From NCBI GenBank assembly GCA_025617375.2, contig JAMYGW020000002.1, positions 2,914,001-2,978,000 on the forward strand: a stretch of 64,000 bases of DNA. The letters are read 5' to 3'. A program made the translations under genes and the position numbers. This document shows, piece by piece, positions 1 to 64,000 of this stretch. How positions within the stretch are numbered: position 1 is the first letter of the stretch; every line of letters begins with the position of its first letter. The notes under the pieces are model-generated. The model was given only the letters and a program-made list of their open reading frames with translations, did no database searches and was not told the origin of the DNA. Source of the DNA: Acarospora socialis (lineage: Eukaryota; Ascomycota; Lecanoromycetes; Acarosporales; Acarosporaceae).

Positions 1-1640
1 AGTACAAAGCATGACTGCTGAACAGAACAAAGATTTCATAAAAAATAAAATATTAGCAAGAGATTTTAGAGAAGTCAAGCAGATATGACTTGTATGAAGA
101 CTATGAATCTATGAGACTACTGTATTTACAAATCAAGAAGATTGAAGTCTTCATATCAGTATGAAATCTCACAATCTTATAGTGTAAATACAAAAGACAA
201 TGTCAGATATTCACATCAATAACAATATCAATGTTCTTTCTGTACTCATATCTATTGTTGATATGCAGTGTGTATATAAATGACTTAGTTTGTTGAGCAT
301 AAAAAGTATAGTTTCAGAAGTTAATCTTAAGAATATAATAACAATAAGTGTCACAGTGACAGTATAATAGAGAGATAGAATTATTAAGATAGAAACTATA
401 TAACTATGATCTCTGTGAATCTATGACAACACTGTGAATTGTTTTTCATAGAATTTTAAGATGCAATCTAAGAGAATGTAACTATATAATCTTTGAACTG
501 ACATTGAAGCTTGAGTTCTAAAATCAGCTAATTTTCTTTTTGCTGCATACTTTTGCTTTATCACACTATTCTTTCTGTGATGATTGAGTTTTGTGCTTTG
601 ATGACTCACTTGTGAACAACTGAGATTGTGTTTATTTCTGTATAAACTTTGATTGTAATTTGATTTCAGTTTCAGTTCTAGTATCAGTATAATTTAAGCA
701 ATAATGAATTAAGTTCTCTTCTGATGTGAAAGTCTCAGCTATTGACTGCTTTTAGTTATTAAGTCAGTTAATATTTATATTAATATGACAGAATGATATG
801 AATATTCATATTATGAACTTAAGAAGTATTGAAGATCTAGACTCAGAAGTGAATGCAGATGTTTGTGAATTTACATTCTTGATGAGATTGATCTTATCAG
901 ATATGATCATGTCAAGATCATTATAAGAGTCAGTCTTTCAGTTATTGACTTCATCATTGCTGACAGTAGTATGAACATTGTCTTACTCATTGAGTAACAG
1001 ACTTGTGACTTTCTGTTTTTTCTTGTTCAGTTTTAAACAGATAATTAATACATGCTTTGCTTCTGAAATGAAGAATGCACTCTGTACTGATATGAGACTT
1101 CTTTTTGACAGTGATTTCTCATTTAATTAGTATGTTCTTCACAGAAGATTTCTGTTTGATTGTTGTTCTTTTTTTATTAGATATTTCATCATCATTAAGA
1201 GATTCTTGCTTGATGCAATACATCTTTTGAGACTTGAGACTGATTGTCATAGAAGTAATAAATTTGAACTTACTTTGACTAACTGTGTTGAACTGCTTCT
1301 CAACAATAAAATAGATGATTCAGTAAGATGCAGAAGTTTTCTTGAGATGAATAAGTAATTCACTAATATTCATAACTACTTGAGTCTGAATCAGCAGATG
1401 TATGATCTCAGTTTTATTACTTTATTTATGAACTAAATATGATTCACACAGTTGATTCTTTGATATCTCTGCATATGATTTCACTTAAGATAGAAGACAA
1501 TGTTATATAAAGTCTTTAAGACTGTCAATGTATGCATTAAAAATCTATACACAAGTTCAATCTAGAGAAGAAAGAGTTAGTGTCTTGCTTTATATTAATA
1601 TAAGAGTAACTTATGAAAGATCTTTCATTTTCAGTCTTTG
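1..1640. other. AT-rich RIP-degraded stretch, left edge of helicase/integrase locus
   Basis: Almost no CG, CC or GG dinucleotide occurs here, and every reading frame is short. The base composition is that of the decayed minus-strand locus that resumes at 8,525. Several intron-like strings lie on the minus strand. One runs from a GTGAGA donor through a palindrome (about 152-170) to an ACAG acceptor, and another ends in CTAAC plus TTCTCTAG near 1,560. No protein family could be recognised. The locus continues off the left edge of the window. Confidence 0.5.
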
Positions 1641-2293
1641 TCACTAATCAGTGACTTGTCATCATCATAAGATTGCAAAGTCAGAATAAAGAACAAATCA
1701 AAGTGATATTGAAATGCAACAACTTGATCAACTGAATGTTTTGTGCTTCTGTTGATTGAATCAGCTGAAAATTTACTTTTAAACTTGCTGATTGTACAGA
1801 ATGCTTTTGACTGATGTTTCTCAGTTTAATAATGATTCAGTTGAGAGAAATAAGCTGATGTTGACTGTAATGTTGCTTTAGTTGAGAATAGATGATCTGA
1901 TGAATTATAAAGATCAATTATCTCAGCTGTATCTGTGTGCAACAGTTTGAAAGACAACAAAGACTTAGAAAAATTGTAATGTAAGTTTAATACATCACAG
2001 TTAAAGCAGTACTTCTTGTGCAAAAAAAGTTTTTCATGAGTCTGATCAGTGTGAAAGCAAAAAGATTGAATAGTAATCATACTGATATAGAGCTTAGAAG
2101 CAAATGTTATTACATTTTGACAGATACACTGAGTATTGTCACATATATATGTATTGTTTGCTTTTGAATTATCATTTTCATCAGAAGTCACAATTCATTC
2201 TGTGCTCACTTCACTATTTCATTTATGTAGAAGTGTAAAAAGAAGTTATGATTTATCTTTTCTGTTATTTGACACTCATTATACACTGCTCTT
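1640..2293 (-). pseudogene. Decayed Cys-rich reading frame, downstream end of the helicase/integrase locus
   Basis: A 121-codon open stretch (2,191 down to 1,826) extends on both sides in the same frame if RIP-type stops (TAA, TAG, TGA at likely former CAA, CAG, TGG codons) are ignored. It contains several Cys residues in short spacing (CDNTQCIC, then FCFHTDQTH and YCFNCD), suggestive of a zinc-binding module, but I cannot name the family. Upstream it is contiguous with 8,525 onward once the gypsy insertion is removed, so it may be the C-terminal part of the same gene or a following gene. No ordinary promoter or start is visible. The protein is not expected to be made. Confidence 0.4.
2289..2293. 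repeat. Target-site duplication CTCTT, left copy
   Basis: CTCTT at 2,289-2,293 is repeated at 8,520-8,524 directly outside the two LTRs. This fixes the insertion limits of the first gypsy element and shows that 2,293 and 8,525 were once adjacent. Confidence 0.9.
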
Positions 2294-2653
2294 TGTTACA
2301 ATCATGTCTGAAGAGAAAGAAACTCATAAGTCTGTGATTAAGAGTTTATCTGAAGTGCATACAAAAGAAACTGCTAAATAGCAGTTACATAATAATGCAA
2401 TGACTCAATGATGAGCAGATGAGTCAAGAACTCAATTTCTCAATATTGAAACATCAAAACATCAAGAATACTCAACACAGAGACATCAAGCACATTCTAT
2501 ATAGTAAAATTGATTTTTTTATGAAATTAATCATGTTCAACTTAAATAATCATCTAAGAGTTAAAGATCAGAATCATTTCAGATCAACTGTTATATCAAT
2601 AAGTACAAACTTTTAGTTCTACATATCTGAGAAATCTCAGATTAGAACATTAT
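2294..2653 (+). repeat. 5' LTR of gypsy fossil 1
   Basis: A 360-bp terminal repeat matching 8,159-8,519. Its last ~170 bp (from a TATATAG box to the end) is shared with the LTRs of all gypsy copies 1-3 and the solo LTR at 55,335. The first ~190 bp is shared only with copy 2. Confidence 0.9.
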
Positions 2654-5600
2654 ACTTTGAACATTCTTACAATATAACAAGTATGATGTCTGACACACAG
2701 AAGAACATCTCAATCTTGTTTTTAAAATAAACTTAAGTGAACTCATCTCTATCATTTACTTCAGATAGAACAACAACACAATCAGCAATGATGTCAGTTC
2801 AAACAATACAACTATCTCTAAGTGCATCTAAGATACAGATATCAGATATTTTTGATGAAGAATGAGAAAAACTGCAAGTCTTTGTAATGAAACTCAATCT
2901 ATATATTGAATTCAATCAGCTGAAGTTTCAAATCAATTAAGAGAAAACATTGTTTGCAACAATCTATCTTGTGAATGCAGTCTTTAATTGAATTAATTTC
3001 AAGTTGCATGAGTTTCTAGAGAAAGAATATGAGAAATGTAATGCAGATGTGAAGTCTATGTTTAATGATTATGCACAGTTTAAGAAAGAACTGAGAAAAG
3101 TCTTTAAAATGATTGATGAGAAGAGAACAGCAAAGAAATAAGTTTATATCTTATGACAGAGTGAATCAGCAGCAGTATACATCATTGAGTTTCAGCAGTT
3201 AGTGATACTTATTAAATAAAATGATGAAGCACTCATCTATCAGTACTATTGTGAGTTGAGAAAGTTCATTAAAGACAAAATAACTTAAGCAGAACAATCA
3301 GACAATCTTTAGAGAATGATTAATTTGAGTATCAATATTAATAATTGTCAGTGAAAATAACAGATGAAACAAAAAGAATATTGAATGTTATCTATGATAA
3401 AAGATCAAGAAGAAAGCTTCTGATTGTGAATTAAGTGATATGTTTTATTAATAAAACATAGAAGAACAAACTCTATAAATCTTAATATAATCAAGAAGCA
3501 TCATCAGAAGTCATAAAAGACTAAATAAACAGAGTATGAATGTCAGTCAGAGTGATTCACTAAGTCTCAGATGACACTGCAAAATGAGATATGAATGTAT
3601 TATAACTGTGAAAAATTCAGACATCTTGTCTGAGAATGTAACAGATCTTGAATAAAAAGAAAAAATGTTGCAGTGACAGTCAAGAAGAATATACACATAG
3701 TGCATGACATTCTCAGCTGAACAGTCTGCTACAATAACATATGCAAAGTACACATGAACATAAAGAATAAAACTGAATAATATTCTTAAAAGTCATATAA
3801 TAAAGATATTAGAGACAGACACAACATGACAGATTGATTAAACTACAAAAAAGAATTAACTATTTTTGCAAAAGAACATATCAAGAAAGATGTTCTTGAT
3901 ACTGAGATTGAAGAGATCAATACTTAAGAAATTCAGATAAAAGAAGACTACAGCAATAACATCTGACAAGCACTGAATTTAAATGCAAATCAGAAAGAAA
4001 TCAATGAGTAAAAAGTCAATATAAAACTGAAGACAGCATATCAGCATTCTGAGAATCAATGTTGAATGTTAAAAGAAGAAAAGCTTCAATTTAAGAAGCA
4101 AGAGCTCAAGCAAGAAATGCAAGCTTGAAAATGAAAAGCACAACACAAAAATGTGAAAAAACAAAAAACATATGATCAGCTAAAAGAGCTGATGATAGCT
4201 GTTAAAGATGAATGTCTCAACAGTGACAATGCAGTGTTGTCAAAATTTCTTATTTGAAAAACAAAGAGTCACAAGATTAAGATATGCTTATTTGAAGAGA
4301 ACATCATGCAAAATAAAGACAGATGAATCTTCAGCAAAAAGTATATATCATTTGAATTTCTGCAAAGAGTAAAAGTCTTTGAGAGTCAGTTGCAAATAAA
4401 GTATAATCAGTATGAACTTTGATTACACTCAGAAAGACACATTGAGTGATATAGTTTAAAGTATGCAAATTTTATGATCAAAAAAGAATTAAAGTGATTT
4501 CAAGAACTTTGAAGACAAACTGAACAATTAAATGAGTCAAAAAACAAAAAGCTTTCTTGATGAGACTAGAGAACAAGAAGTTAATGATGTCTCAAAAACA
4601 AAACAATAATCATTGAATATAAATCAAGATCATGATCAGTGAACATCATATTAATACATTGATGAATTCTGAAACAGACAGTAATATTATGAATCAAAAA
4701 ACAGTCAATATGTTAAAATTGAAGACACAGTGAGCACACTGTTCATTTAACATACAAATGATAAACAGAGTCATTGAGAGAATCAATGAGAAAATTTGTG
4801 TGAAAGTCTCAATTCTTGAAAATTCACAAGAAATAATGTTTGATGTTATGAAATCAATCAAATACAACACAGTGCTAAAGATGCTCTGATTGTGCAGAAA
4901 AAATTTGAAGATTGACTGAGTTACAAAAGAAATATGTACAATTAAAAACACATATAAGATTTCTGAACAATCAGAAATGAGTTTATTAGAGTATAAGTTA
5001 TGAGATTATGAAATATCACTATTGAATGAAAAGCAATCTAAATAAATGTCATTATACTCAATGAGTAAAAATCAACTCAAGAAAATTAAAACTTATCTTG
5101 ACAAGAATCTCAAGAGAGAATTCATAAAATTATTAAAATCACTGACAGAATATCTGATTCTGTTCATATTAAAGAAAAATGACAAGAAATGACTATGTGT
5201 CAACTACAGACAACTTAATGAGATAACTCATTGAGATAGTTATTCTCTATTGTTGATAGAAGAGTTGCAAGATTGATTAAACAAAACTAAGTAATTCACA
5301 AACTTAGATCTTAAGAATGTCTATTATCAAGTTAAAATGAAAGAAGATAAAGAATGAAAAACAGCATTCTGAATGAAATACAGACATTATAAATACACTG
5401 TTATGTTATTTAAATTGAAAAATGCATCAGTCATCTTTCAGAGATTAATCAACAATATACTGAGAGAATATCTTAATGATTTTGTGATCACATATCTTAA
5501 TGATATTCTGATATACTCAGAGAATCTTGAGAAACATCATAAATATATGTGCAAGATATTAGCAAAGCTCAATAAGAAAGTTCTGTACATGAAAAAGTCA

Positions 5601-7719
5601 AATAGTAGATTCAAAATCAAGAAAGTTGAGTTTTTAAACTATGTGATTTGATTTAAACAAATCAAAAAGAATTTAAAAAAGACAGAAGTAGTCAAAGACT
5701 GATTAACATCAAAATAAATCAAGAAAGTACAGATCTTTCTAGAATTGATGAACTATTATTGAAAGTTTGTATCAAACTATGCAAGAATTGCAAAATCACT
5801 AACACATTTAACACACAAAAGCAAAAAATAACACTGAAATCAAGAGCAGAAGAATGCATTTCACATATTAAAAAAAAGTTTTAGTAAAACAGCACATCTG
5901 AGAATACTCAATTCAATATGTAAGAAAACACTGAAAATTAATGCTTCAGATTTCACAGTAAAAACATGTTTATATTAGATTGAGAATGAGCAACAAAAAT
6001 TCATAGCATATCAATTTAGAAAACTATCAGAACTCAAGAAAAGATATGAGATTTATGATAAGAAACTTCTTACAATAGTGAAAGCACTACAAGATTGAAG
6101 ATTTTATTTTGTAAAAACAAATAAATCAATTCAGATCTATACAGATCACAAGAATCTGAGAAATTTTGCAACAACAAAATAACTCAATCAACAACAGATT
6201 TATTGAGCAGAACAGTTGACAGATTATGAATTTCAAATTTATTACAAAAAAAATAATGAAAATGATGAAGCAAATATCTTAAGTAGATAATTTGATCATG
6301 AAGATGTACAAATAATACACACTGAAATTCTGAGCAAAAACAATGAAAAAGTTCTCATGAAGAACTTAACAGCAATATATAAGATGAAGTAAGTTTTCTT
6401 GATGAATAAAGAACTCATTAAAATATGTTACTACAGCAGAACTGATGAACATTTAAAAATCAAGTGCACTGAGAATTTAATGCAGAGAAGATACAATGTT
6501 AACAATTTTAGAAATTGAATCATCAAAATAATTGCTGTATACAATTCATATCAAAGAAATAGAATCAGTTAAGATAGATAATATGATGAAGTAATATGAT
6601 TAAATACACTGAATGCATCATGAAAGTCAGTTATCATGAACTTCATTATGAAGCTATTACTGTCTAAGAATTCAGCATGAAAAGTAAAATTTGATAATAT
6701 ATTGATTATAGTGAACAGATTGATCAAGTACACAATGTTTATTTTATTCAAAGAAACTGTGACAACATCAGTATTGACATACATCATACTGTGAGAATTA
6801 ATTAACAATCATGAACTATTAAAAGAGTTTATCATCAACAGAGACAAACTGTTTACAAGTAAATTTTGAAAAATACTCACAGCAGAACTTGAGATAAAAC
6901 ACAAGATGTCAATGACATATTATTTACAAATGAATAAGTAAAGTAAACAAATGAATCAGACAGTAAAAATATATTTGAAACACTATGTCAATAAAAATCA
7001 AAACAACTGAGTACAACTGTTATCAACAGCACAGTTTATGTACAACAACGTAAGAAATGAAATCACAGAAGAAACATCTTTCTATATGAATTATGATTAT
7101 AATTCAGAGATATGATGAAATCTCAAAGAACACAGATCATAAAGTTAAAAAGTGATTTTAAATATCATTCAAATAAAAAAACTGCATCAAGATCTGACAA
7201 GACAAATTAAACAGCAGATGAAACAAACAATAGAGACAAAATCATTTGAAGAAGAAAAAAATATATATTTAAAAACAGACAACATACAAATTAAAGAAAA
7301 AAGCAAAAAGCTGAAGAACAAGAGCATTGAATTATTTAAGATTATATGAAATATTAAAGAATGAAGCTATGAGTTAGATTTACTTAAGAAAATGAGAATA
7401 CATTTAATATTTCATGCATTCATGCTACAGCATTGTGATCAGTTTATATCACTTTAAATCACTGAAATATCTGTTAAATTCAAAGAAAAATATGAAGTTA
7501 AAAACATTTTAAAAAAAAGAATGATTAGTGAAAAAGTTCATTATTTCATTAAATGAAAAGATTACAATATCTCAGAAAATATCTGAGAATTCAAAAAGAA
7601 TTTCAAGAACTGTGTGAAAACACTTCAATATTTTAAGAAAAGAAGTTGATATTAATTCAGAAGAATGACAATATTGAGTTAATAAGTTATAACATTGTTT
7701 GAAAATCTTCATTCTCAAT

Positions 7720-8083
7720 TTCATCATTATCACTATCAAGTTCAACAGCAAAACAATTGATCTTTTGTGCAGTATGACAATCTGTTTGATTCAAAGTTTT
7801 TTAAAAATGCATTATTTTGATAGTAAGAACATCAAGAATTACATTTACATTATTTATTTTTTTTTGAAGAGAAAGACAAGTTCTGTTGAGAGACTTTTAC
7901 AAAATTGCAACATAAAAAATGACTGTGATGAGTACACTTATCATATTTTGATCTTTCATCAATTATAACAAAATAATTAAGACTGCAAGCAGTACAGAAT
8001 TCACAAGAAAACATGATGAGATTATCACTGAGTTGAATTTTCTTTGTAATTCTTAAATGATTGAAATTTTTAGAAAGCATCAT
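7720..8083 (-). pseudogene. Antisense Cys-rich frame inside gypsy fossil 1
   Basis: On the strand opposite to pol, between the chromodomain and the 3' LTR, a frame begins MMLSKNFN and carries a C-x2-C ... C-x2-C type cluster (CEFCTAC). The same frame, with the same start and Cys spacing, appears at 10,950 in gypsy 2 and 26,178 in gypsy 3, so it belongs to the element family and not to chance. It is degraded like the rest of the element. The function is unknown. A small zinc-binding accessory protein is one possibility. Confidence 0.5.
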
Positions 8084-8158
8084 TGCTGATAATGAAAGTT
8101 ATTATATATCTTTGCTTAAATAAATTCTAGAGAACTAACATCTGAGAAAAAAAAATGA

Positions 8159-8519
8159 TGTTATGATTATATCTGAAAAGAAAGAAACTTATAAATCTGT
8201 GATTAAGAATTTATCTGAAGTGCATACAAGAAAAACTGCTAAACAACAATTACATAATAACACAATGACTTAATGATGAGTAGATGAGTCAAGAGCTCAA
8301 TTTCTTGACATTGAAATGTCAAAACATCAAGAGTGCTCAACACAGAAACATTAAACACATTCTATATAGTAGAATTGATTTTTTTATGAAATCAATCATG
8401 TTCAATTTAAATAATTATCTAAAAGTTAAAGATCAGAATCATTTCAGATCAGCTGTTATATCAATAAGCACAAACTTTTAGCTCTACATACTCAAAAAAT
8501 CTCAGATTAGAACATTACA
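8159..8519 (+). repeat. 3' LTR of gypsy fossil 1
   Basis: A 361-bp repeat of 2,294-2,653, followed by the CTCTT target duplication at 8,520-8,524. Confidence 0.9.
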
Positions 8520-8639
8520 CTCTTTAGATGTGCTGTCTCATGCATTAAAGATAGATTATTGAAGATAATATGTTCATGTACTAGCTCTCTCAGATCTAGA
8601 TATTCTTGATAGTGTGATTAATTAAGATATGAGAATTCT

Positions 8640-10160
8640 TCATCAAAAGTAAGTACTAAATGCTTCATATCAATATAAAGCTGAGTCATGACATTCATAC
8701 ATCAATCAAGAACAGCAACAGACAAATACTCATCAACATTTACTGAAATTAGTTCAGAGAAGAACAACATGAAGAAAACAAGTTTATTATATGTAGTCAT
8801 CTCTTCTAAAAAAATCTCAAATAAAGCTGTCTTTGACTGAATTATTAAATCTGATGCATTAACAAAATAATGATAAAGCATTTATGACTGATCAGATATA
8901 CAGTTTAATTGATTTTTTTGATGTTGAATCTTATGATGATTTCAGATCTTGACAAAAGAGATAACTTTATATTTAAGAACTGATATATAGATTGTATAAA
9001 GCAATATATGATCTGTCATCAAATCTGCATTAAAGATATTCTCTTTAAAAAGATTTCTGAAGTAAATCTGTTGTTATATTAGTATAGAAAAATATTAGAA
9101 TGAATCATAACTTACTTGTCAGCAATAAACAAGTGTCTTATTCAGTTGATTTCATCATGATTTAATTCTTTGATTCTTAGTGCTTATCTCAAAAAAGAAA
9201 CAGTTCTTGAACAAGATATCAGATTTCTGTACTTGATGAAGATAATGATGTGCAGCAGTAATTAGAGATGTTATCATTTCTTGATTGACTTGTATAATCT
9301 TTGAAATCTTGTTTGTCTTCTTTGCTGTATCTAGAAATTGTTGTAAGATGCTTATACTGATATGAATTGACACATCAACATATATTCAAATAATGTATTG
9401 AAAGTATGCATTGATAACTTCATATATCTTGAAATTAAATAAGTTCAGCTTGCAGTATTCATCTATTGATTATATAAAATTGAAATTTGACACAATGAAT
9501 TGATCTTGATGACATTGTAGATTGTATTGTTGCTGTATTACATTTTCAGAATCAAGAATTTTGACAAGCTCAAAGAGTCAATCACTACAGAGTGTAAGTA
9601 AATACTGTAGATCAGAGACAGTTCACTTTACTGTGATATTATATAGTTCTGCTTTCAGAAGTGAGCATGAAGCATATTTTGATTATATTTCTCTATATTT
9701 TTCTTCTATAGTTCAGCTAGAACAACAGAAAGTATTTCTGTGTCTGCAGTCTCTCTTTTCTTTATTGCAACACATTTCTTAATTTTAAGCTTCTTCTGTA
9801 TATGTATAAAAAAGATCTGTGTGATGTTGTGATCTTCACTTTTTAAAATTTAAAGTATTTTCTTATCAGATAGTCATAACATGAATAGATTCTCAATTCA
9901 ATTGTAAAAGTGATCACTGATGTCAGAACAATTGTTCTTAGTGATTTTTCAGATGCATAGTTGAATTTTAAGAATTTATATGTCAATATAAATGTAATAG
10001 TGATCTTGTAGAATTCAGTGTATCTCTAATATTGTTGTATTATTTTGAGATAACTGAAGAATTTACTCTTGATATTCTTCTAGAGAAATGACTGAACACA
10101 GCATTGTTATGTGAGATAGTTATATTGTAACAAGTGATCTTTCTCATACTGATATGAATG
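8640..10160 (-). pseudogene. Decayed integrase-core (DDE, rve-type) transposase
   Basis: One minus-strand frame can be followed from about 10,160 to 8,640 with stops only at codons that RIP would create. Its centre (about 9,420-9,090) matches the integrase core also seen at 34,150-34,510 in this window. Shared landmarks are an aromatic Y-I-Y-V strand after the first acidic region, a LQQFLDTAKK helix, and the block FFFEISTKNQRIKS, which corresponds to FFNISTANQQIEA in the other copy. Acidic catalytic positions appear replaced (N where the second D is expected, K where the E is expected), so it is inactive. It lies on the same strand as, and downstream of, the helicase gene at 16,744-22,607, interrupted by gypsy 2. 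The exact ends of the gene are not visible. Confidence 0.6.
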
Positions 10161-10315
10161 ATTAGAGATGATGTGTCAAGAAGATGATGACTTAACAATA
10201 GTCATGTGATGTTCTAGTTAGCTGTGCAGAAATATTGACAATTGTATTTGTTTTAAACATCATAAATTTGAATTTTAGAAGCAAAGATCTGAGATAGTGA
10301 TTTCTACTAAGTGTT

Positions 10316-10513
10316 TTAACACTTTAATTCTTCTAGAGTTGTGAAATCATGTATTAACTTTTTTTTCTCTGTCTTCATCATCATATTCACATTTTCTTCT
10401 TTTACTTCTTCAAGTTCTTCAGCACATCTATCTTTCACATTTTTCTTCTTTTTATCTGTTATATCTTCATCATCTACATTCTTCATAACAACATTCTTCT
10501 TCATCACAACAAG
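10316..10513 (-). pseudogene. Lys/Glu-rich coil segment continuing from 16,744
   Basis: The minus-strand frame 10,507-10,316 is rich in K, E and D (MMKKNVVMKNVDDED..., KKKKNVKDR). It joins in frame across gypsy 2 to the equally charged frame 16,872-16,744. It therefore seems to be an interior or C-terminal charged, probably coiled-coil, part of the decayed helicase gene or a short gene right behind it. No domain is recognisable. Confidence 0.45.
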
Positions 10514-10874
10514 TGTAATATTCTAATCTAAGCTTTCTTGAGTATGTAAAACTAAGAATTTGTGCTTATTAATATAACAGCTGATCTGAAACAGTTCTGA
10601 TCTTTAACTTTTAGATAGTTATTTAAGTTAAATATGATTGATTTCATAAAGAAATCAATTCTACTATATAGAGTGAGCTTGATGTCTCTGCATTGAGTAT
10701 TCTTGATGTTTTGATGTTTTGATGTTGAGAAATTGAGTTTTCAGCTTGTTTACTTGTCATTAAGCTGTTATGCTGTTATGTAACTGTCACTCAGCAGTTC
10801 TTTCTGTATATACTTTGAGCAAATTTTCAGTTATAAACTTATGAGTTTCTTTCTCTTCAGATATAATTATAACA
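10514..10874 (-). repeat. 3' LTR of gypsy fossil 2
   Basis: A 361-bp terminal repeat, the partner of 16,378-16,738. The element is reversed, so this left copy is its 3' end. Confidence 0.9.
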
Positions 10875-10949
10875 TCATTTTTCTCTTTCAGATGTTAGTT
10901 CTCTAGAATTTATTTAAGTAAATGTATATAACAACTTTCATTATTAGCA

Positions 10950-11340
10950 ATGATGCTTTCTAAAAATTTCAATTGTCTAAGAATTACAAAGAAAATTCAA
11001 CTCAGTGATAGTCTCATCACATTTTTATGTGAATTCTGTACTGTTTGCAGTCTCAATTGCTTTGTTATGACTGATGAAAGATCAAAATGCAATAAGTGTA
11101 CTTGCTGCAGTTATTTATGTGTTGCAGTTTTGTAAAAGTCTCTCAACAGAACTTGTCTTTCTCTCTGAAAGAAAATAAGTGATGTAAATGTAATTCTTGA
11201 TGTTTTTACTATCAAAATAATGCATTTTCAAAAAACTTTAAATTAAACAAATTGTTGTACTGCACAGAAGACTGACTGTTTTGCTGTTGAACTTGATAGT
11301 GATAATGATGAAATTGAAAATGAAGATTCTCAAACAATAT
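10950..11340 (+). pseudogene. Antisense Cys-rich frame inside gypsy fossil 2
   Basis: This is the counterpart of the frame at 7,720-8,083. It has the same MMLSKNFN start and the block CEFCTVC ... KCNKCTCC, followed by an acidic tail (ELDSDNDEIENEDS). It is opposite in sense to the element's pol frame and degraded. Confidence 0.5.
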
Positions 11341-14300
11341 TATAATTTGTTAATTCAATATTGTCATTCTTCTGAACTAACATCAACTTTTTTTTTCAAA
11401 ATATTGAAGCATTCTTGTGCAGTTCTTGAGATTTTCTTTGAGTTCTCAGATATTTTCTGAGATGTCATAATCTTTTCATTTAATGAAATAATGAATTTCT
11501 TTATTAATCATTTTCTTCTTTAAAATTTTCTCAACTTCATATTCTTCTTTGAATTTAACAAATATTTCAGTAATTTGAAGTAATATGAACTGATTGCAAT
11601 GCTGTAACATGAATGCATGAAATATTGAGTGTATTTTCATTTTCTTGAGTAAATTTAACTCATAGCTTAATTCTTTAATGTTTCATATAATCTTGAATGA
11701 TTCAATGCTTTTGTTCTTCAACTTCTTGCTTTTTCTCTTAATCTGTATATTATTCATTCTTAAATATATTTTTTTTTCTTCTTCAAATGATTTTGTCTCT
11801 ATTATTTATTTCATTTACTGTTCAATTCATTTTATTAGATCTTGATGTAGCTTCTTTATTTAAGCAATATTCAAAATTGCTTTTTAACTTTATGATTCAT
11901 ATTCTTTGAGATCTCATCATATCTTTGAGTTGTAGTCATAGTTCACATAGAAAGATGTTTTTCTTGTGATTTCATTTTTTGTGTTGTTGTATGCAAACTG
12001 TGTCATTGATAACAGTCATATTTAATCATCTTGAATTTTGTTGACATAGTATCTCAAATATGTCTCTACTATCTGATTCATTTATTTGTTCTGTTTGTCT
12101 GTCTGTAAATAATATGTTATCAACATCTTGTGTTTTATTCTGAGTTCTGCTGTAAGCATTTTTCAAAATTTGCTTGTAAACAGTTTGTCTCTGTCAATGA
12201 TAAACTTTTTTGATATTTTATAATTGTTAATCAATTCTCACAGTATAATATATGTCAATACTGATGCTGTTACAGTTTCTTTGAATGAAATAAATATTGT
12301 GTATTTGATTAATCTGTTCACTATAATCAATATACTATTGAATTTTACTTTTCATGCTGAGTTCTTTGACAGTGATAACTTCATAATGAAGTTTATAATA
12401 ACTGACTTTCATAATGCATCTGATGCATCTAGTTGTGTTATTTTATTGTATTGTTTATCTTAACTGATCTTATTTCTTTGATATAAGTCACACACAGCAA
12501 TCATTTTAATGACTTAATTTCTAAAATCACTAACATTGTGTCTTCTTTGCACTAGATTCTCAGTGCATTTAATTTTTAGATGTTCACTGATTTTGCTGTA
12601 GTGACACATTTTAATGAGTTCTTTGTTCATCAAGAAAATTTACTTCATCTTATACATTGCTGCTAAGTTCTTCATAAGAACTTCTTTATTGTCTTTGCTC
12701 AGAATTTCAACATATATTATCTGTATATCTTCATAATCAGATTGTTTACTTAAGACATTTGTTTCATTATTTTCATTATTCTTTCTCTAATAAATTTGAA
12801 ATTCATAATCTGTTAACTGCTCTGTTCAATAAATCTGTTGTTGATTGAGTTGTTTTGTTGTTGTAAAGTTTCTCAGATTCTTGTGATCTATATAGATCTG
12901 AATTGACTTACTTATTTTTATAAAATAAAATCTTCAATCTTATAATGCTTTTACTATTGCAGAAAGTTTCTTGTCATAAATTTCATATCTTTTTTTGATT
13001 TCTGATAGTTTTCTAAATCAGTACACTATGAATTTCTGTTGTTCATTCTCAATTTAATATAGACATACTTTTACTGCAAAATCTGAAGCATTGATTTTCA
13101 GTGTTTTTTTGTATGCTGAGTTGAATATTCTCAGATGTGTCATTTCACTAAAACTTTTCTTTAATACATAAAATGCATTCTTCTGTTCTTGATTTCAGTG
13201 TTATTTTTTGTTTTTGTGTATCAAATGTATTAGTGATTCTGCAATTCTTGTGTAGTTCAGTACAAACTTTCAATAATAGTTCATTAACTTTAGAAAGATC
13301 TGTACTTTCTTGATTTATTTTGATGTTGATCAGTTTCTGACTGCTTTTATCTTTTTTAAATTCTTCTTGATTTGTTCAGATTAAATTACATAGTTTAGAA
13401 ACTTAACTTTCTTGATTTCAAATCTGCTTTTTGACTTTTTCATGTACAGAACTCTTTCATTGAGCTTTACTAATATCTTGTGCACATGTTTGTGATGCTT
13501 TTTAAGATCTTTTAAATATATTAGAATATTGTCAAGATACATGATTATAAAATCATTGAGATATTCTCTCAATATGTCATTAATTAATCTTTGAAAGATG
13601 ACTAATGCATTTTTTAATTTAAACAACATGACAGTGTACTTATAATATTCATATTGTGTTCAGAATGTCATTTTTTATTCTTTATCTTTTTTTATTCTAA
13701 CTCAGTAATAGACATCTTTAAGATTTAAGTTCATGAATTACTTAATCTTGTTTAATCAGTCTTGCAACTCTTTTATTAAAGATAGAGAATAATTATCTTG
13801 ATGAGTTATCTTATTGAGTTGTCTGTAATCAACACATAGTTATTTTTTGTCATTCTTTTTCAGTACAAACAGAATCAGGTATTTTGTCAGTGACTTTGAT
13901 GATTTTATGAATTTTCTTTTTAAATTTTTGTCAAGATAAGCTCTAACTTTCTTGAGTTAATTCTCACTCATTGAGTACAATGACATTCATTTAGATTGTT
14001 TTCTGTTCAATAGCAGTATTTCATGATTTCATGACTTATACTCTGATAAGTTCATTTCTGATTGTTTGAAAATCTTGTATGTGTCTTTGATCACACATAT
14101 CTCTTTTATAATTCAATTAATTTTCAGATTTCTTCTGCACAATCAGAGCATCTTTAGCACTGTGTTGTATTTGATTGATTTCATAACATTGAATGTTATT
14201 TCTTGTGAATTTTCAAGAATTGAGACTTTCACACAGATTTTCTCATCAATTCTTTTGATGACTTCATTTATCATTTGTATGTTGAATGAACAGTGTACTC

Positions 14301-16377
14301 ACTGTGTCTCTAATTTTAACATATTGACTGTTTTTCAGTTCATAATGTTACTGTCTGCTTCAGAATTCATTAATATGTTGATATGATGTTCATTAATTAT
14401 AATCTTGATTCATATTCAATGATCATTGTCTTATCTTTGAGACATCACTAGCTTCTTATTCTTTAGTCTTGTTAAGAAAGCTTTTTATTTTTTGACTCAT
14501 TTGATTGTTCAGCTCATCTTCAAAGTTCTTGAAATCACTCTGATTCTTTTTTGATCATAAAATTTGCATATTTTAAATCATATTGATTAATGTGTCTTTC
14601 TGAGTGTAATCAGAGTTCATACTGATTGTACTTCATCTGCAACTGACTCTTGAAGACTTTTACTCTTTGTAGAAATTTAAGTGATATATACTCTTTACTG
14701 AAGATTCATCTGTCTTTATTTTGCATAGTGTTCTCTTCAAATAAGCATATCTTGATTTTGTAACTCTTTATTTTTTAAACAAGAAATTTCAGCAATACTG
14801 TATTATTACTGTTGAAATATTCATCTTTAACAGTTATCATCAGCTCTTCTAGCTGATCATATGTCTTTTATTTTTTCATATTTTTGTGTTGTACTTTCTG
14901 TTTTCAAGTTTGCACTTCTTGCTCAAGCTTTTGCTTCTTAAATTGAAGTCTTTCTTCTTTCAATACTCAATGTTAATTCTCAGAATGCTGATATGCTGTC
15001 TTCAGTTTTATATTAACTTTTTATTTGTTGATTTCTTTCTGATTTGCATTCAAATTCAGTGCTTATCAAATATTATCACTGTAGTTTTTTCTTATCTGAG
15101 TTTCTTGAGTATCAGTCTCTTCAATCTCAGCATCAAGAATGTCTTTCTTGATATGTTCTTTTGCAAAAGTAGCTAATTCTTTTTCATAGTTTGATCAATC
15201 TGTTGTGTCATGTCTATCTTTAATGTCTTTATTGTACAGCTTCTGAGAATATCATTTGACTCTGTCTTTTGCACTCATGTGTACTTTATACATGTCATTG
15301 TAGCAGATTGTTCAGCTGAGAATATTGTGCACTACACATATATTCTTTTTAATTATCACTGCAATGTTTTTTCTTTTTATCTGAAATCTATTACACTCTC
15401 AAACAAGATGTTCAGATTTTCTGCAGTTGTAATATATTTATATCTTGTTTCACAGTGTTATCTAAGATTTAGTGAACTGCTCTAACTAACATTCATACTT
15501 TATTTATTTAGTCTTTCATGACTTTTGATGACACTTCTTGATTGCATTGAGATTCATAAAGTTTGTCTTTTTATGTCTTATCAGTGAAACATATCACTTA
15601 ACTCATGATTAAAAGCTTTCTTCTTGATCTTCTATCATAAATGACATTCAATATTTTTTTTGTTTCATCTATTGTTTTCATTGACAACTGTTAATATTAA
15701 TACTCAGATTAATCATTTTCTGAAGATTATCTGATCATTTTGCTTGAACTATTTTGTCTTTAATAAACTTTCTCAGTTCACAATAGTACTGATAGATGAG
15801 TGCTTCATTATTTTATTTAATAAGTACTGTTAATCACTGAAACTCTGTGACATATACTGCTGCTGATTCATTTTATTACAAGATGTAAACTTGTTTTTCT
15901 GCTACTTTTTCTTCATTAATTACTCTGAAGACTTTTCTTAATTCTTTTTTAAACTGTGCATAGTCATTGAACATAGACTCTGTGTCTGCATTGCATTCTT
16001 CATATTTTTTTTTTAGAAATTCATGTAGCTTAAAGTCAATTCAATTAAAGACTGCATTCATGAAATAGATCATCACAAACAATATTTTCTCTTGATTGAT
16101 CTGAAACTTTAGTTGATTGAATTCAATATATAGATTAAGCTTTGTCACAAAGATTCACAGCTTTTCTCATTCTTCATCAAAAATATTAGATATCTGTATC
16201 TTAGATGCACTCAGAGATAGTTGTATTGCTTGAGCTGACATCATTACTGATTGTATCATCATTCTATTTAAAGTAAATAATAAAGATGAATTTGTCTGAA
16301 CTTATCTCAAAAACAAGATTGAGATGTTTTTCTGTGTGTTAAACATCATACTCATTATATTGTAAGAGTATTCAAAG

Positions 16378-16738
16378 TGTAATATTCTAATCTGAGCTTT
16401 CTTGAGTATGTAGAATTAAGAATTTGTGCTTATTAATATAACAGCTGATCTGAAACAGTTCTGATCTTTAATTCTTAGATAGTTATTTAAGTTGAATACA
16501 ATCAATTTCATAAAGAAATTAATTCTACTATATAGAATAAGCTCAATGTCTCTGCATTGAGTATTCTTGATGTTTTGATGTTTCAATGTCAAGAAGTTGA
16601 GTTCTCAGTTTATCTGCTCACTGTTGAGTTATTATGCTGTTATATAACTGTCACTCAGCAGTTCTCTCTGTACACACTTCAGACAAATTTCTGATCATAG
16701 ATCTATAAGTTTCTTTCTTTTTAGATATGATTATAATA
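16378..16738 (-). repeat. 5' LTR of gypsy fossil 2
   Basis: A 361-bp repeat of 10,514-10,874, followed by ACAAG (16,739-16,743). Confidence 0.9.
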
Positions 16739-18000
16739 ACAAGTTTACTCTTTTCTTTTTCTTTTTCTTCTGATGTCTTTATCTTCTTAATTAATGCTGA
16801 TTCTTGCTTAATCTGAACTGCTTTTGTTTCTTCTCTCTTTTTAAGTATCTTTCTGATCTTTTTTTGAGACATTTTTTAACTTAAATGTCACTTTGTTTAA
16901 TTTAACTCTCTTTGATAGTGTTCTGACTCTAACTTCATATTAATATAAGATTAATAAAGAGATCAGTCAACTTATCTGCTGCTTGTCTCAGAAAAGAGTG
17001 AGTATAATTGATGAATTATCTTTGTATTTAGCAACATTTGCTTCTCAATGATCTTGAACACTGTGACTGATAAAGCATTGTAGTTAATGTAAAAAGTAAT
17101 TTTCAAATGAGATACATCTGCATTAAAGTGAGTCTGACACAACAGAATTAATGCATATTCAAGAACTTTTTAATCATTAAGATTCATATCAGTATAGATC
17201 TTGTTGACATTTAGATCTAAAACAATTTGAATATTCAGTTTTTTCTGATCATAGTCTTCTTGAATTAATGCTGACTTGATTTTTAACTCTGTCTTGACTT
17301 CTTGAAATGTTGTTGATATCAGATCTTCAAAGTATTTTACATTATCTTATTTATCAGTGTTGATGTTCTGATACTTCTTATTGCTGTTATGATTGTTTAA
17401 AGAGTTCTTATCACTACTTTTTTCTTTGAATTTCTTAAATTCTGAATCTAATTGCTTTAAATCTCTTTTTTGTTTCTCTTTTTGTTGAACACTTAACTTA
17501 TTCTCAACAAACTCTTAATATTCAGAATTCTCAGTATAAGTCTGAAGAGTATATTTAAACTGAGAGACAATCTGATCAGATCTAATTATAGTAGTAGTAG
17601 TAGTCTTTTTGACAAAGACATCAGATGTGTCTGCAGCTGCTGAGTCTGCAGTGAAGTTCTTTATATTCATATAAAGATCAATCTTTTCAGAGACAGCTTT
17701 AATCAGCTGTTCATTCTTTTCTGTATTGAAAGAAAGAGCTTTTTTTGTTGCAGTCTCAGTTTCTTTTTTTTCTTTCATCAATTTTTTCTTCACTGCTTTT
17801 TCTCTGACACTTTTCTGAATCTTTTGAACATTCTTGTTTGCATTATTGAGTAGATGAACAAGTAATGTCTGAATGAGTAAATTATTTATTTAAGTTGCAA
17901 GTTCAGCTCTGATCTTCTTCATTGCTTTAAAGTCTTGATATTTGTCATGACTGTTTTGAACTTTAATTTGAAGAATGAAAACATTCTCAGTTTGAAAGAT

Positions 18001-18047
18001 CTGTTCTTATTTAGTTCAATCTTCATATTGATATAAAAAGTTCTCAT
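18001..18047 (-). other. Probable 47-nt intron in the decayed helicase gene
   Basis: Helicase motif VI is read in one frame up to 18,048 and continues (IFQTENV...) in another frame from 18,000. The 47 bases between fit an intron: a donor of GTGAGA type (first base now A), an internal AACTAA branch-like site and an AACAG acceptor. Because 47 is not a multiple of three, removing it restores a single frame. The palindrome family member at 18,021-18,037 lies inside. Confidence 0.6.
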
Positions 18048-20607
18048 CTGTAACATTCTGTCTCATGTTTGAATTTCTACAGCAATATTGACTGCAGAAG
18101 CTGCAATCAAGAATTTTGAACAGCACTTGTTAAGATTGATCTTCTGTGCTGAGACAGCATATATGACAATGAGTATCATAAGATTAAACTTTGAGTCATT
18201 AAAGTCTTCAATCAGCTTTTTTCACTCATTGACATTGAGATATGCTGCTAGAATTCATGCATTAATATGTAAGTAATTAAAAATACATTTATAGAATCAA
18301 ATCACAACAGAAGTGTTCTCTGTTATTATTATCTTTCTAGAAACAGAGAAGAGTGCTGATGATAGAATATAGTCATGAACTTGTGAAAAAATGTAGCAAA
18401 ATATTGATGATTCAGAAACTAGATATTTAATCTGTTTCTTTTAAGTCTGTAATGCTGCATCATCAGTCTTCAAAACATGCTTGATCAGTCAATTCACATT
18501 GAATTCTGAAAAGATATATTTGATTATGTCTTCAATATTTGTTGATAGATTTATCTTCTACATTGTCATATTTAAACAGAATAATCTTATTACTGTGAAG
18601 CTGATGCTCAACTGATGAAACTGATCAGCAACTGAGAAAAAGATTCTCTTTTTGTTGTCTGAAGTAACAATAAGATTGAGTTTGTCTTCATTACTGAGTC
18701 ACTGCTTGAAAGTTTTTGTCAGATTTCTTAAATAATCAGAGTATGTTCATACTGATATAGAAACAATATAAACTCATTTTACAACTACTCAATGTTATCA
18801 CTGTATTTCAGACTTTTCATTCTTCTGATACTTCATTTCTACTGTTTTGACTGTGTGACTGAGCATCATTAATATTAACAATGTTATATTTTCTTTGATG
18901 TTTCAGATCAAAACTGATGCTGTTGATCTTCTGATTGAGATTAAGTTGTTAATATAGAAAAAGTATTCTTTCATCTTGTTCAACTTGTCACAAACAATCA
19001 CATTAACTCTATGCTTCATATCAGTATAGAGTTTAATATATAACAGTGAGTAGCTCACAGTTCTGACTGCAGAATACACAGTTTTTGCATCATGTTTTTA
19101 CTTTTGCTAACTTTTACAATCATCTCTGTTTCATTTTGAAGAACTTTCAACAGATATTCAATGTTGTTGTTATTTTCATAGATGACTGTTTCAATTCAAA
19201 ATCATAGCACATGTATTAGTTCAGTAATGTTCTAAGAGATGAGTGAGCAGAGTTTCATATTACTATGAAGATAGATCAATCAATAGATTGTTGATTGAAG
19301 ATGTAGCAGTGATGAATTAATGATAAGAATAACTCAGCAGTGTAACAGCTACATGAGTCTTGATGTCTCTGTTTCTCAATTGATGTTTTTTATTCATGAA
19401 AACAAGATCTATCATGCTCTTTCAATTCAAGAAGTATTTCAGCTTCTCTTTTAATTTCTTCTTGATCTCAACTATCTTAATTCTGAACTGTAGTGTTCTG
19501 CTATGTTATATGTTATAGTTTGTAAGAATGATGACTTTGAAGATGTTAGAATTGATTTAATTTCATATATATCTTGTCTGTTTTGATCATTTGTCAAAGT
19601 CTTAAGATTCAAGTTTCATTGCTGCACTATTGACTCAGTTCAGCTTTGTCTGCATAAATTTTTCTGATGACTTATCTTCATATACAACAACAATGATAAG
19701 CTCAGAAAAGTCTTTCTTTTTTATTTATAATCATTAATTAAGCATCACTTCTGAAGAACAGAGTAAAAGAGATGACTTGTGAATCTTTATATTGTTATGA
19801 CAGTATATAGCATAAATGTTAAGAAAGAAAAATGCAGAAGAAGTTTTACTGAAACTTATAATATCAGAAAGAAATTCTTCAAATGTCTGTGATTCAGAGA
19901 TAAGCTTTAAGTCATTGAAGATGTCAATATTGATGTAGAAAAATGAATCATCAACATGTAAAACAAATTCAAAAGTTCTTTGCAACATAAAAACTGCAGT
20001 GATTATCTGTAAGTCAAGAAACTCAAATTTGAAGCAAATAAGTTGACATTGACTCTTATTGAGTAACTTCAATGCATCATACTTCAATGTTGTTTTCATT
20101 TCAAGTAATCTCTTTAATAACTCAACAAAAGAGTCAATCTGAGCTTGATTATCAGTAAAGACAGCTTGAACACTGAAATATATGAACTTGTTCTCAATCT
20201 CATCAATTTAGTAATGCATGTCAGTCTTCATATTAATATAAAGAAGTATCAAGAAAAAACTTACATCAGTAGACATATTTGCTTCATGCTGCAACTTTTT
20301 AAGTTTCTTGAGTGCTTTACTCTCTTTTGTGATTGTCTGTTTGATGATTTTGATTGTAGTCTTTGACTGTGACAGTGCTATGCAGATCTTATTGATCATT
20401 TTAAGTTATCATTTAAGAAAAATTTGAGAATTTCTGATGTTCATGTTTGAATAGATCTTTTCAAATTGAGAGAAATTTCACTTATGAACATTGTGCAGAG
20501 TGTCAAAGATTAGTTACTTTGTAATATTAGATGATAGCATAATACATTGTTCTTCACATCATTTCATCTTTAGCTTTTGAAGATCTTTCTTTTTCTATGA
20601 CTCTGTT

Positions 20608-20712
20608 GATGAAGCAGCAGTCTTTAATGATGAAGCAGCAGTTTCTGATGATAAAGCAGCAGTATTTGATGATGAAGCAGCAGCTTTTGATAATGAAACA
20701 GCAGCTGTGAAT
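20608..20712. repeat. Five tandem 21-bp units
   Basis: Five head-to-tail units of 21 bp beginning GATGAAGCAGCAG lie within the helicase gene's N-terminal half. On the minus (coding) strand they give an S/T/A-rich heptad of the type SETAASS. They vary mainly by transitions, so the array existed before RIP. This is a low-complexity linker, not a CRISPR array. Confidence 0.8.
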
Positions 20713-22142
20713 TGCATATCAGTATGAATACTATCAGAAAAATTTTGCTTAATATTAATATAATCATTCTGATTTCTTCAGACAACATCTTCTGTCTTAT
20801 TAATCTTAATGATATTTTCAATAGTCAATGAGAGCTCATCATACTCTCATGAATATTCATCATTCACATTCACTATCTTGAAAGTGTAAATAAACATGAT
20901 CTTGTCTTCTTTGACTTCAGCAAGTCAACTGATGATAGTATTTCAAGATTCACTGAAATTTTTGAAAAAAAACAGACACTCTGTCTTCTCAATCTGAATA
21001 TTGATGCTGATGAAGTTGATTTCAAGTTTTAAAAAGATCAACTATTATCATAATTCATTTCTTCACTGATCAGCACTATGATATTCTTGAGAATCACTGT
21101 TGACAGCTGTTTTGATGAGTGATATAGCATAGAGTTTTTGATCAATATAGATGAAGATATGATTGTTAAGATTCTCAGTATAGTGTATGATGTGACTTTT
21201 GTTTCATATCAATATAAATGACAGTGATTACAAGACTGACAATTGATCAAATGTGCTTGAAGCATCAGCTTAAGTGTGAACTCATATTCAAAATAATTTA
21301 TAATCTTCTGTAATCACTTCTGATACATATAAATCATTAATTTGTGAATTATAGAAGTTAAGAAAACACAATGATGACAGAGTACTTGTGAGTGACTGAA
21401 GAAGATTTAAAATTCTATTGATAAACTTCAGCAGAGTTTCTTTCTGAAATGAATTAAGCTTGAAAAACTCTGTGATAGAAGTCATGTCAAAATTTGAAAT
21501 CTTCACTTACTTATGACAGTTGTTTAATCACTTCAAGAACTTCTCTTAACATCTCTTGACTTGTTCAGATATGTAGTCAATAGTCTGCATACTTTTATAT
21601 GTATATAGAAGAAGATGCACAAGAATGTTTGTCAGCATAATGTTCTTTTGAGCTTCTTTTTAAATTGCTTTCACTTTTTAAAGATTGACTTGAATTCTGT
21701 CAAAAGAGTTTGATTCTTTAACTGTATTTTTCTTCTCAGAAATAAACTGTCAAATGTTACTGATTATTGAACTGATCTAAATAGTTTTGTAAAGTTGATA
21801 CACTTCAACAACAGAATATGTAAACTGAAACTGTTGAAAGATTTCTCTGTTGATGAACTCAAGATAGAAAAGAAGTTTTGATTTATTTGTTAAACATTGA
21901 AGAAAAAGATTCTCTATCTTTGCAGATATCTCATTGACTGAATTCTTTGTTGATGTTTATACTTCTTTTTCTTTTGTCTTAATCTGTAAAGAGTTAGCTT
22001 CATACTGATATGAATATAATGCAAAAACTCATTATCTTTGACTGTGAAGTTTCTGCTTTTGAGAATGCAGATTGCTTTGAAGTTGAAGATGTTTCTTTTG
22101 TAGTAAGATTTTTGACTGACTTTCTGACAGACTTTTTAACAA

Positions 22143-22310
22143 ACTGACTGATGAGCTGACTGATAAACTGATTGATGAACTGACTGATGAACTGACTGAC
22201 TAACTAATTGATGAGCTTGCTGCTGAACTTGTTTCTGAACTTGATCTTGAACTTGAGCTTGAACTTGAGCTTGAGTTTGACTTTGAACTTGCTGATGAAC
22301 TTGCTGACTT
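22143..22310. repeat. 12-bp tandem repeats in the helicase N-terminal exon
   Basis: Two adjoining arrays of degenerate 12-bp units, GATGAACTGACT-like (22,143-22,205) and CTTGAACTTGAG-like (22,225-22,285), produce alternating hydrophobic/charged or Gln/Ser-rich peptides in any frame. On the minus strand they lie between the first two candidate introns. Confidence 0.7.
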
Positions 22311-22526
22311 TCTTTGTTTAAAGCATGATTAGTTTTATATTAATATGAAGATGATTTGAAGACTTAATGTCTTTTGTAATGTTTTTGATTCTTTATTTTC
22401 TTTATTTTCTTCATCATCATTATTTAAATTAAACAATTCTGAAAATTCAAAATCAGTCACTTCTTTGACAGCTTGTTTTTAAACATCTTTGACTGTCTGA
22501 TTCTTCATATCTTTGACTGTCTGATT

Positions 22527-22586
22527 CTGATAAAAATAAGTCAGTCTTAATTCTGTATTGATATGAAGATGACTTTAGATACTTAC
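22527..22586 (-). other. Probable first intron (60 nt) of the decayed helicase gene
   Basis: GTAAGT donor, a GACTGAC branch-like site and a TTTTTATCAG acceptor on the minus strand. It follows a 21-nt first exon (MTSHTRA) and leads into an acidic, Asn-rich N-terminal segment. A palindrome family member lies near its middle. Confidence 0.55.
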
Positions 22587-22607
22587 TGCTCTTGTGTGAG
22601 AAGTCAT

Positions 22608-23680
22608 TCTTGATGTGAAGCAGAAAAAAGAGTATTGTAAGTAGATATTTAAGTTTTAAGAAGACAAGTGAGTATTATGAGTGTGATTGTGAGCAGAAGT
22701 GTGTCTGTTGTGTTTGTTATGATGTTGTGATTTTGTGATGTTGTAGAGTGTTGTAAGTGTAAAATGAGATGAGATGTAATGAGTGTAAGATGAGATAAAA
22801 TGAGTAAAAGATGTCATAAGTGTAAAAGTAATCTTGATAACAGTAATCTTGATGACAGTGAGCTGAGTGATAATGAAAGAAACTGAATATCAAGAGCACT
22901 TACTTCACAAGTCAGAACATTGCAGTAGATATTGAAGAAAGTTACTGATCAGTAATGTATGTGTTGACAGCAGATCAGCTTGTTAAATGATAAGAAAAGA
23001 AGATGAGTTGTGATGTGATAAAAGACAAGATGTTGAGATGAAGTGTTAAGAAGATTATAGACTAAAAAGATTAAAAACACACTCAGTTGTATCAACACTT
23101 CAGACTTGAGACTTTTCTTATGATTTGATGTAAAGACATGCTGTACTTAAAGTAGAAAAGAATGATATAGAATAAATTAAGTTCTTCACTTTGTAAAATC
23201 TAAATCATGATAGCTTTCATGACTGTAGAATTCTTAATACTGATATAAACATGATCTCTACATGAATCTGTATCTTTAGAAATGATATGAACAACAAGAA
23301 TGTGTAGTGTGAGCAGCTGTTTAAAAGCATAGAACAAGAAGATGCTTCTCTTTCAATCTGACTGATTCAACAACTCTGTGATGCTGAATCAGAACAGTAA
23401 TGTGATATTGAGTATACAGAGTCTATTGTCTCTGATCATGTCATATTATATGTTTGAGTTTAAGATACAGATTCTCTAATAAAATAAACATCAATTATAT
23501 CTTGTGAAAAGAAGTTAATTTCTTGCAGTATGCTGTTGATGAATATATCAGCTGATAGTATATATGTCAATCTTCATATTGATACAAGAATGAACAGCTT
23601 TATATATCTTATACATTACTAATTACATGAACATACATGAGTTCTATCTTCTTTCTACATATAATCTACAGCTGTTTTCT
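22608..23680. other. AT-rich 5' flank of the helicase locus, no gene seen
   Basis: No sustained frame exists in this kilobase. It holds purine-rich GATGAGATG-like runs (22,740-22,830), a 15-bp direct repeat around AATCTTGAT (22,828-22,857) and two palindrome family members (about 23,236 and 23,567) in intron-like settings on the minus strand. Normal base composition begins at about 23,680. Confidence 0.5.
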
Positions 23681-24341
23681 ATTGGACTCATCATTTTCAA
23701 ATTGCAATTTTCAGTTTTTGATTTTTGATTTTTGATTTCGCGAAATCGCGAAATGGGTTATTGCCCTTTGCTCAATATAGGCTGCCGTACTCTGACCCCT
23801 GGGACCCAGACTGTCGGTCTAACTAGTGCAGAACTACTCGGATAGTGAGGAGTGATCTCTTCAACATGACGAAAGAACATGATGGTTTCTGATGAACAGA
23901 GAATTAGGCATTAGTGTAGTCCCCTTGAAGGTGCAATTACTCAGAATCACTTGATATTGCGCGACGATATAGCGGCACTCACCCAATAACCGATATGGGT
24001 GAGATTGGGACAGTTTCCGCTTTCTTGGCAGGGCAACCGTTTTTCCGAAGCTTTCTGCTCGTTCCAATTGAAGCCCGGATGGGGAAACTGACCCTTCCAA
24101 CGACAGGAACTCGTCCATAAAATGTCATGGGTCGCTCGGGCAATTGAAAAGAAATGTGACATGATTATTGGGACGATGTAGTAGTACTGACAATGGCCTG
24201 GATTACCTTTAAATGGGACAGAGTGTTTATATGTAGGTATGACACAGTGCGTATCGTATGGTGATCTTGCAAAAGCTTGAACATTGTCACATGGAGGTCT
24301 TGAAGGGTGCACTGGACGCATAGAAGAGTAGAACTTCATAT
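23680..24341. other. Start of GC-normal island; 3' flank of EMC7
   Basis: CG, CC and GG reappear abruptly here. At 23,714-23,754 three TTTTTGA repeats lead into ATTTCGCGAAATCGCGAAAT, a double CGCG palindrome. Open frames on the minus strand (24,339-23,947 and 24,118-23,861) lack family matches or coding character and are treated as 3' flank of EMC7. Confidence 0.55.
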
Positions 24342-25149
24342 TCAGCCTCTCCTTCTCAGTGACGAGTCTGTCTCTTTCTCTCTACTATCTTTCGTCGCTG
24401 TAGAACCCGCCATCCAGGCAGCCATGTCAAAGCTTTGCAAAGGATTCGCAACCGCAGCACCACCACCCAGAGGGCTCTTCTTTCGTTGTTCCTCAAATTC
24501 CGCGCGCATCTCCGGATCCACTGTGAAACGATCAGCATACCGCGGCTACGTTGCTTGGTAAGTTTGGAGACGTACTGTTATCGATCAAGTATGGCATTCC
24601 AAAAACAAGGCCCAAGCCTACCACTGCAAGTAGTATCATTGGATTCTTGAGTAGACTCAGCGGCGAGACTATACCCATGCCAACCATTAGCTACCATATT
24701 CCCCTTCATCGACAAGCGGACTAGGTGCACCACTTACACCCAGATCTCTGCTCGTAGTGATCTTTTCCACCCAGCACTTTCATCTCCACCGGTCTCTCCA
24801 TAACCTTCTCTCCCTTATTATCCCATTCATGGCCCCGGAAAGTCTGCCATGCCTCCACCTCGTCATTGCTGCTGACATCAACTCGGAATGGCGCAAAGAC
24901 GTGATCTCGACAGTGCACGTCAAGCAGATAGCTGCCAGCACTGACGTTTCGGAATGTGAAGCGGTTGTCGCGCTGTAGCGGCGCAGTGTATACTCGACCT
25001 AGATCCGTGAGGGTTGCAGATGTGGACGGTGGAAGTGTACTGGGATTGGGCAATAGAGCTGAGTGTGGGACGATGAGGAATAGAGATGCGGTCGAGGCGA
25101 GAGGGATGAACAAGACCGCTAAGATGTTGGCCACATATATTGGAAACAT
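24342..25149 (-). CDS. EMC7: ER membrane protein complex subunit 7
   Basis: EMC7 is a single-pass ER subunit of the EMC insertase, which inserts tail-anchored and multipass proteins. Three exons (25,149-24,738; 24,668-24,576; 24,520-24,342) give about 227 residues, normal for the family. Introns are 24,669-24,737 (GTAAGT...TATAG, branch GCTAATG) and 24,521-24,575 (GTACGT...TTCACAG). Residues 1-21 form a signal peptide. A beta-sandwich follows, with the family block FRNVSAGSYLLDV plus FAPFRVDV. After intron 1 comes FSPLSLLKNPMILL with the transmembrane segment ending GMPYLIDN, then MDPEMRAEFEEQ and NPLQSFDMAAWMAGS near the C-terminus. The start has a transposon only 91 bp upstream, so little native promoter remains, yet the frame is intact. 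Confidence 0.93.
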
Positions 25150-25239
25150 CTTACCTTACTGCATCAAAGATATCCTGATATGGTAGTATGGCACCAGCTT
25201 GCTGGGGTTCATCCAGTGGGCTATCCCGTAGCCGGCAAA
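25150..25239. promoter_or_regulatory. Truncated EMC7 upstream region
   Basis: Only about 90 bp of normal-composition DNA separate the EMC7 start codon from the transposon end at 25,240. The rest of the ancestral divergent intergenic region lies beyond 37,432. No TATA box is evident in the remaining piece. Confidence 0.5.
25234..25239. repeat. 6-bp target duplication GGCAAA, left copy
   Basis: GGCAAA (25,234-25,239) recurs at 37,426-37,431, immediately outside the two ends of the inverted-repeat transposon. Confidence 0.75.
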
Positions 25240-25707
25240 TACGGTGGACAATAACGAGGTTACCAACACATCAAATTTTTTTCAAATTTTCACAAACACA
25301 TAGAGAAATGATGATCTGTAAGTAAGTAATCAACATCATCATCATTGTACAAACAAATCAATCATCTACAAAAATGTTCACTTCTATTTCAGTGATCAAT
25401 GATATAGTGTAGACACAGAACAATGAAGTAAATACTTCTCAATATAGAGACTGATCTGAGAAACTGATTGTACAAAGATATATGACAGTGAATTTTAATT
25501 TGACATTATTCAGACACAGATTCTGAAGAAGTGAGAAAATAAAAAGAAAATAAAGTTGTGATCAGAGAAAAATCAGATAATGATCTTAATACTGCAGCAG
25601 ACTTTCTATATTAAAACTGTTATCATATAATTCTGATTTATACAATCTACAGCAATATACTACATTAAACACTACTGACATCTTTTTAGTGAAGAAGAGA
25701 ACAAGAA

Positions 25708-26100
25708 TGTAATATTCTAACCTGAGATTTCTCAAGTATGTAGAACTAAGAGTTTGTGCTTATTTGATATAACAGCTGATCTGAAATGATTCTGATCTTT
25801 AACTCTTAGATAGTTACTTAAGTTGAACATGATTGTTTTCATAAGAAAAACAACTCTACTATATAATGAGTCTGCTCACTGATCTTGCTGTCAAGTCTGT
25901 TGAGACAGCTCATTCATGCAATTCATTGAGCTTGCTCATCAAGCTCATTGTCAAGCATGTTGAAATATCACATGACTGCTGTCTAAACATCTTTCTGAAT
26001 GTATGTCTCTCACATGTATGCATCAGTTCACTCTAAGTTCATTCTGACTTGATTGTAACACTTCAGTTCACTCTAAGTTCATTTTGACTTGATCATAACA
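25708..26100 (-). repeat. 3' LTR of gypsy fossil 3
   Basis: A 393-bp repeat of 31,580-31,972. The outer part contains an imperfect tandem of about 37 bp (TCACTCTAAGTTCATTCTGA type), also visible in the other LTR of this element. Confidence 0.9.
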
Positions 26101-26177
26101 CTATTCTTTTCTTCTCAGGTGCTAGTTTTCTAAAGTCTATATAAGTGAGAATATTCACATCATTCACTGTCAGCAAT

Positions 26178-26580
26178 GATGCTTTCTAAAAATTTCAATT
26201 GTCTAAGAATTGCAAAGAAAATTCAGATCAGTGATGTGCTTGCTCTGTTTTCTTGTGATTATTGTGTTTGTTGTGACATCAATTGTTTTGTAATGAAATC
26301 TTGATCAAAATGTAATAAATATACTTGTTGTAATTATCTGTGTATCAGTGTATTGTGAAAGTCTCTTAATAGAACTTGTCTTTTGCTCTGAAAGAAAATA
26401 AGTTAAGTAAATGATGAATTGACAGTTAAGCATACTGAGCTTGCTGCACTTTTCTTAAAAGTTATATGTCTTCAAAAAACACTGAATCAAATGAATCATC
26501 ATGTTTTGCAGAAAACTGACTGTCTTGCTGCTGAACTTAATAGTGATAATGATGAAATTGAGAATGAAGATTCTCAAACA
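26178..26580 (+). pseudogene. Antisense Cys-rich frame inside gypsy fossil 3
   Basis: Third copy of the antisense frame, starting MMLSKNFN, with CDYCVCC and SKCNKYTCC clusters and an acidic end. Same position relative to the 3' LTR as in gypsy 1 and 2. Degraded. Confidence 0.5.
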
Positions 26581-29500
26581 ATATTGTAATTTGTTGACTT
26601 CATATTGTCATTCTTCTGAACTAATATCAACTTTTTTTCTCAAAACATCAAAGTATTCTCACACAGTTCTTAAGATTCTCTCTGAGTTTTCAAATATTCT
26701 CTGAGATGTCATAATTTTTTCATTTTATGAGATAATGAACTTTCTCACTAATCATTCTCTTTTCTAAAATATTCTCAACTTTGTATTCTTCTTTGAGTTT
26801 GACAGATGTTTCAGTGATTTGAAGTGATATAAATTGATTGCAATGCTGTAGCATGAATGCATGAAATACTGAATGTATCTTCATTTTCTTGAATAAATTT
26901 AGTTCATAACTTAATTCTTTGATGTTCTGTATGATCTTGAATAATTTGATGTTTTTGTTTCTCAGTTTCTTGCTTCTCTCTTTAGTTCTTATATTGTTCA
27001 TTTTCAAGTATATCTTCTTTTCTTTCTTGAATAATCTTACATCTGTTGTCTGTTTCATTTACTGTTCAATTCATCTTGTTAGATCTTGATGCAGTTTCTT
27101 CATCTGAATGATATTCAAAATTACTTTTTGACTTTGTGATTTGTGTTCTTTGAAATCTTGTTATATCTCTGAGTTGTAGTCATAGTTCACATAGAAAGAC
27201 ATTTTTTCTGTGATTTTGTTTCTTGCATTATTGTACACAAACTGTGTTGTTGACAACAGTCATACTCAGTTGTCTTGACTCTTGTTGACATAGTGTCTCA
27301 AGTACATTTTTATCATTTAATTTATTCATTTGCTCTGTTCATTTATCTGTGAATAATATGTTGTTAATATCTTGTGCTTTATTCTGAGTTCTGCTGTAAG
27401 CATTTTTTAAAATTTACTTGTAAATAGTTTGTCTCTGTCAGTGATAAATTCTTTTGATAGTTCATGATTGTTAATCAATTCTTGCAGTATAATGTATGTC
27501 AATACTGATGCTGTTGCAGTTTCTTTGAATGAAATGAACATTATATATTTGATCAATTTATTCACTATTGTCAATATACTGTTGAATCTCACTTCTTATG
27601 TCAGATTCTTTGACAGTGATAGCTTTATAATGAAGTTCATGATAACTGATTTTCATGATGCATTCAATGCATCTAGTCATGTTACTTCATTGTATTGTTT
27701 ATTTTAATTGATCTTGTTTCTTCAACATGAATTGTACACAGTGATCATTTTGATGATTCAATTTCTAAAATTGTTAATGTTGCATCTTCTCTGCACTAAA
27801 TTCTCAGTGCACTTGATTTTTAGATGTTCACTGACTCTGCTGTGATGACATATCTTAATGAGTTCTTTGTTCATCAAGAAAACTTACTTTATCTTGTACA
27901 TTGCTGCTAAGTTCTTCATGAGAATTTCTTTGTCATCTTTGCTTAAAATTCTGACATGTATTGTCTATACATTTTCATGATCAAATCATCTACTCAAGAC
28001 ATCTACTTCATTATTCTCATTATTTTTTTTGTAATAAATCTGAAATTCATAGTCTGCTAACTGTTCTGCTCAATGAATCTGTTGTTGATTGAGTTGTTTT
28101 GTTGTTGTGAAGTTTCTCAGATTCTTGTGATCTGTATAGATCTGAATTGACTTATTTGTTTTTGTGAAATAAAATCTTCAATCTTGTAGTGCTTCTATTA
28201 TCACAAGAAGTTCTTTATTGTGAATCTCATATCTTTTCTTGAATTCTGATAACTTTCTAGATCAGTATATTATGAATTTCTGCTGTTCATTCTCAATCTA
28301 ATACAAATATGTTTTTACTGTAAAATCTGAAGCATCAGTTTTCAGTGTCTTCTCACATACTGAATTGAGTATTCTCAGATGTGCTGTTCTGCTAAAACTT
28401 TTCTTTAATATGTGAAATGCATTCTTCTGCTCTTGATCTCAATGCTATTTTTTGCTTTTGTGCATCAAATGTGTCAGTGATTCTGCAATTCTTGTGTAGT
28501 TTGATACAAACTTTTAATAATAGTTTGTTAACTTCAGAAAGATCTGTACTTTCTTGATTTATTTTGATGTTAATCAGTTTCTGACTGCTTCTATCTTCTT
28601 TAAATTCTTCTTGATTTATTCAGATTGAATTACATAGTTTAAAAACTTGATTTTTTTGATCTTGAATCTGCTTTTTGACTTTTTTACATACAAGACTTTC
28701 TTGTTGAGCTTCATCAATATCTTGTGCACATGCTCTCAGTGCTTCTCAAGATCTTCTGAGTATATCAGAATATCATTAAGATATGTGATCATAAAATAAT
28801 TGAAATATTCTCTCAATATGTTGTTGATCAATCTCTGAAAGATGACTGATGCATTTTTCAATTTAAATAACATGACAATGTACTCATAGTGTTCATATTT
28901 TGTTCAGAATGTCATCTTTCATTTTTTATCTTCTTTCATTCTGACTCAGTAATAGATGTTCTTAAGATTTAAGTTTGTGAATCATTTAATCTTGTCTAAT
29001 TAATCTTGCAACTCTTCTATCAACAGTAGAGAATAACTATCTTGATGAGTTATCTCATTAAGTTGTCTGTAATTGACACATAGTTGTTTCTGATTATTCT
29101 TCTTTGATATAAATAGAATTGAGTATTTTGTTGATGATTTTGATGATTTTATGAATTCTCTCTTAAGATTCTTGTCAAGATAAGTTCTAACTTTCTTGAG
29201 CTGATTCTTGCTCATTGAATATAAAGACATTCACTTAAATTGTTTTTCATTCAATAGCAGTATTTCATGATCTCATGACTTATACTCTGATAAGCTCATT
29301 TCTGATTGTTTGAAAATCTTGTATGTGTCTTTGATTGCATATATTTCTTTTATAATTCAATTGATCTTTAAATTTCTTCTGCACAATCAGAACATTTTTA
29401 GCACTGTATCATATTTAATTGATTTCATAACATCAAATGTTATTTCTTGTGAGTTTTCAAGAATTGAGACTTTCACACAGATTTTCTCATCAATTCTTTT

Positions 29501-31579
29501 GATGACTTTGTTCATCATTTGTATGTTGAATGAACAGTGCACTCATTGTGTCTTTAATTTCAACATATTAACTGTTTTCTGATTCATGATATTTCTGTTT
29601 GCTTTAAAATTCATTAATGTGTTAATTTGATGTTCATTGATTGTAATTCTGATTCATATTCAATGATCATTGTCTTGTCTTTAAGATGCTGCTAGCTTCT
29701 TGTTTTCTAGTTTTGTTGAGAAAGTTCTTCATTTTTTGACTCACTTAGTTATTTAACTTGTCTTCAAAGTTCTTGAAATCATCTTAATTTTCTTTCAATC
29801 ATGAAATTCACATACTCTAAACTGTACTGCTCAATGTGTCTTTCTGAATGTAGTCAGAATTCATATTGATTGTACTTTATCTGCAACTGACTTTCAAAGA
29901 CTTTTACTCTTTGCAGAAATTCAAATGATATATATTTTTTGCTGAAGATTCATCTGTCTTTATTCTGTGTGATATATTCTTCAGATAAGCATATTTTGAT
30001 CTTGTGACTCTTAGTTTTTCACACAAGAAATTCTGATATCAATTCTCTTGTAATTACTCATACATTTCTCATTAAATCATCAAATTCTTTGCATATCTTT
30101 GCTTTCTAATTTCAAGTCTCTTGCTTTCTCTTCTGCATCATATTGCAGTTTGATGCTGTTTCTTTTTGAGCACTTAGATTTCTCTCAATCTTTGCTCAAT
30201 ACTTCTTCAAGAACTCTGTCTCAACATTGTCTGAACTTTCTTTCATAAGTGTATCATTATTGAAGAATATTCAAGATTCATCAATCTGAGATTCATAATC
30301 ATCAGTCTCTTCAATGTCATCTTCAAGAACATTGTTTTCTTTCTCAGCATCAAGAACTCTTTTCTTGATAAGAATAGCTAATTCTTTTTCATAATTTAAT
30401 CAACTCATTGCATCATATCTGTTCTTCACATCTTTGCATAATTTCTGAAGATATTATTCAGTTTTATCTTTTGCACTTATGTGTATTCTGCACATGTCAT
30501 TGTAACAGACTGTTCAGTTAAGAATGTTGTGCACTATGTGTGTATTCTTTTTAACTATCACTGCAACATTTTTTCTTTTCATCTGAGATCTGTTGCATTC
30601 TCAGACAAGATGTTCAGATTTTTTGCAATTGTAACATATTCACATTTCATTTTGCAGTGTTATCTGAGACTTAGTGAACTGCTTTAGCTGATATTCATAC
30701 TTCATTCATTTAGTCTTTTATGACTTCTGATGATGCTTTTTAATTGTATTGAGATTTATAGAATCTGTTTTTTTATATTTTATTGATAAAACATATCACT
30801 TTGTTCACAGTCAGAAGCTTTCTTCTTGATCTTTTATCATAGATGACATTCAATATTCTTTTTGTTTCATTTGTTGTTCTTACTGATGACTATCAATGCT
30901 AATACTCAAATTGATCATTTTCTGAAGATTGTCTGATTGTTCTGCTTGAGCTATTTTATCTTTGATGAACTTTCTCAATTCACAATAGTACTGATAGATA
31001 AGTGCTTCATTATTTTATCTGATAAGTATTGCTAATTGCTGAAACTTCATGACATATATTGTTGCTGATTCACTCTGTCACAAGATGTGAACTCATTTTT
31101 TAGCTACTCTTTCTTTGTTGATCATCTCAAAGATTTTTCTTAATTCTTTCTTAAACTGTTCATAGTCATTGAACATAGACTCTGTGTCTGCATTGCATTC
31201 TTTGTATCTTTTTTTTAAGAACTCATGCAGTTTGAAATTGACTCAATCAAAAGCTGCATTCACAAGATAGATTGTTGCAAACAGTGTCTTTTCTTGATCA
31301 GTTTAAAACTTCAGTTGATTAAACTCAATGTACAGATTAAGTTTAGTCACAAAGACTTGCAACTTCTCTTTCTCTTCATTAAAGATATCTGATATCTGTA
31401 TCTTTGATGTGCTTAAGAATAGTTGTATAGCTTGAACTGACATCATCACTGATGATGCTGTCATTCTACTCAGAGTAAATAATAAAGATGAGTTTGTCTG
31501 AACTTGCTTCAAGAATGAAGTTAAAATGTTCTTTTGTGTGTCAGACATCATACTCATTATATCATAAGAGTGTTCAAAG

Positions 31580-31972
31580 TGTAACATTCTAATCTGAGAT
31601 TTCTCAGATATGTAAAGCTAAGAGTTTGTGCTTATTTGATATAACAGTTAATCTGAAATAATTCTGATCTTTAACTCTTAAATAGTTATTTAAGTTGAAC
31701 ATGATTGTTTTCATAAGAAAAATGATTCTACTATATAGTGAGTTCACTCATCAATCTCACTGTCAAGTTCATCAAGATAACTTATTTATGCAATCTGTTG
31801 AGCTTGCTCATCAAATTCATCATCAAGTATGTCAAGATATCACATGACTACTGTTGAAACATTTTTCTGAATGTACATCTTTCACATATATGCATCAGTT
31901 CACTCTAAGTTCATTCTGACTTGATCATAACACTTCAGTCTGCTCTAAGTTCATTCTGACTTGATTGTAACA
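31580..31972 (-). repeat. 5' LTR of gypsy fossil 3
   Basis: A 393-bp repeat of 25,708-26,100, followed by the AAGAA duplication. Confidence 0.9.
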
Positions 31973-31983
31973 AAGAAGAAATG

Positions 31984-32738
31984 TAATTTTTTAAATTATA
32001 GTAGATCATTGAGTTAATTCATAAATTCTACAAGCTGTACAGTTTTATCAAATAAATAATAATGAAGTTCTTTGTACAACTGATGCTCTGCTTTTTATTT
32101 AATTTTATTTTTATTCTCACTTTTAAATTTATTACTATCACAACTTCAATCACAATCATCATGTAAGTACACAGAAATAGTTTTGATACATTAATATTAA
32201 TAAATTGTACAATATAGAATTCTTATCATATACAATGCAGTTATTACTGCTGCTGTCACTCAGCAGAATCTTATTTTCTTAGTAAAACAGCAACAATTCA
32301 TTTTTTTTGTTCACAATTCACAGAGTAAAAGACTTCTGATTCTTTTTGAATAATTTGTGAAGTTTATATAAAATGCAATTATTTCACAGCAAATTTCAAC
32401 ATACTGTTCTTTGTACATCAACAGTATTCTTATTCAGTTTCATGAAAGAGTCAAATAAATATGCACACAGTGCATGTCAATTTTAAAACTCTTTTCAGAA
32501 TGTTGTTGCATTGCAGACATTTTGATGAGATATATAAAAACTACAAATGACATAATCATGCAGCTTGCTGCTTTATACAAAATGATAATGAGAATGTTGT
32601 TGATGAGAATGATGATAATATTGTAATAGTTGAAGAGTATCACTTGAATTTAAATTCTGAGTTTGCTGAACATAAAGATGAATCATCACTGAAGAATGTT
32701 ATTGTGTTGTGATAAATACATACAAATTTTTTTTAATC
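31984..32738 (+). other. Transposon interior between left repeat and small LTR-type element
   Basis: AT-rich interior of the DNA transposon. A plus-strand stretch at about 32,575-32,710 has an acidic composition (NVVDENDDNIVIVEE) and may be a remnant of a short transposon gene. Nothing else is recognisable. Confidence 0.35.
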
Positions 32739-32743
32739 TTCTT

Positions 32744-33166
32744 TGTCAAAAGTGAGCACCACACTTTAGCCATGCTAATCATGAGTTATTGTTATGATTG
32801 CTACACTGCACAACCTGCACATTCACTTATACATTCACTTAAAACCTGATCTCACAGTCAGGCAGGTCTTTTGCCTTAGTGGTTAGATTCTTGACAGTTA
32901 TATTTCTAACACTTTTTCTAACTCATGATCATCAACAATGTACTTATGTCACTGAGATTCAGCTTCACACAGACAGAATTTGTGTGCACAATGTGTGTCA
33001 AATCTGCAATCTTTAAGCTTACTCTTTACACTCTGAGTGGTCAATAGATGTACAGAATTAACTGCATTTTTTGTAAGATTTTTTCACTGCACTAACCTGA
33101 GCTCATAATCTGTCAAAAGTGAGCACCACACTTTAGCCACACTAATTGTGAGTTATATTTCTAACA
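32744..33166. mobile_element. TRIM-like miniature LTR element (fossil)
   Basis: Terminal direct repeats of 56 bp, TGTCAAAAG...TTCTAACA, lie at 32,744-32,911 (enlarged by an insertion) and 33,111-33,166. They start TG and end CA and are flanked by the 5-bp duplication TTCTT (32,739-32,743 and 33,167-33,171). The interior of 199 bp has no coding capacity. This is the layout of a terminal-repeat retrotransposon in miniature. Unlike its surroundings it keeps several CC and GG dinucleotides, so it is younger than the main RIP of its host transposon or was too short to be recognised. Confidence 0.7.
32790..32895. mobile_element. 106-bp insertion inside the left TRIM-like repeat
   Basis: Compared with the intact 56-bp repeat at 33,111, the left repeat contains an extra 106 bp flanked by AGTTAT (32,784-32,789 and 32,896-32,901). 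It includes GCCTTAGTGGTTAGA, which resembles an RNA polymerase III A box of tRNA origin. No B box is clear. A SINE fragment or small MITE would fit. Confidence 0.5.
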
Positions 33167-33171
33167 TTCTT

Positions 33172-33510
33172 GTTGATTTTTGTTCTTTGCTTCTCATCTA
33201 ATTATATAAGTTGTTATGATATCTGAGCAAAACTTGCACTTCTTTGCAGTGCTCAAAACTAATAGTTATATCAATAATGAAGTTAAGTAAGTCAGTAGAT
33301 TAAATTTATAATCAATATAATTGTATTCAATTTGTACAATACTGTAGTTCATTGATATTATAGAAAGAAAATCAATTTTCTTGCTTATGTGAAGATATAC
33401 ACAGTCTCAATCATACAAGTTTCAATTTTCTTGCTTATGTAATAATATACACAGTCACAATCACACAAATTTTAATTTCTAAATTGTACAAATAAAATTC
33501 ATTGTTCACA
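33172..33510. other. Transposon leader before the transposase start
   Basis: AT-rich stretch containing two near-identical 30-bp units (TTTTCTTGCTTATGT followed by ATATACACAGTC, about 33,377 and 33,427). No gene seen. Confidence 0.4.
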
Positions 33511-35270
33511 ATGTCAGCACAAGCTGTGAATCTTAACTTCTGCAAAAACTATATCATATAACTGTTTTAAGAAAATCACTTCAGTCAAGATATTAGCAGA
33601 AAACTTCAAGATGAGTTGAACATCACTTGTAGTTATTGTACAATTGAGCAAAGATTGCAAGAATAACAAATCTCAAAGAAAATTAAAATCATTGACACTT
33701 CTGAACTACAAATTAAGATTGTTGCTTTGTTTTATAAAGTATGTCTCAATAATGTTCAAATACTACATGTATTGCAGAAGAAAAAACATGAAATTGAATT
33801 ATATAAAATTGTATGATTACAAAAAGAGATGAAAATAATTCATTGACATTCTCTGTTTGACATTGAAGAAATAAAAGAAGAAATAACACAGTTTGTGTTG
33901 AAAGAGTTGAATACTGATGTTATTGATGAATATAAATGAGAATTGCTTTATATTCATTTTCATACAAAAAAATTCAACATCTGTCAATATATTGTTTTAA
34001 TTCTATTTCTGATCACTTTCTGACATGTTATATCAAAGATTGTTTGTTTAATATGATCAAACATTTAAATTCTTAAGATCACATTTGTTGTACAAAAAAT
34101 CTTCAATGTTAACATAAAGAATATATTGTGTCAGAACTCAATTATCTATAATTTATTGATGATCATGATAAACTGTTCTGTTGAGACATTAAGATTTATG
34201 TTGAAATTGATGTTTATTTTAAATACTTATCATGAATTTATATTAATATATCAAATTATACAACAATCAATATGCTCTGTCAGTATCTGAATGTTGTTTG
34301 CAATCTGAAAGTACATTCTCAAATTTTGTGCTCTGATTGAGACAAGAAAACATTATTATGTATGAAATTTCATCATACACTGAGTTATATAACTGCAAAT
34401 GAACATACACATCTGTCAAAGATTTATTTCTTTAATATCAGCACTGCAAATCAACAAATTGAAGCTTGATGAAGTCAGTTAATCAAAAGTCAACTGTTTC
34501 AATGATGAATAAGTTATTTCTATGTTGATATTACTTTATACAATTTATTAAATAACTTGTACAGACATTTTTCAGAGATCTTATGCAGCAAGATCTTTAA
34601 GATGATATCAGTCTTGCAGATTGCATCATATTAGTGATACTGTATATGTTCATTATTCAGTGAGAAGTTTATAATTATATGAAATTATAAAATGTTCATC
34701 TTGTACAAAAGCAACTCAATTAATCAAATTCAGTAATGAGTAATTCATAAATGTTATATCATTGTTCAGAAATTATCAACACTGAGAATTATGTGTTGAG
34801 AATGAATGAAGAAGTGATGATGATCATGTGAGCATTATATAATGATTGAGATAAGTCTTCATCACAATTAATTGTACAATAAATACTGACTAAAAAGATG
34901 TTGATGAATATCTTTTTACTGCAACTTTTAAATGATTTACATCATAATTACAAGCATTGAGCATAGTTCTGAAAGATATAAAAGCAGAAAATGTTCTTGC
35001 TGATGATTTATGACATCATGTTAAGATATACAAGTAATTATATATTATTGTATGATCACATATTGTCTTCAAAATACATTCAATTTTGACAGAATCTGCT
35101 AAATCTTATAAAGATTATGCATATCAAAACAGAGAGCTGATTGAATGTAATGAACATCATGAGTTAAGTAAGAATTTTGCATGAAATGATGATGAAGCAA
35201 ATTTTATTGAGAATGAAATATCTGCTGATGTTAATTCAAAAGATATGTTGAATGTTTATCTTCAGAAATT
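33511..35270 (+). pseudogene. Integrase-core (DDE) transposase of the inverted-repeat transposon
   Basis: A frame starting at ATG 33,511 (MSAQAVNL) can be followed with only RIP-like stops. The N-terminal part (to about 33,930) is a helix-turn-helix-like region with ELNITCSYCTIEQRLQ and DTSELQIKIVALFYK, as in a widespread fungal transposase family whose members carry an integrase core. The core spans 34,150-34,510 with an acidic triad: D in IDDHDK (34,158-34,160), D in ILCSD (34,335-34,337) and E in ANQQIEA (34,461-34,463). The spacing is 58 and 41 residues, right for a DDE enzyme. The C-terminal third is acidic. Such enzymes cut the element ends and join them to target DNA. The gene is inactive here. 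Confidence 0.7.
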
Positions 35271-35939
35271 GTGATTTTTTTGCTTACAAATCTTTTTTCT
35301 TTTTAAATAATTCAGATTGTACAAAATAATTTCTTCATCATCATGAAATTCATGTTGCATTCTTAAAGATGTTGTGCATTCTACTGAATATTTTTCTGCT
35401 TAATACAAATACTGTTTTTATGATTGTGACATTATTAATTTTCATTTTTCTGTCATCATTGATTTGAATGTTCTTTCTCTCAATTATACAACTCAAAACT
35501 CTCTCTTCAGACATGAAGAAGATGCTTGATAAGTTGCAAATTGCTGTGTACTTTAAGTAACTTATACTGTTGAAAGTCAAAGAACTTATGCTGACATAAT
35601 AGTTCTGAGCAGTTATATAACTTTTTTATCAGTAATCATCAATAGTTGAGCTTTCAAATATTGCACAATCATCATTCTTACATGACAAAAGTTCTCATAA
35701 ACTTCTGATGATGAAAAGAAGTTGAAAAAGTTTGAATTATATAGTGATTTGAATTCTGATATCATTGCAATTTATACAAACTTTTTCTAACTTAAATCTT
35801 TTGATATTGTACAAAACAATACTGTACATTTCTGTTGAACAATCATCTTATTGATGATCTGTTATTTTTTATATAAAGTAATATTTTTTCAAAAATTAAA
35901 CATTCTTCAGTTATACAACATTCTTGTGATTTCTTCTGT

Positions 35940-36420
35940 CTTACAGTTGCATGAAATATCAAGACAGATCTGAAACATATTGAAAATAAAGCAGTCATGA
36001 AGATTTTGAATGTCTTAACTTTATTGAGAGATTATTGCATCAAAACAAATCATACATATGAGTTGTGATTGATTGCTCTTGTAAAAAATGAGTCATATAA
36101 TTTGAAAAAGATCAAGATGAAGAAGATTGATGAAGATACAAAGATAAAGATCAAGAAAAAAGAACAGAAAAAGAAGTCTTCTCAAAGAATTAAATTGAAT
36201 ATTACTTAATTATTCAACTCATCTTGAGTAAATCATACAATTTTATTTCTAAAATTCTCTATTAATCTCTATATCAGAAAGATACATTATTTAAAGATCA
36301 ATCAATAATTTTAAAAGACTTTACTGCTGTAGAATTTGATGTTTCTTCAAATGATAGTCTGTTGATGCATTATATGAGAATTGATGATCACAAGAAATGA
36401 TTTATGTGCTTGTATTGAGA
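35940..36420 (+). pseudogene. Second decayed frame of the inverted-repeat transposon
   Basis: A plus-strand frame with a basic, Lys-rich middle (LKKIKMKKIDEDTKIKIKKK) is conserved, in reverse orientation, in the second transposon copy (45,690-46,200). Conservation between the two copies suggests a former gene or exon of the element. I do not recognise the family. Confidence 0.4.
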
Positions 36421-36591
36421 GATATATAAAATACTTGTGTTAAAAACATACACTGTTGTCATCATTGACTGTGCAGACTGATTAGTTGAATAAATTAACT
36501 GTAGTCAACTTAATCTATTTATACAATTCAGATTTTGATATTAGAGCTAATTAAAATAATGAAAGCAGTTAAAACACTGCATTTCTTGACA
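36413..36591 (-). repeat. Old copia-type LTR relic carried in the transposon
   Basis: A 179-bp sequence with the start (TGTCAAGAAATGCAG) and end (CTCTCAATA) of the copia LTRs seen at 39,671 and 46,206. It is also present at the equivalent site of the second transposon copy (45,488-45,666). It therefore entered before those two copies separated. Confidence 0.55.
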
Positions 36592-36908
36592 GCTTGTTAT
36601 CTTGTTGTATTAATACATATTTATTTTCTATTTAGAATATTTGACTAATGCTCAAGTTATACAATTTAAATATATTCAAATTATCTACTTCTTCTGCTTT
36701 TTCTTTTTCTTCTTTTTTCTGATTTTGTTGATCTTAATATTCACATTATGATTATATCTGATCATGTGATTATATTAACAATAGTTGTCACAAACATCTC
36801 AAAAATTTTCTGATATAGAAATACATTTCTATACATTATTAATATCATATGACTTAGATTTTAGAGAGTCATATTTGAAATGAGTCATTTTCTCTATCAC
36901 AGTCAGCA

Positions 36909-37425
36909 CATTTCTTTTTGTTCTCTTTCTTGCTAGAAAGATGTCAGTAATGTGTAATATTGTATATTGCTGTAAATTGTACAAATTGAAACTGTATAAT
37001 AATTGCTTCAATATATAAAGTTCACTGTAGCATGCTGATCATGATGTAATTTTTTTTTAATTATATTTTAATTTTCATTTCATCTTTTCATTTCTTCAGA
37101 ATCTGTGTCTGAACATTGTGAAATTGAAACTCACTATTGTATATTTTTGTACAATCAGTTTCTCAAATCAGTCTTTATACTAAAAAATATTTACTTTGTC
37201 TTTCTGTGCTTGTGTCATATCATTGATGACTGAAATGAAGATGATCATTGTTGTAGTTGATGAGTTTGTTCATACAACAATGAGAATGTTAATTATCTAC
37301 TTATAGATCATGATTTCTCTACTACAATCTATGACTACATGTTGTTAATGGTGAATATTCATTAACACTTTGTGAAACTTTGAAAAAAATTTGATGTGTT
37401 GGTAACCTCGTTATCGTCCACCGTA
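36909..37425. repeat. Right inverted repeat of transposon copy 1
   Basis: 517 bp, reverse complement of the left repeat at 25,240. Contains the internal palindrome GTTAATG...CATTAAC that is missing from the left arm. The outer 25 bp escaped RIP. Confidence 0.75.
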
Positions 37426-37431
37426 GGCAAA

Positions 37432-37797
37432 TCCCGTGTCACGGTACTCGTAGACTCTCCTTTCGAGTCGTTGCGGCGTCTCTCCTTTTCCTTCCTCACG
37501 GCAAAATGACAGCGACAACAATCTCCAGCCCTTCAAGGCTGGCTATCCAAATCCAGCTGCCCTTCAGATCATCTCAGGATGTATCTTTGTTCTTATATAG
37601 CCCCAAAGGAGGGGTGGAGAAGAGCTGATTTCCATTGTTTCACTTCGGCCTCGATATTCGCAGCACAGATTGGGAGCGATATCACGTCGAGAGAAAAGTA
37701 TATATATTTCTAGGAGAGGTTTTAAAAGAAGGCAGCAAGATTGTACAGAAAAAGAAGTCACAAAAAATAAATTGTCAAGAACCCTAGCATTGCCAAC
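37432..37797 (+). promoter_or_regulatory. Upstream region of the F-box gene
   Basis: 366 bp of normal-composition DNA, the other half of the ancestral EMC7/F-box divergent intergenic region. A TATATATAT stretch at about 37,699-37,707 lies some 95 bp before the start codon and could act as a TATA element. No frame of note. Confidence 0.4.
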
Positions 37798-38835
37798 ATG
37801 CTGCTCGAGGATCTCGCCACTGAGCTCGTGCTACACGTCCTCCGCTCGTGTACCTCCATTTCCGACGTCCTGAACCTTGCGGCGACTTGTCGTCGGTTTC
37901 ATAAAGTACTTGCAGCTTCCCCGAAGTTGCCCATTCTGTTCGAGGCAGCCGAAGCGCACTACGGGCCCCTCCAGGACGCCATTCAGCTCGTCACCCACAA
38001 CGCCAGTCAGCCAGCACATCTCCTCCGCAAAGTTCCTACCTCACTCGCTCTCCTCAAGCAGATAATCGAAGTCGGCCGTGTAGCAAAGAAGTGGGAAGAC
38101 ATCTACCCCGCGAAGAAGTGGAAGCTCGATTTCCAAGACCGACGTGGACTCTCCGGACCCGAACGATATCGTCTTCGTCGCGCCATATACCGTCTCTGGC
38201 TGTATTCCAATGCTTTCCACAACCGGACCTTTCCGCGCAATACCCGCATGCATCGATACGTTATCCAAGAACGCGCCGAGCTCCTGCACAACTGGAATAC
38301 GGCCGAGTTAGCCGAAATCGAAGACGTGCGTGAGGTCCTCCGCGAGGTCTTGCAGAACCACATCTGTCCCAGCAACGGCACGATTCAGCGCAAGTTTCGC
38401 AAGCGCTTCCCTGACACCGACCATCAGCTTCTCTTCAACATCCACCTCAACTATCCGCCGCCCCCTTCAGCCTTCGAGACGCATTTTCACACCACGCATC
38501 AAGTTGCTCCTGGCACCAAGTTTTTCAACAAGTTCCAATCAACGGCATGGCATGAGCCTGGAGCGGAGGGCTGGGGCGACGAGATACCGCACTATTACGT
38601 CGTTGAGGATATGCTGAAGCTGGATCCAGGGCAGATCGTATGGTTGAGGGAGAATGCACCGTTGAAAGGGATGGTCGAGGCCTTTGTCAAAGGACTGGGA
38701 GAATGGTTCGAGAATAACGGGGAGACGTTTGGGCAGACGCTGGATTGGGTTGTTGCAGAGAGAGGCGGTGATGTTGAGGAGTTGAGAAGATTTATTCGGG
38801 AGAAAAGTCTTGGGGTGGCCGTTGATGATTGCTAA
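37798..38835 (+). CDS. F-box domain protein
   Basis: Single-exon gene of 345 residues with no internal stops and normal codon use. Residues 2-40 (LLEDLATELVLHVLRSC, then LNLAATCRRFHKVL) fit an F-box, the 40-residue motif that binds Skp1 and brings a substrate-recognition protein into SCF ubiquitin ligases. The remaining ~300 residues have no repeats such as WD40 or LRR that I can see. They are mostly helical, with an aromatic-rich C-terminal half (HYYVVEDMLKLDPGQIVWLRE), as in many orphan ascomycete F-box proteins. The start is the first ATG, preceded by CCAAC and followed at once by the F-box. It lies head-to-head with EMC7 apart from the 12-kb insertion. The target is unknown. Confidence 0.85.
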   Translation: MLLEDLATELVLHVLRSCTSISDVLNLAATCRRFHKVLAASPKLPILFEAAEAHYGPLQDAIQLVTHNASQPAHLLRKVPTSLALLKQIIEVGRVAKKWEDIYPAKKWKLDFQDRRGLSGPERYRLRRAIYRLWLYSNAFHNRTFPRNTRMHRYVIQERAELLHNWNTAELAEIEDVREVLREVLQNHICPSNGTIQRKFRKRFPDTDHQLLFNIHLNYPPPPSAFETHFHTTHQVAPGTKFFNKFQSTAWHEPGAEGWGDEIPHYYVVEDMLKLDPGQIVWLRENAPLKGMVEAFVKGLGEWFENNGETFGQTLDWVVAERGGDVEELRRFIREKSLGVAVDDC

Positions 38836-39301
38836 GGTTGAAACGGGTCATGATAGAGTGGCTACACCCGACTTAATAGAGCTTTGAGAGTATCTTCGGT
38901 AGCTTAGTTATTGTTCTATGCATAGCTATAATTGGAAAACAGCCACTCTGAAACAGCCACTCTGTAATTGCTCGGAATGGTGCACGTCAGGGGCAGGATA
39001 CGGTTCGGTACTGGGTGAGGATGACCAAGGCAAGCATCCAACGACAAATGCTACCCTATTACCGTCATAGTCAAACATAAGATATTTTCCTCCCAGTTCC
39101 ATTACAGTCACCAACCTAGGTACTGCTGCTTTGACTTGAGATGAGGGTGTAAAAGCTCGAACTGATGCTGAGCATGTCTGTGCAAGAAGAATGATCATTT
39201 TCAGTTCTCTTCTGTCAGTTCTCAAATAATCTGTTTTTGGCTCTTTATCCCAGGTGCGGATATCAGCAAATTTAGAATTCTGTTTTCAGTTTTGTCTTGT
39301 G
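38836..39301. other. 3' flank of the F-box gene, end of GC-normal island
   Basis: Intergenic sequence that grades from normal composition to AT-rich by 39,302. A 99-codon minus-strand open frame (39,225-38,926) lacks recognisable features. No RNA gene was seen. Confidence 0.45.
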
Positions 39302-39670
39302 TATGGTGGATGATAACGAGGTTATTGACACATCAAATTTTTTTCAAATTTTCACAAAGTGTTAATGAATATTCATCATTAACAACACATAGCCATAGAT
39401 TGTAGTAGAGAAATCATGATTTATAAGTAGATAATCAACACTCTCATTGTTGTACAAACAAACTCATCAACTACAACAATAATCATCTTCATTTCAGTCA
39501 TCAATGATATAACACAAGCACAGAAAGACAGAGTAAATATTTTTTAGTATGAAGATTGATTTGAGAAACTGATTGTACAAAAATATATGATAGTGAGTTT
39601 CAATTCAACAATGTTCAGACACAAATTCTGAAGAAATGAGAAGATAAAATAAAAATTAAAATATAATCAG

Positions 39671-42600
39671 TGTTAAGAAGTGTGATGTTCTAGCTGCTTT
39701 CATAGTCTTAGTTGAAACTAGCATCAGAAATTGCTCATTATCCATATAGTCTGCATGACAGAGTATGTGAATAAACAATCTTTACAACTCATGTTGATCA
39801 CAGTCAAGTTGACAGTGTACATTTCACTAAATAGACAGTTAGTCAGCAGTATAGCACAAGTATTCATTTATTTCTCAATAAATTATGAGCTCAGATTAGC
39901 AAGAAGCTTCTCAGAGAAAGTGCATATTGTTTTAGTATCTTGACAGCTTGATATGAGAACTCAAAGATTAAGCAAAACAAGCATTACTGATCATCAATAC
40001 AGAGCTTTAAGATTGAGCAAAACAATATTTCTTGACAGTCAATACAGAGCTCAAAGATTGAGCAAAATGACACTCTTAACACTTGATATGAGACTCAAAG
40101 ATTGAGCAAAACAAGCACACACACAAACATATTCTTTCTCTTATTTACATTACCTTTTTTTTCTCTTGTACATCTTATTACATTAGTTTATTCATTTCTT
40201 ATACTACATGTCAACTACCATCATGAGTTACATCATGAACTTCAACAACTCTTTTGTGAAGTGATGACTCATCTCAGTTCTCACTTGAAAAAACTGCAAT
40301 CAATGATTCACTCTCATGAAGAAATGACTGATAGATGAAGATCTATGATATATCATTGAGATCTCAGCAGTCAACACATTTGTCAGTGACTTCTTCTTTT
40401 CTTTAAGCAATCTCAACTTCAAAAATCAGAAAACTGATGCAAAAATCTTATACTGACTCATTATCTGCATCAGTACAGACAATCAAGAATATTTAACAGA
40501 CAAGATCAATGCAAAGAATGCTTGAAATATCTTGAAATTCAAATATAAGAAGAAGTTGCAGATCACTGAAAGACAATATTTAATGAAGTTCATTGAATAC
40601 AGAATGTCAGCAGATATGTTCATTAATGAAGTGTGAACTCATTTCAATAAACTTAGCAGAAAGATTGCTGCAACTCAGTCTGACATGACTGAACTGTTTA
40701 AGTCAGCACAATAATTTCAGACATTGCTTCAGACACTATTAAAGAACTATACAGTAATTTGTGATGCAATTAATGTTCAGAACATCTTAAACATTGAGAG
40801 AGATTTGCAGAAACTTCAAGAAAAAAAGACACAGTTAAAGATCACAGAAACTGCTCTGTAAACAGATTTATACAAGAATGAGTGAGATCTGATGCACATA
40901 TATTAACATGATGTGAAATATCATTATTGAAGATCATCAAGCTCTGACAATGAGCACTCTTCTCACTGCAAGTCATTTAAGTGTTTTCTCTGTTGTAACA
41001 TTCATCATATTTAAGACTGTAAATATCTTTCTGCTGTCTACAAGAATGTTAAGTTGAAAAAATTAAGTAAGTTGACTGCAGACAACTTGCATCACAACAA
41101 GTCAGAGTTTAAGTGCAAAGAGAAAAAACATAAGATTTTTAATGCTGAGACTGAGAAAAACAGTAATTCATTCTTATCTGAGTCTGACACAGAGAAAGAC
41201 AATGAGATTATCACTCTGTTCAAGAAAGTTATCAATAAGATACTCAGCTCTGAATGAGTTGTGAACTCTGAATACTTCACATACATAATTAATCAACATT
41301 AACTCTTCAGTGACTTCTTAATATACATACAGCACTGATAAATCAAAGTTGAGAAAAAACACTTATACTCACACTACTATAAAGTTGCAGTTATACAGAA
41401 TAAATTCAGAAATTTTGTGAATCTAAATTCAACACTCTATGTGTCTAAACTAAAAGTCAATCTTCTGTTGAGAAAGCAAATATGTGAAATAAAATTGCAG
41501 AAAAGCTTTGATCAGCACAGTCTTTATATGTAAAATAAACATAACAATGTCATAATAAAAGTGCTTGAGCAGAGCAGTGTCTACATAGTTAAACACATTG
41601 TAAAAGAACTGAATGAGTTTACTCTGTTATTCATCATGCATGTGTTACTTAATTCAGAGATGATTCTTTCAATCTCAGTACTGAATGTAAACTCTCAGAT
41701 ACAGACTGACTCATTAAGCTCTGTTGACACTTTATTTTCTGTTGACACTTTATTTTTAAGTGAGAGAGTCAAGATCTACAAACTGTAACATCAACAATTT
41801 GTTCATCTTGATTCTGCAAAACTCTGTGAACTTTATAAAGTTATAATTTTTAAAAAGTCAATCTTCATTGCTGAAGACAAGAAGAACATCTGTGAAGTTT
41901 ATGCTCTCATTAAGTTTGTTAATCAGCAAAAACACAATATGAGTGAAAAAAAGATCAACATTCTTGTTCTGATTTTCATTAACATATATAATTCTTTATT
42001 TCTATTATTTACTGAACATCAGTACTTTCTGAAGATTGTGAACAACTATTCTTGAAAGACATAAACAATATTGCTGAAATAATGCAATAATGTTTCACAG
42101 AAACTGTGAAAGTGACAATTAAAGATTGAGCTTCAAATCAATATAAAAGTGCTTACTGTACAGAATGACAATGTTACAGAATTAAAATTAACTTTGAATG
42201 ACTGATGCAGATTTTTTAACATCACATTACAGTACACTGTGTTTTACATGTTTATTCAGAATGATGTTGTCAAAAAAGTCATTTATATCACTGAGAATTC
42301 AGTGCACATCATGATCAAAAAGACAAAACTTTCAATAAAGTTCTAAGCAGAGACAGTGCAAACAGATATTTATCTTCACAATTAAACAGCAACTGATTTC
42401 TTAATCAACAGTAGACAAATAACTTTGAAGAAGATTTTCATTGATGTGCAGCTATTCATTGATCACATTTGTGTCTGAGATTACAAGTGTTACTTTTATA
42501 TTGATCTTAAATTGTTGCTGAAGAGCAGACAGAACAAGTTCATGAATTAAGAATGAGTGAAAGTCTTTATAAATTATACAGATAAAATCATAAAGCAGTA

Positions 42601-45019
42601 TCTGCTTTAAGTTTCAGATCTTAAGTGAATCATCAAGAGTTATGCTGTGAAGTTCATTGAGAATGAAAAGAAAGACAGTGTTGATCTCAAACTGCAAAAA
42701 TAAACATTGAATTTTCTGTCTGAACAGAAATCAGTTAAATGATCACAAAAAAATGCAGTCATCATGAATTCTACAACATTTACAACTCTGTTTACTGTTT
42801 CTGAATAAATTTACAGATTCAGATTTATGAATTTAAATGACAAAAAAGAATTTAAGTTAACTGCAGACAATCTTGACACATTCTCATCAGATATTCATAT
42901 GATGAATAAATTAACTGTAGTCAATTTAAATAAATCACAGATAAATGAACAGAGTAAAATTAAGCAGTTTTTACATATTGAAGTTTCTGTCAGCAAAGCA
43001 CTGAATATTTTAACTGAGAAAGTTAAGACATTCTTGTGCATTAAGATTTCAAAGAAAAAATAAAACAACAGTAATGAAGACTCTAATGAGCTTATAATTA
43101 AGATATCATGAATTATGTTGATACTTACAGCATTTATTACAGATAATGAGAAAGACACTGAGAATGTTAGATCTGACATTTTTACATTTGTTATCTATGT
43201 TAAAGCAGTGAGAGACTCAGTCTGAGAAAAGATGTAAAAAAATACTATTTATGCAGAGTTAACAGTTCTAACAGTCAACAGAACATGAGAAGAGATTGTG
43301 TTATTAAAAAATGCAAACATAATGATCAGCAAATGAGTGTTCAAATTTAAGCTGAACACTAATGAATTTTTGAACAAATTTAAAACAAATGTTATGATAA
43401 GAGATTTCTCACAGATGTATGACATTAATTATGAGAACATCTTTACATTTACAGTCAAATTTAACACTCTTTGAATCTTTCTTGTCATTATTGTTCTTAA
43501 GAATCTTGAATGTCATCAGATAGATGTCAACAACATCTTTATGAAATTCTTTCTTAAAAAAATCATCTACATGATAGTTTCTTCTGAAGTTTAAGTTGCA
43601 TTTGACTGTGCACTGCATATACTGTGTAGTTTTTATAATCTAAAGTAAGTCATGCAAGACTGACATAAACAATGTATCACTGATCTGTATAAGCTAAACT
43701 TTCATTAAAGTAATGTTAACTTATATCTTTTCATCAACAGCATCAAATACTGCTTCTTTATGTGAACAACATGATTGTAGTCTCAGTAAGTCTGACACAT
43801 ATTCTTTGATTTAAGAAAGTTCTTGTGAAAATGTTCAAAATTAAGAACTTGAGAGAGACACAAAAAATTCTTAACATACAAGTCACACACAACTGCAAAA
43901 GAAGAACTCTACATTTAAATTAAACTCATTATGTAAACAAGATGCTGAAAGATCTTTACATGTGATTTGACAAGCATAAGATCACAACAATCTCACTTAA
44001 TGAATATAATACTTTTTATCTCATCAATTCAGCTGATTAAAGAATAGATTAAAGACAGTATCAATATGTAATTGAAAATCTGATGTACACAGCAATTCAT
44101 ACTTGACTAAACATCATCTTTGTTCTAAATCAACTAAGTCAGTATTTTAGTAATTCTGCAGAACATCATGAATATGTGTTTAAGAGACTGCTGCAATATG
44201 TGAAATCAATCATTAATTTTAACATTGTGTACAGATTCAATGAGAATCAAATCATACTTGAATACTCTGACTCTGACTATGCATCAGACAAGCAAGATTG
44301 AAAGTCAATTCTGAAATATGTGTATATGCTTGAAGATAAATTAGTATCATGAACAAGTCAAAAACAGAAGTCTGTTGTTATCTTAATTATAGAGACTGAA
44401 TACATGATCATGTCAATATGTATAAAGACTGAAGTTTGATTTACACAGATGCTGCAAAACATGAATATAAGTAAGTATCTTGAAGATAATTTATACTGTG
44501 TAAACATTAAAAAGAATAAAGCTCATCAAGCAGTCTCATCTCTTCAGCTCAAGAGAGATAATCAGGCTGTCTTGACTTTAATTAAGAATACACATGTGTA
44601 TAAGTGATTAAAATACATTAACATTGTCTATCATCATATTCATGATCTGCACAAGCAAAATCAGATTGATGTGAACTTTGTGTTCAGTCAAGACATAGTG
44701 ACTGATGAACTAATTAAGTTTTTATTTAAATGAATTTTTAAGTGCTTTGTTGAACAACTGAGACTTACTGTTAGTGAAAGTCAATAGATGCAGTGTCATT
44801 AAGTGAGAGTGTTAAGAAGTGTGATGTTCTAACTGCTTCTATAATCTTAGTTAAAACTAACATCAGAGATTACTCATTACTCATATAGTCTGCATGACAA
44901 AGTATGTGAATAAACAATCTTTACAACTTATGTTGATCATGATTAAGTTAATGATGTATATTTCACTAGATAGACAGTTAGTCAGCAGTATAGCATGAGT
45001 ATTCATTTATCTCTCAATA
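39671..45019 (+). mobile_element. Ty1/copia fossil 1 (complete outline, broken)
   Basis: LTRs 39,671-39,880 and 44,810-45,019 (210 bp each), with target duplication ATCAG/ATCAA at 39,666-39,670 and 45,020-45,024. Just after the 5' LTR, TTATGAGCTCAGA (39,883-39,895) matches a primer site for the anticodon half of initiator tRNA-Met, as used by copia and Ty5. A leader with four ~45-bp tandem units follows (39,950-40,118). Then gag with a CCHC knuckle (about 40,980-41,035), pol with integrase, reverse transcriptase (LLLYVNNMIV near 43,755) and RNase H (YSDSDYASDKQD near 44,265). Full length, broken throughout by RIP-type change. Confidence 0.88.
39950..40118. repeat. Tandem leader repeats of copia fossil 1 (four units)
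   Basis: Four units of about 45 bp, each centred on CTCAAAGATTGAGCAAAAC, lie between the primer site and gag. Copia fossil 2 has five such units at 46,491-46,700. Confidence 0.65.
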
Positions 45020-45487
45020 ATCAAAAAAGAATCACATCATGATCAGCATGCTGCAGCAAACTTTATATATTGAAACAATTATTATACAGTTCTGATTTGT
45101 ACAATCTACAGCAATATACAACATTATACATTATTGACATCTTTTTAATGAGAAAGAAAATGAGAAAAAATGCACTGAGTATAATAAAGAAAACAGTTCA
45201 TTTCAAATATTATTTTCTGAAATCTAAGTCATATGATACTAATGATGTACAGAAATGTATTTTTATATTGAAGAATTTTTGAAATGTTTGCAACAACTGT
45301 TGCTGATATGATTACATGATTAAATGTGATCATAATGTGAATATCAAAATTAACAAAATCAAAAAAAAAAAAAAAGAAGAAGCAGAAGAAGCAGATAATT
45401 TGAATGTGTTTAAATTGTATGACTTGAGTATTAATCAAATATTCTAAATAAAAAATAGATATGTATTAATACAATAAGATAATAAAC

Positions 45488-45666
45488 TGTTGAGAAGTGC
45501 AGTATTCTAACTGCTTTCATTGTTTTAATTAATTTTTGTGTCAGAGTCTGAATTGTATGAATAGATCAAGTTGACTGCAGTCAATTTAATTAATTAATCA
45601 GTCTGTACAGTCAATGATGACAACAGTGTCTGTTTTTAGCACAAGTATTTTATATATCTCTTAATA
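45488..45666 (+). repeat. Old copia-type LTR relic in transposon copy 2
   Basis: 179-bp counterpart of 36,413-36,591. Starts TGTTGAGAAGTGCAG and ends near CTCTTAATA. Confidence 0.55.
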
Positions 45667-46784
45667 CAAATACACAAATCATTTTTTATGATCATCAATT
45701 CTCATATAATACATCAATGAACTATCATCTGAAGAAATATCAAATTCTGCAGCAATAAAGTCTTTTAAAATTATTAATTGATCTTTGAATAATGTATCTT
45801 TCTGATATAGAGATTATTAGAGAATTTTAGAAATAAAATTGTACAACTTATTCAAGATGAGTTGAATGATTGAGTAATATTTAATTTAATTCTTTAAAAA
45901 GACTTCTTTTTCTGTTTTTTCTTCTTGATCTTTATCTTTGTATTTTTATTGATCTTCTTTGTTTTGATTTCTTTCAAATCATACAACTCATTCTTCACAA
46001 GAGCAATCAATCACAACTTATATGTATGATTTGTTTTGATGCAATAATCTTTCAATAAAGTTGAGACATTCAAAATCTCTGTGACTGCTTTGTTCTCAAT
46101 ATGTTTCAAATCTGTCTTGATATTTCATGCAACTGTAAAACAGAAAAGATCACAAGAATGTTGTATGACTGAAGAATGTTTAATTTCTGAAAGAATGTTG
46201 CTTTATGTTGAGAAGTATAGTGTTTTAACTGCTTTCATAGTCTTAGTTGAAACTAGTGTCAGAGATTATTCATTATTCATATAGTTTGCATGACAGAGTA
46301 TGTGAACAGATAATCTTTACAATTCACATCAATCATAGTCAAGTTGACAATGTACATTTCACTAGATAAACAGTTAGTCAACAGTATAGCATGAGTATTT
46401 TTTTATCTCTCAATAAATTGTGAACTCAAAGTTAGTGAAAAGCTTCTCAGAAAAATGCATACTATTTTAATATCTTGACAGCTTGATACAGAAACTCAAG
46501 AGTTAAGTAAAACAAACATTACTGATCATCAATACAGAGTTTTAAGATTGAGCAAAATGATATTTCTTGACAGTTAATATGAAACTCAAAGATTAAGCAA
46601 AACAACACTCTCAGCACTTGATACAGAACTCAGAGATTGAGTAAAATGAGATATACTGATGATTTAATATGATGCTCAATGATTAAACAAAATAAGCATA
46701 CACACAAACTTCTTCTTTCTCTTATTTATATTATCTTCTTCTGTACATCTTATTACTTCACTTTATTTATTTTTTATACTATAT

Positions 46785-49700
46785 TGTAAGCTTCAATACC
46801 TATTTATTACAGATAGATTACTAGAATAGATTTATGACAGTGTGAAATATAATGATACACAAGCTATTCAATGATAAAGCAACACAATATATCTCTATTA
46901 ATGTCAAAACTAATTTCTGAAGAGTTTTATGTGTGAAGAAGTCTCATACTTATAGACTCTCACTTAACTACACTTACTAAGACATAGTGCTGTGACTGCA
47001 CTTCATTATTTACTCTGACAATTATCTTTTCTCTTAAACACTGATTCTTCAGCATATCTATGATGTTGTATTGTTGTTAAGAGTTTGCTTCATTTTGAAA
47101 ATCTCACTAGATTAGATTGAGATGCTACTTAGCATTTCTCATTATGTCTCATTTAATCTAGAAGAAATTTTCTTATCATGTTCAATTGAATCTGACAATG
47201 TTATTCACAGAAGAGAAATAACAAAATGCTTTTTCTCTTTTTCTTTTTTTCTTTTCTCTTCATCTTTTCTTTATACACATTATTGACAGCAAGCTTCACA
47301 TCAACACTACTGCAGTGAGTTTCTTTTGTTTTAATATCTTATCATTTGTGTTATGCAAGCTGCATTCTCATTGTTGTTGCTTCACAGTTGCTTCACTTTT
47401 ATTCTTATTGTGTGACATGTTCAAAAATCATGCTCTCAGTAGATTTCTTAGATGTTTTTGCAAAACATGTTAATTTTTTTTTAAAAAAACAACATCAAGC
47501 TCAACAGTGACTGAAAGAAACACAGTTAATTTTTGAAGAAAGAGCTGAAGAAGTGCTTGATACACAATGATGAAAAGTGAACTTTTGAGAAAATTACTGC
47601 TGAGAATCAGACATCAGATTCTATTTTTAATAAAAAAGATAATTTAAATCAGTTCATCACAAAGAAAATAAAGCAGAAGTGCATTACTGCTGTTAAAATG
47701 ATGCTGAATGTGTGTGTCATCACTGTTAAGTCAGTCAATAATATTGTTAATATTAAACTCAACTTCTTCTTAATATTTGACAACACTTCAGACTTTATCA
47801 GTCATCAACATATTGCAACAGCACTGAGTAGTAACAGTGCTGATGATATGTTTACATTGACATTAAATTACTCTTATCACAAAACTGACATTTTAACACT
47901 GCTTTCAGCTTACTTCACTGATTCATTATTGATGTTTAGCTGTCTCTGCTGTTTTTGTTGCAGCAAGAGAATTGTTGTTGATCTTAACTATATTTGCAAT
48001 GTCAAGTTAAATGTTCACTATAGTTACTGTGTCAAAAAACACAAGTCTTACAACAGTGTATGTTCAGCATCTGTGCTACACTGCAATTTCATTAATTTTT
48101 TTTAGATTTCAGTCAAGTTCTTCTTTTTCATCAATTGTTTCTTTGCTGCTGTTAATGCACTTAATAAAAATGATGTTGTCAGTTCTGCACTCATTAAGTG
48201 TCAGAAAAACTACATCATCATTGTTACAGTTCATTAATGTGTTGTTAATCACAAAAATCTTAAGAAAAAACTCATCTTGCAGATGAAGATTGATCTTCTT
48301 TAACTGATTAAATTTCATCATCAAACACATCTTTTCAAAAACATGTTAGACTTCTTCTGAATCATGATATGTCTTTGTTTTGTCTTTATCTTAATTGCAC
48401 ACTGCTAACACAATTTAGCACAATCTGTCATCTCTGATTCATGATTCAGTCATGATTTTTGAGAAAAATGAGAAGATCAAAGAGAGAAAAAGAAATGAAA
48501 TGACTTTCAGTTGTTAAACTGTCATTTTGCTTACACATAATCAACACTTTATTTCTTTTCTTCTGATGTATCATTAAATCTTGAGTTGTTTTTGAGCATA
48601 ATAACTTTGCTTTCTCTGTGTTCTTACAGCACTTTTAATAATAACAGTCAGTGTTACACAAATCACTTCTGTTGTAGCTTTTGCACATCTGTTATGTTTT
48701 GTTTTGAAACTCATTGATTATACTCAGTAAAGTAGTTTTTTCATCTAATCTTATATCACAACTTATCTTTTCATTGTCATTTTTCTAGAATTTCTTCAAT
48801 CTCATACTTCTCATTCTCATCAACAAGTTCAGAAGATGAAAGCACTGATATTACATTTTTGTCTTTGTGTTGATCATACAACTCTAGATAGAAAACATGA
48901 AAAATATTATGAATTCAGTAGATAAAAGATAGATATAAATGATACACTTGCTTTTTGACAAGATCTGCAATGTGAAAGAGTTTTACAAACTTATGTAAAA
49001 GTTTCTTATGAGATTGCTTCTGACTTAGATTCTTCATTGATAATAAGATAAGATCACTCTTATTATATGTCTTTGATTTGTGCTTTTAATTATAAGTCTT
49101 GACTTGTGACATCACAGTACTTTCTCATTATTTTGACAGTTCTTCTTTAACAGCATACAGCTTCTTTATTTTATCTTTGACTGTGAATATATCTTTTTTT
49201 CAGATGTTGTTCTCAATGCTGTAATGAATTAAAACATTATAACTTATAAGCACATAGTAGAGACTACATCTGAGTATTGATTGCTTTGCATTTATATATG
49301 CAAATTTTGCAAGTGATAATAGATTGACTCAGTTATCTTGTTCATTGTTGCAATAACAGTGAAGATAATGTTCTAAAATTTGATTTTGATGCTTAATTTG
49401 TTCATTTGTCTGTGAATGAAAGACAGTGTTAAGTTGACACTTAATCTTTGTCTAATAGCATATCTCTGATCAGTAACTGCTCATAAAGATAGAATCTTTA
49501 TTGAAAACAATCTCTTTGAATGTTTCATAACAACATACTATTTCTTCAAAGAAGACATCAGCTAATTGTATAGCAGTAAGAATTTTACTTATAAAGATGT
49601 ATTTCATCATCTTAATATAATGATTGATCACAACTAGAATCATATTGTACACACTGATATCACACTTGCTTAATGACAATTCAGTAATCATATTCATGAT

Positions 49701-52700
49701 TATTTCTTCTCAAGAATCATTTGAATGTAATAGCAACTGCATTTTGTCATGTGAATGATGTCTTGATATCTTTATTCTTTGACATACATCACATGAGAAA
49801 ACATACTTCTTTGTATTCTTAGTCAATTCTGATCAGTAATACTTGCATGATATTAACTTTAATGTTTACTCAATATCAAAGTGTTCTGTCAGTTCATCAT
49901 CATGATGACACTTCAGTAGCTCTGTTTTAACTGAAGCTTCAGATGATATATATAATTACTTATTATAGTGAAGTAATTCAGTTAAATCAAATGTTCATCT
50001 CAGACTTCTGACACAATGACAGCATTTTTTTTTTGTTTTACTGACTTTTCATGCTCATACAAGTGCATCTGTCTCTTGTAGAGAATGTACTAACAATAGA
50101 AAGAATTCACTACTGTCATTATATGTTATTTTGTGACTAATCAATCTCTGAACTAATACATATGAAATAAGTTGTCTGCAATTAACAGTTTCAGCAGCAG
50201 AATTAAGTGTACTCACTACACTGTGTCTTTGTATGATCAGCAATTCTTTGTTGTCTGATTCTTTTAATATATGTTAACTGAGTTGAGATTTTCTAAACTT
50301 CATGTCATTTCACTCTTCACAAGCATGACAAACTGTCTCAAGACAACTGATAATCATTAAGAACTTAAACATAGTTGCAGACATAGCTGCTAACTTTCTT
50401 TGTAACATCAACAATAACTTATCAAGACTTTCACTAATAGCTTTGACATAATCTGAATATCTTAATAATGTATTGACAGAATTTGTCTTGTTCAATCTAT
50501 GCAAAATAACAAAGTCAAAGACAACAAGCTTCACTGCTCATCATGTCTGTCTTTTATTTAATGTTTTAATGTTTATAAATTCACATAAATTATTATGATT
50601 TGTTAAAACTTTCACAGATTGCACACTATCTTCAAAATAGTGACATCACTGCTTGAATGCTTTCACAATAGCTAGAAGTTCAAGATCATACATCTCATAA
50701 TTATTCTTCATTAAAGACAGCTTCTGCAATCAGTAAGTAATGAGATGTTATTGCTTGAACACTTGCAACTAAGTATAAATTTCTGTCACAGCATGTTCAA
50801 AAACATCAGTTTTCATTCAGTTTCTGAGTTCAGAATTGAAGTGAACAAGAATAAATGCAGACATAAAGACATCTTTAAGTTTGCAAAATGTCTTCACTAC
50901 ATCTTCAGATCATTCAAATGATTCTAATTTCTTTTTATTCTTATTGTCTTTCAACAGATCTGTAAGTGAATTCATAATTTACAAGTAAACTTTTATAAAT
51001 CATCTATAGAAGTTGACAAATTCTAAAAAGACTTGCATCTCTTGAAAAGTCTTGAATACTGATCAGTTCACAATGATTTTTACTCTTCATGAATTCATCA
51101 TTATATTGATAATCAATACTATAAATTTCAAAAATTTCACAGTGTTCATAGAGAAGACACACTTCTTCAAATTCACAAAGAACTTATAGCACTGAAGTCA
51201 CTTCAGTATTTTACATATATGATGCTTGTGCTTTTCTTTTGATTGCAAGTATATAAGAATATCATTTAAATATATTACACAAATGAAATTCATATGCTTC
51301 ACAAGCACACAATTAATATAGACTTGAAAAGTAACAGATGCATTGACAAGTTCAAATGACATGATTAAATACTTAAAGTGATTGTAACATGTGCAAAACA
51401 TCATCTTTCACTCATCATTCATCTTTATGCAGATGCAATGATAAATATCTTTAAGATTCAGCTTGATGAAAATCTTTGTATTACTTAGTTAATTCAGAAT
51501 TTCACTTATTAAAGATAAAGAATGATGATTTTTCACAGTAATCTGATTCAATTTTCAACAATCAACACATAGTCATAAGTCATCATTCTTCTTTAAAGCA
51601 AACAGCATTAAAGCATCAGCTGAACTGACAAAATATTTGATTCAACTCTTCACTAAAATATCATTCAGATAGTTCTGCAAAACATAAAACTTCTTGCTTA
51701 ATAGATTATATAGAGATCTGTGTGAAGAGTTCTCATTATTGATATTAATGACATGATTATGCTTCTCATGAAAGACAAAACACTCTGCTTCAGTCTCTGA
51801 GAAAACATCTGTATATTTAGAATACATTTGAAATATAAATGATGTGATGATCATACTTTGAAGATGCATTATCTGTGTTTTAAATATAACTCAAAGAAGT
51901 ACACAAGTTATCAAGTCTTCAACAGTTTCTTCAAACTCTTCTGAATCTTTCAGTGTAAGAATTGAGATTTTGATGTTGAAGTGTCAGATTTATAACTCAC
52001 AATTAATGCAGATTTGTTTCTTCTTTAGAGTAGATAGTCTCATCATAAACTTAAGTTCATCTTTTTTCAATGCATAAAAGATGTGCTCACAGTCACACTT
52101 CTTGTTTTAACTGTCTTTTAAATGATACTTCACAAGATAAACATCATAGCAGTATACTGAGTGATCATTCATGAGTAAAAAGTTTGATACTTTCACATTA
52201 AGCTTCATCATCTCATTCACAACAGCAAAATATTGACTTATCATGTTCAATTCAGCAATACTATCTAAAAGAAAGAAAGCTGAAACTTGATCTTCTCTCA
52301 CAGCAATGATTTCTTTGATCACAATACTAAATTTAATCTTTACTTTTGTTCTTCATTGTGTTGTTGTAAAGACTTCAATGAGACATTTTCTTTTTTTGAC
52401 AAAGTCACTGAGAAAATGCAGATATTATTAGAGTTGTTTACTGACTTAATGCATTCATCAGCATAGTGACTCTTTTCTTGACAATAATAATATATCACAT
52501 TCAATTTTGTTCTTAAGCAAGCACTAAATTGATCTGACTTCATATCAATGTTATTACATCATTTTAACTGCATAGTCTCTGAAATTCTTTAATTATTAAA
52601 AGAAAATTCTGTATAAAAATTGTTGTTTGACTTCTTTGTTGTTGTAGTGCTAAATCTGCAAATATTATTCTTCAATTATGCTGTTAAAGTTACTAAACTA

Positions 52701-53864
52701 TCTTGCTTACTTAAAAGATCTTAATAGTTCAATAAAGTCTTTCTGATTTCTGATTGTAGCTTTGTAAAGAAGTGCATTATTAATTATTTCTTATTATAAA
52801 GTGACAGCTGTGCTTCAAGAATGCTAAGATATGCTGTGAAAGCATGTACACTTTGATTTGACTTTTATATAATCTCAATGTATATTTGCATGATATGTAA
52901 CTGACAATTCACTAAGTCTTCAATGAGATTGAGAAGATAATTGATAAAGTATTCTCAAGAGATTGTCTCAAGAGAAATTGTTTCTTAATGTTGATATCAT
53001 GCATTTTATAATTTATTCATTAAGAATTGCATCACATATAGAATCTTTGTCATGTTATTAACAAAGTTCTTAAACATCAAGTGAAACATCATTTCAGCAC
53101 TGCATATAAAGTTAAGATACTCTTATACAGATTTTTCAGCATAAATATTTAGATATTCTGAACAAATATTTCTTTTAATCATTACTGTACTGAGATGATT
53201 CTCTGCAGATTGCTTGCTAAAGATTCTGAATAAAACTCACTCTGATATTAAAGAACTATCATTTGCTTTCATATTAAGTGAGTCATCAACAGATATCTCA
53301 TTAACATCTCAACATCACAGCACTTGAACTTCTTTCTGAATAGATGCAAAACAATGTTTTTTCAAAAACAAGTTTCTTTTCTTTTCTGCTCACTTCAACT
53401 CAGCATTTAAATTTTTAAGCATCAATGCAGAGTGATCAGTTTCACATTGCACTATCTGTGATGAATCTATCAAAGATGAATTCATTGCAAGTGAATCATT
53501 TAAATCTGTACAGTCTCAAGATTAATTTGATGAGTTCAGCATACTGTCATTGTTTTGATGTTGCTGACTTTGTATTTGCATATTATCACACAACAAACTG
53601 TCAACTGTAACAATAAAGAAATTAAAATTGTAAATCTCAATATCTATCTATTACAGATAGATTACTAAAGTAGATTTATGATAGTGTGAAATATAATGAT
53701 ACATAAGCTATTCAATGATAGAGTGACACAATATATCTCTATTAATGTCAAGACTAATTTCTGAAGAGTCTTATGTGCAGAGAAGTCTCATACTTATAGA
53801 CTCTTGCTTAACTATACTTACTAAGACATAGTGCTGTGACTGTGCTTCATTATTTATTCTGACA
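46785..53864 (-). mobile_element. Ty3/gypsy chromovirus fossil 4, separate lineage (complete outline, broken)
   Basis: LTRs 46,785-47,020 and 53,629-53,864 (236 bp each, TGTAA...CTGACA), with target duplication TATAT at 46,780-46,784 and 53,865-53,869. It reads right to left: gag (about 53,600-52,550), CCHC knuckle (about 52,510-52,440), protease (about 52,300-52,110, LLDSIAELNMIS), reverse transcriptase (about 51,870-51,000, YLNDILIYL), integrase (about 49,900-49,470) and chromodomain (about 48,840-48,680). Its LTRs and proteins are distinct from gypsy 1-3. Full length, broken throughout by RIP-type change. Confidence 0.9.
47540..48105 (+). pseudogene. Antisense Cys-rich frame inside gypsy fossil 4
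   Basis: Opposite to pol, between the 3' LTR and the chromodomain, a frame of more than 130 codons carries CLCCFCCSKR and a second cluster (YSYCVKKHKS). Position, orientation and Cys pattern parallel the antisense frame of the other chromovirus lineage, although the sequences are otherwise different. Confidence 0.5.
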
Positions 53865-54878
53865 TATATGTTAACTGTCATTAAAAGCTACATTATGAAT
53901 TTTAATGACTCTTTCATGAAGCAACAACTCATTTCAATTCTCAGTTGCAAGAACTGCAATTAATGATTTATTTTCATGAGAAGATGACTGATAAATGAAG
54001 ATTTATAATACACTATTGAGATCTCAGTGATTAATACTTCAGTTAATGATTTCTTCTTTTTTCTCAGCAATCTTAACTTTAAAAGTCAGAAGTTCAACAC
54101 AAAAACTCTGTACTGACTCATCATCTATATCAGTATAAATAATCAGAAATACATTACAGACAAGATCAATGTAAAGAATACTTAAAATATCTTGAAGTTC
54201 AAATACAGAAAGAAGCTGCAAATCACTGAAAAACAATATTTAATGAAGTTAATTGAATATAGAATGTTGACAAATATGTTTATTAATGAAATATAAATAC
54301 ATCTCAGTAAACTTGACAGAAAGATTGTAATCACTTAGTCTGATAGAACTGATTTATTTAAGTTTGAATAATGATTTCAGACATTTCTTCAAACATTATT
54401 TGAAAATTACACAGTGATTCACAACACAATCAATACTCAAAATATCTCAAATATCAAAAGAGATCTGCAGAAGCTTCAGAAGAAAAAAATACAATTAAAG
54501 ACTGTTGAGACTGTTTTATGAGCAGATTGATACAAAGAGAAAAATCTGACACACTTATATCAGTATGATGTGAGATATCATTATTAAAGATCATCAAACT
54601 CTGATAATGATCACTCTTCTCAGTGTAAATTAGTTAAATATCTTCTTTGTTGCAGTTCTCATCATATTTAAAACTGTGAATATCTTTCTGCTACTTGCAA
54701 GAATGTTGAGTTAAGAAAATTATCTGTTTTAATCACAATTAAGTCAGTTAAAAGTCAGACAAATAATCTGCAGACAACTCACATCATAAAAACAAAATAA
54801 GATTCAAGCATAAGAACTGAAAGCATAGAGTTTTCAATGCTGAAACTAAAAAAAACAGTAACTCATTCTCATCTGAGT

Positions 54879-55334
54879 AGAATGATCATCAAGTTGAGTT
54901 AAGTCAGAAATCTTTGATTTGACCTGACTCACAGATTAAGTCAGTCTCAGATTTTTAACCTGACTCAATCTGTAAATCAGATCAGAATCAAGTTAAATTT
55001 TTCTTGATGACTCTGCACTAGTTCTATACTTGTTAACTGACTGATTATTAATTTTCTATGTCATCTTAGTCATAGTTGTGCATACAATCATAATTGTTAA
55101 AGAAACACATTAGAAAGATGTGTTAGAAAAAAGTCTTAAAAGAAGAGTTCACATAATCTTCATTATCTAGCTACAAGAAATTTACTAATAGCATCACTGT
55201 TGCACAACTGAATGTTGCTCAACAAAGATACTTCACTTGATCATGTATGTCTTGATCAATTTCATATTTTTTGTCTGTATTGTGATGCAATTAACATAAA
55301 TACAGATCAGATTAATATCTGAAGTTGAAATTAG
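54879..55334. other. Unassigned AT-rich spacer with imperfect hairpin
   Basis: Lies between the truncated copia element and the solo LTR. It keeps a few CC dinucleotides, including two ACCTGACTCA boxes (about 54,919 and 54,958). An imperfect inverted repeat (TGAGTTAAGTCAG...TTAACCTGACTCA, 54,893-54,967) could fold into a hairpin. No gene seen. Confidence 0.4.
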
Positions 55335-55686
55335 TGTTATAATCAAGTCAGAATGAACTTAAAGCAGACTGATGTGTACATGCAGAGAGCATATATTCAG
55401 AGAATATCTAGACAGCAGTCATGTGACATCTCAATATGCTTGATGATGAGCTTGATGAGCAAGCTCAATAAAGTGCATAAATAAACTGTCTTGACAAGCT
55501 CAACAGTGAGACTGGTAAGCAGACTCAGTATATAGTCATAGTCATTTTTCTTATGAAAAGAATTGTATTCAACTTAAATAACTATTTAAGAGTTAAAGAC
55601 CAGAACCATTTCAGACCAGTTATTATATCAATAAGCATAAATTCTTAGCTCTACATACTCAAGAAATCTCAGATTAGAACATTACA
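55335..55686 (+). mobile_element. Solo LTR of the gypsy 3 subfamily (fossil)
   Basis: 352 bp, TGTTATAATCAAG...AACATTACA, flanked by ATTAG (55,330-55,334 and 55,687-55,691). It matches gypsy 3 LTRs over its whole length, without the tandem duplication. It keeps several CC and GG dinucleotides, so it is less mutated than the full-length elements. Confidence 0.85.
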
Positions 55687-55691
55687 ATTAG

Positions 55692-56194
55692 TTAAGATCT
55701 GAACTGTTCAATATACAGAATCTTGATTGCATACTCTTAAAAAATGTAACAATATAGATCTCAGCAATCTCTTACAATACATTAACTGTATCTTGCTATC
55801 ATTTATAGTTCTGTTCATAGTTCTGTTCAATTTTCTTGATGAGTTTTTAAAAAGAATGTGTGAAAATCAATGATGCTGTGAACTTTTGATAGTGTTTAAT
55901 TTCTTACATGATGCACTCTGAATCTTGAGTGTTAGATTTGAGCATTAAATTAAAAGTAGACTATGACATATCTTCTGACTTCACAACAGAAATTGATTTG
56001 ATCAAAAAAAACTTCTGAAACTTTTTTTTCTTTGTCTTGATCTGCTTCTTGCATTTATTGTATGCTTTGATTTCATTGTTGTATTTGATAAATTTCTTAA
56101 TATATTGAACTTGTTTTGACTTTTTCTGAACTGAGATAATAGATGATTTCTTTGATGTCTTGATAGATTTGAATGTGACTTTTATTTGTGTCAT
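55692..56194 (-). pseudogene. Decayed Lys-rich frame, unidentified
   Basis: A minus-strand frame starts at ATG 56,192-56,194 (MTQIKVTFKSIKTS) and runs with few RIP-type stops to the solo LTR flank. The first 78 codons are open. It is rich in Lys and Gln (QIKTKKKKFQKF, YEQNYKQQQD after replacing likely stops), predicted helical, with no family recognised. It is divergent from the plus-strand frames that start near 56,521. Confidence 0.4.
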
Positions 56195-56520
56195 CTCACA
56201 AAACTATATGATTGTTGAAACTGAGCATTAAAAAAAGTGATTGCTCACTTACTCTAAAATGAATTAAATGAGAATATCATAAAGCTGATCATAGATGTAA
56301 TGTTGATGACAATGTTGTAGAATGCTGTCTGTTTTGATTGTAATTGTAATTGTATGATTGTGATTGCTTTATTATGCTGTTATATTTACATCTGAGATGT
56401 GATCAGTGAATATTAAACAACAACAACAGTTCATTCATCTCATCACTCATTTCTTTTCTCTCAACTTCTTTCACATATCATTTTTTCACTTCTACAATTC
56501 ATATTAGTTTCAATCAACAG

Positions 56521-58660
56521 TGATGACATCATAAAGTCAGACATGCAAGCAGTGTGTAATTTAACAGTTAATTTTAACAATGATCTTAGTACTGACAAAA
56601 ATCAAGATGCTTGATGCACAGCTGCACTTTAAGATCTTTATGTCTGATTAGTTAAGACACAATAATTTTTTTGATGAAGCAGACAACTCAGAAAGCAATG
56701 TGATTGTATGTTTTAATGCTTTGTTCTAACACTCAGAGAATAATATACTGATTATTGTTGTAGTCTGAGTTGTCTTTTAAGAACACTGTGATGAAATCAG
56801 ATATGAAGACTGTTGTTGTTTTGAATAATGTTGTTGAGAATTAATCTGAGAAAGATGATGATGAAGAAAATGATATTAAGAAGAATACTGTTGAGAAGAA
56901 AGATGATGAGAACAATAATGCTGAGAAGAACAGCAATGCAAATGTATATTTTAATGCATCATTCTAGAACTGAGTTGATGTTGAAATACTGATAGCTGCT
57001 AAATTAAGTCATCTTCTTATAAGAGTGATGTGAACAATAACAATATGAGAGAGAATGATGTGAAGATGTGTTCTAATGCAATAATTTAATGTTAGCTTAA
57101 TTAATATATTAATGAACAAAACATAGAACTCTTATAACTTATTGTCAAAAATTCATCAATCTAAGCAGACAAAATGAAAGTGCATCAGTTTGAAATTCTC
57201 AGCAAAGAAGAAGCAGTGACAAGTTAAGAAAAACTTCACATCATCATCATTCTCTGAAGCTGAAGATTTCTCATTGATTGAAGAATGATTGAGAAATTGC
57301 TGTATTACTGAGACAAAAGATCATTCATTGATGAATTCAAGTTTTGCTTCAAGTAAGACATCATTTGAGTATAGTACAAATTCTGCAACAACTCAGATCA
57401 GAGAGTGATGATAGATATTATTTAATGATTTCACAACAAGATAAATTGAACACACAGATGCAGCAGATTGAAACACAAAACATGTAGCTTTAAAGAAATT
57501 GTGTGCATCAAAGAACTGAAAATTGACAACAAAGACTCAGCAAAAGATCTTAAAAAATAATGCTGTCAATGCATTGAAAGCTGAACACTATAATCTTAAC
57601 ATTTTCAGTAAATATTTCTGAATTCTAACAGTTAGTTTTAACACTCATGTTCTGATCTACTTATAAAGAAATTTCTCACTAATCAAATCAAAATTAAAGT
57701 ACATTAATTACAGAGACAGACTGAAGTTCAGAAGAAAAAAGATTGTGTGATTTTGTTCAAGAAAGTCTATGTTAAATGAATAATTGAAGAATTCAGTGAA
57801 GTTGTTTCAATGCTGATTCTTACTTCACTTAAGCTAATATATTGTTGCAGATTGAATCTGAAGATGTTATGAGCAAGTTTGAAAAGATATGAGTCAATAA
57901 TCTTGCAGTGATTATTAAGCATCAAGAGTGTATAATCAATTTATGCAAAAAAAAGCTCTTGAAGACAGTTGAAAATAAGAACTCAAAGAAGATAATGAGA
58001 AGATTTTGATTGCAGATTGAGAATTCTAAGCATATTGAGTGTAAAGAGCATGAGTAAGAATCAGACACATATCATATTGTTTTAATGCATTTTTCTAATG
58101 TGTCAGATCTCAGTGTCAACAAAACTGACATGTTTATAGTTATATTCTGTCATTTATTGTGAAACAAGTGAACAAAAAGAAAAAAAGTGTTGTTGCAGAA
58201 TTTCAGATTCATGTAAAGCTAAATGATGATGAGCAATTTAACAGTACAATCTTAGTGAATAATCTTCTTGCTGAGTCTTCAACAAATACTTCTGAAATTG
58301 AAGTATTGTATTTTTTGATCTTAAATTTCAGCAGTGAAGACAAATATCAGAAAGATAATCTCAATGAAGATGAAGTCATTAACAATGATGTAAATGAAGA
58401 AACAAACAAAAAAATTGAGATTAGAATTTAGTTGAAGAGAGTGTGAAAATGAGAAGATGAAAGAAGCTGACATTGATGATCATGCAAAAGAGAACTAATA
58501 ATTGACTTGAAGAGTCAGTCTGATAAAATATTACATTTTATTGATCAGTAATACTATAATCAGCTTGATTGATTTAGTGTTTGTAGTGTTAAAAATAATT
58601 GTTAAAATGCTATCAATCTAATTGAATTATATGATAATCTGATTGAATAATCATTTTGTA
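56521..58660 (+). pseudogene. Decayed acidic multi-segment gene, unidentified
   Basis: From ATG 56,521 a chain of plus-strand frames contains acidic, Asn-rich stretches (EKDDDEENDIKKN near 56,860; VNEETNKKIEIRI near 58,395) and a 90-codon open segment (58,159-58,431). Reading through needs frame changes and RIP-type stop removal, so exon limits are uncertain. A string resembling TTTTAATGC...TTCTAAC recurs at 56,710, 56,949, 57,064 and 58,072. It might be an upstream gene of the hAT element or an unrelated gene. Confidence 0.35.
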
Positions 58661-58687
58661 ATATTTATATTTACATTTCAAGAAATC

Positions 58688-61050
58688 ATGACTTCACAGA
58701 GCTCAATATCATATGAAGAAAAGACTGAATCAAGTTAACAACTTAGTGAGCTCAATGAAAGCTGAAGTTTCATGCACAACAGTATCACTTGACTTTCTTG
58801 CACAACAACTTCACTTACATGTCTGATTCAATCTTCAAAAGCAGAATTCTTATGTTATGACTCAGACATCAGTGAAGAATTTCAAGACTGATAAAAGACA
58901 ATATATTAAGTTGTCAAACATCTATCTGAAATTAATCAAAAGAAATTACTTCTGTGAAATAATGCTGTACAAATTTTCAGAATATAATTCATCTTTGAAT
59001 CAGTTGTCTCTGTCATTAATAAAGAACTTAAGATGTTCTGCAAAAGATGTGAAATTTTGATGATACATTTCACTATGACAAATGAAGAAATTAGTTCAAT
59101 GAAAAGATATTTAAATCATAAAACATATCAAAGTGTGCAGCAGCTGCAAGATAAACAGCAAGATAATTTAGTTTCAGCATTTAATAAACAGATCAGTCAA
59201 CTACTTCATCTTTTTAATGCTGATTTTTAATGCTCATGTCACTAGAACTCTGTCATAATCTTTACAAAAATGTCATTGTTCAGAGCTGAAGCATTTAAGC
59301 AGTAACTACTTACAATCATTCTTGCACTCAACTGATCTTTCTAATCAGTAGAACATTCTCACTTCAAAAAACTTATTGAGATGCTTTATTCAGATACAAA
59401 GATTTCAGACTGCACAAAGATTGAAATTTTTTTGAAGAAACAATATAAGAAAGTGTGTGTATTCATTCTTGAAGAACTTGAATCTCAGATCAAAGTTTTC
59501 ATAGTTTTGAACTGTTAAATCAGTTCAAATAATCTTGCTTTTATGAAAATTACTGATTATTTCATTGATGAAGACTGAAATTATTATGAAGTTCTTCTTG
59601 ACTTCAAAGAACTAAAAGAAGCACATACTGATGAAAATCTAACTAACTATGTAATTAATGTTTTTGAGTCATGAGAGCTGAAGACAAAACTTCTTGTCAT
59701 TACAGCAAAAAATGCATACAACAATCAGACTCTTCACAAACATCTTAGTAAATTACTGAAATAATGAAATGTGAATTGAAATTATCAGAAAAACATGATG
59801 AATTGTATAATACACATCATTCAATTGACAATGAACAAACTACTTGAGAAACTCAAAGCAGAGATATTCAATGAGAAAATCACTGACACTTTTGATTCTA
59901 CAATTCTTGCTATTATATTAGTGAATTCTATCTTGTTTGATAACACACTGAAAAAAATATGTTCTATTTTAACAAAAATATTTAATGTGCTGAATCAAAT
60001 TATCACAGATTTGAACACTTGCTATTATCATTAATTGCATTTCTCAGAGACTTGAGCAGTTCAAGTGATTACAAAATGTGATTTTCATCAAAGCTGTTGA
60101 GATGATTTAAGACATCAAGACATACTGAAACTCAATTTATAATATGTTAATGTGAGCACTTAAACACAGAAACAAGCTTAAAAAATGAATTTCTGTTCAG
60201 AATGAATCAATGAGTATGCTGAAGATTTTTCATAAAAAATAAAAACAGATTAGATATATTGTCAAGCTTCTAAAGTCATTTAAGACTTTGATTAATGCAC
60301 TTGATTTTACTGCTGAGTCAATCATCAATAAAGTATGATATGTCTACAATGACTTATTTGATCATCTTGAAGATCAATGAGTGAAAATAAGTATCTGTAA
60401 ATTATCATTCACATCTTAATTAAGTAATGCAATCAGAGATGTTAAGAACAAACTTTCTCAGTATTATGACAAGACTACTGATAAACAAGACACATTATAC
60501 AATCTTGACAGTATTTTGAATTCAAGCATCAAACTCAGTATTTATCAGATGTGTAGCTTCTTTCTAATGCTTTAATTTAATGCTTAGCTGCTAACAGCAC
60601 TTCAACATTAAGAGTTCAGCATGAAAATTAAAACATTAAAAATATTATGAGTGTGAGTTCAGATCATATTACAAAAGATATTATTAATAGTTTAAAATTT
60701 GATCAGCTGCACATTCAAATGTCTTAATAGTCAAGACTGCACATCTTAGTCTTGAAGCTGTCATTCAACTACAACAGCAGTTTAGTGAGAAAATGTCAAA
60801 AACAACTGCATTCAAAGTCACAACATGATTGCAAACTGCACTTATGAAAGATCTTAACATTTTAGATGAGTGAAAATTATGAGAAAAGATTAAGTCTGTC
60901 ATAACTCAATTTGTTAAAAATATACTCATTATATCTGTTGCAGAAGTGAGTATTGAGTGTCTTTTCAACATGACTTGCAATGTGTGTCATTATTGACAAA
61001 ATCAACTCAATATCAAGACAATTCAGTGCATTATGCTTTCAAGCATCATG
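58688..61050 (+). pseudogene. Decayed hAT-family transposase
   Basis: hAT transposases cut and paste DNA with 8-bp target duplications. From ATG 58,688 (MTSQSSISYEEK) the plus strand shows the family's landmarks in order. These are FKKLIEMLYSD (about 59,365); ITDYFIDED followed by YYEVLLDFKELKEAHTDENL (59,550-59,645), the catalytic-core strand; and VITAKNAYNNQTLHKHL (about 59,697), the usual ITADNASNN block. The insertion-domain region IYNMLMQALKHRNK (about 60,135, one stop) and LFDHLE (about 60,358) follow. Last comes the C-terminal dimerisation block VAEVSIECLFNMTCNVCHYW (about 60,938-60,995). Length is about right for a hAT protein. Stops are of RIP type. Terminal inverted repeats and target duplication were not found. 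Confidence 0.7.
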
Positions 61051-61349
61051 ACTTTCACTCATATGAGTACACAGTTAACTCAGACACAATCATTAAGATT
61101 GATACTGCTCACAATTTTAACTTTAAAGTGTCATTAGCTGACAAACTGTCAAAGAATAAAGAGTATTTATTTATCATTATCATTTTAGACAATAATAATG
61201 CATCTGATGAGTGTTTGAGCAATTTTTATGAGAAGAAGATGCATAAAGTGTTAAAAAAAGACATTAGAATGAGTTCTGACTTAAAGAATGATGATTTGTT
61301 CAATACAGACATTAATGTCATCATTATGCAGTCATCATCAGCTGTTTAA
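61051..61349 (+). pseudogene. Open frame downstream of the hAT transposase
   Basis: An open stretch (within 60,957-61,349) continues beyond the hAT dimerisation region with an acidic tail (DNNNASDECLSNFYEKK). It may be the C-terminal tail of the transposase in a shifted frame or a chance frame. Confidence 0.3.
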
Positions 61350-61975
61350 TCAATTAACATTAAACTTTCTGTCATCACAACAGTCATGAATACTACTCAA
61401 TCTGCTACTTCAAATTCTATCATTACTGTTTCAGCATCTGCAAATTAATTATTTCTCAAGTTATTATGAAAATCTGCTCTTCTTTGAACATACTCATCAA
61501 TGCTGAACATATCACAAGATCAGTTGTTCAGTCTGATTGAATCAACAACAATATCTTAAAAACTCAGAGCAATGCAACATAACTCTCAAAGTGAGTCAGA
61601 CAAAAATAGTAACTCTGATGAGTCATGAATCAGAAAACAGTTCTGTTTGTGAGCAGAATTTTAATGATTATTTTTAATGTATGTGATGTAATAATGAATT
61701 CATGTTAAACTTGTGTCATCTTTGAATTTATTCTTGATCAATGCATTTAAATTTCTCACATTAATATACATGATGAATCTTGTAGAATGAAAACTCAGTA
61801 CTGAAGTGCAGCATTGTGTGAGTGATGTATTGTTTAAATCTACACTTTAAGAAAAAAAAAAGTTCAATAATCAGAGTAGTAACATTGTCATCAACATAGT
61901 TTTCTCACTTAGCTGATGTTATTGACTCATTGTAGAACACTAAGCATCATGTTATGACAGAGTGAGAACAGTAAG
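61350..61975. other. AT-rich spacer, nothing identified
   Basis: Short frames only. It probably contains the right end of the hAT element, but no inverted repeat could be matched by eye. Confidence 0.3.
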
Positions 61976-63590
61976 TCAAAATGTACATATGTTAAATTTA
62001 TACATTAGAATCATTTCACATTCTTTTTCTGTTGTCAATATCAGTAAATGATCAAGACACATTTGCAATAAAGAACATCTTACTTGCATTGAGTCATTGT
62101 CTGTGTCATTCTTCTCACTGATATTGTTTTTTTCATCACTTTCAATCTTAAAATTCAGTAATAAATCATCAGAGAGCTTAACAGCACTTAGAGACTCTTC
62201 TTTCATATTATTGATTACAAAGTCATCTAATTCTTCAGTGTTGAATAACTTCTCATTTTCATTTTCAGACAAACAGATTGTCACATCTTCAGTCATGACT
62301 TGCTTTACACTGCTAAAAGTTATCACATCTACAGTTCAGACATCTTCAAGAACAGTAGAAATAGTGATGACAGAAATGATATAGTTATGTGTAGTAGTAA
62401 GTACTTTATGTTGTTAGAATATATCATTAAATTACTTACTTTACTTTCATATTTCTGATATTTTCTGAATTTACAATTTACTGTCAAAATTCTTACATAC
62501 TTGCTCAAGAATCAGAATTCTCAGATAGTTCAAGATTTCATTGTTCAGTCATGAACTCAATTTGCTTTCAGTGTTGAATGAAAAGATTAAGATTTCATAC
62601 TGTGACTTAATCAATCTGAGAGTGAATCTACATATATCAGTTAGTTCTAATGTTCAATTTTAATAAACATCATCAGCTATTTATCTCTTCAGATACATCA
62701 ATTTTTTATATTTGTTTTGTCTTTATTTTTTCTGTGATCTTCAAGTTTTCTTCAGTATAAAGTGCATTGATGAGTTTCTGTTGTACTTTGTTCTCATTTT
62801 CAGCATGATTCATCTGTTCTTCAAGTTATTTTGTTGCTGACTGTTAATAACATTTAATTAAATAACTAACTATCATATTACTCTGTTCTTACAAAAACAG
62901 AACTTTATTAAAGTTTTTACTGCATCTATCTTTAATGTTTCATGTCTATCTTAATCTGCTTTAAGTTATTCTGTTGATTTTCTCAGTTTCAGTATTTTGT
63001 GATGTTTAATGTTGTAATCATATTTTCTTGCTTATTCAATAGCTTGAGATCTAGAAGAAAGATTCTTTCAATAAATGTATGTAACAACAGTGCATGAGTG
63101 TTAAAAATAGTTTTGCTTTCTCTTATACACTGATTTTACATCAAATTCAATGTTTTATTCTGACATTCTTAATGTAAATAATTAATCTTTGTGTTTCTGC
63201 AAGATTCTGATTACTGTTGTTGCAGTATTGAAATCTTTAACTGATTATACAGTATATCAGTCAGTGACATGTTAAAGAATGTTAGAAAAATATATTAAAA
63301 ACTATAAATGTAGAAAGTGTTATAATATCAGTCTTTTTTTCAGTCTGAGTTTTTTCTTTATTAAATGTTTCTGCTGCAGAATCTGATTGATGATTAATTG
63401 ATTATGCTTTGATTTATTAACAGAAGTGAAAAGCAGTGATGACTTCTTGTTTAATTTATCTGCAGTTTCAGTCATCTTAACTTTCTTTTTGTTTATCTTG
63501 AATCTAACACTCTGTTTTAATGTACAAGTCTTTGTATCAGATGTTTCTTGTTGTGCTGAGAGAAGATGCTGATTTGTTGAAGAGTTTGTT
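61976..63590 (-). pseudogene. Decayed minus-strand gene, unidentified
   Basis: Coding-like minus-strand segments lie at about 63,480-63,330 (MTETADKLNKKSS...), 62,980-62,540 (Gln/Glu-rich, coil-like: QLEEQMNHAENENKVQQKL) and 62,326-61,976. The last is acidic (LFNTEELDDFVINNMKEE) and ends at a good intron, GTAAGA donor to GACAACAG acceptor (about 62,095-62,041). No domain is recognised. Confidence 0.35.
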
Positions 63591-63841
63591 GTCTAAAAGA
63601 TGAATCATTGTGAAAGATGCATGTATGTACTGTTGTTTGACTATGATATTTGTTTGTTTTGATCAAATTCACTCAGTGTGTTAATGTGAATATTAAATAA
63701 AACAACATGATCTCAACTTTACATCAAGAACATCATTACATCACAAATCACAACACTACAACACATCAACACATCAAGCAACAGATACAAGCTCAAAATG
63801 TTTTGTTTTTAATGTACAGTTTTAACAGTCAACATCTAAAA

Positions 63842-64000
63842 TGATGATGTTTAGAGAGCTAAAGAGAAAAAAGAAGAAGATATCTATTAAGTTCAAGTTT
63901 GTGCTTAAGCTCAAGCTCAATTCTGCATTCAAGTTTAAGACAGCTGCAAAGAATAAATTTACTGCATTGAATACAATGAATACTCAAACTGCTGCAGATT
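63842..64000 (+). pseudogene. Start of a decayed Lys/Phe/Leu-rich gene, cut by window end
   Basis: After an AC-rich leader (63,700-63,800), a plus-strand frame opens MMFRELKRKKKKISIKFK and is still open at the last base. The alternating Lys/Phe/Leu composition and AAGTTCAAG-like repeats recall the low-complexity N-terminal exon of the helicase gene (22,143-22,310). It could be a paralogue running off the window. Confidence 0.3.

Follow-up and report, generated by a model that had tools for sequence, protein, structure and literature searches.

Fungal IS3EU DNA transposons, Styx of Zymoseptoria among them, are described as carrying TAYGG..CCRTA termini, a form of the TA..TA ends of the wider group (PMC12730594, PMC10045372, PMC10853768). 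In Arabidopsis, the VANC proteins of VANDAL transposons act through a motif of their own, which is directional and arranged in dense, mostly non-coding tandem repeats; PMC5735166 describes the VANC6 motif as also occurring in the unrelated element AT9TSD1. Fungal introner-like elements and sister stwintrons present repeated symmetrical sequences in genes, according to PMC8469720. We compare with these systems a palindromic word dispersed along one transposon of the fungus Acarospora socialis, in and beside a 64,000-nucleotide stretch of contig JAMYGW020000002.1 (the window).

A RIP-mutated transposon of IS3EU type

The locus that hosts the palindromes is a 12.2-kb RIP-killed DNA transposon of IS3EU type. 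Its left terminal inverted repeat lies about 0.9 kb to the left of the window (L017:4108-4190) and has an 83-bp inverted match in the right repeat at 23707..23789 (minus strand), well above the 30 bp that IS3EU repeats exceed. The termini read TACGG.. from L017:4108 and ..CCGTA up to 23789, the form of the fungal members, and the 6-bp target site duplication CTCTGA was read directly on both sides (L017:4102-4107 and 23790..23795). Searching the genome with the 83-bp repeat gave four stretches, both ends of this element among them, and a DNA search of the genome for a second copy of the element found none. RIP has removed virtually all CC, CG and GG within it, and mutation is near saturation.

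An integrase-core (transposase) coding stretch, also RIP-mutated, lies at 8909..9493 on the minus strand and matches PF24764 at E 7.8e-4 with 19.6 bits, below the 26-bit cut-off. It has 52 matching stretches genome-wide, itself included, and some of these are paired fragments from a single place; one of the five relatives scanned with Pfam matches PF24764, at 20.2 bits and also below cut-off. A family search of the genome gave no match at E 0.001, its controls being equally silent, and a PDB search with the integrase stretch returned no hits. Pfam was run on 1-2293 and 8525-10513 in all six frames and on the minus strand of 16747-23640 in its three, with stops written as X, and recognised only the weak integrase core there; no candidate protein to bind the palindrome, no VANC-like protein and no match to an alpha-kinase or TET/JBP accessory gene was found.

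The transposon was later interrupted by two LTR elements, gypsy 1 at 2294..8519 (target duplication CTCTT at 2289-2293 and 8520-8524) and gypsy 2, inverted relative to it, at 10514..16738 (target duplication ACAAG at 10509-10513 and 16739-16743), neither of which has a palindrome at up to one mismatch. The target duplications show that the host segments are contiguous once both insertions are set aside. The 48.6 kb of other window DNA used for comparison is nearly all AT-rich.

Number and spacing of the palindromes

The transposon carries 20 palindromes of the form TTYATAYYRRTATRAA with at most one mismatch, compared with three at the same cut-off in an AT-rich sample of 91,456 bases from elsewhere in the genome, a control in which only tiles below 36% GC in the sampled loci were counted and loci L025 and L026 were omitted as contained in L034 and L035. 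Within the window, up to one mismatch being allowed, the strict pattern occurs 10 times in the 11.18 kb of pre-insertion segments and not at all in the other 48.6 kb, and the RIP-aware pattern 19 times against twice; the first-pass annotation had placed its copies in these segments and hardly any outside them, and this is confirmed. The shuffled null that it proposed also came out in its favour: when the segments were dinucleotide-shuffled 300 times, the strict pattern had a mean of 0.013 and a maximum of 1, and dinucleotide shuffles gave a mean of 0.08 and a maximum of 2 for the RIP-aware one. In a motif-independent k-mer scan, parts of the palindrome rank top, and when every palindrome with a gap of 0-12 was considered, leaving aside low-complexity poly-A/T half-sites, the same word came out best in the transposon, with 12 copies against 4-5 in six shuffles. 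The shuffles, the gapped scan and the AT-rich control together reject chance or composition as the source of the palindromes in this element.

From the left, palindromes lie at L017:4279, 150..165 (exact), 774..789 and 1589..1604 (one RIP-aware mismatch each), then between the two insertions at 8664..8679, 9351..9366 and 10143..10158, and to the right of gypsy 2 at 16934..16949, 17183..17198, 17660..17675, 18022..18037, 18746..18761, 19015..19030, 19254..19269, 20227..20242, 20713..20728, 21203..21218, 21999..22014 (exact), 22334..22349 and 23234..23249. Weaker copies with two RIP-aware mismatches are found at 2076..2091, 22552..22567 and 23573..23588. All 19 positions listed in the first-pass annotation have the motif within 10 bp; its description of them as near-exact suits most but is generous for 1590, 2078, 22553 and 23567, each of which has three mismatches to the strict pattern.

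The 20 sites have a mean spacing of 605 bp and a coefficient of variation of 0.387, a value this low having P = 1e-5 in 200,000 uniform placements (overlapping matches merged), and none of 62 control hexamers that occur in 16-24 spaced copies had a coefficient below 0.553. The P value for evenness depends on the cut-off, being 0.21 for 7 sites, 0.043 for 11, 0.002 for 18, 1e-5 for 20 and 2.5e-5 for 28. The palindromes are thus spaced more evenly than chance, with a significance that drops at stricter cut-offs. On the left a copy is 171 bp inside the end of the element; its mirror on the right is the weaker one at 23573, which is roughly 0.2 kb from the other end.

RIP can itself make words alike, and different ancestral words on an AT-rich composition could have merged into TTCATA..TATGAA and left a count that is an artefact, as is seen among the TCCATACYRGTATGGA relatives of family C discussed below. 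For the transposon this is very unlikely: adjoining, equally RIP-mutated DNA is almost devoid of palindromes, shuffles that preserve the missing dinucleotides give the mean of 0.08 quoted above, and convergence does not account for even spacing. The ancestral form is a separate matter. A CCGG centre, as first proposed, is plausible and unproved, for TTCATACCGGTATGAA has three matches genome-wide at up to one mismatch and the only one that keeps CCGG lies in GC-rich DNA and has a changed arm. RIP as observed here removes CC and CG and leaves CA, and alone would not account for TTAA centres or for arms that read TTTATA. An ancestral TCCATA arm would be converted to TTCATA, which leaves the ancestral arm similarly unfixed.

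Reading frames, introns and transcripts

The palindrome is a short word repeated without any larger shared unit. Copies occur in coding sequence, close to both ends of the element and, in one case, within an intron. Site flanks are as unlike one another as random sequence (0.297 against 0.295). Its position between donor and branch site at several places had raised the idea of multiplied, introner-like introns, and there is one textbook case, a 60-nt minus-strand intron at 22527..22586 (GTAAGT..CTGAC..CAG, phase 0 after a seven-codon first exon, frames judged by eye) that encloses the palindrome at 22552. Reading frames also appear to change across 22334 and 21999, the latter a possible intron that fails the strict test, and a GTAAGT upstream of 20227 on the minus strand marks a putative intron only. 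There are 27 RIP-aware sites at up to two mismatches; we applied a strict donor-branch-acceptor test to 23 of them (19786 included; 631, 9073, 9977 and 20749 left out), and one passed clearly (22552) and one weakly (23573, 104 nt). At 9351, the one site where absence of the word from relatives as an insertion was tested, the copy aligns gap-free with the ten integrase relatives examined, in agreement with the earlier placement of this copy in conserved coding sequence. An open frame runs through 17660, and in gypsy family A the word stands in the gag frame and in coding sequence before the reverse transcriptase. Because the integrase copy is gap-free in coding sequence and the flanks are unrelated, lacking the similarity over intron length that introners have, introners do not explain the palindromes; we reject copied introns as highly improbable, and the first interpretation survives in its other half, a dispersed protein-binding site.

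The word might alternatively be a string of codons, if large proteins repeated the peptide [LFI]-[HY]-[TI]-[GDNS]-M-K every 100-300 residues. Within genes a single phase predominates: on the minus strand, the frame that would read HTGM contains fewer stops than the others at 14 of the 20 sites, ties at two and does not at four. Between 8664 and 17660 in the joined element, moreover, five distances in a row are multiples of three. The word is read at 8664 (LYIDMK) and 17183 (IYTDMN) in the minus frame with fewest stops, and in open minus frames of 124 residues at 17660 (LYMNIK), 64 at 19015 (LYTDMK) and 60 at 20713 (IHTDMQ). Against such a repeat, the core ATA/TAT is identical in all 20 sites, two third-codon positions included, in a set picked with one mismatch allowed, and the methionine is often lost (TATAAA) where the silent bases are kept. 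Copies also lie outside recognised coding sequence (L017:4279 and 23234) and in the intron (22552), and the integrase copy at 9351 encodes Ile where Asn is kept in all ten relatives examined, a codon (ATT) that would require change beyond C-to-T mutation. A peptide-level repeat is accordingly unlikely.

An RNA hairpin or kissing loop in transcripts is exceedingly improbable. Folding of the palindrome around a self-complementary loop is possible, but covariation is absent, with one pair changed on both sides and 498 of 500 shuffles as high, and 88.9% of cells are paired against 89.3% in shuffles.

Other repeat families and a candidate protein site

The word is rare among the relatives examined. 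Nine relative loci contain no strict and one RIP-aware site. Two of these loci, taken out to 8 kb, have no palindrome at up to one mismatch, and neither does the 10-kb edge of an element whose terminal repeat is similar; a scan of the same type for dispersed palindromes of their own in these three stretches found none above shuffles. Among the relatives examined, the word is therefore enriched in its target and rare in close kin, the pattern expected of an anti-silencing motif.

A second home of the word is gypsy family A, whose copies were found with a query lacking the palindrome. All 12 copies, the query's own included, keep it at up to one mismatch before the reverse transcriptase, nine of them perfectly by the RIP-aware pattern, and eight further sites occur at other places in these copies. 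Arm identity is 0.938, compared with a mean of 0.669 and a maximum of 0.879 in 403 other windows. Three of five codon-third places in the word (offsets 1, 4 and 10) are invariant, the others standing at 0.33 (centre) and 0.83, and 13 of 133 such places are invariant in the flank. Coding coincidence, with Gag encoding Tyr-Arg/Gln-Tyr, may account for some of the gypsy sites. No translated similarity was found between the transposon and gypsy A. Pfam recognised nothing in six kilobases of one gypsy A copy; of four further stretches, two were without a match and a third matched RNase H weakly, and in the fourth RNase H and RT_RNaseH_2 exceeded the cut-off whereas reverse transcriptase and integrase zinc-binding matches stayed below it.

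Genome-wide, the strict pattern has 14 exact sites (control 0) and 102 at up to one mismatch (control 1). RIP-aware exact sites number 36 (control 1), with 7 in the transposon, 10 in gypsy A, 6 in family C and 13 unassigned; a genome-wide spread of the word is not supported, and the even distribution that was named beforehand as a refutation is not what the scan found, most sites in the contexts looked at lying in few repeat families. The excess is largely the copy number of these families. Two relatives of family C, of which one is unmutated and the other partly mutated, read TCCATACYRGTATGGA, which encodes Pro-Tyr-Gln-Tyr-Gly; part of the excess is, on this reading of the codons, a matter of copy number together with coding coincidences that RIP has merged. 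Family C is not labelled a LINE, its less mutated relatives looking gag-like. It shows that RIP can produce a spurious common motif, and motif searches in RIP-mutated DNA need care on that account.

Of the readings considered, a protein site at the DNA level fits the palindrome best and is probable, and it is an evenly balanced question whether it is more specifically a recognition site kept at fairly even intervals over the whole transposon. A dimeric sequence-specific protein would bind it, perhaps a product of the transposon or one recruited from the host. Against this reading stand the lack of a recognised binding protein in the frames scanned, the rarity of the palindrome in the near relatives examined, the dependence of the evenness on the cut-off, the one predominant phase within genes and the possible coding coincidence at some gypsy sites. 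Alternatively, transposons may have accumulated the site of a host factor, a chromatin or centromere-like protein or a regulator, with no protein of their own; the word being common to two unrelated element classes favours this, but the unmutated form is rare, with the three TTCATACCGGTATGAA matches already given and eight with degenerate arms, of which five were inspected (two in gag-like family C relatives, two in RIP-mutated repeats, one in GC-rich DNA), and we find the host-factor account rather unlikely.

For the function of a palindrome-binding protein, anti-silencing by VANC-like logic is our leading guess, a tentative one drawn by analogy. The protein might keep the element's chromatin open or shield its whole length from silencing, as VANC proteins do via their own motif, and gypsy A might profit from the same protein. 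An elaboration that we regard as improbable is that a transposon protein seeding on palindromes some 600 bp apart leaves no long bare stretch, so that the host's premeiotic homology search and spreading heterochromatin would find no long unoccupied DNA and the element, and gypsy A with it, would be protected from RIP and silencing along the body. In Neurospora, RIP of closely placed repeats is reported in PMC4858203 to need just 155-220 bp of homology, which speaks against such a shield. Whatever the palindrome did, this copy of the transposon has been mutated by RIP near saturation.

A literature search did not find the word itself, or, by title, evenly spaced palindromes in fungal transposable elements. 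The present element resembles IS3EU members in its ends, long terminal inverted repeats, 6-bp duplication, weak integrase-core match and further coding stretches, is larger than Styx (12.2 kb against 7.9 kb as given for Styx), and differs in its evenly spaced internal palindromes, although some papers name both IS3EU and palindromes and we do not claim these as unreported. Introner-like elements and sister stwintrons differ in that the present sites share no unit beyond about 16 bp and few lie in introns. In the DNA uptake sequences of Neisseria and Pasteurellaceae, a short word runs through genes with fairly even spacing and a preferred reading frame; they are bacterial, genome-wide and not palindromic, and serve as analogy only. 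As in the VANC and VANDAL case, the locus has a short word that is concentrated in a single transposon family, present in an unrelated element and rare in relatives. Where the VANC motif forms one-orientation arrays in non-coding tandem repeats, which the transposon does not have, the present word is a palindrome in single copies about 600 bp apart, many of them in coding sequence and with random flanks. If it is a protein site, evenly set sites would mark a transposon along its genes and not just at its ends, two unrelated element classes in one genome would use one word, and the system would be a fungal counterpart to the sequence-specific anti-silencing of plants, with a concrete word by which to fish out the protein.

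A body-wide set of palindromes in an IS3EU-type transposon

The first-pass annotation had reported a 16-bp palindrome recurring in one pre-insertion locus and nearly missing from the rest of the window, and this observation holds, more strongly than claimed. At up to one mismatch, there are 10 matches to the strict pattern TTCATAYYRRTATGAA in the 11.18 kb made up of three segments that adjoined one another until the LTR elements gypsy 1 and gypsy 2 inserted, versus 0 in the 48.6 kb of remaining window DNA, nearly all of it AT-rich. The RIP-aware pattern TTYATAYYRRTATRAA occurs 19 times in the segments and twice in the remaining DNA. These counts are far above the dinucleotide-shuffled null that the annotation had proposed (mean 0.013 per shuffle for the strict pattern in 300 shuffles of the segments; 0.08 for the RIP-aware pattern), and motif-independent scans for k-mers and for gapped palindromes both gave parts of the same word top rank.

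The locus is one 12.2-kb DNA transposon (12,218 bases when joined), later entered by two LTR elements, as indicated by an 83-bp inverted repeat common to window 23789-23707 and to the stretch left of the window (L017:4108-4190), termini reading TACGG at the start and CCGTA at the end, the hexamer CTCTGA directly outside the repeat on both sides, and a weak integrase-core match (PF24764, 9493-8909, minus strand; E 7.8e-4, 19.6 bits against a cut-off of 26). In the cited sections (PMC12730594; PMC10045372), fungal IS3EU transposons have ends of this type, repeats of more than 30 bp and duplications of 6 bp, and the element resembles them in its ends, its 83-bp repeat and its 6-bp CTCTGA duplication. 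CAGGGG precedes the left copy of CTCTGA and CCCCTG follows the right copy (L017:4096-4107; window 23790-23801), so the empty target would itself be nearly palindromic, and a target-site preference is possible.

No second copy was found, a 5.8-kb DNA query returning itself alone. The integrase stretch matched 52 stretches of the genome including itself; apart from the self-match, these are 25-40% identical to it and contain stops. Nine loci of transposon relatives hold no strict and one RIP-aware site, and three larger stretches of relatives had neither the word at up to one mismatch nor other dispersed palindromes above shuffles. The window also contains, at 34125-34733 (plus strand; C2:2948125-2948733), a second integrase stretch, a diverged member of this transposase family, with no strict-pattern site nearby at up to two mismatches. 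Similar terminal repeats are seen at the edge of another AT-rich element that lacks the palindrome (L061/L062, C5:555200-565199) and as a lone end within GC-rich DNA (L060, C1:3097216-3097281).

Spacing, introns and coding phase

At the one-mismatch RIP-aware cut-off, chosen before evenness was tested, the whole element has 20 sites, 19 inside the window and one to its left, 239-973 bp apart (mean 605, CV 0.387), and a fraction of 1e-5 of 200,000 random placements was equally even. This fraction was 0.21 with 7 sites, 0.043 with 11, 0.002 with 18 and 2.5e-5 with 28, the strictest cut-off by itself showing no evenness. As a control, the 62 hexamers that this element contains in 16-24 spaced copies all had a CV of at least 0.553. 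Near the termini, the leftmost site lies 171 bp inside the left end and a weaker one about 0.2 kb inside the right end.

Multiplied, introner-like introns, one of two readings first offered for the word, are not supported. A strict intron test (GTRNGY, CTRAY, YAG, 45-110 nt) was passed by 2 of 23 sites on the minus strand, versus 0.9% of random places, and by 0 of 23 on the plus strand; the two are a textbook 60-nt intron (22527-22586, minus strand) and a poor 104-nt candidate. Similarity among the 25-bp flanks on each side is at the level of random places (0.297 vs 0.295), which rules out a larger repeated unit. The copy near 9,350, earlier placed in conserved coding sequence, does lie in integrase coding (9351), gap-free there against the 10 relatives examined. 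Each of these carries Asn at a position that is Ile in the transposon, a difference that supplies part of the palindrome and that, judging from the sequence, C-to-T mutation cannot reach. An RNA hairpin is likewise unsupported, since covariation among the copies was looked for and none found.

Inside genes the word is mostly read [LFI]-[HY]-[TI]-[GDNS]-M-K (the HTGM frame), and it might be a repeat at the peptide level: on the minus strand this frame has the fewest stops at 14 of 20 sites, with 2 ties and 4 otherwise, some preference being expected as one of the three frames has a stop inside the word. Against this, the core ATA....TAT, which spans two silent third positions, shows no change in any of the 20 sites, where selection at up to one mismatch would still have listed a site with a single synonymous variant, and the Met codon is frequently lost. 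We read the word as one fitted into genes at the DNA level, with the peptide repeat as a less likely rival.

The word in other repeats, and RIP

The same word is found in gypsy A, a family of which one copy lies at about C2:976230-982357 with LTRs of about 184 bp. One scanned copy has domains in Ty3/gypsy order (RNase H above cut-off, reverse transcriptase and integrase zinc-binding below it); of three other scanned stretches, one matched weakly and two had no domain match. When the first copy was scanned for palindromes, TTCATA again ranked highest among half-sites (6 sites vs 3-4 in shuffles). A query without the word, used to avoid selecting by it and taken from a copy originally found through it, returned 12 copies including that one. 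Just before reverse transcriptase, 12 of 12 carry the word at up to one mismatch and 9 perfectly (RIP-aware). Its arms are 0.938 identical, versus a mean of 0.669 and a maximum of 0.879 in 403 other windows. HTGM is the coding frame of the flanks, where third positions are 0.563 identical and 13 of 133 invariant; among the word's own five, identity is complete at three, 0.83 at another and 0.33 at the central position. Altogether 28 sites lie in the 12 loci (12 before reverse transcriptase, 8 in gag, 8 elsewhere), where 1.5 are expected from the 3 sites per 91,456 bases of other AT-rich DNA, the copies being related and the counts thus non-independent.

Among other repeat families carrying the word, B, D and E were covered by 416-base pieces with one site each, and family C has one site per 3-kb locus examined (L009, L012, L013, L015). 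Two family C relatives, one unmutated and one partly mutated, have the form TCCATACYRGTATGGA, which encodes Pro-Tyr-Gln-Tyr-Gly of a gag-like protein; 402 bases from it, the unmutated relative carries a further near-match. Because RIP would convert TCCATA to TTCATA, the genome-wide excess is in part a coincidence of coding sequence that RIP has merged and copy number has multiplied. The gypsy A gag site (Ser-Tyr-Gln-Tyr-Asp in L018) may be a coincidence of the same kind. An unmutated family C relative (L075/L048, C2:1778160-1778874) is GC-normal with an open gag-like frame, its kin elsewhere being heavily RIP-mutated.

In window 1-23640 and most AT-rich stretches, C-to-T mutation has left virtually no CC, CG or GG (observed/expected 0.00-0.02), and CA and CT are in excess. 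A kingdom-wide survey, in the part cited, gives CpA preference as common to RIP-like defences (PMC12543289), and CpG signatures are described for certain fungi, truffle and anther smut among them (PMC4352252, in part). CpG mutation alone is thus already known; CpC plus CpG at saturation looks unusual. A 274-aa open frame with RNase H-like and zinc-binding-like features (labelled by eye) survives in one otherwise AT-rich stretch (L021:79-900, C5) and may be what is left of a LINE that RIP has hardly affected.

A candidate protein site and known systems

Of the two original readings, introns are not supported and a protein-binding site is the best available. Its palindromic form, its even spacing over genes, intron and both ends, and its sharing with an unrelated element point to a protein that would contact the whole body of the transposon. 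End recognition by the transposase would need no such sites. That such a protein might counter silencing is a guess by analogy. The nearest described logic comes from Arabidopsis, where the VANC proteins encoded by VANDAL transposons are described, in the sections cited, as binding a short word that is enriched in the family itself and as relieving silencing (PMC5735166). Fungal IS3EU elements are described, in the cited part, as carrying another candidate anti-silencing tool, TET/JBP dioxygenases (PMC12730594). One VANC word is also present in an unrelated element (PMC5735166), as the word here is in gypsy A; however, VANC words are described there as dense, directional and mostly non-coding, whereas those of this transposon are spaced palindromes that also lie within genes.
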